A stretch of DNA of 38,769 nucleotides from Polyangiaceae bacterium (GTDB lineage: Bacteria > Myxococcota_A > Polyangia > Polyangiales > Polyangiaceae). The translations under genes were made by a program, and so were the position numbers. The notes under the pieces were generated by a model. The model was not told the DNA's origin. It did not search any database and saw nothing but the letters and a program-made list of their open reading frames with translations. Positions 1 through 38,769 of the stretch are shown here, piece by piece. Position 1 is the first letter of the stretch. Every line of letters starts with the position of its first letter. Location of the stretch: contig JAJDAH010000358.1 of assembly GCA_029261965.1 (NCBI GenBank), positions 1 through 38,769 of the forward strand. Reading direction: 5' to 3'.

Positions 1-1
1 A

Positions 2-652
2 GCCGTCGTTCAAATCGGCGCGACAAGCCCTGCGCCCACTCTCGATTCACCGCAAGACGAAGAACCCGCTCCGGCGCCCGCGAAGCTCGTCGACGAGTGG
101 TGGCAGCAAGAAAAACCGTGCCCACCCGGGGCTGACCTCGAAGGCGGTCCGCCGCCGGAGGGGTCCCTCGTTCAATGCGTGACTTCGAACGGGCTAAAAC
201 ACGGGCGGCTGACGTCGTTTTCCAAGGAGGGGCGCCGCATCGTCGATTCGACGTTCAATCACGACCGTGAGCACGGTGGCGAAACGCTCTGGCACCCGAA
301 CGGGCGCAAGGCTGCCGAAGGGGCGTACTTCGAGGGGGAGCGCAACGGAGACTGGACGGGCTGGCACGCGACCGGTGGCTCGGGCTCGGAGGGCCAACCC
401 GCCTGGCGCGGCCTCTACCTCCTCGGTCGCAAGACCGGCGTTTGGACGAGCTGGTATGCGACCGGCGTCATCCGCGAAAGAACCCACCACCGGCACGGCC
501 TGCGGGACGGCTTGTCGACGCACTTTCACACCAACGGCGCGAAGAGGAGCGAGGGCCGGTACTCGAAAGACGAGCCCGAGGGCCGATTCACCTACTTTGG
601 CGATGACGGCGGGGTACTTCGAGTCGTCGACCATCCGGCCGACGTGCTCTGA
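2..652 (+). CDS. MORN-repeat / YwqK-like protein, 5' end missing
   Basis: The reading frame is open from the window edge to a TGA at 650-652, so the true start lies upstream. The GTG at 179 is internal, because the frame before it encodes a sensible Pro/Glu-rich stretch with Trp-Trp and Cys residues. From about position 190 the protein carries repeats of the form 'hG.h..wh.nG.k..eG.y..g...G.w..w...G', which are degenerate MORN/YwqK repeats (ETLWHPNGRKAAEGAYFEGE, GVWTSWYATG and THFHTNGAKRSEGRY). Such repeats form beta-hairpin solenoids. In Myxococcota they are common in exported or antitoxin-like proteins, but nothing here fixes a function. Any signal sequence would lie outside the window. Confidence 0.75.
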   Translation, partial: AVVQIGATSPAPTLDSPQDEEPAPAPAKLVDEWWQQEKPCPPGADLEGGPPPEGSLVQCVTSNGLKHGRLTSFSKEGRRIVDSTFNHDREHGGETLWHPNGRKAAEGAYFEGERNGDWTGWHATGGSGSEGQPAWRGLYLLGRKTGVWTSWYATGVIRERTHHRHGLRDGLSTHFHTNGAKRSEGRYSKDEPEGRFTYFGDDGGVLRVVDHPADVL

Positions 653-725
653 TCTCCGAGCTCCGAGCTCGCGTGTTCGGCGGCGATCGAGGTCGTGCGG
701 GTCGACAATCGCAGTCCGCGCCGTT

Positions 726-1439
726 ATGCGCGAAGGCATGGTGGAAATCGTGCTCGACGGTCCCGGGAAAAATTCCATGGGTACGGAAATGATGACCTGG
801 CTGCGCAGCGAGCTCAGTCGCGCAGACGGGGCGCCCGTACTCTTGCGCGGAGTGAATGGCGCGCTGAGCGCTGGACTCGACGTGAAGGAGGTGGCCGGAA
901 AAGACGCGGCCGACATCGCGACGTTCATCCAGCTGCTCGAGGACTTGGTCGACGACTTTTACAACTACCCGGGCCCCACGGTCGCGCAGATCGATGGCCA
1001 CGCGATCGCCGGCGGATGCGTGCTCGGGCTGTGTTGCGACCATCGTGTCGTCAAGAACGACCCGAAGATCCGAATTGGCCTCAACGAGGTCGCCCTCGGG
1101 CTGCAGTTTCCGCTCAAGGTACTGCGCATGGTTCATCACTCCCTAGGCCAACGGCGGGCCGAACATGCGATTCTCGGCGCTGGGCTGCACGCTCCGGAGC
1201 AAGCCGTCGCTCTCGGTCTCGCCGATGTCGTCGCTGACAACGCGGGCAAGGTCGCTCGAGACCAGCTCGATGCCCTGGCGAGCCACCCGCCGGAACAGTA
1301 CCGCATCGCCAAGAAACATCTCCGAAGCGGCGCGCTCGACGTCACCGACGCCGAACGCGATCGATGGAGCACCGAGGAGCTCCCCTCCTGGACGTCACCC
1401 GATCTCAAGGCCCGGTTGAAGAAACTTCTCGAAAGGTGA
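726..1439 (+). CDS. Enoyl-CoA hydratase/isomerase family, ECI1-like
   Basis: A crotonase-fold protein of 237 aa from the ATG at 726; an upstream extension of the frame only shadows the previous gene. The CoA/oxyanion-hole region reads SAGLDVKEV, followed by IDGHAIAGGCVLGLCCDHRV. The acid residue lies in RIGLNEVALGLQFP, which closely matches the IGLNE..LG..P motif of mitochondrial delta3,delta2-enoyl-CoA isomerase (ECI1). The second hydratase glutamate is not evident in the GLHAPEQAVALGL segment. I therefore infer an isomerase moving a double bond in unsaturated acyl-CoA rather than a hydratase. The stop is 3 nt before the next ATG, so it is probably co-transcribed with the hydrolase-OsmC gene. 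Confidence 0.85.
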   Translation: MREGMVEIVLDGPGKNSMGTEMMTWLRSELSRADGAPVLLRGVNGALSAGLDVKEVAGKDAADIATFIQLLEDLVDDFYNYPGPTVAQIDGHAIAGGCVLGLCCDHRVVKNDPKIRIGLNEVALGLQFPLKVLRMVHHSLGQRRAEHAILGAGLHAPEQAVALGLADVVADNAGKVARDQLDALASHPPEQYRIAKKHLRSGALDVTDAERDRWSTEELPSWTSPDLKARLKKLLER

Positions 1440-1442
1440 CCC

Positions 1443-2669
1443 ATGACTGACCGAAGCGAAAAGCTCACATTCTCAGGCGCGCGAGGTGACACGCTGGCTG
1501 CCCGCCTCGATCTTCCCGAGAGCAAACCCACCGCGTTCGCCCTGTTCGCGCACTGCTTCACCTGCAGCAAGGACATCTTCGCGGCGCGACGCATCAGCCG
1601 CGGTCTCGCCGATCGCGGCATCGCCGTGCTTCGCTTCGATTTCACCGGCCTCGGCGCGAGCGACGGAGACTTCGCCAACACGAACTTCTCTTCGAACGTG
1701 GGGGACCTGCTCGCCGCAGCCCAGCACTTGCGTCAACACTTCGAGGCGCCGCAGATTCTGGTCGGGCACAGCCTGGGCGGAGCCGCGATCCTGTCGGCGG
1801 CGCCGGACATCGAGGAGGCCAGAGCCGTGGTCACGATTGGCGCGCCGAGCGAGCCGGCACACGTGGCGCACCTGCTGGCGGACAAAAACGCCGAAATCGA
1901 AGCCCGCGGAGAGGCCGAAGTCGTGCTCGCGGGCCGCAAGTTTCGAATCCAGAAGCAGTTCCTCGAGGACATCGCCGAGTCGAAGTTGCGAGCTCGCATC
2001 GCCGGCATCGGAAAGGCGCTGCTCGTGTTCCACGCTCCGCTCGACAGCGTCGTCGGAATCGACAATGCGACCAAGATCTTCGTCGCGGCGAAACACCCGA
2101 AGAGCTTCGTGTCGCTCGACGGGGCGGATCATCTGTTGAGCCGGCACGCGGACGCCGACTACGTCGCCGACGTTCTCGCCGCGTGGGCGATGCGCTACGT
2201 GAAACAAGCAGAAGAGGAAACAGCCGATGCCGAGCCACGGCACGGCGCGGTGATCGTCGCCGAAACACCTCGGGGAAAGTTCACTCAATCGATCATCGCC
2301 GGGCGGCACGAACTCGTCGCCGACGAACCGAAATCCGTGGGCGGACTCGACCTCGGCCCCTCCCCCTACGACTTTCTGCTCGCGGCCCTCGGCAGCTGCA
2401 CGTCGATGACCTTGCGCCTGTACGCCGACCGCAAGGGTTGGCCGCTCGAGAAAGTCACCGTCGAGCTACGCCACGCGCACGTGCACGCGAAGCACTGCGA
2501 AGATTGCGAGTCGACGCACGGCAAGGTCGATCTGATTGACCGTGACGTTCACATCGAGGGACCCCTCGACGACGAACAGCGGAGCCGGCTGCTCGAAATC
2601 GCCGACAAGTGCCCGGTTCACCGGTCGCTGCACACCGAGACGGTCGTTCGGTCGAGCCTAGTAGAGTAA
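1443..2669 (+). CDS. Alpha/beta hydrolase-OsmC fusion protein
   Basis: A 408-aa two-domain protein. Residues 1-255 are an alpha/beta hydrolase with the nucleophile elbow GHSLGG (Ser110), a likely acid in HAPLDSVVG (Asp201) and His230 in GADHLL. Residues 265-408 are an OsmC/Ohr-type domain with the two expected redox cysteines, Cys319 (LGSCTSMT) and Cys390 (KCPVHRSL), plus an additional HCEDC pair at 352-355. OsmC domains reduce organic hydroperoxides, so the fusion may hydrolyse an ester or thioester and detoxify a peroxide. This architecture is a known but functionally uncharacterised family. An AGGTGA sequence lies 4-9 nt before the ATG. Confidence 0.9.
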   Translation: MTDRSEKLTFSGARGDTLAARLDLPESKPTAFALFAHCFTCSKDIFAARRISRGLADRGIAVLRFDFTGLGASDGDFANTNFSSNVGDLLAAAQHLRQHFEAPQILVGHSLGGAAILSAAPDIEEARAVVTIGAPSEPAHVAHLLADKNAEIEARGEAEVVLAGRKFRIQKQFLEDIAESKLRARIAGIGKALLVFHAPLDSVVGIDNATKIFVAAKHPKSFVSLDGADHLLSRHADADYVADVLAAWAMRYVKQAEEETADAEPRHGAVIVAETPRGKFTQSIIAGRHELVADEPKSVGGLDLGPSPYDFLLAALGSCTSMTLRLYADRKGWPLEKVTVELRHAHVHAKHCEDCESTHGKVDLIDRDVHIEGPLDDEQRSRLLEIADKCPVHRSLHTETVVRSSLVE

Positions 2670-2673
2670 CGCG

Positions 2674-2937
2674 TCAGACATCCTGCCACTCCGACTGAAA
2701 CTCGCAGACCGAATCGCCTTTGCAACGGCAATGAATCTCCGCGACACGAACCACCGTGCGCGATCGACGCCTCGATGATCAGCGCGAAGTCGGATCCGGG
2801 GCTCCTAGCGCGGCCACGAGTGCCGACGAAGCTCCCGCATGAAATTGCACTACGCCACCTTCACCAAAAGTCTCGCGCACGAACTGTTCGCGCATGCGCA
2901 GAATCTCGACGTGAGCTCTGGCCATCCCCCGCCGCAT
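2674..2937 (-). pseudogene. Decayed small regulator-like gene, possibly TIGR02265/V4R-like
   Basis: On the minus strand a GGAG lies about 9 nt before an ATG at 2937. A 52-codon frame begins MRRGMARAHVEILRMREQFV and stops at 2779. The same frame resumes after the stop with TVVRVAEIHCRCKGDSVCEF and ends at 2674. The interval between reads sensibly (SDFALIIEASIAHGG) only in another frame. The pattern suggests a short protein broken by two compensating frameshifts or an internal deletion. The C-x-C-x-GD-x-x-C-x-F ending is like V4R or TIGR02265-type domains known in myxobacteria, but that family link is tentative. The gene is convergent with the hydrolase-OsmC gene. Confidence 0.35.
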
Positions 2938-3063
2938 TGTACCCCGCTCCGGAGGTGCGGTCTCTCCGCGCCTTTTTTCACCTACGCCGGCGGTTCCTCG
3001 CCCCGGGGGGGCCCGCCGGCGGTTACGATTGTTACTTTCGAGACAGACCACTAGCCTCGCAAC

Positions 3064-3705
3064 GTGAATTTCTTCGGCCACTGTGTCGTCGCACGGCTGA
3101 AGTCGGCCGGCCCGGGGTTCATCCTCGGCGCGATGCTGCCGGATTTCGCCACGATGATCTCGGCGCGCCCGCCCCGCTCGAGCCACGACGGGGTCAGCTC
3201 GGGCATCGACTTTCACCACGCCACCGACGACGTATTCCACGGCTCGAAGGGCTTTCGCGACTTGCAGAACACGGCTTTCGAGTCCCTGCGCCGCCGCGGC
3301 GTGAACCGAGGAGGCGCCCGAGCCGTGGCCCACATCGGCGTCGAACTCTTGATCGACGGGCACCTCGCTCACGACACCGACGCTTGCCGCGCATACACCG
3401 ACGCGCTCCGAGAAGGCACCCCGAGCGCTCTCGGCATGTTCATTCAGTGGCGCGACGAAGCCGAAGGCAGTCGCTACGCGGAGCTCCGCAACCGTCTCGA
3501 GATCTACGGCGTTCGCCCAGGCTCCGACGCCGAGTCGTTATCGGCGCGGCTCGGTCGGATCCTCGCCCCGCGACCGCGCCTCGCCATCGACCAGCACGAG
3601 CAGACATTGGTGCGTGACTGGATCGAAGATTCGCGCGAGCAGGTCGTCGCATGCACTGACGAGCTCATGACAGAGGTCCGCCGAGGACTGGACCTCGAGG
3701 ACTGA
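3064..3705 (+). CDS. AcpH-like (ACP phosphodiesterase-like) protein
   Basis: 213 aa from a GTG at 3064. The N-terminus MNFFGHCVVARL, with GFILGAMLPDF and a later SGIDFHHATDDVFHGSKGF, follows the layout of the acyl-carrier-protein phosphodiesterase AcpH/DUF479 family (MNFLAHLhLA, GNLLADF, GhRLHRxVDxFTDSHP). Further conserved-looking His/Asp residues occur in VAHIGVELLIDGHLAHD. AcpH removes phosphopantetheine from ACP, but the match is distant and metal-binding HD-type hydrolases of unknown substrate are an alternative. The stop is 3 nt before the tryptophan dioxygenase ATG, so the two are likely translated from one mRNA. Confidence 0.6.
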   Translation: MNFFGHCVVARLKSAGPGFILGAMLPDFATMISARPPRSSHDGVSSGIDFHHATDDVFHGSKGFRDLQNTAFESLRRRGVNRGGARAVAHIGVELLIDGHLAHDTDACRAYTDALREGTPSALGMFIQWRDEAEGSRYAELRNRLEIYGVRPGSDAESLSARLGRILAPRPRLAIDQHEQTLVRDWIEDSREQVVACTDELMTEVRRGLDLED

Positions 3706-3708
3706 CCA

Positions 3709-4803
3709 ATGGCCAACCCGACTTACTGGGACTATCTCAAGCTCGATCGACTTCTCGACCTGCAAGGCGGGCTCGAGGGTGACGAGAAGCAGCTCATGTC
3801 GGACGAGCTGCACTTCATCATCGTGCACCAGGCGTTCGAGCTCTGGTTCAAGCTCACCCTTCGAGAGCTTCGCTTAGCCCGCGATCATCTCGCCGCCCCC
3901 AGCGTGCCCGAAGAAAAAATTCCGTACGTCGTTCATCACCTGCGCCGCGTGAACGAAATCTTGAGGCTGACCGCCGAGCAGTTTCGGGTGATGGAGACAC
4001 TTACGCCGCAGGATTTTCTCGCTTTTCGCGACAAGTTGATCCCCGCCAGCGGATTCCAGTCGTTTCAAATGCGCGAGCTCGAGACCATTCTCGGACTCGA
4101 CGATGCCGACCGAGTCACCCTCGGGGGCACCGCACCCATCGACCACATCGAAAAGCTGGCCACTGACAGTCCGGGCGGTAAGCTCGCCGTGGAGCACCTC
4201 ACACGGGCCCGCGCAGAAACGAGCTTGAGAAGCGCGATGCACGAGTGGCTCTTCCGCACCCCGGTGCAGGGGTCGAGCCCCGGCGACGCCGGCGACGAAG
4301 AGACCGTGGACCAATTCCTCTCGGACTACCTCGCAGCGCTCGTGAATCTCAATCGTGGCAAGGCCGAGCAAATGGCCAGCGCCATCCAGTCGAGCCCGGA
4401 ACAGGTGCGGCAGCAAATGAGCCGGCAGGAGACGATGGCGAAGGATTTCCTGATGGCGTCCGACGTCGCTGAGGCGGACCGCCCTCGGCAGAAACGAGTG
4501 CGCGCAGGCGTGCTCTTCATCGAGTCGTACCGCGAGTTGCCGCTGTTGGCCTGGCCGCGAAATCTCATCGACACGATCGTCGAGGTGGAGGAGCTGCTCG
4601 TGCTCTTCCGTACTCGGCACGCGCGCATGGTCGAACGAGTGATCGGGCGGCGCATCGGCACCGGTGGGTCGGCCGGTGTCGACTATCTGGACGCCACGAC
4701 GAAGTACCGAATTTTCACCGAGCTCTGGGCGGTGCGCACCATCCTCTTGCCGAAGGAAGCCCTGCCCGAGCTGTCGAGCGCCGAGAAGTACGGGTTCGCC
4801 TGA
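3709..4803 (+). CDS. kynA: Tryptophan 2,3-dioxygenase
   Basis: 364 aa. TDO cleaves the indole ring of L-tryptophan to N-formylkynurenine, the first step of the kynurenine pathway. The N-terminal YWDYLKLDRLLDLQ and ELHFIIVHQAFELWFK are family signatures; the His in IIVHQ (His40) is the distal active-site histidine. Near the C-terminus FRTRHARMVERVIG supplies the proximal haem histidine (His304), followed by the family motif GTGGSAGVDYL. The protein is longer than the compact ~300-aa bacterial enzymes, with extra sequence in the middle. No kynurenine formamidase or kynureninase lies beside it, so the rest of the pathway must be elsewhere. Confidence 0.95.
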   Translation: MANPTYWDYLKLDRLLDLQGGLEGDEKQLMSDELHFIIVHQAFELWFKLTLRELRLARDHLAAPSVPEEKIPYVVHHLRRVNEILRLTAEQFRVMETLTPQDFLAFRDKLIPASGFQSFQMRELETILGLDDADRVTLGGTAPIDHIEKLATDSPGGKLAVEHLTRARAETSLRSAMHEWLFRTPVQGSSPGDAGDEETVDQFLSDYLAALVNLNRGKAEQMASAIQSSPEQVRQQMSRQETMAKDFLMASDVAEADRPRQKRVRAGVLFIESYRELPLLAWPRNLIDTIVEVEELLVLFRTRHARMVERVIGRRIGTGGSAGVDYLDATTKYRIFTELWAVRTILLPKEALPELSSAEKYGFA

Positions 4804-4886
4804 ACCAGAAGGCGTGAAGAGAGATCGTTTTGGGTGGCCAAGCTCGTCCAACGGGTCGAGACTCGGGGTGGGGCGAGTCGCGAGCG

Positions 4887-4915
4887 TTGACAACTGGTTG
4901 AACCAATATTAAATT
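4887..4915 (+). promoter_or_regulatory. Sigma-70-type promoter of the FadR-like gene
   Basis: A perfect -35 hexamer TTGACA at 4887-4892 is followed after exactly 17 bp by TAAATT at 4910-4915 as -10 (4 of 6 consensus positions). The predicted start of transcription is near 4922, giving a leader of about 56 nt to the ATG at 4978. Both hexamers overlap the inverted repeat at 4891-4929, so a bound repressor would block RNA polymerase. Position and spacing are seen directly; activity is inferred. Confidence 0.7.
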
Positions 4916-4929
4916 GGTTCAACCAGTTG
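4891..4929. promoter_or_regulatory. Paired FadR-type operators in a 17-bp inverted repeat
   Basis: A perfect inverted repeat with arms CAACTGGTTGAACCAAT and ATTGGTTCAACCAGTTG is separated by 5 bp (attaa). Each arm contains a smaller palindrome matching the TGGTNNNACCA core recognised by FadR proteins: TGGTTGAACCA at 4895-4905 and TGGTTCAACCA at 4915-4925. Their centres are 20 bp apart, about two helical turns, which would place two dimers on one DNA face. The element starts in the -35 box and runs past the -10 of the promoter of the adjacent FadR-like gene, so autoregulation is the simplest reading. Confidence 0.85.
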
Positions 4930-4977
4930 GGTACTGCCCCGCTTTTTGACGCTTTTCCCCGCCGGAGACCCGCGAAA

Positions 4978-5796
4978 ATGAGCATCGAAGATTCCGAAGG
5001 CCCCGCGCCGCCGAGCACGAACATCGCAGAGACCATCTTCCGCGATCTGCGCGGACTGATCCTGCGCGGCGAGCTGACCAGCGGGGAAAGACTGCCCGGC
5101 GAGCGAGAGCTGGCCGCCAAGTACGGAACGAATCGAAACACCCTGCGCGAGGCCGTTCGCAAGCTCGAGCAGCAACGGCTCGTCACAGTCAGGCACGGCC
5201 AGGGCGTCACCGTGACCGACTTCCGCAAGACGGGCACCGTCGAGCTGTTACCACCGTTTCTCGAAAGCTCGCCCGACTTCGCGGAAGTCGCTCACATCAT
5301 CGAGGACATGCTGCCGGCGCGGCTGCAGGTCATCGAGTTTGCCACACGTCGCGCGATACGGCGGGCGGACAAGACCGACATCGAACGGCTCACGGACATC
5401 ACCGAGCTCCTCATCACCGCGTTTCAGCGAGGCGACCCTGCGCTCATCGGGCGCGGATTCCAACGCTGGCTCGACGCGCTGATCGACGCGGCACACTCGG
5501 TGGCGATCCGCTGGGTCGCCAACCCTTACCTCGAAGCGTACCGACACCTCATCGATCGATTTCCGACGTTGTGGGTGCTCGAACCGACGTTCCCAAAGCA
5601 CCTCGAAGACTTGCTCGAGGCGTTCGCCAACAACGACGAGGAACGAGCGATCGAAGTGACTCGGCAGTACTACGAGCTCGTCGACGGCAAGCTCATGCAG
5701 GCGTTGGCTAGCGCAGTGTCCCAAGCGGGCAAGGAAAAATCTGTCGACGAACCGCCGGCGTCATCCAAGCGGCTGAGTGTGACCCGCGAGGGCTGA
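4978..5796 (+). CDS. FadR-like GntR-family acyl-CoA-responsive regulator
   Basis: 272 aa from the ATG at 4978, preceded by GGAG; an upstream in-frame start at 4927 would lie inside the operator. Residues ~15-80 form a GntR winged helix. The segment NRNTLREAVRKLEQQRLVTV followed by RHGQG resembles E. coli FadR's TRTTLREV...WLTIQHGK, including the Arg and His that contact TGGT/ACCA. The C-terminal part lines up with the FadR ligand domain (IIEDMLPARLQVIEFATRRA; NPYLEAYRHLIDRF; KHLEDLLEAF) and lacks the full histidine set of metal-binding FCD domains. I infer an acyl-CoA sensor. It leads an operon with the next two genes (GTG 2 nt after its stop). Confidence 0.85.
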   Translation: MSIEDSEGPAPPSTNIAETIFRDLRGLILRGELTSGERLPGERELAAKYGTNRNTLREAVRKLEQQRLVTVRHGQGVTVTDFRKTGTVELLPPFLESSPDFAEVAHIIEDMLPARLQVIEFATRRAIRRADKTDIERLTDITELLITAFQRGDPALIGRGFQRWLDALIDAAHSVAIRWVANPYLEAYRHLIDRFPTLWVLEPTFPKHLEDLLEAFANNDEERAIEVTRQYYELVDGKLMQALASAVSQAGKEKSVDEPPASSKRLSVTREG

Positions 5797-5797
5797 G

Positions 5798-6364
5798 GTG
5801 ACCGAGCAGTCGGAAGAGCAAGTCGAGAGTACGGGCCCGCGCCATCTGCCGGTCGTCGTCAGCCCGAAGCTCGAACGCCATCCCGACGACGACTGGGTCC
5901 GTGCGGATCCATACCGGCTCGGTCCGTCGGCGCGGCGGGCCCTTCGAGCGTTGATCGTCGCGGTTCTTCCGGGGCCGCCGGCGCCGCAGCCGCCGAACAT
6001 CGTCGACCGAGTGGAACGTCACGTGCGATCCCACATGCCGTACATGCATTGGTCCGCATCGCTCGGGATGTGGCTCACGATCCTTTGCCTAGATTGGTCT
6101 CCGTTGTTCTTGTTCAAAAGCTTTCGGCGCCTGCATCGATGGGATCGTGGAAAGGCCGCGGAGCATCTGCGCGGGATCATCGTCGGCAAGTCGATGCTGC
6201 TCAGAATGATGGTCGTCGGCATTCGAGGTCTTGCGAACAGTGCCTATTTCGATCAGGACGAGGTGCAAGCGGCCATTGGCTACCAGCCCGTGCCTTGGAC
6301 CAAAGACCGCATCGCGCTTCGGAAAAAGCTGACGGCGCGGGAGAAAGGCGTGGCCGCCCAATGA
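5798..6364 (+). CDS. Fatty-alcohol-oxidase N-terminal-like accessory protein
   Basis: 188 aa from a GTG at 5798, one base after the regulator's TGA. The second half (RRALRALIVAVLP; hydrophobic SASLGMWLTILCLDWSPLFLF; SMLLRMMVVGIRGLANSAYF; AAIGYQPVPW) resembles the N-terminal region that precedes the FAD domain in eukaryotic long-chain fatty alcohol oxidases, notably the AIGY.P ending, and also gluconate 2-dehydrogenase subunit-3-like proteins. One or two hydrophobic segments suggest membrane association. It overlaps the GMC oxidoreductase by ATGA, consistent with a translationally coupled two-subunit enzyme. The homology is my reading of short motifs. Confidence 0.6.
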   Translation: MTEQSEEQVESTGPRHLPVVVSPKLERHPDDDWVRADPYRLGPSARRALRALIVAVLPGPPAPQPPNIVDRVERHVRSHMPYMHWSASLGMWLTILCLDWSPLFLFKSFRRLHRWDRGKAAEHLRGIIVGKSMLLRMMVVGIRGLANSAYFDQDEVQAAIGYQPVPWTKDRIALRKKLTAREKGVAAQ

Positions 6365-7875
6365 TCTTCGCTCACGCCGACTACGAACGAGAACGAAAGT
6401 TCTCCGCCGACGTCGTCGTCATCGGCACGGGCGCTGGTGGGGCAAGCGCAGGCGCGGAGCTCGCCGCCGCCGGCCACGACGTGGTGTTCGTGGAAGAAGG
6501 CGGCCACCATCCGACGTCGAGCTTCAATCCGTACATCACCGAGACCATTCCGCGCCTCTATCGCGACGCGAGCGCGACGGTCATTGCGGGCAAGCCACCC
6601 ATTCCGTTCGTCGAAGGCCGATGCGTCGGCGGCTCGACCGTCATCAACGGAGGCATGGCCTACCGGCCTCCGGATCGCGTGCTCGCCGACTGGGAAAAGA
6701 TAGCGCCCGAGCTCGGCGCTCGCGCGCTGGAGCCATACTTCGAATCAGTGGAAAACCGCGTGTCCGTCGCCCCGCAACATCCGGACTCGATCGGCGAGGA
6801 CAGCCGGATGATGCAAGCGGGGGCCAAGCGGATGGGCTGGAGCTTCACGGTCAATCAGCGCAATCAACGCTCCTGCGTCGGGTCGAACAACTGCACCATG
6901 GGCTGCCCGACTGGCGCCAAGCAGTCGACTCTCGTCACCTACATCCCGGACGCCCTCGCCGCAGGGGCCCGATGTTTGACCGAGGTTCGTGTCGAACGGC
7001 TTCTGATCGAAGGCGGCCGCGCAGTGGGCGTCGTGGGGCGATCCGTAAACCCCCGCACACGCAAGCTCGATCGCCCGGTCGAGGTCCGCGCACGCGCGGT
7101 CATCGTGGCTTGCGGCGCCATCCAAACTCCGCTCTTGCTCCTCCGACAGAAACTCGGCCGGCCGGGCCGCCAGCTCGGCAAGAACTTCACGTGCCATCCG
7201 AACGCCAAGGTGCTTCCCATCTACCCGAGCGAGCAGTGCATCGAAGGCTGGAAAGGTGTGAGCCAAGCTGCGCAGATTCGCGAGTTCCACGACGAGGGCA
7301 TTCTCTTCGCCGAGAACTTCGTGCCGCCCGGAGTCATGGCCGCCTACATGCCCTTTCACGGCGACGAGATTTGGGAGGCGATGAGCAACTACAACCAGTC
7401 GATCATGAGCGGTGTGCTCGTGGAGGATTCGACCACCGGCCGAGTCAGCCGTCTTCCGTTCGGAGCGCCACTCATCCGCTACGACATCACCAAGCTCGAC
7501 CACGAGAGATTCCTCCGGGGGATCAAGCTGCTCGCCGAAATGCATTTCGTCATGGGCGCGGACCGCGTGATCTTGCCGTTCTTCAACCAGCACCTCGCGC
7601 GCAGCGTCGACGACCTGAAGAAAATCGACGTGCTACAGACCTGCCCGAGCACGCTCGAGCTGTTCACGCCGCACCTGATGGGCACCGCGCGCATGGGGTC
7701 GGACGCAAGAGGCTCAGTCGTCGACGTGAACGGTGAGCTCTGGGATCTGCCTGGGTGCTACATCGCGGACGCCAGTCTGTTTCCCACCGCGATCGGTGTG
7801 AATCCGCAAATCACGATCATGGCTTTGGCCAAAAGAGTCGCTCAGCACATGTCACTGGCCAAACAGGCGGCTTGA
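6361..7875 (+). CDS. GMC oxidoreductase, fatty-alcohol-oxidase-like
   Basis: 504 aa from the ATG at 6361; a longer in-frame extension upstream only shadows the preceding gene. The FAD-binding motif is GTGAGG (residues 22-27), followed by EEGG (45-48) and GRCVGGSTVINGG (87-98). A Cys-containing stretch CVGSNNCTMGCPTGAKQST (172-190) and the C-terminal HLMGTARMG (His438), FPTAIGVNPQITIM (Asn481) are typical of long-chain alcohol oxidases and cholesterol-oxidase-like GMC enzymes. It probably oxidises a long-chain alcohol or sterol-like substrate to an aldehyde or ketone. The operon with a FadR-like regulator favours a fatty alcohol. It ends convergent to the DUF2236 gene. Confidence 0.88.
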   Translation: MIFAHADYERERKFSADVVVIGTGAGGASAGAELAAAGHDVVFVEEGGHHPTSSFNPYITETIPRLYRDASATVIAGKPPIPFVEGRCVGGSTVINGGMAYRPPDRVLADWEKIAPELGARALEPYFESVENRVSVAPQHPDSIGEDSRMMQAGAKRMGWSFTVNQRNQRSCVGSNNCTMGCPTGAKQSTLVTYIPDALAAGARCLTEVRVERLLIEGGRAVGVVGRSVNPRTRKLDRPVEVRARAVIVACGAIQTPLLLLRQKLGRPGRQLGKNFTCHPNAKVLPIYPSEQCIEGWKGVSQAAQIREFHDEGILFAENFVPPGVMAAYMPFHGDEIWEAMSNYNQSIMSGVLVEDSTTGRVSRLPFGAPLIRYDITKLDHERFLRGIKLLAEMHFVMGADRVILPFFNQHLARSVDDLKKIDVLQTCPSTLELFTPHLMGTARMGSDARGSVVDVNGELWDLPGCYIADASLFPTAIGVNPQITIMALAKRVAQHMSLAKQAA

Positions 7876-7894
7876 GACGCGCCTCGGGGGCCGC

Positions 7895-8875
7895 TCAGCG
7901 GCGTGCGTCGGCCGGAGCCGATTCCGAGTCGCGCCCGGTGTCGATCGCGCGCTCGATCATGCGTTCGATGAAATAACCCAAGCGGTCGCGCCCCTTCTTT
8001 CCCTGCATTCGTCGTTCGGCCCGCACGTACGCCGGGGTGTACCGAAGCCGGGGCGGCAAGAGCTTGTAGTAGCGCTGCACCCTCGCCAGCGACCGAATGA
8101 AGCGCCGTTCTTCCGCGGGGCCGTACTCGAGGCCATACCCTCGGCGCAGTCGCTCCGGCAGCATCCCAGTCGTCACGACCTTCGCCCAGGCGAAGAGCGG
8201 CCGGCGCGATCGACTCGGTGATGAAAAGAGAAAATGAGCCATCTGGCGAGCCGGCGCACCGACCTCGATGACGTCGGACTCCTCGAGCATGTGCGTCATG
8301 TACGAGCAGAATTCGCTCCAATCCGCCGGCATTGCGGCTTCAGGGATGCCGAAAAGCCGAGCGAAGCGCTTCGATTGCACATAGTAGGAATTCTTCTCGT
8401 CTTCGCTCAGCGGCCGCACCGTCAAGTCGTACGCGAGGATGGCGCTGTCGATCAGCGTCGCGTGCACCCAGAAGAGCGCGGCCGGATCGTTGGCTTCGTA
8501 GGCAGTACCCGCGGAGTACACACCGACATTCTCAGTCACCTCACCGAGGATCTTCTCGTGAACCCGGTGGACTCGCCGCGCAGCACGAATCGCATCGTCG
8601 AGATCCCCGAACACGATGGCGAAGACACGATCGAACGTGCGCTGGAATCGGCCGAGCGGATCCTCCCGAGTGAGCGAGTGTTGGTCCACGGCGTGGGCGA
8701 CGAAGGGGTGGGCCAGCTGCAGCAACACTGCGCGGCCTCCTCCGAGAAAGAGCGCACTCTCTTTGCCGATTTCCCAAGAGATCGACCCCGGGCCGTAGAT
8801 GCCGCCCTTGGGGTCGGTCACCTCGTCGCGAACCTCGTCGATGAAGCGCTCGAGCTCTTCCCGAGTGACCGTCAT
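7895..8875 (-). CDS. MpaB-family (DUF2236) oxygenase-like protein
   Basis: 326 aa, starting at the ATG at 8875 because GGAG lies 5 nt upstream; an earlier in-frame start at 8905 lacks this. The protein has the DUF2236 layout: GRAVLLQLAHPFVAHAVDQHS, RTFDRVFAIVFGDLDDAIRAARRVHRVHEKILG, a Y.ANDP..LFWVHATLIDS segment and MPADWSEFCSYM. This family includes the rubber oxygenase Lcp and MpaB and binds b-type haem through a conserved His. Its substrate here is unknown. The start lies 13 nt after the upstream lipoprotein gene, and it ends facing the GMC oxidoreductase, so a role near lipid oxidation is possible but unproven. Confidence 0.85.
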   Translation of the reverse strand: MTVTREELERFIDEVRDEVTDPKGGIYGPGSISWEIGKESALFLGGGRAVLLQLAHPFVAHAVDQHSLTREDPLGRFQRTFDRVFAIVFGDLDDAIRAARRVHRVHEKILGEVTENVGVYSAGTAYEANDPAALFWVHATLIDSAILAYDLTVRPLSEDEKNSYYVQSKRFARLFGIPEAAMPADWSEFCSYMTHMLEESDVIEVGAPARQMAHFLFSSPSRSRRPLFAWAKVVTTGMLPERLRRGYGLEYGPAEERRFIRSLARVQRYYKLLPPRLRYTPAYVRAERRMQGKKGRDRLGYFIERMIERAIDTGRDSESAPADARR

Positions 8876-8888
8876 GCCCTCTCCGCGG

Positions 8889-9473
8889 TCAGGGTACGGG
8901 CCCACTCGGGCAGCTCAAGACGAACCGGTCCCCGTCAGGTCGGCACATCGTGCACGCAAAATCGGCGTTCACGCAGTTGCACGTCGGGTCGTTTTCGCAA
9001 GCCTCGGGTACTGGGTTGCAGTTGGTGACGGTCTCCCCGGTGCCATTGACGGTCTGAACGCACACCCACCGATCCGGGCACAATCCGCAAGACCCCGTCC
9101 CCACCGAGAAACCGAAGCACTGTTGGTCGTCGACACACGGGCCATAACAGAGCCCGCTTGGATCCGCAGACACCGTCTGCCCCGGAGCACACGTCGGGGT
9201 GACGATCTCGCAAGTTACGCGGCTCGTGTCGCAGTTGACCCGATTTCCCGTGCCGCCGGTCCCACTGCCGCCGGTGCCCGTGCCCCCACTTCCGCCAGTG
9301 GCCGCGCCGCCGCTCGCCGCGCCGCCACCGCTGCCGGTTCCGGCGCTACCCCCCATGGCGCCACCGGCGCTACCCCCGCCGCCGCCGTCGGAGAACTCGG
9401 CGTCTCCACAACCGACGAGCGCGATGGAAAGGCAAGCAAGCGTGAAAATTCCGGCCCGCATGCCGGACATCAT
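8889..9473 (-). CDS. Cys-rich lipoprotein with Gly/Ala/Ser linker
   Basis: 194 aa. A signal peptide ends in a good lipobox, LVGC, with the acylated Cys at residue 22. Residues ~30-80 are a low-complexity Gly/Ser/Thr/Ala linker typical of myxobacterial surface lipoproteins. The C-terminal ~115 residues carry about 16 cysteines (CDTSRVTC, CAPGQ, CYGPCVDDQQC, CGLCPDRWVC, CNCVNADFACTMC), implying a disulphide-rich extracellular module. No catalytic motif is visible. The gene ends 13 nt before the DUF2236 start on the same strand and could be co-transcribed with it. Confidence 0.8.
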   Translation of the reverse strand: MMSGMRAGIFTLACLSIALVGCGDAEFSDGGGGGSAGGAMGGSAGTGSGGGAASGGAATGGSGGTGTGGSGTGGTGNRVNCDTSRVTCEIVTPTCAPGQTVSADPSGLCYGPCVDDQQCFGFSVGTGSCGLCPDRWVCVQTVNGTGETVTNCNPVPEACENDPTCNCVNADFACTMCRPDGDRFVLSCPSGPVP

Positions 9474-9476
9474 ACG

Positions 9477-9830
9477 CTATTTCGGAACGGCAATCTCCGT
9501 CGCACACCCGAGCGGCACGCTGACGCCGGCCACGTCCGGGGCCGTCACGCTCGTGCACGTGTCAGGGCAAGCGATGACCCGAGTCGGCGCCGCGCTGTCG
9601 TCGTAGTACCAGCCGTTGGTGAAGCTCGGGCAGACCGCTGGCTGTCGACGTGGCCGAGCGTCTGGCTCTGCTCCATTCGCACGGAAGCGGCGCGGTCTCG
9701 GTAATTCATCCACGGGATCGCGTCAGGCAACGTCTTGAAGTTCGAGCAGGACTGAGTCGCGCCGGCCAGGGCGCCGGAGATTGGCGTCCACTCGAAACCG
9801 ACCATGCTGGCGCACTGGTCGACGAATTTT
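9477..9830 (-). pseudogene. Decayed exported-protein fragment
   Basis: Two overlapping minus-strand frames together look like one protein tail. The upstream frame reads KFVDQCASMVGFEWTPISGA and SCSNFKTLPDAIPWMNYRD (about 9830-9650). Around 9640 the sense moves to another frame, PAVCPSFTNGWYYDDSAAP then RVIACPDTCTSV and ending VPLGCATEIAVPK at 9477. The GWYYDD...P..I..CP.TC......V.LGC pattern is common at the C-terminus of secreted vWA-type lipoproteins in Myxococcota. No start codon with a signal peptide is visible before the yifB gene on the other strand, so I regard this as a truncated, frameshifted relic. Confidence 0.45.
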
Positions 9831-9985
9831 AGCCGTCTTCCGGACGGCCGGCCGCGAGAGCCGTCGCGAGCGCGAAAGGTGGCGGCCGCCGGCGATGCCA
9901 CCCCCGCCACCCACCACATGCTCGCTTTCGTCGGCAATACCGAGGGGCCGAGGGCGGCACGGCGACTGCACTGCGCCAGGCCACG

Positions 9986-11554
9986 ATGGTGTTGCGCGGG
10001 ACGACGACAATCCAAGGCAAGCCTCTCGGCTTGGCGACGGCCCACACGAGCTCGCTCGTCGGGCTCGACCCTCACCCGATTCGCGTCGAGGTGTGTTGCA
10101 CCCGCGGCCCTTCGTTCTTCCAGATGGTCGGCCTAGCCGAAGCCGCCGTGCGCGAAGCTCAGGTCCGAGTGGCGAGCGCGCTCGCCAGCCTCGGCGTGCT
10201 GCTCGACGAATACGCGATCACGATCAACCTGGCGCCGGCGGATCTCAGAAAATCTGGCGCCGCGCTCGACGTCGCGATCGCCGTCGCCGTGCTCGGCGCG
10301 ATCGACGAGCTGCCCGCCGCCTCCCTCGACGGCGTGCTTCTGCTCGGTGAGCTCAGTCTCGACGGCGCCATCCAACCGGTACGCGGCGTGTTGCCGCAGC
10401 TCGACGGCGCTCGTGCCAGAGGCCTCAGCTCGGCGATCGTGCCGAGTCGCGCCGCGCGCGAAGCGGGTTTGGTGGCGGGCCTCGAGGTCTTCGTTGCCTC
10501 GACGCTGAAGGAGCTTGTCGCCCATCTCAGCGGGGGGAAACCGCTTCGTCACGCCGCGCGAACGGAGTTCTGTCCCGACTCGTGTCGCACGGACATCGAC
10601 CTGGCCGAGGTCGCGGGTCAGGGCACGGCGCGCCGCGCACTCGAGGTCACCGCCGCCGGAGCACATAATCTGTTGATGGTCGGGCCACCCGGCGCCGGCA
10701 AGACGATGTTGGCGCGACGTCTGCCGACGATTCTGCCACCACTCGGCTTCGCCGAAGCCATCGAGACGACGAAGATTCACAGCGTCGCGGGTCTCGTCGA
10801 CCCGGAAAAAGGAGTGGTCTCCACCCACCCATTTCGCGCGCCACATCATTCGGTCAGCGAGGCGGGCTTGGTCGGCGGCGGCGATTTACCTCGCCCCGGC
10901 GAAGTCAGCCTCGCCCACCACGGCGTGCTGTTCCTCGACGAGCTCGCGGAGTTTCGTCGCGGCGCCCTCGAATCGCTGCGGCAACCACTCGAAGACGGCG
11001 TCGTGTGCATCGCCCGCGCCCGTGCACGCGCTTGGTTCCCGGCGCGACCAATCGTCGTCGGAGCGGTCAACCCGTGCCCCTGCGGGTTCCGCGGTCATCC
11101 ATCGCGGCCTTGCCGCTGTCAGCGGGGTCAGATCCGGCGCTACCAAACGAAGCTCAGCGGTCCTCTGCTCGACCGGCTCGACGTGCACGTCATGCTACCG
11201 CCGGTCGACGTCGCATCCCTGGCCGACGGCCGCCGCGGCGAGTCGTCGAGCGCCGTCCGACAACGCGTGATCCGAGCGCGAGAACGGCAATCCGAGCGCC
11301 GCCGGAGCGGCGAGGTCAGTGTCGCGACCAATGCGCTGCTGCCACCGCGGGAGCTCGAAAAAATCGCTGCGCTCGACGTCGCGGGCCGGCGCCTCGTCGA
11401 ACGAGCCGTCGAGCATCTCGGCCTGAGCGCTCGCTCCTACGCGAAGGTGCTTCGCGTCGCTCGAACCATCGCCGACCTCGACGGCGATGAACGCATTCGC
11501 GGGCCACACGTGAGTGAAGCCATCCAGGGTCGAATGCTCGACACCCAGCTCTAA
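9986..11554 (+). CDS. comM: YifB/ComM family Mg-chelatase-like AAA ATPase
   Basis: 522 aa. The order is a Lon-protease-like N-terminal domain ([37 protein letters not shown]), then an AAA+ module with Walker A GPPGAGKT (233-240), Walker B GVLFLDEL (313-320) and [19 protein letters not shown], and a Cys-rich loop NPCPCGF...CRC. ComM is a hexameric branch-migration helicase acting in natural transformation. The family's conserved N-terminus aligns from the TTG at 10031 ([21 protein letters not shown]), so the first 15 residues may not be translated. recA starts 32 nt downstream, which suggests a recombination operon. Confidence 0.92.
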
Positions 11555-11586
11555 GGCTCAGAAACACCTGCAACGAAAGAAAGCCA

Positions 11587-12615
11587 ATGACCAAAACTCG
11601 AACCGACAACGAACAATCCAAGACTCGCAAGTCGCTGCTCGCCGAAGCAGAAAAGCGATGGGGGCGCGGAACCCTCATGACCCTCGACGAGGACGCCGCC
11701 AGCGAGCCCATTCCCGTCATTCCCACCGGATCGTTCGCGCTCGACCGCGCGCTCGGCGTCGGCGGGTACCCGCTCGGCCGCATCGTGGAGATCTTCGGGC
11801 CCGAGTCGAGTGGAAAAACGACACTCACCCTTCACGCGATCGCCGAAGCTCAGCGACGCGGCGGCGTGGCGGCGTTCATCGACGCCGAGCACGCCTTCGA
11901 CATGCGCTACGCCAAGGCGATCGGCGTGGACCTGCCCGGGCTCTTGATTTCACAACCCGACTACGGCGAGCAAGCGCTGGAGATCACGCAAATGCTCGCC
12001 GAGAGCGGTTCGGTGAGCCTCATCGTCATCGATTCAGTCGCCGCGCTGGTTCCGAAAGCGGAAATCGAAGGCAACATGGGCGACCCGCAGATGGGTTTGC
12101 AAGCGCGACTCATGAGCCAAGCGATGCGAAAGCTCAAGGGATTCGCGAACAACGCCAAGACCACGCTGATGTTCATCAACCAACTCCGTCAGAAAATCGG
12201 TGTCGTGTTCGGCAACCCGGAGACGACGCCGGGCGGTCAAGCGCTCAAGTACTATTCGAGTGTTCGGCTCGACGTCCGTCGCATCGGCAAGGTCAGCGTG
12301 GGCGACCAAGTCGTCGGAAACCGAACCCGCGTACGAGTCATCAAGAACAAGGTCGCCATCCCGTTCAACGAAGCTGAATTCGACATCCGCTGGGGCGTCG
12401 GCGTCGACGGCAGAACCGACCTGCTCGACACGGCGGTCGAGCTCGGCGTGGTCAAGAAGAACGGCGCGCACTACCTGTTCGACGGAAACAGCTTCGCTCA
12501 CGGTCGGGAGAAGGCGCGCGAGACACTCATCGCCCAAAAGGAGCTCGAAGCGAAGCTACATCGGGCCACCGTCGAGGCCGCCTGCGCCGTCTTGGAATCG
12601 GAGAGCGCCGCTTGA
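11587..12615 (+). CDS. recA: Recombinase RecA
   Basis: 342 aa. Hallmarks are Walker A GPESSGKT (71-78), [20 protein letters not shown] (Walker B), the MAW-type [20 protein letters not shown] and loop L2 [18 protein letters not shown]. It forms ATP-dependent filaments on ssDNA for strand exchange and LexA/CI cleavage. The N-terminal linker ([21 protein letters not shown]) differs from the usual KQFGKGSIM form, and the C-terminus lacks a long acidic tail, so it could be one of two RecA copies, as known in Myxococcus. I see no SOS-box-like palindrome in the 32-nt gap after comM. Confidence 0.97.
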
Positions 12616-12624
12616 GACGTGGCG

Positions 12625-13371
12625 CTAATTCACCAGGAACCACTTGACCGCTGGTTTGACCTCTAGGTGCCAGTGGTCGTGGTGGGCCGCGTCGAAGTGT
12701 GGCGTCAGCATGTAGTGGAAGATGCGCTGGTCCGCGGCTTCGCAGAGAATCGACCGGAGCTCGCGACCACGGCGGTTCTTGATTTTTCGCATTCCGGCAC
12801 CGCAAGTGCGAGCACCGATGGCGGCGGGCCAGTGCGAGCCCACCACGAGCCACAGGCCATTCTTTTTCCTCAAGGCGCCGATGTCGACCGCCATGCCGCC
12901 GGGATGCCGCGTCTGCGGCTTCTTCGGATCCGACGGATTCGAGGTGGGCGGTCGATACATCGTGTAGTGAACGACTTCGACGACGTCGTGCTGGGCGAGC
13001 ACCTTGAGGAAATCGTCGAGCGCGAGAGCCAAGCGGGCGTCCAGAATTTCGAAGTAGCTGCTCTTTCGATCGTCCGGGGGCAACACCGAGTGCAGATCGA
13101 TGCCGCGAACCTTTCCCGTGAACCGGATGGGGGCCTGCACTCCCGGCAACGGTGCCTTCGTTTGCGTGTAGGGCACCCGACGACGGTCGAGCTCGGCGTA
13201 CGCCTGATCGTTCGTGAGATTCGCGTAGCGGTAGGCGCGCGACGCCTCGGCCTCTTTCTCCGGCGGGATTTCGAGGTACTTGTTGCTCGCGCTCGCGCCG
13301 CCCGCGAGCGCGATGACGACCAGCGGGACTAAAACGAGGCAAAAACGACGCAGTTTCGCGCGCACGAGCAT
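12625..13371 (-). CDS. Exported M15-like zinc peptidase (extensin-like fold)
   Basis: 248 aa with an N-terminal signal peptide (KLRRFCLVLVPLVVIALAGGASA). The metal-site layout of D-Ala-D-Ala carboxypeptidase-type M15 and extensin-like proteins is present: RHPGGMAVDIG (His156-x6-Asp163) and HHDHWHLEV (His233-x-His235). A preceding Arg-rich segment MYRPPTSNP fits the usual substrate cleft. It probably trims peptidoglycan peptides in the periplasm, though non-catalytic relatives exist. The gene is 62 nt downstream of the radical SAM gene on the same strand and convergent with recA. Confidence 0.75.
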   Translation of the reverse strand: MLVRAKLRRFCLVLVPLVVIALAGGASASNKYLEIPPEKEAEASRAYRYANLTNDQAYAELDRRRVPYTQTKAPLPGVQAPIRFTGKVRGIDLHSVLPPDDRKSSYFEILDARLALALDDFLKVLAQHDVVEVVHYTMYRPPTSNPSDPKKPQTRHPGGMAVDIGALRKKNGLWLVVGSHWPAAIGARTCGAGMRKIKNRRGRELRSILCEAADQRIFHYMLTPHFDAAHHDHWHLEVKPAVKWFLVN

Positions 13372-13433
13372 GGTGGACCGTTATCCAGCGACACGCCGCT
13401 CCGGGCTAAGTTTTCGAGGGCTTGGATAAGCAG

Positions 13434-14678
13434 CTACTCATCGGTAGCGCGTTCGGTCGGGCGTCGAACGTCGGCGTGCTCGAGGCGAATGCCGGCCTTC
13501 TCGGCCTTCTGCCCTTCTCGACGCCTCTTGGTTTCGTACAGCTTTTGGCTCTGCTCGGTGATGGCGCCCACCGCCGGGCCCTGTGGCCGCATCTGCTCGG
13601 GAGGGAGGTCGTCCGCCGGGCCGTTTTCCGGCGAATCGGGCCCGCTCGGTCGCTTTTTGATTCGGCCCGCGAGTGTATCGGCGCATCGCTGATCGAAGTC
13701 CTTCTGCCAAGACTCGATGGATCGGAATTCGTAGCTCGGGTCGCTCGGATCGCGAATGATGCTCTCGACGACGGTATCGCGGGACACGAACACCGGATGA
13801 AGTTCCGCCGGATCGTAGCCGTTGCCGCGATCGAACAGCCCGCCGCAGATCGTCCTGAGCGAGCAGCGGTCGCAGCTCTCGGAGTAGATGTGCTCCCAGT
13901 CCGTCTGACGCACCGTCTGCTTGTTGTCGAGGAAGTGCACGATGCGCTCCTCGCCTTTGACGATCTTGCGCGTCTCCGTGCTCGCCCATGCGAAGTCGGT
14001 CATGTAGCAAAGCGGGACCTTCTCGACGCGGAACGTCCTCCCGCTGTTGTGCAAAAGCGTCATCGCACGGTGCAGCGACGCCTCGAAGTCCCCGAGCTTC
14101 GGGGTGAACTCCCCTTGATTCACTTCCGCGCGACCCATCGACGGGTCGAGGTTGTTCCAGATGAAGTGCCGGATGTAGGGATGATTCTCGATCCAGTACT
14201 CGATGTTCTTGTCGAGATGGTTGGCGTTGAGCTTGTTGATGACGCAGTTGATGTTGACTTCGATGCCGAAGCGGTTCGCATTTTTCACCGCCGCGTACGC
14301 GCGCTCGAGCGTTCCCGCCGCCCCCCGGAGGCGCTGCTCCACCTCCGGGTCGATCGAATACACCGACACGTGAACGAGCTGCAGCCCCGCCTCGCCGAGA
14401 GCCTCGGCGAACCTCTCCTCGGCGAGGCGATGACCGTTCGTGATCATTCGCACGTGCAGTCCTCGCTCCCGGGCGTACGCCGCGATCTTCGGGAGCTCGG
14501 GGTGAAGTGTCGGCTCACCACCGGTCAGGATCACGCCGAAATAGCTCCGATCGACGAAATCGTCGACGAGCACCTTCATCGACTCGAAGGTGTGCGCGAA
14601 GGGGGTGGTCGGGTTCGAGCAGAAACCGCAAAAGTGGTTGCAGTGCCGAACGACCTGAATGTAGCCGATGTTCGCCAA
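13434..14678 (-). CDS. Radical SAM protein with C-terminal auxiliary Cys cluster
   Basis: 414 aa. The SAM/[4Fe-4S] motif CNHFCGFC is at Cys13, 17 and 20, followed by LTGGEPTLHP (GGEP 53-56). A second Cys set, Cys224 plus C-x2-C-x5-C at 269, 272 and 278, fits an auxiliary cluster of the SPASM/twitch type found in peptide- and protein-modifying enzymes. The C-terminal ~80 residues are charged and disordered-looking. The start is TTG at 14678: no ATG or GTG lies between the upstream in-frame stop and the first cysteine. No obvious precursor peptide sits beside it. The transporter-like gene diverges 61 nt away. Confidence 0.85.
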   Translation of the reverse strand: MANIGYIQVVRHCNHFCGFCSNPTTPFAHTFESMKVLVDDFVDRSYFGVILTGGEPTLHPELPKIAAYARERGLHVRMITNGHRLAEERFAEALGEAGLQLVHVSVYSIDPEVEQRLRGAAGTLERAYAAVKNANRFGIEVNINCVINKLNANHLDKNIEYWIENHPYIRHFIWNNLDPSMGRAEVNQGEFTPKLGDFEASLHRAMTLLHNSGRTFRVEKVPLCYMTDFAWASTETRKIVKGEERIVHFLDNKQTVRQTDWEHIYSESCDRCSLRTICGGLFDRGNGYDPAELHPVFVSRDTVVESIIRDPSDPSYEFRSIESWQKDFDQRCADTLAGRIKKRPSGPDSPENGPADDLPPEQMRPQGPAVGAITEQSQKLYETKRRREGQKAEKAGIRLEHADVRRPTERATDE

Positions 14679-14739
14679 CTCGCGCCAAGCTTAGCCTGGA
14701 TCGCCGAAACCTGCCGGCAGTGCTACTCGTGTCCATCCC

Positions 14740-15774
14740 GTGAATGCCAGCCAAACGCCGTGGTCGACCGGACTGACGAGCATTTGGGTCTTCGCGGCAG
14801 GCTACTTCGCCTGTTACCTGCCCTATAGCGCGCTGACCAAGTCGGTGAGCTCCGGGTGGATCGCCGGGATGGACCGTCCTGTCTCGGGGTTCGAGCTCCT
14901 ACCGGTGACCACGGCGGCATCGCTCCTCGCCATGCTCGTGTTCTTGACCTCGGTCGGGTGGTGGAAGTTTGCAACCCAGCGAACCGTGTTCGGCCTGAAG
15001 CTCCCGTCGCCAACGCGCTGGACGTTCCTCTCGGGCATCTGCACGGCCACCATCATCGCGACGACCACCCTCGCCTACACCTTCAAGGGCGTTTCGATCG
15101 TTTTCATGATGCTCCTGATGCGAGGAGGCGTGCTCGTGATCGCCCCCATCGTCGACTTCATTTCGAAACGTCGTGTGCGGTGGTTCTCGTGGTTGGCGCT
15201 AGCGTTGAGCCTCGGAGCGCTCGTGTCGGCCACCTTCGCCAAGAAGAGCGGGGCCAACCTGACACTCGTCGCGCTCGTGGACGTCGCGGCCTACCTCACC
15301 GGGTACTTCATTCGATTCCGGTTCATGAGCCGGCTAGCCAAGTCGGACGACCCCGCCGTCACGAAGAAGTACTTCGTCGAGGAGCAAATGGTGGCGACGC
15401 CGTTCGTGGTCATCACGCTGGTCATCCTCGCGCTCGTCGGCGAAGGGGACCAAATGGAGGCCGTGCGGCGGGGGTTCACGTCGTTCTTCGACTCGGCGGT
15501 GGTGCCGCACGCGATCGCCATCGGTCTGTTGTCCCAGGGCACCGGGGTATTCGGCACGCTCGTTTTCCTCGACCGACGCGAAAATTCGTTCTCCGTACCG
15601 GTCAACCGCGCCTCGAGCATCCTCGCTGGGGTTGGCGCGACCTACGCGCTCCATCTGTTTCTCGACAAACGGGTACCCAGCGCGCCCGAGCTCGTCGGCG
15701 CGGGGCTCGTCATCGGAGCAATCCTCGTCTTGAGTCTGCCGAGCATGTTTCGCGGCGCTGGGCGCGCGGCGTAG
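14740..15774 (+). CDS. Multi-pass membrane protein, DMT/EamA-like
   Basis: 344 aa from a GTG at 14740. About ten hydrophobic segments are visible, for example IWVFAAGYFACYLPY, AASLLAMLVFLTSVGWW, WLALALSLGALVSA, FVVITLVILALVG and ELVGAGLVIGAILVLSL. The two-halves topology with an internal GKxxP-like polar break resembles drug/metabolite (EamA) transporters, but I see no diagnostic motif. A substrate cannot be named. It is divergent from the radical SAM gene with a 61-bp shared upstream region, so the two may be co-regulated. Confidence 0.65.
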   Translation: MNASQTPWSTGLTSIWVFAAGYFACYLPYSALTKSVSSGWIAGMDRPVSGFELLPVTTAASLLAMLVFLTSVGWWKFATQRTVFGLKLPSPTRWTFLSGICTATIIATTTLAYTFKGVSIVFMMLLMRGGVLVIAPIVDFISKRRVRWFSWLALALSLGALVSATFAKKSGANLTLVALVDVAAYLTGYFIRFRFMSRLAKSDDPAVTKKYFVEEQMVATPFVVITLVILALVGEGDQMEAVRRGFTSFFDSAVVPHAIAIGLLSQGTGVFGTLVFLDRRENSFSVPVNRASSILAGVGATYALHLFLDKRVPSAPELVGAGLVIGAILVLSLPSMFRGAGRAA

Positions 15775-15792
15775 TTCGCCCGCCGACCCGAT

Positions 15793-16557
15793 TCACTTCC
15801 CTTTGAACTTCGGTTGGCGTTTCTCGAAGAACGCCGTGACCCCTTCGACGGTGTCTTCGGTGGTCACGAGGCGTTCGAGATCAGCGAGCTCGCGGGCTCG
15901 CTGCGCTTCGCGTCCATCCGAGCCTCCGCCGATTTGACCGAGCGCAGCGCGCACGGCCAACGGGGGCAGGCCGGCAATTTCTTCAGCGAGCGCGCGAGCT
16001 TCTCCGTCCGCATCGTCAGCGACTCGGTGCACGATTCCCCGCGCCAGCGCTTCGTCGGACGACACCCTTCTGCCGGTGAGCAAGAGATCGCCGGCCAAGC
16101 CGAGCCCGACGAGCGGAACCAGTCGCTCGATCGCCGCCCAGCTCGGCAGGTAGCCGCGATGGATCTCGGGAATCGCCACGTGAGCGTCCCGCGAAAGCAC
16201 CCGCAAATGACACGCCAAAGCGAGCTCGAAACCACCACCCACCGCCGGCCGCCGCAGGACGGCGATGATCGGGATCGGAAATCCAGCGATTCGGTCGAGC
16301 ATGTCGTGAGCGTTCCGAGTCCAATCGGAAAGACCATCCGGCGTCGCCAGCGGGCCCACCGCCCCCATGTCGGCACCAGCACAAAACGCCACGTCACCGG
16401 CCCCGCGCAGCAGCAGCACGCGCGCGCCCTCGACTTCCGCCGCTCGTTCGAGCGAAGCACGCAGTGCCTCGATTTGCTCGACGTCGAAGGCGTTGGCTTT
16501 CGGCCGATCCAGGGTGATCGACAAGACGGGTGGCTCGAGCTCCTCGTGAACAGCCAT
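15793..16557 (-). CDS. Enoyl-CoA hydratase/isomerase family protein
   Basis: 254 aa with a complete crotonase fold: SITLDRPKANAFD, the oxyanion-hole segment FCAGADMGAV, PIIAVLRRPAVGGGFELALACHLRVLS and VAIPEIHRGYLP. The Glu of IPEI is present, but the second hydratase Glu (usually after the TG.R..A.EA helix) is not clear in LLTGRRVSSDEALARGIV. The ending AFFEKRQPKFKGK is typical of genuine enoyl-CoA hydratases (FxEKRxPxFKG). The substrate is unknown. It is transcribed away from mgtE, with a 75-bp intergenic region between the two starts. Confidence 0.88.
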   Translation of the reverse strand: MAVHEELEPPVLSITLDRPKANAFDVEQIEALRASLERAAEVEGARVLLLRGAGDVAFCAGADMGAVGPLATPDGLSDWTRNAHDMLDRIAGFPIPIIAVLRRPAVGGGFELALACHLRVLSRDAHVAIPEIHRGYLPSWAAIERLVPLVGLGLAGDLLLTGRRVSSDEALARGIVHRVADDADGEARALAEEIAGLPPLAVRAALGQIGGGSDGREAQRARELADLERLVTTEDTVEGVTAFFEKRQPKFKGK

Positions 16558-16632
16558 GGGTCACGTGTGCCAGAGCGCGTCGAGGGGCACAACGTTCCGG
16601 CCCAGCTGGGAACCTGGTAAGCCGGCGCGGCC

Positions 16633-18027
16633 ATGCGATTCGCGAGCCTGATCGGGCCTGAGCTCGAAGCGCTGCTTCGAGAAAGTCAGGAAGTGCCCGC
16701 AGATGTGCTGGCGGAAATCCACCCCGAAGACGTCGCCGACATCATCGATCAGCGCGACGACGAAACGGCCGCAGTCATGCTCTTGGCCCTGCCGCAAGAG
16801 TACGCCGCCCAGGTCTTCGAGCGGCTCGACGAGGACCGACAAGAGGCGCTGGCCGAACGCATCGGTGTTCGCGAGACCGCCACCATCGCCAAGGAGATGG
16901 ACACCGACGATCTCGCGGATTTCTTGAGCCACGCGCCTCCAGCCCTCGGCGAAAAACTGCTCGAAAGCCTCGGGCGCGTCGACCCCGAATTCGTCGAGGA
17001 GGTTCGAGAGCTCCGGCAGTGGCCCGACACGTCCGCCGGCGGGCTGATGACAAAAGACTTCATCGCGCTTGATCCCGGCGGTCCGGTGTCGGATGCGATC
17101 GAAGAAATTCGCCAACTCGCGGAGGACGCCGAGACCGTCGACACGATCTTCGTGACCGAAGGCGACGACGACAAATTGCTCGGGGTGCTCACGTTGCGGC
17201 AAATGCTGCTCGCAAAACCTTGGGACACGATCGACGTGGTCATGAGGCAAAACGTCATCTCGGTCCCGCCCGAGCTCGACCAGGAAGACGTGGCGCGCAA
17301 GCTCGCCAAATACGATCTCAATACGCTGCCGGTGGTCAGCGACGGCGGCGAGCTCCTCGGCGTCATCACGTCGGACGACATCCTGGATGTGCTCACCGAA
17401 GAGCAGAGCGAAGACGTGCAGAAGATGGCCGCCGTCGAGCCGATGCGAGACGGCTACTTCGACACGACGTTGCCGGAGATCATTCGCAAACGAATTACGT
17501 GGCTCGTGATCCTCTTCTTCGGCGGCTTCCTCACGACGCTGGCGATGAAAGAGTTCGACGTCATCCTCGCGTCGGTCACCGCCCTCGCTCTCTATCTACC
17601 GCTCTTGATCTCCGCGGGGGGCAACTCGGGATCTCAGTCCGCGTCGCTCATCATTCGAGGGCTGGCTGTCGGCGACATCACTTGGGACGATTGGTGGCGC
17701 GTCTTGCTGCGCGAGGTGACGCAGGGCGCGGTGCTCGGCTCCACCCTCGGGCTGATCGGGGCCGGATGGGCGCTACTCAACAGCCACGGCCAGATCGTCG
17801 CCCTGCTCATCGGCCTCAGCATCGTCGGGCTGGTGCTTTTGGGGTGCGTCATCGGCGGCATGATGCCTCTGATACTGCATCGCCTGGGCATCGACCCGGC
17901 CACCAGCTCGACCCCCTTCATCGCGTCTCTCGTCGACGTGTTCGGCATCCTGCTGTATCTGGGCCTAGCCGTGTGGCTGCTGGGCGACGTGATCGTAGCG
18001 CCCGAGCCAGAATCGTTGCCCCGTTGA
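16633..18027 (+). CDS. mgtE: MgtE-type magnesium transporter
   Basis: 464 aa. Order: an N-terminal superhelical domain (IHPEDVADIIDQRDDETAAVMLLALP), two CBS domains (GGLMTKDFIAL...; VMRQNVISVPPELDQEDVARKLAKYDLNTLPVV) that sense Mg2+, then a five-helix transmembrane domain (VILFFGGFLTTLAM; LPLLISAGGNSGSQSA, the family signature; SSTPFIASLVDVFGILLYLGLA, with the ion-selectivity Asp). It is a homodimeric Mg2+ channel gated by cytosolic Mg2+. I see no Mg2+ riboswitch-like structure in the short 75-bp upstream gap. Confidence 0.95.
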   Translation: MRFASLIGPELEALLRESQEVPADVLAEIHPEDVADIIDQRDDETAAVMLLALPQEYAAQVFERLDEDRQEALAERIGVRETATIAKEMDTDDLADFLSHAPPALGEKLLESLGRVDPEFVEEVRELRQWPDTSAGGLMTKDFIALDPGGPVSDAIEEIRQLAEDAETVDTIFVTEGDDDKLLGVLTLRQMLLAKPWDTIDVVMRQNVISVPPELDQEDVARKLAKYDLNTLPVVSDGGELLGVITSDDILDVLTEEQSEDVQKMAAVEPMRDGYFDTTLPEIIRKRITWLVILFFGGFLTTLAMKEFDVILASVTALALYLPLLISAGGNSGSQSASLIIRGLAVGDITWDDWWRVLLREVTQGAVLGSTLGLIGAGWALLNSHGQIVALLIGLSIVGLVLLGCVIGGMMPLILHRLGIDPATSSTPFIASLVDVFGILLYLGLAVWLLGDVIVAPEPESLPR

Positions 18028-18064
18028 CATCCCCTGACCCCACGAAAACACTGTTTTTTCAGCG

Positions 18065-21000
18065 ATGCCGACGCTGAGCTCAGCCATCGTAAAAAACCAC
18101 GTCGCCACGATGCGCGAGGTGGAGGAGGCACTCGCCCGTCAAGTCGTCTACGGCGGGGACCTCGCGACCAACTTGCTCGAGCTTGCCGCGGTGAGCGAAG
18201 CGGCCCTGGTCGAGCTCTTGGCCGAGAGCTACTCGATGGAAGCTGCGCCCGCGGGAGAGCTACCGGTCGCGCCGAAAGAAACTTTCACGCTAGTCCCGGG
18301 CGACGTCGCGCTTCGGCACGGCCTTTATCCGCTCGGGCTCGTCGACCGAACACTCACCGCAGCCGTGAGTGAGCCGTTGCCGCCCGAAGTCGAAGCAGAC
18401 CTGGGGTTTGCTCTCGGCATCGAACTCGACTTGTGCGTGGCGCCGCTCGTGAGAATTCGTCAAGCGATCGCTCGCGACTACGGCTTGCAGCTCGATCGTC
18501 GGCTGTTCCGTCTCGTCGCGAAGCTGGAGGGACATCCCGATCCGAGCCCGAGCTCGCACCCGCAACCGATGGGAACCGATCCCCCGGACGTCAGCCATCT
18601 TCCTCGGCCACCGACTGTCCCTCCCATCGGCTATCTCTCGCTGGGATCCGAGCCGCCGCCGCCGGAGCTGTCACGGCCGCTCGACCGTCCCCGCGTGGTG
18701 GTCGAGCCGAACACGCCCAGCGCTGAAGCCCAAACGAACGAGCCCGCTGCCGCTCCGCCAGCTCCGCCGCCACACGTCGTCGCCGAAGCCAGCAGCACCG
18801 AACTCAGCAGCAGCGAGCCCGGCGGTACCGCAGAGGCGCCCGCCATCGAAGCCGCAGCCGGCAACTCGACCGTTCCCGTGGCGAGTCAAATGCCGTCGCT
18901 CGGCCAGCTTCGTGGCTGGGCGCGCCGCGCCCGCGCGGGCAAGGGCAAACGGCGCGGTCCTTACACCGCGGCGATGGCGGAGCAGGACATCATGTCCGCG
19001 GAGTCGCGGGACGACGTTCTCAGCGCGTTCGTCGACTTCGCTGCTCAGTACTTCGAGTACACCGCCTTGTTCACGGTGCAGAGCGACATCGCCGAAGGCT
19101 GGGACGCACGAGGGCCCGGAGCCAATCGCGAGCAGGTCCAGAGCATTGGCGAACCGCTGGATCTGCCGAGCTCGCTTGCCAGCGTGAAAAAGGAAGGCAC
19201 GTCGCCGCTCGTGCGCCTGGCGAAAGATGGGCTCGATGCCAGGCTCGCCAACGATCTCGCGCGCCCGGGGGGCCGCGTCGTCCTGCTGTTGGCCGTGCGC
19301 CTGCGTGGCCGGTGCCTGCTCATTCTGTATGGGGACCACGGCAAAGCCAACGTGCAACTGGAGGACGTCGGCGATCCCATCGCATTCTCCCCTCTGGTGG
19401 CGCGGGCGCTCGAGGAAGTCATCCTCAAACGAAAGCTCGCCGCACGCGAAGCCGTGCAGCGAGATCCCGACGCCGCACGCGTGGCGAACGCCCAAAAAGC
19501 CGAGCTGCCACCACCGCCGGGTTACCGCAATCCCCGACCGGCCCGGGCGGAGCGTGCCGCGGCGCTGGCGTCGGCGCTCGAATTGCGGGGCAGCGCCGAT
19601 GGGCTAGACGGACTCGACGGGCTCGACGAAGAAGGCGCGCTCGAAGACGCCCCCGCCGTCGTCGCGGCGGTGGCCCCGGCGCCGCCCGAGCCGACGGCGC
19701 CGCCCGAGCCGACGGCGCCGCCCGAGCCGACGGCGCCGCCCGAGCTGAAGAACGCGCCCGAACCGGCCAAGGCGCCCGAACCCGCCTCCACTCTGCCGAA
19801 GAAGGTCGCCTCCGTCATCCCGGCACCGACCATCGACGTCGACGCGCCCGCCCCAGCAACAAAAAAATCGGAGCCGCCCCTCGTTCGGCCAGTGATCGGA
19901 GTCGGAGCCGGATCCGAGGCCGCGCATCCGGCCGAAAAAAGTCCGACGCCGCCACAGGGCACCCCGATGCGTCACTCGACTCCGCCGCCGCTGGGATTGA
20001 CGGCCGTGAGCGCCGTGGCCGATTCGGAGCCATCCGAGGACGGTTGGGACGTGCCCAGCCGACCCGCGACCGGCTACGCTGCCGCCGAGTCTTCGACGAC
20101 GCCAGGTGTGCCCTCCGCATTCGAACGCGCCGCGGCGATTTCTCCCGCCGCGCCCGCGACCGGCGCGCCGATGAGCTCGAAGAGCGGCAAGCGGCTCGAG
20201 CTAGTGCCCGAGCCAGACGGCAACGACAACGACGCACCGGCGCCCGCTCCGCCAGGCAGCACGGTACCCCGCCCCGACAGCACGGTACCGCGCCCCGCCC
20301 CTCCTGATGCCGCCCCAGCGCCGGTCCCGGCGACGTCGGAACCCGCCGATTCAGCCGCGCCAGAAGACGACGCGCCGGAGATCTCGGTCGGCACGGACGA
20401 CGCCAGCGAGCTCAGCGCCGAGGAGCTCGCCGCGCTCGAGAGCGACGCGGAGTCCGAAGCGTTGGGCGCGCCGTCACGCCGGGTCGCGTTCGGTCCGCGC
20501 GTGCCGAAGCCTCGGCACAGCTCGAAGGAGATGAAGCTCCCGAGCGTCATCGTCAACGTGGACAAGGACTGCGAGGACCTCGTCGCCGAGCTGCTGGATG
20601 GCCATTGGTCCGCCGCCGATCGTCTCGTGGAGATCGGCAGCTCCGCGATTTCGTCGCTCGTCGCGAAGTTCCCTGGGCCGGTGACCGCGGAGCCGCGGCG
20701 CCGAACCGGAGCGCTCATCCGCGCGTCGGAATGCGGCCCGGTTCTCGCGACCCTCGCACTGCTCGGAACCGAGGCCGCGCCGTTCATCGCGGTCCGCACC
20801 AACGACAAGGATCCGCATGTGCGAGGTTGGGCCACTCGCCTGCTCGGCGAGATGGCGAGCACCGAGGCAGCAACGGCCGTTGCTCGGCGCTTTGCGGACG
20901 AAGACGAGGACGTTCGACGAGCCGCTCTCGCCGCTGCTCGAATGCTGCACACCGACGAAGACGCCGTGCCGGTGCTGCGAACCGAGCTCGTCCGAATCGC

Positions 21001-21415
21001 CAATCGGGTGAAGGAGGACGAAGCCGCGGCGCTGTCCGCCATCCAAGCGCTGGCAGATCTCCGGGACGGCGGCGCCATCCCCGACCTCGTCAAGCTGCTC
21101 GACCACGATGACCGCGAGATCGGTAGGGCCGCCCAGTGGGCGCTCGTCGAGCTCGCCCGCCAGGACTTCGGCGCAGAGACCGACGGCTGGGTCGAGTGGT
21201 GGCAAAAACACGCCAACAAGCATCGAGTCGAATGGCTGATCGATGCGCTGTCGCACGAAGTCTCCGAGGTGCGGCGGGCCGCCGGCGACGAGCTCAAGAC
21301 CCTGACAAAGGAATACTTCGGCTATTACGACGACTTGCCGAAGAAAGAGCGCTTGCGGGCTCAAAAACGCTATCGCGAATGGTGGGAGAGCAAGGGAAGG
21401 TCTCGATTTCAATGA
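18065..21415 (+). CDS. Large GspE_N-GAF-like-HEAT scaffold protein
   Basis: 1116 aa. Residues ~1-150 look like the N-terminal domain of type II/IV secretion ATPases (MshEN/GspE_N: a repeat with YGG..LLELA..SE..LVELLAESY and VPGDVALRHGLYPLG), but no ATPase domain follows. Residues ~300-455 look GAF-like (DVLSAFVDFAAQYFEYTALFTV; RVVLLLAVRLRGRCLLILYGD). A Pro/Ala/Glu-rich region (~480-820) contains an 18-bp tandem repeat. Residues ~820-1116 are HEAT-like (AAPFIAVRTNDKDPHVRGWA, LGEMASTEAATAVARRFADE, GGAIPDLVKLLDHDDREIGR) and end in WWESKGRSRF. No enzyme motif is seen; a signalling or assembly scaffold is plausible. The start lacks a clear Shine-Dalgarno. Confidence 0.8.
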   Translation: MPTLSSAIVKNHVATMREVEEALARQVVYGGDLATNLLELAAVSEAALVELLAESYSMEAAPAGELPVAPKETFTLVPGDVALRHGLYPLGLVDRTLTAAVSEPLPPEVEADLGFALGIELDLCVAPLVRIRQAIARDYGLQLDRRLFRLVAKLEGHPDPSPSSHPQPMGTDPPDVSHLPRPPTVPPIGYLSLGSEPPPPELSRPLDRPRVVVEPNTPSAEAQTNEPAAAPPAPPPHVVAEASSTELSSSEPGGTAEAPAIEAAAGNSTVPVASQMPSLGQLRGWARRARAGKGKRRGPYTAAMAEQDIMSAESRDDVLSAFVDFAAQYFEYTALFTVQSDIAEGWDARGPGANREQVQSIGEPLDLPSSLASVKKEGTSPLVRLAKDGLDARLANDLARPGGRVVLLLAVRLRGRCLLILYGDHGKANVQLEDVGDPIAFSPLVARALEEVILKRKLAAREAVQRDPDAARVANAQKAELPPPPGYRNPRPARAERAAALASALELRGSADGLDGLDGLDEEGALEDAPAVVAAVAPAPPEPTAPPEPTAPPEPTAPPELKNAPEPAKAPEPASTLPKKVASVIPAPTIDVDAPAPATKKSEPPLVRPVIGVGAGSEAAHPAEKSPTPPQGTPMRHSTPPPLGLTAVSAVADSEPSEDGWDVPSRPATGYAAAESSTTPGVPSAFERAAAISPAAPATGAPMSSKSGKRLELVPEPDGNDNDAPAPAPPGSTVPRPDSTVPRPAPPDAAPAPVPATSEPADSAAPEDDAPEISVGTDDASELSAEELAALESDAESEALGAPSRRVAFGPRVPKPRHSSKEMKLPSVIVNVDKDCEDLVAELLDGHWSAADRLVEIGSSAISSLVAKFPGPVTAEPRRRTGALIRASECGPVLATLALLGTEAAPFIAVRTNDKDPHVRGWATRLLGEMASTEAATAVARRFADEDEDVRRAALAAARMLHTDEDAVPVLRTELVRIANRVKEDEAAALSAIQALADLRDGGAIPDLVKLLDHDDREIGRAAQWALVELARQDFGAETDGWVEWWQKHANKHRVEWLIDALSHEVSEVRRAAGDELKTLTKEYFGYYDDLPKKERLRAQKRYREWWESKGRSRFQ
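19679..19744 (+). repeat. 18-bp in-frame tandem repeat (APPEPT)
   Basis: Three exact copies of GCGCCGCCCGAGCCGACG (19679-19696, 19697-19714, 19715-19732) are followed by a 12-bp partial copy. They encode repeated Ala-Pro-Pro-Glu-Pro-Thr within the disordered linker of the scaffold protein. Length changes would be in-frame. Confidence 0.95.
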
Positions 21416-21494
21416 ATCTTTCGAGATTTCAGCGAGATCGGGCCCAGCTCAACACGGTCGACACCGCGCCCCGAGCCATGATAATTCGACCGCC

Positions 21495-21695
21495 GTGTTG
21501 AACGACGAGCACGACGATTTCGCCCTCAGGGCAGCGAATCTCGCCGTGACTGGGCGGCAGCGCCGAGAGGCTCACAGCTTCGCCTCGATCGAGCTGCGCC
21601 AAGCCGACCCCGACGGCGGCGGCTGGGAAATGGCAGCGGTGGGGATCATCGGCCTCGGCGCGGCACTGTGCGTGCTCGGCGTCTGGTTTCTCTGA
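21495..21695 (+). CDS. Small protein with one C-terminal membrane segment
   Basis: 66 aa from a GTG at 21495. The first ~40 residues are polar (DEHDDFALRAANLAVTGRQ). The last ~20 (MAAVGIIGLGAALCVLGVWF) form a single transmembrane helix, ending two residues before the stop. The TGA is immediately followed by the GTG of purL, an arrangement that permits translational coupling. I do not recognise the family. The polar-then-TM shape makes it more credible than a random frame, but short GC-rich frames are common, so confidence is moderate. Confidence 0.45.
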   Translation: MLNDEHDDFALRAANLAVTGRQRREAHSFASIELRQADPDGGGWEMAAVGIIGLGAALCVLGVWFL

Positions 21696-24050
21696 GTGAG
21701 CGACGCGGAGCCGCGAAAGGACGGCGAGCCGGGACAGCGGGTCGCGGCTTTTCCCGGTGACCTGCCAGTCGACTTCGAGCTCGCCCAGAGTCACAAGCTC
21801 TCGCAGAAAGAGTACGACTTCCTGTGCCAGTCGCTCGGCCGAACGCCGAGTTATTCCGAGCTCGGCGTGGCAAGCGTCATGTGGAGTGAGCACTGCTCGT
21901 ACAAAAGCTCACGCGTGCACCTCAAACGGCTGCCGACCGAGGGCGAGCTGGTCATCCAGGGGCCCGGCGAAAACGCCGGCGTGGTCGACATCGGCGACGG
22001 GTTCGCAGCCGTCTTCAAGATGGAATCGCACAACCACCCCTCCTACATCGAGCCGTATCAAGGTGCGGCAACCGGTGTCGGGGGCATCCTGAGGGACGTG
22101 TTCACCATGGGCGCGCGCCCGGTGGCTGCGCTCAACTCGTTGAGATTCGGCAGACCGGACCATCCCAAAACCCCGTCGCTCGTTCGCGGCGTCGTCGCCG
22201 GGATCGGTGGCTACGGCAATTGCTTCGGCGTGCCGACCGTCGGCGGCGAGGTTCAATTCGACGAGAGCTACGATGGCAACATCCTCGTCAACGCCTTCGT
22301 GTGCGGAGTCGCGCGCACCGATCGGATTTTCTACGGCAAGGCCGGCGAAGCCGGTAACCCCATCCTCTACGTCGGAGCCAAGACCGGGCGCGACGGCATC
22401 CATGGCGCGACGATGGCGAGCGACGAGTTCACCGAGGAGGGCCCGAGCCAGCGACCCACCGTTCAGGTCGGCGACCCATTTCTCGGCAAGCTCCTGGTCG
22501 AAGCGTGCTTGGAGATCTTCGGCGAGGACTTGCTCATCGGCATCCAGGACATGGGCGCCGCCGGCTTGACCTCTTCCAGCGTGGAGATGGCCGGCCGCGG
22601 GGACGCGGGCGTGGAGATCGATCTCGACCTCGTGCCGAGGCGGGCCGCGGGGCTGACGCCCTACGAGCTCTTACTCAGCGAGTCACAGGAACGAATGCTG
22701 CTCGTCGCGAAACCCGGATGCGAAGCGCGTGTGCTCGAAATCTGCGACAAATGGGACATCGATGCCGCCGTCATCGGCAAGGTGACTGACACCGGTCGAT
22801 GGGTGATCAAAGCGACGCCCGACTACGACCCGACCGTGGACGACGTCGCGCCTGGTCCGCCAATCACCGTGTGCGACCTCCCGGTCGCGGTGCTGACCGA
22901 CGAAGCTCCAAAGTACGACCGGCCGCAGGCGACCGACGAGTCTCTGGCGGGCCTACACGCGTTCGACGTGTCGACCCTCGGCGTCCCGACAGATTGGGCG
23001 CGCGAGCTCCTCGCACTCTTGGCTTCGCCGAACGTCGGGTCCAGAAGATGGATTTGGCGCCAGTACGACCACATCGTGCGGGGCGGCACGGGAGTCCGAC
23101 CGGGCTCGGATGCGGGGGTCGTGCGCGTCAAGTGCGAGCGCGACGGCAAAGCGGTCGACAAGCACTTGGCGTTCTCCGTCGACTGCAACGGGCGGTTCGT
23201 GCAGCTCGATGCACGAATTGGCGGCGCAATGGCCGTAGCAGAAGTTTGCCGCAACCTCGCGTGCGCCGGCGCCCGCCCGATCGGGGTCACCGACTGCCTG
23301 AACTTCGGCAATCCCGAGAACCCGCCGGTCATGCGACAATTCTCCGAAGCGGTCGACGGTATCGCCGACGCTTGTCGCGCGCTCGACGCCCCAATCGTCG
23401 GGGGCAACGTCAGCCTCTACAACGAAACCGACGGCCGGGCGATCCTGCCAACGCCGACGGTGGCTGCCGTCGGGCTCATTTCGGACGAGAAGAGCATCGT
23501 GCGATCGTTTTTTACCGCCGACGTGACGATCCTCATGCTGGGCGAAGCGGCCGGTGCCGGGCTCGGCGGATCCGAGTGGGTGCACCAGAAGACCGGCAAG
23601 GTCGTCGGCCCTGCGCCGCAAATCGACCTCGAAGCCGAGGTGCGGCTGCAGCACCTGCTTGTCGCCCTCGCCGAGCAGGGCGCGGTCACATCGATGCACG
23701 ATTTGTCCGAAGGCGGGTTGCTCGTCGCGCTCGCCGAGTGCTGCACCGGAGTGGGCGACGAAACGCCTATCGGCGTCACGAGCGGCATGGTCGGGGCAAC
23801 GGTGGACGTGCCGTCGGCTTCACCCGAGGTGCTCGTTGGCGAAGCGCCAAGTCGGGTGATCGTCGGGACGGCCGACCCGGATCGCGTCGAAGAGCTCGCC
23901 CGCGCGGCGGGTGTGCCAGTGCGGCGTTTGGGACGAACCGGCGGCGACGAGCTCGTCGTCCGTGCCGGGGAAAACGAAGTCTGTCGGGTCCCTCTCGTGG
24001 AAGCCCAGCGGGCACGCGAGAGCTGCCTCGAGCCGATCGTCGGAGCCTGA
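21696..24050 (+). CDS. purL: Phosphoribosylformylglycinamidine synthase subunit PurL
   Basis: 784 aa, the size of the small bacterial PurL that works with PurS and PurQ. It makes FGAM from FGAR, ATP and glutamine-derived ammonia in purine synthesis. Family motifs: [94 protein letters not shown] and [15 protein letters not shown]. The start is a GTG abutting the TGA of the small membrane ORF and lacks a strong Shine-Dalgarno. purS and purQ are not in the window. The gene ends just before a 17-bp tandem repeat. Confidence 0.96.
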
Positions 24051-24064
24051 TCGAGAGCAGGCGC

Positions 24065-24182
24065 GGCAGCGGTCAGGCGATGGCAGCGGTCAGGCGATGG
24101 CAGCGGTCAGGCGATGGCAGCGGTCAGGCGATGGCAGCGGTCAGGCGATGGCAGCGGTCAGGCGATGGCAGTATCAGGCGAC
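24065..24182. repeat. 17-bp tandem repeat between convergent genes
   Basis: Six exact copies of GGCAGCGGTCAGGCGAT run from 24065 to 24166, followed by a diverged seventh copy (24167-24182, GGCAGTATCAGGCGAC). The last copy contains the stop codon (TCA at 24174-24176 on this strand) and the final codons of the minus-strand NamZ-like gene, so the unit appears to have been amplified from that gene's 3' end. Each unit also places a TGA on the minus strand in the same register as the stop. The array fills almost the entire purL-namZ gap and is likely length-variable. Confidence 0.97.
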
Positions 24183-25388
24183 GGCAGCGATGGCGCGAGC
24201 CTCCGCCTCTCGAACCGTCTGCGGCCATTCGTCCCCCACTGGGGCGAGAATTTCCACGACGTCATCGGGCCCAGCGCCGCTCATCAGCGCTTGGCGGGCT
24301 TCGGTCGAACCGGTGAGCAAGTCGAAGGCGGGAATTTCAGTCTCGAACTCGTAGGGCTCGGTTCGGAAGGCGAAATCTTCGGGCGCTTGGGCACGCGCCA
24401 GCGCGACCAGGGACAAGTAGGTCCGAACGGGGCGGAAGAGCGCCGGGTCCGTGACGTGCAACATCACGCCACTGCAAATCTGCCCCGCAAACTTTTCAAA
24501 GGTCGGCTTGAACGAGACCGGCCGCGCGATGCATCCGGACAAGTCGGTTTCGCGGAGCGCGGTGGCCAATGCCACACCATCGAGAAACGGCGCCCCCACC
24601 ATCTGGAACGGCGCGGTGGTGCCTCGTCCTTCGGACAGATTGGTGCCTTCGAGCAAACAGCCGCCCGGGTAGACGAGAGCGGTTTCCAAGGTCGGCATGT
24701 TCGGTGACGGCATGACAAATGGCCGACCCCAAGCGCCCGCTGTCCGGAGCCGCTCCCAGCCAAGAGTTGGCACGACCGACAGCACGCCATCTCGGCCGAG
24801 CGGTTTTTCGTCTCGTGCCATGAAGTACGCAAGAATTTCACCCACCGTCATCGAGTGCCGGATCGGCAAAGGCTCGAGGCCGACGAAAGACAGGAATCCG
24901 TCCTTCTGCGGCGCCCCTTCGATCAACCCGGCGTCTCCGGAGATCGGATTGGCGCGATCCAAGACGACGACATGAACTCCAGCTTCAGCAGCGACGCGGG
25001 CGACCAACAGCGCCGTCCAAATGTAGGTGTAATAACGGCTGCCGACGTCGGCTAAGTCGATGAACAGGAGCTCGAGCCCGTCGAGATCTTCCGGACGAGG
25101 ACTGAGCGACTCCTCGTTGTCGCCATACAGGCTGATGACGCGGGGACCGTCGGATTCCGACGCAGCGACAGTGACCGGTTCCTCGGCCTGCGCCACTGCA
25201 TCGAGTCCGTGCTCGGGGCCGAACACGACTCGGGGAACAGCTCCGAGTGATTCGAGCACTTCGCGCGTGCTGTGGCCGAGGCGGTCGACCGCGGCGGGAT
25301 GAGTGAGCAGCCCGAATTCCGCACCGCGAATGCGCTTTCGAAGGCTACTGAAGGGGCCCGAAGCCAGCTGGTCTAGTCCGCAAAGCAT
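24174..25388 (-). CDS. NamZ-like (DUF1343) exo-beta-N-acetylmuramidase
   Basis: 404 aa. DUF1343 proteins include NamZ, which removes MurNAc from the non-reducing end of peptidoglycan fragments. Characteristic motifs are VVFGPEHGLDAVAQ, ISLYGDNEE, LELLFIDLADVGSRYYTYIWT, VVVLDRANPISGD, LPIRHSMTVGEI and MPSPNMPTLETALVYPGGCLLEGTNLSEGRGTT. I see no clear signal peptide (MLCGLDQLASGPFSSL), so it may act in the cytoplasm on recycled muropeptides, or the true start may differ. Its final codons and stop lie in the last copy of the 17-bp tandem repeat, so repeat slippage could alter its C-terminus. Confidence 0.88.
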   Translation of the reverse strand: MLCGLDQLASGPFSSLRKRIRGAEFGLLTHPAAVDRLGHSTREVLESLGAVPRVVFGPEHGLDAVAQAEEPVTVAASESDGPRVISLYGDNEESLSPRPEDLDGLELLFIDLADVGSRYYTYIWTALLVARVAAEAGVHVVVLDRANPISGDAGLIEGAPQKDGFLSFVGLEPLPIRHSMTVGEILAYFMARDEKPLGRDGVLSVVPTLGWERLRTAGAWGRPFVMPSPNMPTLETALVYPGGCLLEGTNLSEGRGTTAPFQMVGAPFLDGVALATALRETDLSGCIARPVSFKPTFEKFAGQICSGVMLHVTDPALFRPVRTYLSLVALARAQAPEDFAFRTEPYEFETEIPAFDLLTGSTEARQALMSGAGPDDVVEILAPVGDEWPQTVREAEARAIAAVA

Positions 25389-25451
25389 TGACGGATTCCC
25401 TATCAGAATCGGTGGGATACGGATACAGCCGCAAGAAGGCTATGCAAATCA

Positions 25452-25480
25452 TTGCAAGGACCCAACGCTGCGGTTAGCAT
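25452..25480 (+). promoter_or_regulatory. Promoter of the NtrC-like regulator gene
   Basis: TTGCAA at 25452-25457 and TAGCAT at 25475-25480 are separated by exactly 17 bp, each matching 4 of 6 sigma-70 consensus positions. The predicted transcript start is near 25487, only about 4 nt before the GTG at 25491. This argues against a more upstream TTG start at 25452 and suggests a nearly leaderless mRNA. Confidence 0.5.
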
Positions 25481-25490
25481 TTTTTTCATA

Positions 25491-26855
25491 GTGCGCCGCG
25501 TTCTTGTTGTCGACGATGAAGAGAACCTGCGGCTGGTGCTGCGAACCCTGCTCAAGCGCCACAGCTACGAGGTCGAAACGGCTTCGAGCGGTGAAGAAGC
25601 GCTCGCGATGGTGGATTCGTTCGGCCCGGACGTCGTCTTGACCGACGTGCGAATGCCGAAGATGGGCGGCCTCGATCTCCTGGCGACCCTCCGGGCGAAG
25701 CAAAACGACGCCACAGTCATCGTGATGAGCGCCTACGGGAACATGGACATGGCGATCGAGGCCATGAAAGCCGGTGCTTACGACTACGTGCAGAAGCCCT
25801 TCAAGCCTGACGAGGTCGTGCTCGCGCTGAAAAAGGCCGAAGAGCGAGAATCTCTCAAACGCGAGAACCGTGCCCTCCGAGAGGAAATCAGCAAGGAGCA
25901 CAAGTTCGAAAACATCCTCGCGAAAAGTACGCAGATGCAGGACATCTTCCGAACAATCGCGAAAATCGCCGACTACAAAACGACGGTTCTCGTCACCGGG
26001 GAAAGCGGGGTGGGCAAAGAGCTCGTCGCCCGCGCGCTGCATCTGAGGAACGCACGAAAAGGCGGCCCCTTCATCGCCGTGAACTGCGGAGCCATCCCGG
26101 AAAACCTCCTGGAAAGTGAGCTCTTCGGCCACAAACGCGGCGCTTTCACCGACGCAACGCAGGATCGGAGAGGCCTGTTCGAAGAGGCCACCGGAGGCAC
26201 ACTCTTTCTCGACGAAATCGGCGAGCTACCGCTCGCGCTCCAGGTCAAGCTGCTCCGGGTTCTCGAAGACGAAAGCATCCGGCGCCTGGGCGACGCGCGG
26301 GACATCAAAGTCGACGTGCGCATCGTGGCTGCAACGCACCGGGACCTGTTGAACGAAACCAAGGCAGGAAGGTTCCGTGAGGACCTCTACTATCGTCTGA
26401 ACGTGCTCCCGATTCACGTTCCGGCGCTCCGGGAGAGACGCGACGATATCCCGCTCCTGATCGACCACTTCATCCAGAGAAACAACGGCCGGCTAGGCAC
26501 CAGCACTCGGGGCCTCGATACCGAAGCACGGCGCCTTCTCTACGAGTACTCGTGGCCCGGCAACGTCCGTGAGCTCGAAAACACCATCGAAAGGGCGATG
26601 GTGCTTTGCGAGAGCGACCAGATCATCGCCTCAGACTTGCCGGAGCGCATCCGCGAGGCCAGGGACCCGGTTCAGTTGCAGCTGTCGAGCGGTGAGCTCA
26701 GCGTGAAGAAGACGTCGCGCGTCATCGAAGAAATCCTGATTCGCCGGGCCTTGCAGAAGACCAAGGGCAATCGGACCCGGGCGGCGGAGCTCCTGGAAAT
26801 CAGCCATCGCGCCCTGCTGTACAAGATCAAGGACTATCACCTGTCGGAGCTCTGA
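25491..26855 (+). CDS. NtrC-family sigma-54-dependent response regulator
   Basis: 454 aa from the GTG at 25491, chosen because RRVLVVDDEEN follows directly and a promoter overlaps the alternative start. Receiver domain: acidic pair at 8-9, phospho-acceptor Asp52 in LTDVRMP, Lys102 in YVQKPF. AAA+ domain: Walker A GESGVGKE (170-177), sigma-54 contact loop GAFTDA (217-222), GGTLFLDEIGELP, and arginine-rich FREDLYYRLNVLPI. C-terminal Fis-type HTH: QKTKGNRTRAAELLEISHRALLYKIK. It activates sigma-54 promoters after phosphorylation. No histidine kinase gene is adjacent, so it is an orphan here. Spacing to the next gene is 69 nt. Confidence 0.95.
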   Translation: MRRVLVVDDEENLRLVLRTLLKRHSYEVETASSGEEALAMVDSFGPDVVLTDVRMPKMGGLDLLATLRAKQNDATVIVMSAYGNMDMAIEAMKAGAYDYVQKPFKPDEVVLALKKAEERESLKRENRALREEISKEHKFENILAKSTQMQDIFRTIAKIADYKTTVLVTGESGVGKELVARALHLRNARKGGPFIAVNCGAIPENLLESELFGHKRGAFTDATQDRRGLFEEATGGTLFLDEIGELPLALQVKLLRVLEDESIRRLGDARDIKVDVRIVAATHRDLLNETKAGRFREDLYYRLNVLPIHVPALRERRDDIPLLIDHFIQRNNGRLGTSTRGLDTEARRLLYEYSWPGNVRELENTIERAMVLCESDQIIASDLPERIREARDPVQLQLSSGELSVKKTSRVIEEILIRRALQKTKGNRTRAAELLEISHRALLYKIKDYHLSEL

Positions 26856-26924
26856 TGCCGACGGAAACCCGGGCGTCGCAGTCGCCGGATTGACCGAAGC
26901 GAGGACTCGACTAGGATTCGACGC

Positions 26925-27449
26925 ATGCGACGAGCTCATTACGTGTTGCTGGGTGCGGCGCTCGCCCTCAGCGTGGCGTGCAGGGGTGGCCCCAAGGGAG
27001 AGAGCCAGGGCGCCAAGACTCCTCAAGACATGCTCGAAGAGCAACTCCGCTTGGCGGAAGAGTCCGAGAAGAGCGCCGCCGCGCGTGGCGACACGACCGA
27101 AGAAGTCGAGACCGACCTCGAGAAGAAGCGCAAGTTCGACAAGGTGCAGGCGAAGCGCGAACTGCTCCGCGCAGCGAGAAACGCCGCGCAGTGCCCGAGC
27201 GTCGTGGACGAAGAGGGGCCCGGGGGCTCGGCGACCGTCCGGCTGACCTTCGACCCTGCCGGCCACGTCACGGACGCGGAGATCGGGAGCGAGTTCACCG
27301 ATACGCGGCTCGGCAAATGCATCCTTCGCGCGATGAAGGCGATCATCGTTCCGACGTACGACGGCGGACCCGTCAGCGTCGACCACGAGATCAAGCTCGA
27401 GAGCGCCGAAGAAGAAGACGACGACGACGACAAGAAGAAAAAGAAGTAG
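26925..27449 (+). CDS. AgmX/PglI C-terminal-like lipoprotein
   Basis: 174 aa. An N-terminal signal (MRRAHYVLLGAALALSVAC) ends in a possible but weak lipobox at Cys19. A charged helical middle (DMLEEQLRLAEESEKSAAAR) precedes a TonB-C-like domain, GSATVRLTFDPAGHVTDAEIG...TRLGKCILRAMKAIIVPTY. This matches the AgmX/PglI C-terminal domain common in myxobacterial gliding and outer-membrane proteins. The tail is five Asp followed by five Lys. The function is unknown; it is probably periplasmic or attached to the membrane. It is convergent with pepP, 25 nt apart. Confidence 0.75.
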   Translation: MRRAHYVLLGAALALSVACRGGPKGESQGAKTPQDMLEEQLRLAEESEKSAAARGDTTEEVETDLEKKRKFDKVQAKRELLRAARNAAQCPSVVDEEGPGGSATVRLTFDPAGHVTDAEIGSEFTDTRLGKCILRAMKAIIVPTYDGGPVSVDHEIKLESAEEEDDDDDKKKKK

Positions 27450-27474
27450 CTCGTGGATCGAGGGTCGCTTCGGC

Positions 27475-28893
27475 TCAGCCCCCGCGAGCCTCTCGCATCG
27501 TCGCTTCGACATCCCCAGGGTGCTTCGGAATCGAACGGCTCAACACGTCGTTTCCTTCAGCGGTGACGAGCACGTCGTCCTCGATGCGTATTCCACGGAC
27601 GTCGGAGAACTTGTCGAGCTCATCACGATTCAGGGCATCGACGAACGGCGCCACCCGCTCGCTGTCGTCGAGGATCGCCGGAATGCGGTAAAAACCCGGC
27701 TCGACGGTCACCGCCATGCCGGCCTCGAGATCGCGGTCGAGACGCAGAAAGCGATCGGTGGCGCTCGTGCTCCGTTTTCGGCCGGCGGCGTATCCGGCGC
27801 GATCCCCGAGGTCTTCCATGTCGTGCACATCGAGGCCGAGTAGATGGCCGACGCCATGGGGAAAAAACAACGCAGCCGCACCGCGCTCGAATAGCTCCTG
27901 GGCATCGCCACGAAGAATGCCGAGCTCGACGAGCCCGCTCACCAGGCGCCGGCCCGCAGTGTGGTGCACGTCGCGGTAGCTCGCCCCGGGCTGGACGGCG
28001 TCGATGGCGGCGCGCTGCACGTCGAGAACCAGCTCGTAGATGGTGCGCTGGGTACTCGTGTAGTGGCCCGACACGGGCCACGTTCGGGTGATGTCGGCGG
28101 CCCAGCCTTCGGGCGTTTCGGCGCCGACGTCCGCGAGCACCAGATCGGCTGGTTCCAACACGCCGTCGTGTCGTTCGTTGTGCAAGACCTCTCCGTGCCC
28201 CGTCACGATCGAGCCGTAGGAACAGGTCATTCCGTTCGCGATGATCGCCTGCTCCATCGCTGCGCGAACGACTGCCTCGCGAATCGCTGGCCGCGTTGCC
28301 GCCATTCCGCCGCGGTGAGCGAGCTCGGTGACGGCAACCGCCTGTCGAATTTGCGCCGCCGCTGCAGCGTCGTGACGGAGCCGTAGCTCGACCATGACGT
28401 CGGCGAGCTTCGCGTCCGCCCCATCGAGGTCGTCTCCGGACCCGCTGTCGACGTCGCGACCGAGTCGCTCGCTGAGCCATTCGGCGGTATCACCGTCTTG
28501 CGGCGGCAGGGTGGCGAGCTCGGGGCTAGCGCTCAGCTCGTCGATCGGCCGCACGGCGATCTCGAGCTCTTTTTCGAGGTCGGCAAGCGAAGACTGGGGG
28601 CCGGCCCAGAGCACCGCTTCGGCGTCCGGGGGCGGCACGTAGAGCACCGCGTTTCCGCCCCCGGTCGACAGGACCGCGCCTTCGAGCGACCTGCCGACCA
28701 AGTACAGAAAATGACTCTCGGCGCGAAACGCATGTTGGTTGGCCGGGAAGTTTCGCGGGCGACAAAAGCCGGCGACGAAAAGCGCGGGCTCCGGGTACCG
28801 GTCGAGCAGCCGACGTCGACGCTCGGAAAAAACTCTGGCCGCGCTCGGCGTCGGCCAGAGCGTGGAATCGCTGCCGTTTTGGCTTGCAGTCAT
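27475..28893 (-). CDS. pepP: Xaa-Pro aminopeptidase (aminopeptidase P)
   Basis: 472 aa. Cleaves the N-terminal residue preceding proline using two Mn2+ ions. The N-terminal creatinase-like domain (NFPANQHAFRAESHFLYLVG) is followed by the pita-bread M24B domain with the full metal set: Asp255 (LADVGAE), Asp267 (ADITRTWPVSG), His350 (FFPHGVGHLLGLDVHD), Glu398 (VEPGFY) and Glu438 (GIRIEDD). Length and order match bacterial PepP. It is transcribed away from the bufferin-like cluster, with 192 bp between the two starts. Confidence 0.95.
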   Translation of the reverse strand: MTASQNGSDSTLWPTPSAARVFSERRRRLLDRYPEPALFVAGFCRPRNFPANQHAFRAESHFLYLVGRSLEGAVLSTGGGNAVLYVPPPDAEAVLWAGPQSSLADLEKELEIAVRPIDELSASPELATLPPQDGDTAEWLSERLGRDVDSGSGDDLDGADAKLADVMVELRLRHDAAAAAQIRQAVAVTELAHRGGMAATRPAIREAVVRAAMEQAIIANGMTCSYGSIVTGHGEVLHNERHDGVLEPADLVLADVGAETPEGWAADITRTWPVSGHYTSTQRTIYELVLDVQRAAIDAVQPGASYRDVHHTAGRRLVSGLVELGILRGDAQELFERGAAALFFPHGVGHLLGLDVHDMEDLGDRAGYAAGRKRSTSATDRFLRLDRDLEAGMAVTVEPGFYRIPAILDDSERVAPFVDALNRDELDKFSDVRGIRIEDDVLVTAEGNDVLSRSIPKHPGDVEATMREARGG

Positions 28894-28985
28894 GGGTACG
28901 GGTGTCCGGTAGGTGGGATCGGGTGAGCCGAATTTGACGCCTGGGGAGTCGCAGCGTCTAGTGTCGCCTCGGCCTTTTTTGGGCT

Positions 28986-29011
28986 GAAACCGAAAGTGAT
29001 TTCGGGCGTAA
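28986..29011 (+). promoter_or_regulatory. Possible ECF-sigma promoter of the bufferin precursor gene
   Basis: GAAACC (28986-28991) and CGTAA (29007-29011) are separated by 15 bp, similar in shape to ECF promoters (AAC-type -35 and CGT-type -10). A perfect hairpin or operator, CCGAAA-gtga-TTTCGG at 28990-29005, overlaps the -35 edge and the spacer. The predicted leader to the ATG at 29086 is about 70 nt. ECF control of bufferin operons is known in Caulobacter (SigF). The assignment here is motif-based only. Confidence 0.4.
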
Positions 29012-29085
29012 GCTCGAAGTCAGGCCCCGGCCGCGCCGGTTCGTGCGCCCGCCGGCCCATGCAAACCAATCAGGAGAGAAACTAG

Positions 29086-29340
29086 ATGGCATTTTCAGTT
29101 GGAAAATCGATGTTGGTCGTGGCTTCGGCCGGACTCATGCTTGGTGCGGCAACGGGATGCGCCGAAGGGGCGCCCGACGCCATGTCCCCCGCCGGCGCCG
29201 CCGCCGAGGGTAAAGACTGCTGCAAAGGCATGAACGAGTGCAAAGGCAAGGGCGGCTGCGCGGTCGAAGGTGCCAACGACTGCGGTGGCAAGAACGAGTG
29301 CAAAGCCAAAGGCGGCTGCAACGCCCACTGCCCGAAGTAG
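29086..29340 (+). CDS. Bufferin-like Cys-rich RiPP precursor
   Basis: 84 aa with AGGAG well placed before the ATG. A signal peptide (MAFSVGKSMLVVASAGLMLG) precedes AATGC, so Cys25 could be lipidated or signal peptidase I could cut nearby. The mature part is Cys/Lys/Gly-rich, with cysteines at 45, 46, 52, 58, 66, 72, 78 and 82. Two copies of a motif, NECKGKGGC (50-58) and NECKAKGGC (70-78), lie exactly 20 residues apart. Bufferin precursors (BufA) are exported peptides whose cysteines are turned into thiooxazole-type groups by MNIO enzymes to bind copper. The two genes downstream encode such an enzyme and its partner. Confidence 0.82.
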   Translation: MAFSVGKSMLVVASAGLMLGAATGCAEGAPDAMSPAGAAAEGKDCCKGMNECKGKGGCAVEGANDCGGKNECKAKGGCNAHCPK

Positions 29341-29360
29341 CTCGTCAAACCGACGAAGAG

Positions 29361-29395
29361 GGCCCGCGCGCTTTGCCGCGCGGGCCTCTTTTTTT
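29361..29395 (+). terminator. Intrinsic terminator between precursor and enzyme genes
   Basis: A perfect 10-bp stem, GGCCCGCGCG (29361-29370) with CGCGCGGGCC (29377-29386), a 6-nt loop, and seven T at 29389-29395. It lies 21 nt after the precursor stop and 62 nt before the MNIO gene. It should end most transcripts after the precursor, with limited read-through to the enzymes. Confidence 0.92.
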
Positions 29396-29457
29396 CGCGA
29401 ACCCTTCGGAGACGCAGCCGGCCGGCCGGCAATCACGCGTGACATACTGCTGCCCAC

Positions 29458-30471
29458 ATGACTGAAGCTCGCCTCGGGTGTCCGGATCTCGGTGTTGGCG
29501 TGGGCCTCCGAGTGCCGCACTACCGACACATTCTCGACCATCGCCCGGCAGTCGATTTTTTCGAGATCATCAGCGAAAATTTCATGGTCGATGGAGGCAA
29601 ACCCATCTACCACCTCGAGCGCGTGCTCGAGACCTATCGAGTGATCCAGCACGGCGTGTCGCTCGGAATCGGCGGTCCCGAAGAGCCGGACACGGCCTAC
29701 CTCGAACGCCTGAAGCGCCTCGTCGACAAGGTCCAACCCGCCTGGCTGAGCGACCATTTCTGCTGGTGTTCCGCAGACGGCGTGAATCTCCACGATCTGC
29801 TGCCGCTGCCCTACACCGAAGAGGCGATCGAGATCGTCGTAGAGCGAGCGAAGAAGATCCAAGACTTTCTCGGGGTGAGATTCGCGCTCGAGAACACATC
29901 GACCTATCTGAACTACACCTCGAGCGAGATGCCCGAATGGGAGTTCATCGGTCGAATCGCCGAGCAGGCAGACATCGGGCTGATGTTCGACGTCAACAAC
30001 ATCTACGTCTCGGCCTACAACCACGGCTTCGATCCCCTCGAGTTCGTGCGGAACGTTCCCCACGAGCGAATCGTGCAGATCCATCTCGCCGGGCACATGA
30101 ACGTGGGCACGCACATCATCGACACCCATTCCGGGCACGTGATCGACCCGGTTTACGACATCTATCGCGAAACGATCGCCCAGGCGGGCGCCGTACCAAC
30201 GCTCATCGAATGGGACGACGACATCCCCGAGTTCTCGCTGCTCGTAGCGGAAGCCGAAAAAGCCCGGGACATTCGGAGCGATGCTCTCGAGCTGAAAGCA
30301 CGCCGCGCTGCCGGAAAAGCCTCCGCAACGCCTGACTGGCCTTGGGCACGAGCCATAGAGGAACGCGGCCCCGCCGACGCGCAGCTCGAGGGCGAAACCC
30401 ACGCGGGCACCGTCCAGGGCGGCTGGAAACAGGGCGGTCCTCGCGAGAGCGAATCCACCGCCGCCGAGTAG
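29458..30471 (+). CDS. bufB: MNIO-family (DUF692) bufferin maturase, BufB-like
   Basis: 337 aa. DUF692/MNIO enzymes are TIM-barrel multinuclear iron oxidases that modify cysteines in RiPP precursors (MbnB, BufB). Visible ligand-type residues: His65 (VIQHGVSLGIGG), DHFCW (99-103), Glu145 (ALENTSTYL), Asp178 and the Asn pair in MFDVNNIYVSA, His209 (VQIHLAGH), Asp222 and His224 (IDTHSGHVID), and Glu251 (LIEWDDDIP). A charged ~60-residue C-terminal extension is unusual in length. The product would be a modified Cys side chain on the upstream precursor. It follows the terminator and precedes the DUF2063 gene by 11 nt. Confidence 0.93.
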   Translation: MTEARLGCPDLGVGVGLRVPHYRHILDHRPAVDFFEIISENFMVDGGKPIYHLERVLETYRVIQHGVSLGIGGPEEPDTAYLERLKRLVDKVQPAWLSDHFCWCSADGVNLHDLLPLPYTEEAIEIVVERAKKIQDFLGVRFALENTSTYLNYTSSEMPEWEFIGRIAEQADIGLMFDVNNIYVSAYNHGFDPLEFVRNVPHERIVQIHLAGHMNVGTHIIDTHSGHVIDPVYDIYRETIAQAGAVPTLIEWDDDIPEFSLLVAEAEKARDIRSDALELKARRAAGKASATPDWPWARAIEERGPADAQLEGETHAGTVQGGWKQGGPRESESTAAE

Positions 30472-30482
30472 GAGACGGGTGC

Positions 30483-31298
30483 ATGGGCGAGCTCGCCGAT
30501 CTCCAACACTGGATGGCCCGCGTCCTGAGGACGCGCCGGGCGCTCGCCAAAGACGAGCACATCACCCGCGAGGCCACAGAGCGGCTCACGGGCAACGACC
30601 GTTTGCGACCGGTCGAACAAGCCGAGATCTACCGGGAGCAGTTTTGGCTTCGGCACACGAGCGCGCTGCTCGAAGACTACCCGGGACTCAGCGGAGTGAT
30701 CGGCCAGGGCGACTGGGAACGCTTGGTCGAGGAATACCTGACGAGCCATGCACCGGACAGTTGGACCTTGCGCGATCTCGGAAACCGGATGACCGAGCAC
30801 GTGGAGAGCTGCGCTTGGCTGCCGCACCGCCAGCTCTGCATCGACATGGCCCGACTCGAATGGAGCTACACGGAGCTGTTCGACGCGCGGGACGCTCCCC
30901 CGCTCGACCCCAACAAGCTCGGCAGCATCCCGGAGGCGGCTTGGGAAACCGCCCTCATCGTCCTCAACCCAGCGCTTCGACTGCTGCGTACGGAATACCC
31001 CGTGGCGGAACTCCGACGGCGGCTCCGTGAAGGTGAAGCGTCGGCGCTGATTCCCGACGCGCAATCGCAGAACCTCGTGCTGTTCCGATCGAGAAAACGC
31101 AGCCTTCACTACGATGTCGTGGGCGACGGCGCGTTCGCCCTGCTCGAAGCGCTCCGGGACGGTCTACCCTTGGTGCCGGCATGCGAACGGGCGGTGGAGC
31201 GAGCGCCGTCCGAGGCCAAGGCCGTGGAGGTCGGCGTCGGCCAGTGGTTCCAAGAGTGGGGACGGCTCGGTTGGATCGTCGACGTCGACGTCAAATGA
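30483..31298 (+). CDS. bufC: DUF2063 partner protein, BufC-like
   Basis: 271 aa from the ATG at 30483, with GGAG upstream; the longer in-frame extension overlaps the bufB end. DUF2063 proteins (named DNA-binding, but better known as RiPP recognition partners of MNIO enzymes) show an N-terminal helical domain with RLRPVEQAEIYREQFWLRH..ALLEDYPGL..VIG and a central segment HRQLCIDMARLEWSYTELFDARD. They recruit the precursor leader to the MNIO enzyme. The C-terminal half (LVLFRSRKRSLHYDVV...GAFALLEALRDG) resembles a winged-helix region. Its last 8 bp overlap the end of the convergent acyl-CoA dehydrogenase gene. Confidence 0.88.
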   Translation: MGELADLQHWMARVLRTRRALAKDEHITREATERLTGNDRLRPVEQAEIYREQFWLRHTSALLEDYPGLSGVIGQGDWERLVEEYLTSHAPDSWTLRDLGNRMTEHVESCAWLPHRQLCIDMARLEWSYTELFDARDAPPLDPNKLGSIPEAAWETALIVLNPALRLLRTEYPVAELRRRLREGEASALIPDAQSQNLVLFRSRKRSLHYDVVGDGAFALLEALRDGLPLVPACERAVERAPSEAKAVEVGVGQWFQEWGRLGWIVDVDVK

Positions 31299-33003
31299 CG
31301 TCGAAGGGATAGCCCCGATCGGTGTAAGCGCGCGCGGCGATGCGCTTTCGAAGCTCGTCGTCGTTATGCTCGAGCGCTTGCAAGTTTCTTCGCATGCGGC
31401 TCTGAGCCGCCGTGGCAAACATCGTCGTGAGGTCGATCTCGCGCCGAGCGCCTTCTTCCCCGCGGCGTTCGATCGCGCTCGAAGTTCGTGCGATGCACGC
31501 GGCGAGGGCGTACAAATCGATGGCGACGTTCGCCACGCGCATTTGTACGTACTGCATCTCGCTGATTTCCTTGCCATGCTCGCGCAGCGCCCGCTCCACA
31601 CCCTGAGCGAGCTCCTCGGTGGCCGCCTCGAAGATGACTGCCTCACGACTCAACGCCGGATGAGCGCGTGACATTCGCTCGCGACGAAGCGCCTCCTTGA
31701 CTTTCCTCACCGCGAACTCCCGAAGTAGACCGAACCCCTTGACCGGCTCTCGCATCGAAGCGACGACGCCTTCGAGGCGCTTGCCCGGCCCTTGCATGCC
31801 CGCGAGCGCGACAAAGCAGCGGAGAATCTCGTTCGTGCTTTCGATCACGAACATGCTCCTGGCGTCGCGTAGCCTGCGTTCGAACTCGAACGGCTTGGCG
31901 TAGCCGCTGCCCGCGGCCACCGAGAGCGACTCGTCGACGATCCGCCATAACGCTTCGGAGCCGGCGACGCGGCAAATGGCGCTTTCGAGCGAGTAGTCCT
32001 CGACGCGCTGATCGACGAGCCCGGCGGTCAGGTACGTCATCGAGCTCATCGCGTAGCTGTCGGCCATCATCCGGGCGATCTTGTCTTTGATGATTGGAAA
32101 CTCAGCGATGGCGCGCCCGAAGCTGCGGCGCGAGCTCACCCGCTCGATGGCGCCGTTGAGCAGAGTTCGCGATTGCCCGACCATCGACGCGCTGAGCCCC
32201 AGACGAGCCATGGAAAACACCTCCATGGCGACGCCGAAGCCCTTGCCCGGCTTCGAGACGAGATTCTCGATGGGAACGCGAACGTCCTCGAGCTCGAGGT
32301 GCGACACGGGGACGCCCCGGATGCCGAGGGTTTCCACTCGCTCGTCCGTCGAGACGCCCGGCCCGCGCTCGACGAGCAGCGTGGCCATTCGTGGCTTCGA
32401 ACCGACCTCGGCTCGACTCGTTCGCGCAAACACCGTGATGAGGTCGGCTTCACGACCGTTGGTCACCCACTTCTTCGCGCCGTTGACCACGTAGGTTTTA
32501 CCGTCTTCGGTCAGCTCGGCGAAAGTGCGCATCATGCCCGAGTCGCTCCCGGAGCCGTCTTCGGCCAGAGCGAACGCGGCGGTCATCTCCCCCGTAGCGA
32601 GCCTCGGAAGGTAGCGCTTCTTCTGTTCGTCGTCGCCGAACAGAAGAATGGGGCTGAGGCCGCACTCGTGCGCGGTCAACAGCGCAGCGATCGACGGATC
32701 GAAGCTCGCGATGCTTTGCATCACCCGCGCATGTCCGGTCATCGACAATCCCGCGCCGCCGTATTCTTGCGGGATCTTGAGCCCGAACAAACCGAGCTCG
32801 GCGAGCCGGCGGACGATCGGCTCGCCGAGCTCGCCCTCCGCGTCGATCTTGATCGAATCGACCTCGTCCTCCAAGAAGCGTTCGACCTTCTCGACGATCG
32901 CCCGAGTGGTCTGCCGCTCCCCTTCGGGAACTTCCGGGTAGGGGAAGATCAAGTCTTCGGCGACGACGCCGAAGAACAACGCTTTCATGAAGCTGCCTTC
33001 CAT
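31291..33003 (-). CDS. Acyl-CoA dehydrogenase with long C-terminal domain
   Basis: 570 aa from the ATG at 33003 (AGGAG 10 nt upstream; a TTG at 33012 is the alternative). It oxidises acyl-CoA to trans-2-enoyl-CoA with FAD. Motifs: LFGLKIPQEYGGAGLSMTGH, AFALAEDGSGSDSGMM, VNGAKKWVTNG, RRSFGRAIAEFPIIKDKIARM and FVIESTNEILRC with the catalytic Glu. The ~170-residue C-terminal extension after GMQGPG recalls VLCAD/ACAD9-type enzymes acting on long chains. The preceding gene on this strand is the PgpH-like gene, ending 23 nt upstream. Confidence 0.93.
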   Translation of the reverse strand: MEGSFMKALFFGVVAEDLIFPYPEVPEGERQTTRAIVEKVERFLEDEVDSIKIDAEGELGEPIVRRLAELGLFGLKIPQEYGGAGLSMTGHARVMQSIASFDPSIAALLTAHECGLSPILLFGDDEQKKRYLPRLATGEMTAAFALAEDGSGSDSGMMRTFAELTEDGKTYVVNGAKKWVTNGREADLITVFARTSRAEVGSKPRMATLLVERGPGVSTDERVETLGIRGVPVSHLELEDVRVPIENLVSKPGKGFGVAMEVFSMARLGLSASMVGQSRTLLNGAIERVSSRRSFGRAIAEFPIIKDKIARMMADSYAMSSMTYLTAGLVDQRVEDYSLESAICRVAGSEALWRIVDESLSVAAGSGYAKPFEFERRLRDARSMFVIESTNEILRCFVALAGMQGPGKRLEGVVASMREPVKGFGLLREFAVRKVKEALRRERMSRAHPALSREAVIFEAATEELAQGVERALREHGKEISEMQYVQMRVANVAIDLYALAACIARTSSAIERRGEEGARREIDLTTMFATAAQSRMRRNLQALEHNDDELRKRIAARAYTDRGYPFDVI

Positions 33004-33025
33004 CAACGGCAATCTCCTCGGTCGA

Positions 33026-34723
33026 TCATGGTTTTTTCCGGACGCCAGTGGGCTCGGTCACTTCGATCTCCGGGGACGACGCGCGGCCGACGGCATCCGA
33101 AGGCACACCGAACTCCTCTGCGCGTTTGGCTTGCCACGGATACTTGATGCGGTGGTGGTGCATGTTCACGAGCGTCGCGGCCATTCGATTGACGAGGATC
33201 CTCAAGTCCTCGATGACGAGCCCCGATTCGTCGAGCTGCCCGGCTTTGAGCTTGGTGAAGAGAATCCGCTGAATCATCAGCTCGAACTCCTCGAGATCGG
33301 GCTCGTCGACGGTGCGCGACGCGGCTTCTATCGAATCCACCAGCATCAAAATCGCCGTTTCTTTCGTCTGGGGTTTCATGCCCGGGTACCGAAACGCCGA
33401 TTCGTCGAGCTCCTTCGGGTTGCCCTGCTGTTGGCACTTGTTCCAAAAAAACTCGACGAGCTGTGTTCCGTGATGGGTATAGGCGAACTCCACGACGGGC
33501 TCGGGGATACCGCCGTCGCGAAGAATCTTCGCCCCCATCACGACGTGCGCCATGATCGCGTCGGCGCTGACGTCTGGTTCTAGGTCGTCGTGAGGCGAAC
33601 GCTCGTCGGGTCCGAGGTTCTCGACGAAATACTTGGCTTGAGTCGTCTTACCCAGGTCGTGATAGTAGGCGCCCACGCGCGTCAGGAGCGCATCGGCGCC
33701 GATGGCGCTCGACGCCTGCTCCGCCAGGTTGGCCATGGCGCGCGAGTGCTCCCACGAGCCAGGAGCTTCGCGCGACATTTTTTGAAGCAGCGGTTGCTCG
33801 AGATCCGTCAGGTCCAGCAATCGCTCCCGCGGCACGCTTCCCAAGAGGCGTGCCGCCGGCGACCGTAGCGCGGCGCCGATCAGCCCCGAGCCCGCGGCGC
33901 CCCCGAAGGTCGCCAGCAAGGTCGACGACGCGGCGCTCTGAAGGTCCGCCATGACGTCGAAGCGCCCCTCGACGGTGACCATGATGGCGACGAGGAGCGA
34001 CGCCGCACTCACTCCGGCCAATAGTCCCGACAAGATCATGTGTCTCGAACGCTTTCGATCCAGGTACAGGAGCGTCGCGGAGAGACCGACGGACAGCATC
34101 ACCGTCAAGAAAACGAGGTCGAAGCGCAGAAGCGATGCGATGACGAAAGACAGAACGACCGTCACGACAAAAGCCGTGCGTCGATCGAAACTGGCGGCGA
34201 CCCACAATGGAACCGCAGCGATCGGGATCCAGTAGGCCGGCAGCGCCGTGAACAAGAGCAGGCCCTTGGACAATACCGCGAGCAGCCCGATCGCGATGAA
34301 CAGCCCAATCTGCACACGGAGTAATCGCAGGCGGTTTTGTCCAAACTTCCGTAAGTAGGACGTCAACGCCATCGAGAGAGTGAAGAAGATCACCCAGAGC
34401 CCGAGGAGCCTCGGAAGCGTGTGCCGAGCCGCCTCGAAGCTCACCGCCATCTGGTGAAGGCGGTCTTGCTGGTCGAGGACCGTGCCGCGCGGGACCAGGA
34501 TGCGCTGGTGCTCGAATCGGACGTCGGCCCGCCCGGTGTCGGGGTTGCGCACGAGGCGCGGGCCGTAGGGCACCCGCAGGGTCGTCGGCGCCGGCTTCGC
34601 CCACGCTGGTTTCCACGGCGGCACGTAGCCGTCACCCGCCTGGATGGCGGTGAGCAACAGGGCCGCAACGAGGCTCATTACCAGCCCAGCGATCGGTCCC
34701 GCTCTGACGCGAGTGCGCAACAT
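33026..34723 (-). CDS. PgpH-like membrane HD phosphodiesterase (c-di-AMP)
   Basis: 565 aa. TM1 is at ~10-27, then a short external region of ~75 residues, then six or more helices (LLGLWVIFFTLSMALTSYL; LFIAIGLLAVLSKGLLLF; TAFVVTVVLSFVIASLL; LVFLTVMLSVGLSATLLYL), then a cytoplasmic HD domain: SWEHSRAM (His326), YYHDLGKTTQAKYF (His355-Asp356), AHVVMGAKIL (His393), YTHHGT (His417-418) and LVDSIEAASR (Asp463). This is the 7TMR-HDED layout of PgpH, which hydrolyses c-di-AMP to pApA. The external domain is much shorter than in Listeria PgpH (>200 aa). It is divergent from cdaA, so one locus makes and degrades the signal. Confidence 0.88.
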   Translation of the reverse strand: MLRTRVRAGPIAGLVMSLVAALLLTAIQAGDGYVPPWKPAWAKPAPTTLRVPYGPRLVRNPDTGRADVRFEHQRILVPRGTVLDQQDRLHQMAVSFEAARHTLPRLLGLWVIFFTLSMALTSYLRKFGQNRLRLLRVQIGLFIAIGLLAVLSKGLLLFTALPAYWIPIAAVPLWVAASFDRRTAFVVTVVLSFVIASLLRFDLVFLTVMLSVGLSATLLYLDRKRSRHMILSGLLAGVSAASLLVAIMVTVEGRFDVMADLQSAASSTLLATFGGAAGSGLIGAALRSPAARLLGSVPRERLLDLTDLEQPLLQKMSREAPGSWEHSRAMANLAEQASSAIGADALLTRVGAYYHDLGKTTQAKYFVENLGPDERSPHDDLEPDVSADAIMAHVVMGAKILRDGGIPEPVVEFAYTHHGTQLVEFFWNKCQQQGNPKELDESAFRYPGMKPQTKETAILMLVDSIEAASRTVDEPDLEEFELMIQRILFTKLKAGQLDESGLVIEDLRILVNRMAATLVNMHHHRIKYPWQAKRAEEFGVPSDAVGRASSPEIEVTEPTGVRKKP

Positions 34724-35040
34724 CCTACGCTTTTCGACTCCGGCTCACGGGCGGCTTGGCTCGATCGAGCCGCGTCGTTTGGACGGCTGCTCGGCCCATG
34801 AAACACGCACGCTAGCCGTCGAGTTCGACATCGGCAATAACCGCGGACCGAGCGCGGTAGGACGGCTCTCGCGCGGCGCCACGTTGGGGCGTGCTAGCCG
34901 AAATGCCGTGGCATCCCGATGGCTTGCGCGGTGCTCCGGGGCCTGCTACCCGGTAGAGGTGAGGCCTCACTGCAACTCCGAGCGTTCGTTTTGCGGGCCG
35001 AGGCACCGGCAAACGAAAGGGGACGCCGCGAGCGTGAGTC
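34724..35040. other. Divergent intergenic region between pgpH-like and cdaA
   Basis: 317 bp without a credible gene. It holds a perfect 14-bp palindrome GGCTCGATCGAGCC (34758-34771), a 12-bp palindrome ATGCCGTGGCAT, and a hairpin with arms TTCGTTTTGC (34985-34994) and GCAAACGAA (35009-35017) with one bulged T, ending 23 nt before the cdaA GTG. I found no good sigma-70 pair and nothing resembling the conserved ydaO/yuaA c-di-AMP riboswitch. Confidence 0.5.
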
Positions 35041-36240
35041 GTGCAGGTCTTTGAAGCCGTACGCGCGTACCTCGTCGAGCACTCGGCGCTTCACCTGGCG
35101 CGAGACGCTTTCGATATTTTTGTCGTCTACTTGGTGCTGTACCTCGCGCTCCGAGTCATCCGTGGGACTCGTGCGATGCAGGTCGGCATCGGCATCGGCG
35201 TCGTTTTCGTCGGCTACCTCATCGCCCGGACGCTCCAGCTAGTCACGGTGCTCAGCGTGATGGAAACCCTCTTGGGGTCCATCATCCTAGTGCTCGTCGT
35301 CGTTTTCCAAAACGACATCCGGCGAGCCCTGATGCGAGTCGGCAGCCGCGGCCGGGATTGGTTCGGCTCACCACGTCGTACGCGCGAAGCGGAGATGATC
35401 GACGAAGTCGTGGAAGCCGTGACCGAGCTCGCGAAGCACCGCACCGGTGCGCTCATCACGTTCGAGCGCGATGCGAACCTCGACGAGTTCATCGGCGCTC
35501 ACAAGGGTCACGACCTGGACGCCAAGGTCACGTCCGAGCTGCTCGTCGCGCTATTCATCCCCGAAGCCATGAACAAGATGCACGATGGCTCGGTCATCAT
35601 TCGTGACTACCGGATCGCCAAGGCCGGCGTGTTTTTCCCGATGCCCGAGGGTCGAGTCATGGACGAGGGTTTCGGCTCGCGACACCGCGCCGCGCTGGGA
35701 ATCACCGAAGAGACCGACGCCGTGGTGGTCGTGGTCAGCGAGGAGCGCGGCACCATCAGCTTTTGCTTCAACGGCAACATCATCCCGGGGCTCGACGGCT
35801 CGACCCTGCGCAAGAGTCTCGACGACTTCTTCTCGCCGAAGCTCCGAAAGAAGAAGCTCAAGGCAGCGAAAACCGACCCCTCGACGACCGAGACCGCGGA
35901 GGATGCTGCGCCGGTCTCGATGCGCGGCCGAGAGATTGCCGAGGAGATCCTGCCCGACACCGAAGTCACGGTGCCGATCCGCATTTCGCGACCGAACGCC
36001 GAGCCCGAATCGCAGGTCGAAACCGAGTCCGAGAAGCCCCCACCGCTGCGCGGGCGAGCCGACAGCGAGTCGCAACCGGCACCGCTGAGGAAGGCGCCGC
36101 GGGAAGAGACCCCTTCCCCCTCGGCGCCAACCGGTCTGCAGGTCGTGCCGATGCCGACGGCGCCGGAATCGTCGAGAAGCGGCGCCAAGGGCGGTGACAG
36201 CGACAAGGCCGGTTCGGGAAAACCCGATAGCAAGTCATGA
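35041..36240 (+). CDS. cdaA: Diadenylate cyclase CdaA
   Basis: 399 aa from a GTG at 35041. Three N-terminal membrane helices (FDIFVVYLVLYLALRVI; VGIGIGVVFVGYLIARTL; LLGSIILVLVVVFQ, ending at ~90) precede the DAC/DisA_N domain, which makes c-di-AMP from two ATP. The RHR motif is RHRAALG (214-216). The usual DGA motif reads DGS (HDGSVIIRD, 182-184), an Ala-to-Ser change next to the catalytic Asp. A ~130-residue Pro/Glu/Ser-rich, disordered C-terminal tail is atypical for CdaA (usually ~270 aa). The stop overlaps cdaR by ATGA, implying coupled translation with its regulator. Confidence 0.94.
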   Translation: MQVFEAVRAYLVEHSALHLARDAFDIFVVYLVLYLALRVIRGTRAMQVGIGIGVVFVGYLIARTLQLVTVLSVMETLLGSIILVLVVVFQNDIRRALMRVGSRGRDWFGSPRRTREAEMIDEVVEAVTELAKHRTGALITFERDANLDEFIGAHKGHDLDAKVTSELLVALFIPEAMNKMHDGSVIIRDYRIAKAGVFFPMPEGRVMDEGFGSRHRAALGITEETDAVVVVVSEERGTISFCFNGNIIPGLDGSTLRKSLDDFFSPKLRKKKLKAAKTDPSTTETAEDAAPVSMRGREIAEEILPDTEVTVPIRISRPNAEPESQVETESEKPPPLRGRADSESQPAPLRKAPREETPSPSAPTGLQVVPMPTAPESSRSGAKGGDSDKAGSGKPDSKS

Positions 36241-37205
36241 GCGCATTACCGAACTTCGTCGTCGCTCTGTTGGCGTTCCTCAAGTCATCGTTTACCGAGA
36301 ACCTCGGCCTCAAGGCATTGTCGCTGATGTTCGCCGTGGCGTTGTTCGCGTTCCAGCGCGGCCAGGTCACCGACCAAGCGCGAACGATCCCCGTCGGCGT
36401 CGTCGTGCGCCTTCCGAGAGAAGCGGCAAAGCGCGAGCTCATCACCACGATCCCGGCGAGCATCCACGTCACCCTGCGGGGGACGACCCGAGCGATCGAT
36501 CGCCTCATTCAAGATGGGCTCGTCCCGATCGAGCTCGACCTGCGCGACGGGCAGAAAGATCGGATCACTTTTGATGCGTCGATGCTGAGCCTGCCGCCCG
36601 ACGTCGAAACTCAGATTTTCGACCCGACTTCGATCAAGCTCGAATGGGACGACGTCATCCGACGAGAGATCCCCATCCAAGCATCCATCACTGGCAAGCC
36701 CGCCGAGGGTTACGTCGTGGAGGGAGAGCCCGAAGTCGATCCCGAAAAGATCACAGTCGAAGGCCCGCGGCGCCCCGTCGAAACGCTGCAGTTCGCGCGG
36801 CTCGCCGCGTTCGACGTCTCGGGTCTCAAACACGGTACCTACAGGCGACAAATCGAGCTCGACGAGCCCAACAATCGCATTCGCTACGTGGGTGCGCCGC
36901 TCGCCTCGGTGGTCGTGACCATCGCCACCCCCGTCAACAACCGCGAATTCGAGGAACTACCGGTCGAGGTGATTGGGATCGCCACCGCCCGAACCAAACC
37001 GAAATTGGTGCGTGTCAGCGTGTCGGGACCACCGGACGTGGTGAAAGCGCTCCGCAAGGAGGAAGTGCTTCCTCGCGTCGACCTCACCCAAGCCGGGATC
37101 GACTTCAAGGAAGAAAAACACGGCTCGACCATGCTCCCCGTGATCGTCGAGCTGACCGACGCCGAAGCCACCGTTCAACCGCCGCGGGTCAAGGTCGAGT
37201 GGTGA
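36237..37205 (+). CDS. cdaR: YbbR/CdaR-type regulator of CdaA
   Basis: 322 aa. One N-terminal membrane helix (LGLKALSLMFAVALFAFQ, after FTEN, the typical NxxLKxxSLxxAxxLW pattern) anchors repeated extracytoplasmic YbbR domains: VVVRLPREAAKRELITTIPA, IPIQASITGKPAEGYVVEGE...ITVEGPRRPV, and ELPVEVIGIATARTKPKLVRVSVSGPPDVV. CdaR binds and modulates CdaA from outside the membrane. Overlap with cdaA by 4 nt supports a two-gene operon. glmM, the usual third gene in Firmicutes, is absent; the next gene is boxR on the other strand. Confidence 0.92.
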   Translation: MSALPNFVVALLAFLKSSFTENLGLKALSLMFAVALFAFQRGQVTDQARTIPVGVVVRLPREAAKRELITTIPASIHVTLRGTTRAIDRLIQDGLVPIELDLRDGQKDRITFDASMLSLPPDVETQIFDPTSIKLEWDDVIRREIPIQASITGKPAEGYVVEGEPEVDPEKITVEGPRRPVETLQFARLAAFDVSGLKHGTYRRQIELDEPNNRIRYVGAPLASVVVTIATPVNNREFEELPVEVIGIATARTKPKLVRVSVSGPPDVVKALRKEEVLPRVDLTQAGIDFKEEKHGSTMLPVIVELTDAEATVQPPRVKVEW

Positions 37206-37247
37206 GCCTCTCGCTTCGCGGTTGAACCCCATTGGTTCGCCGCTCGC

Positions 37248-38012
37248 TCAGTTCGGGGCTTCGGCGGGCTTGGTGACGGTCAAGGTCTCGACCAGCGCCC
37301 CGACGGCGCCGTCCACGCCGAGTATCGTAGTGTCGACGACGTGATCCGCTTGCGAGTACAGCGGCGTACGAGCGCGGAGAAGCCCGCGGAGCTCGACGAG
37401 GGCGTTCGCGCTGTTGCGCATCGGTCGCTCGTCGCCTTGGGCGCGCACCCGCTCGAGGTGCTCCTCGGGGCGCGCCTTGAGCCACACGGTGACGGCGTTA
37501 CGCCGCAAGAGGTCGTAAGTCTCGGGATCCGTCACGATGCTGCCGCCGGTGGCAAAAACCGCGGGTTTACCTTCTCGAAAGAGACGCCTGAGAGTGTCGC
37601 GTTCGAGTCGTCGGTAGAAGGTTTCGCCGTGGAGCTCGAAAACCTCGCCGAGGCTCATGCCGGCCGCGCTCTCGATTTCTTCGTCCAGCTCGACGAACGG
37701 TAGCTCGAGAGTGCGTGCCACCTGAGGACCGATCGTGCTCTTGCCCGCGCCTCTCATGCCGACGAGGGCGACGAATTCCGGCGAGTCCGAGTGGACTCCT
37801 TCGAGAAGCACCGAGGGAGTCGTGCCGAGCGCTTCGGCCACGTCGCAGAGTCGCGCCACGGATATGTTCCCGCGTCCCGATTCGAGCTGAATCAAAAAGC
37901 GCTCACTCACATGCGCTCGTTTACTCAACGCAGCCAAAGTGAGATCGCGTGCAAGGCGGCGCGCACGAACTGCGCGCCCCAGGGTGTTCAACGCGGGATG
38001 TTGAGTCGGCAT
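37248..38012 (-). CDS. boxR: BoxR: XRE-shikimate-kinase-like regulator
   Basis: 254 aa. Residues ~11-70 are an XRE helix-turn-helix (LGRAVRARRLARDLTLAALSKRAHVSERFLIQLE). Residues ~78-245 are a shikimate-kinase-like P-loop domain with GMRGAGKS (85-92), ELDEEIE, FYRRLE and ATGGSIV. This fusion is the BoxR/BzdR family, which represses aerobic or anaerobic benzoate genes and releases DNA on binding benzoyl-CoA through the kinase-like domain. It is divergent from boxC with only 85 bp between starts. Its own promoter overlaps the presumed operator, so autoregulation is likely. Confidence 0.93.
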   Translation of the reverse strand: MPTQHPALNTLGRAVRARRLARDLTLAALSKRAHVSERFLIQLESGRGNISVARLCDVAEALGTTPSVLLEGVHSDSPEFVALVGMRGAGKSTIGPQVARTLELPFVELDEEIESAAGMSLGEVFELHGETFYRRLERDTLRRLFREGKPAVFATGGSIVTDPETYDLLRRNAVTVWLKARPEEHLERVRAQGDERPMRNSANALVELRGLLRARTPLYSQADHVVDTTILGVDGAVGALVETLTVTKPAEAPN

Positions 38013-38015
38013 GCT

Positions 38016-38061
38016 CTGCAGTATACTTCAGAATTGAAGCTGGTCAACTGCAATATGCTTC
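38016..38061. promoter_or_regulatory. Probable BoxR operator: two 14-bp direct repeats
   Basis: CTGCAGTATACTTC (38016-38029) and CTGCAATATGCTTC (38048-38061) differ at 2 of 14 positions and lie 32 bp apart, about three helical turns. Both include the TGCA core reported for BzdR/BoxR operators. A small palindrome, CTTCA-gaat-TGAAG (38026-38039), lies between. The first repeat covers the boxR -10 and the second abuts the putative boxC -35. The layout is seen; binding is inferred. Confidence 0.65.
38020..38047 (-). promoter_or_regulatory. boxR promoter
   Basis: On the minus strand TTGACC (38047-38042) is followed after 16 bp by TATACT (38025-38020), each matching 5 of 6 consensus bases. The boxR ATG is 7 nt after the -10, so transcription would start at or next to the start codon, giving a leaderless mRNA. 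The -10 lies within the first direct repeat. Confidence 0.7.
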
Positions 38062-38090
38062 TTGCGTGCGTGTAAATCGGGCGTTATTCT
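38062..38090 (+). promoter_or_regulatory. Possible boxC promoter
   Basis: TTGCGT (38062-38067) and TATTCT (38085-38090) are separated by 17 bp. The -35 is weak and the -10 matches 4 of 6 positions. The boxC ATG is 7 nt after the -10 and no Shine-Dalgarno is visible, so this would also be a leaderless start. The -35 directly follows the second BoxR-type repeat. Confidence 0.4.
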
Positions 38091-38097
38091 CGCGTGA

Positions 38098-38769
38098 ATG
38101 GACCCGATCAGCGTCGAGACTCATCCGTCGACCTACCGGCACTGGAAGCTCAGCTTCGACGGGCCCGTAGCCCGGCTCGAGCTCGACGTCGCCGACGACG
38201 GAGGACTCCGGCCAGGCTACGCCCTCAAGCTCAACAGCTACGATCTCGGCGTCGACATCGAGCTGGCCGACGCCGTGCAACGAATTCGCTTCGAGCACCC
38301 GGAAGTGTCCGTGGTGACGGTCTCGAGCGGCAAAGAACGCATTTTTTGCTCGGGCGCCAACATCTACATGCTGGGCACGTCGGCGCACCCGTTCAAAGTC
38401 AACTTCTGCAAGTTCACGAACGAGACGCGCCTCTATCTCGAGGAGCTCAGCCACGAGAGCGGCATCAAGTCCCTCGCCGCGCTCAACGGCACGGCTTCCG
38501 GCGGCGGGTACGAGCTGGCGCTGGCTTGCGACTACATCTTGCTTCAGGATGACGGCAACTCGGCGGTGAGTTTGCCCGAGGTGCCGCTACTCGGCGTGCT
38601 CCCCGGCACCGGCGGCCTCACCCGGTTGGTCGACAAGCGCAAGGTGCGACGCGATCGGGCGGACTTCTTTTGCACGACCGCCGAAGGGGTGCGGGGCAAG
38701 CGCGCCGTGGAGTGGAACCTCATCGACGAGGCCGCGCCTCGGAGCAAGTTCGACGAGGCCGTGGCCGCG
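38098..38769 (+). CDS. boxC: Benzoyl-CoA-dihydrodiol lyase BoxC, 3' end missing
   Basis: 224 codons are visible, open to the window edge; full-length BoxC is ~550 aa. BoxC opens the ring of 2,3-epoxy/dihydrodiol benzoyl-CoA in the aerobic box pathway, yielding a semialdehyde-CoA and formate. The first part of its crotonase-like fold is seen: LKLNSYDLGVDIELADAVQRIRFEHPEV, ERIFCSGANIYMLGTSAHPFKVNFCKFTNETR, LAALNGTASGGGYELALACDYI and LPEVPLLGVLPGTGGLTRL. The start is the ATG at 38098; it has no Shine-Dalgarno. boxB and box thiolase/ligase genes would be expected just beyond the window. Confidence 0.94.
   Translation, partial: MDPISVETHPSTYRHWKLSFDGPVARLELDVADDGGLRPGYALKLNSYDLGVDIELADAVQRIRFEHPEVSVVTVSSGKERIFCSGANIYMLGTSAHPFKVNFCKFTNETRLYLEELSHESGIKSLAALNGTASGGGYELALACDYILLQDDGNSAVSLPEVPLLGVLPGTGGLTRLVDKRKVRRDRADFFCTTAEGVRGKRAVEWNLIDEAAPRSKFDEAVAA

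Follow-up and report, generated by a model that had tools for sequence, protein, structure and literature searches.

A probable Buf2-type bufferin operon with a clade-specific enzyme tail in a Polyangiaceae genome

The operon and its enzyme pair

The window analyzed here is a stretch of 38,769 nucleotides, contig JAJDAH010000358.1 of the Polyangiaceae bacterium GCA_029261965.1, whose genome is that of a member of the Sorangium family. Three genes lie in bufABC order on the forward strand, as the original prediction had stated: a bufA-like precursor (29086-29340), an MNIO (DUF692) enzyme, bufB (29458-30471), and a DUF2063/RRE partner, bufC (30483-31298). This order, with a partner of PME type 1 (DUF2063-RRE), is that of the Buf2 or Buf_6/12Cys bufferins. 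Within the 20-genome clade marked by the enzyme tail described below, 17 genomes have the precursor gene next to the MNIO gene, and the arrangement is therefore more than chance. The divergent flank is occupied by an M24 aminopeptidase-P-type gene assigned by Pfam (27475-28893, reverse strand), a conserved clade neighbour which stands outside the pathway; it was found beside bufB in all eight named clade loci and in none of the ten related non-clade loci compared.

The bufB protein (337 aa) belongs to the family NF050167 MNIO_BufB, which it matches over residues 13-270 at 343 bits (cut-off 310), and scores 350.6 bits with PF05114. Its predicted fold matches 3bww, TglH and MbnB, where TglH was seen only as a PDB sequence and fold match. 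The residues H65, H100, E145, D178, H209, D222, H224 and E251, which we take to be the putative metal-ligand set of MNIO enzymes, are identical in all 57 aligned enzymes. Residue D254 aligns with the Asp linked to Cys-Lys specificity in PMC13097082 and is Asp in 39 of the 57 rows; its inferred correspondence with FonB-Phe250 was placed via the 3bww alignment (ERDF against EWDD). With Asp at this position and several Cys-Lys motifs in the precursor (C46K, C52K and C72K), the locus has both marks of a Cys-Lys captophorin. Placement outside the RiPP-modifying clades, named in the original prediction as the outcome that would count against it, is not what the tree gives, and bufB groups among enzymes whose loci often carry Buf2-type precursors.

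The bufC protein (271 aa) scores 50.2 bits with PF09836 DUF2063 (cut-off 27.2), and its model, of mean pLDDT 95.7, has 3dee (NGO1945) and TglI as best PDB matches. The mechanical open reading frame of bufC opens at 30342, but translation probably begins from the ATG at 30483. Profiles, tree and predicted folds place both the MNIO and its partner with the bufferin systems, and the assignment to a bufferin-type system stands. Three other kinds of system were considered and rejected: methanobactin (MbnB profile, 59.7 bits against 325), the ChrH system (51.9 against 600) and the oxazolin-type HvfB/HvfC (PRK05409, 255 against 360 bits; NF050145, 48.7 against 142), the precursor being free of EGKCG repeats.

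The precursor and the C-terminal tail of the enzyme

The precursor has 84 residues and nine Cys (25, 45, 46, 52, 58, 66, 72, 78 and 82). Its N-terminus is signal-peptide-like with a lipobox-like AATG-C, judged by eye against the lipobox pattern, and Cys25 is nearly invariant among 16 aligned precursors. The protein looks like a lipoprotein with Cys25 as the putative lipidation site. In the core, which ends in CNAHCPK, the six Buf2 positions are present together with two flanking Cys, which makes eight where Buf2 peptides have six or twelve conserved Cys. The original prediction had suspected that the precursor was unlike BufA1, and rightly; it is instead a divergent Buf2-type peptide, and the cluster is bufferin-2-type (Buf2, a "Cys-Lys" captophorin) and not BufA1-like. 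In comparison with NF050166 BufA2 the precursor scores 24.1 bits (E 3e-5), below the cut-off of 60 and hence outside that family as defined. At 36.6 bits the cut-off also excludes a six-Cys Buf2-type precursor from an acidobacterium, encoded next to an MNIO gene, and so it omits other subtypes too; a KGW-type precursor on contig C53 of the same genome passes at 77.3. A second, unlinked 8-Cys precursor lies on contig C23 of this genome. Taken together, the sequences and models make it likely that the operon yields a lipid-anchored, Cys-rich and copper-binding envelope peptide of the Buf2 (Cys-Lys captophorin) type. This kind of system is already known; what is new is the Cys pattern and lipobox-like stretch of the precursor, the tail of the enzyme, the promoter-like site and the hairpin.

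The charged C-terminal extension of the MNIO noticed in the original prediction is real, and its informative part is the GWxQGGPRE motif of one clade. There are 67 bufB residues past the NF050167 model, and the motif, here GGWKQGGPRE, occupies residues 321-330 (30418-30447, forward strand). All 20 genomes of the clade have GGPRE, and 18 have the W of the motif; of 107 other MNIO rows, inspected over residues 270-360, not one has GGPRE. The tailed enzymes form one side of a branch with SH-aLRT 99. Docking of the tail on the barrel of its own enzyme is not predicted in the model, for which nine alignment rows carried the tail. It is rather improbable that the tail is a neutral, disordered remnant of one clade with no role in substrate or partner binding; its single origin and the predicted disorder of residues 307-337 (pLDDT below 50) would suit such a remnant, but the linker ahead of GGPRE varies in length and sequence while GGPRE itself is conserved in every one of the 20 sequences, which is not expected of one.

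Precursors with the ending CNx[HN]CP[KT], read from sequence, occur in the same 20 genomes as the GGPRE-tailed enzymes, and this match counts as a single event because the tail arose once. The genome ranking is biased towards these precursors, since those of the clade, with a few unlinked ones, were the source of profile A3, and a similar ending without a tailed enzyme was found in L080, G145 and G146. The shared occurrence of tail and ending, with the adjacency of bufA and bufB in 17 of 20 clade genomes, also bears on whether the peptide is modified at all. That it is exported unmodified or partly modified, as a metallothionein-like Cys-rich lipoprotein, with the MNIO pair serving mainly other precursors, we consider very unlikely against these two observations, though unlinked 8-Cys precursors do exist, precursor and enzyme are on different contigs in three of the 20 clade genomes (G008, G168 and G006), and unmodified precursors are allowed for in the available text of PMC12452194. 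With modification by the pair as the preferred reading, the clade-specific tail offers a handle on how an MNIO pair picks Sec-exported substrates before their export.

The promoter-like site, its candidate regulator and the hairpin

A promoter-like site, GAAACC-N15-CGTA, is located at 28986-29010 on the forward strand, 75 bases 5′ of the precursor start codon; it was recognized by upstream alignment and is a putative promoter of ECF sigma type. Its first base is 28986, the position at which the region of the original prediction began. No sigma-70 promoter was found in 28700-31500.

Of the 15 linked clade precursors counted, 11 have the form GAAAC-N15 to 18-CGTA ahead of them, where shuffles would give 0.06 (11 of 16 if L192 of G151, which has no site and was dropped by a filter, is added); among 21 precursors from other Polyangiales the number is 9, with 0.04 expected. 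The site is missing ahead of four of the 15 linked clade precursors and five of six unlinked ones, and no GAAACC site near the precursor on contig C23 was listed in the motif scan of its genome. The count further left out L183, where no precursor was recognized, L185, whose core is identical to that of L015, the unlinked L066, L070 and L178, and the others L083 and L177, and its 31 "other phyla" rows include one Polyangiaceae, L089. Genome-wide, the strict motif gave 55 sites in this genome against 38 for the reversed control; in three relatives the corresponding counts were 12 and 11, 18 and 9, and 10 and 15. Since the motif is not rare across the genome, its weight rests on its position, and a genome-wide regulon list drawn by motif alone was rejected, the counts being close to the control.

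The preferred regulator candidate is an ECF sigma and NrsF-family gene pair (C313:33598-34254) with the site GAAACT-N16-CGTA upstream at 34264-34289; its NrsF-family gene scores 34.5 bits with PF06532 (cut-off 26.8). The relatives G020 and G115 likewise have an ECF gene with an NrsF-family gene (PF06532, 51.4 and 45.7 bits) behind it and a similar site just upstream, and by sequence the pair shares its motif with bufferin operons in the manner of a sigma-F/NrsF-type regulon. In Sorangium G169 no sigma gene was seen, by eye, after the site among the matches listed. The pair is preferred over an ECF gene on contig C341, also with a site upstream in this genome, which was rejected: relatives at E 1e-39 or better, of 42-50% identity, exist in 4 of 23 other genomes, with weaker ones in nine more, and a scan of 25 other loci showed no site upstream in any of them.

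Control by a different regulator, for example a CorE-type copper-dependent ECF sigma, appears doubtful. The site fits the available description of CorE-type promoters (a -35 box containing AAC and a -10 box containing a G, at a distance of 16-18), and the genome holds 74 sigma-region-4 places; yet the sigma genes beside the sites in G020 and G115 are NrsF-linked, and the closest relative of this NrsF-linked sigma in the present genome, the C313 gene, has the site directly upstream. With the C313 pair as candidate, the system bears on the control of Buf2 clusters which lack a sigma gene of their own. The metal-sensing role raised in the original prediction gains no support past the inferred sigma-factor promoter.

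Between the precursor and MNIO genes lies a terminator-like hairpin (29360-29387, forward strand) of 11 pairs, ten of them G-C, with one C and then seven T behind it. Its energy is -27.4 kcal/mol, and one of 30 shuffles was as low. Among 66 comparable intergenic stretches, for which loci without a recognized precursor and gaps below 30 or above 260 bases were dropped and which hold at least two duplicated pairs (L020/L085 and L027/L115), 34 have a hairpin of -20 kcal/mol or lower, where 3.1 would be expected; the other 32, several clade members included, have none at this level. In several phyla, the amount of precursor relative to enzyme made from Buf2 operons may be set by such an element.

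Proposed mechanism and relation to known systems

We propose that envelope metal or redox stress would cause the NrsF-like anti-sigma to free the unlinked ECF sigma factor, which would then start transcription at GAAACC-N15-CGTA. The hairpin would halt most transcripts after bufA, and therefore more precursor than enzyme would be made. BufC would present the precursor to BufB, and before Sec export BufB would oxidize the Cys-Lys sites Cys46, Cys52 and Cys72, and perhaps others, to 5-thiooxazoles; the GWxQGGPRE tail would probably bind BufC or the C-terminal CNAHCPK region of the precursor. The exported peptide would be lipidated at Cys25, probably kept in the outer membrane, and would sequester copper, while the extra flanking Cys45 and Cys82 may form a disulfide like the outer Cys of Buf1. 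The same bufB may also serve the unlinked 8-Cys precursor on contig C23. More speculatively, it is possible, though we lean against counting on it, that the tail pairs bufB with lipid-anchored 8-Cys CNx[HN]CP[KT] precursors even when they are distant, that a sigma-F/NrsF-type switch acts in trans, and that one enzyme pair thereby supplies an envelope coat of several lipidated, metal-binding RiPPs.

A comparable regulon is known in Caulobacter, where the operons CC2907-2905 and CC3254-3257 are presumably bufferin operons. There sigma-F, held by NrsF, drives both from GTAACC-N16-CGAA; CC2905 and CC3256 are likened to NGO1945, and CC3257 is DoxX (PMC3511200, as far as its available text goes). 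Common to that source and to the present genome are an ECF sigma with an NrsF-kind negative regulator and a promoter copy of its own. The targets there include two paralogous operons with an NGO1945-related gene, with DoxX in one, and the site differs from GAAACC-N15 to 17-CGTA, which is deduced here from sequence alone.

The same regulon leads to the question of purpose. The RiPP chemistry may be as proposed and yet serve against oxidative, thiol or other-metal stress, as a general thiol or metal sink within a sigma-F-like regulon. This is unlikely in our view, as copper binding is reported for Buf1, oxazolin, fontiphorin and bulbicupramide and none of the genes seen here indicates a different metal; still, among the apparent partners in the regulon of this genome are a DoxX protein and, on contig C53 and behind the sigma gene, thioredoxin-family proteins and lipoproteins. 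Chromate and cadmium are the signals given for Caulobacter sigma-F in the accessible part of PMC3511200, roles past copper are suggested and MerC fusions described in that of PMC12452194, and the related MmrA-C proteins of Microbulbifer were undetected even with added copper. Copper sequestration remains the preferred reading.

The Buf2 or Buf_6/12Cys bufferins of Antoine et al. 2025 (PMC12452194) likewise have a signal-peptide-type precursor followed by an MNIO and a DUF2063-RRE partner, and the six-Cys core is common to both. As far as that source is available, they differ in having 6 or 12 core Cys where eight core-region Cys occur here; the present MNIO carries a tail, DoxX is absent from the present operon, and the sigma/NrsF pair, whose genes are described there in Buf1 but not Buf2 clusters, apparently acts here from elsewhere in the genome. 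The captophorins of the Cys-Lys group share the MNIO-PME1 pair, the precursor Cys-Lys motifs and the Asp at the Cys-Lys-linked position; the available text of PMC13097082 gives as their criteria 5-thiooxazoles on Cys, absorbance at about 305 nm and copper binding, and mentions neither a tail nor extra Cys like those of the present system. Lipoprotein signals are predicted in about 16% of Buf2 in the consulted part of PMC12452194, and lipidated bufferins are noted by prediction in that of PMC12636315, where none of Buf2 type is shown to be produced; the present work adds myxobacterial peptides which, by sequence, are candidates for lipidated Buf2. The RiPP-lipoprotein hybrids DybA and NedA of the latter source are MNIO-modified precursors with a lipobox, as is proposed here, but DybA is ChrH-type and NedA oxazolin-type, whereas the present precursor is Buf2-type.

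The bufferin operon and its products

An exported Cys-rich peptide, an MNIO (DUF692) enzyme and a DUF2063 partner had been predicted in order on the same strand, and all were found there on the plus strand as the precursor gene bufA (29086-29340), the MNIO gene bufB (29458-30471) and the DUF2063 gene bufC (30483-31298). The start of the original prediction, 28986, proved to be the start of a promoter-like site, GAAACC-N15 to 17-CGTA (28986-29010). The operon is flanked by a divergent M24 aminopeptidase gene on one side and a convergent acyl-CoA dehydrogenase gene on the other, and the assembly containing the window (contig C288) has 9.59 Mb and a completeness of 96.4%. The identification as a bufferin system is firm at gene level, and we infer its function.

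BufB scored 343 bits with the NCBI bufferin-maturase model (cut-off 310), and its scores with the methanobactin, ChrH and ApyH models were far under their cut-offs. The predicted fold of BufB (mean pLDDT 87.8) matches 3bww, TglH and MbnB, and that of BufC (mean pLDDT 95.7) matches NGO1945 (3dee) and TglI, as would be expected of a PME-type 1 partner. The residues which we take to be the MNIO metal ligands are kept in BufB and identical in 57 of 57 aligned rows, and BufB has Asp at the alignment position linked to Cys-Lys substrates. Natural fusions of BufB and BufC in a single open frame in relatives (L201, on contig C79 of genome G145, 547-2379, minus strand; L033, 1486-3201) fit a working BufB-BufC complex. 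In the alphaproteobacterial loci L106, L124 and L136 the MNIO frame, by eye, also reads through into a DUF2063-like stretch.

The precursor consists of MAFSVGKSMLVVASAGLMLGAATGC, a short linker and then DCCKGMNECKGKGGC-AVEGAN-DCGGKNECKAKGGCNAHCPK. Its core holds all six usual Buf2-type Cys with an extra Cys immediately before the first and another after the last, and Cys25 stands, by eye, in a lipobox-like context. The score with NCBIfam BufA2 (NF050166) was 24.1 bits, below the cut-off of 60, so the precursor was not filed under this family; a six-Cys acidobacterial precursor adjoining an MNIO also fails (36.6 bits), and a KGW-type precursor elsewhere in the window's genome passes (77.3 bits). 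It was instead classed, as a divergent form, with the broader Buf2 or Cys-Lys captophorin kind (PMC12452194, PMC13097082).

Distribution of the tailed enzyme and its precursors

Across 183 genomes from the order, 82 gave an MNIO match and 62 a match to the precursor profile, at E thresholds of 1e-75 and 1e-6 respectively. Twenty genomes have GGPRE close to the MNIO C-terminus (hereafter the clade), and these are the exact top 20 for the precursor profile, a ranking that favours the clade because clade precursors made up most of the profile; the best precursor in each ends in CNx[HN]CP[KT]. In a tree of the first 275 MNIO residues the tailed enzymes (21 rows, one being a duplicate) group together on a single side of a branch whose SH-aLRT is 99, and none of the 107 remaining MNIO rows, which include duplicates, has GGPRE within residues 270-360. 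The tail is conserved as GW.QGGPRE at the 80% level (GGPRE 20/20, W 18/20), with a varying linker ahead of the motif. As the tail has one origin, its match with the precursor ending counts as a single event. The M24 gene adjoins bufB at all 8 named clade loci and at none of the 10 related loci from outside the clade, and this constancy speaks for vertical descent; the named loci come from MAGs only, under the titles Polyangia, Polyangiaceae, Sorangium sp., Myxococcales and Deltaproteobacteria.

The tail is predicted to be disordered in the model of the enzyme alone, so that, if it acts, its target is probably BufC or the substrate. Similar precursor endings also occur without a tailed enzyme: CNLRCDK at locus L080, CNMHCKK in G145, whose enzyme is an untailed MNIO-BufC fusion, and CNMHCPQ in genome G146, with no MNIO at 1e-75. 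At L080 (Polyangiaceae Bin8.16) and L197 (genome G175) the 8-Cys CNLRCDK precursor and a second short Cys-rich ORF lie beside a tailless MNIO.

Three clade genomes (G008, G168 and G006) have the precursor on a separate contig from bufB, and the other 17 of the 20 have the two genes side by side. The window's genome has a second 8-Cys precursor of 109 aa on contig C23 (L202, 5273-5605, minus strand), near which no MNIO was seen in the stretches read. From these precursors we infer that a single enzyme pair may serve several of them. The C23 precursor is followed by a lipoprotein-like ORF resembling, by eye, a thioredoxin/TlpA relative.

The promoter-like site and its possible sigma factor

The site GAAACC-N15 to 17-CGTA emerged from the alignment of regions upstream of clade operons. 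With each distinct precursor counted once, GAAAC-N15 to 18-CGTA was found upstream of 11 of 15 clade precursors linked to the MNIO gene, against 0.06 expected from dinucleotide shuffles (the fuller count is 11/16, since the clade precursor L192, which has no site, had been removed by a filter), of 9 of 21 other Polyangiales precursors (0.04 expected from such shuffles), of one of the 6 unlinked precursors (against 0.01) and of none of the 31 rows from elsewhere, of which 30 belong to other phyla. Across whole genomes the strict motif is about as frequent as its control, and its weight thus comes from position only. In the window's genome, sites lie ahead of the KGW-type BufA2 and two lipoprotein-like genes on C53, of a DUF3179 gene next to a further MNIO locus on C253 and of a DoxX gene on C442; among the matches listed, none is near the C23 precursor. 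The C53 contig (9.9 kb) carries four GAAACC-N-CGTA sites, and at its locus L203 (416-5911) the KGW-type BufA2 (77 bits), which has a lipobox, is accompanied by two lipoprotein-like ORFs, one with a pair of CxxCH motifs and the other with 17 Cys, and by genes for a DUF255 thioredoxin-type protein and a methyltransferase.

The places of the motif and of sigma-70 region 2 were compared in three relatives. An ECF gene directly follows the site in G020 and G115, and no sigma gene does so in G169 among the matches listed. The two ECF genes are 67% identical, each with an NrsF-family gene behind it (PF06532, 51.4 bits in G020 and 45.7 in G115, cut-off 26.8). In the window's genome the search took in 61 loci, which include 62 of the 74 sigma-region-4 places, and of these C313:33598-34254 matched the G020 sigma best (71%). 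This gene has GAAACT-N16-CGTA nine bases upstream of its mechanical ORF start and is followed by genes of the NrsF family (34.5 bits) and the thioredoxin family, in that order. Contig C442 carries a sigma gene 64% identical to that of G020.

CC2907-2905 and CC3254-3257 of Caulobacter are, we assume, bufferin operons. They are controlled by sigma-F and a negative regulator via GTAACC-N16-CGAA, according to PMC3511200. Genes for sigma and NrsF are described in PMC12452194 for Buf1 clusters and not for Buf2 clusters. On sequence grounds we propose that the present Buf2 operon may be run by an unlinked sigma-F/NrsF-type pair, which, if true, would explain Buf2 clusters without these genes for Polyangiales. 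A CorE-type sigma may be the regulator instead, the published description of the CorE motif being also compatible with the site. For sigma-F/NrsF-type control in myxobacteria no paper was found in the texts searched, most subscription journals being outside them.

Probable mode of action and other MNIO clusters

Under stress the sigma factor would be released and bufA would be produced in excess. The gap separating bufA from bufB holds, at 29360-29387, a G+C-rich stem of 11 pairs and a T run, which we read together as a putative partial terminator keeping the precursor above the enzyme; such hairpins at -20 kcal/mol or stronger occur in 34 of 66 comparable stretches of several phyla against 3.1 expected, and some clade members have none. 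BufC would present the precursor and BufB would oxidise its Cys-Lys sites to 5-thiooxazoles, a chemistry taken from the description of the class (PMC13097082). The peptide would then be exported and lipidated at C25. With Ala after the lipid Cys, the sorting rule for lipoproteins would keep the peptide in the outer membrane, where it would bind copper. What merits specialist attention is the tail of the enzyme, the lipoprotein-like core with its eight Cys, and the control in trans that we propose for a sigma-F/NrsF-type pair.

Another cluster of the same genome, L011 on contig C340, has a precursor (6373-6657) with an NHLP leader (TIGR03793, 65.6 bits) and the ending SGGSGANCPLCGAG directly ahead of an MNIO (6642-7568), followed by an 87-aa ORF (7561-7824). 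The MNIO is ChrH-like at 277 bits, under the cut-off of 600, and the cluster is possibly of ChrH type with an NHLP leader. Further MNIO clusters with DoxX-like genes (L008 on C442, L007 on C18) have short precursors of few Cys, with SGCKGKSGC... and CGGPNGCG-like motifs. In the window itself a 17-base tandem repeat of 7.4 copies (GGCAGCGGTCAGGCGAT) lies at 24065-24189, just past a long ORF, purL-like by eye, ending at 24050.
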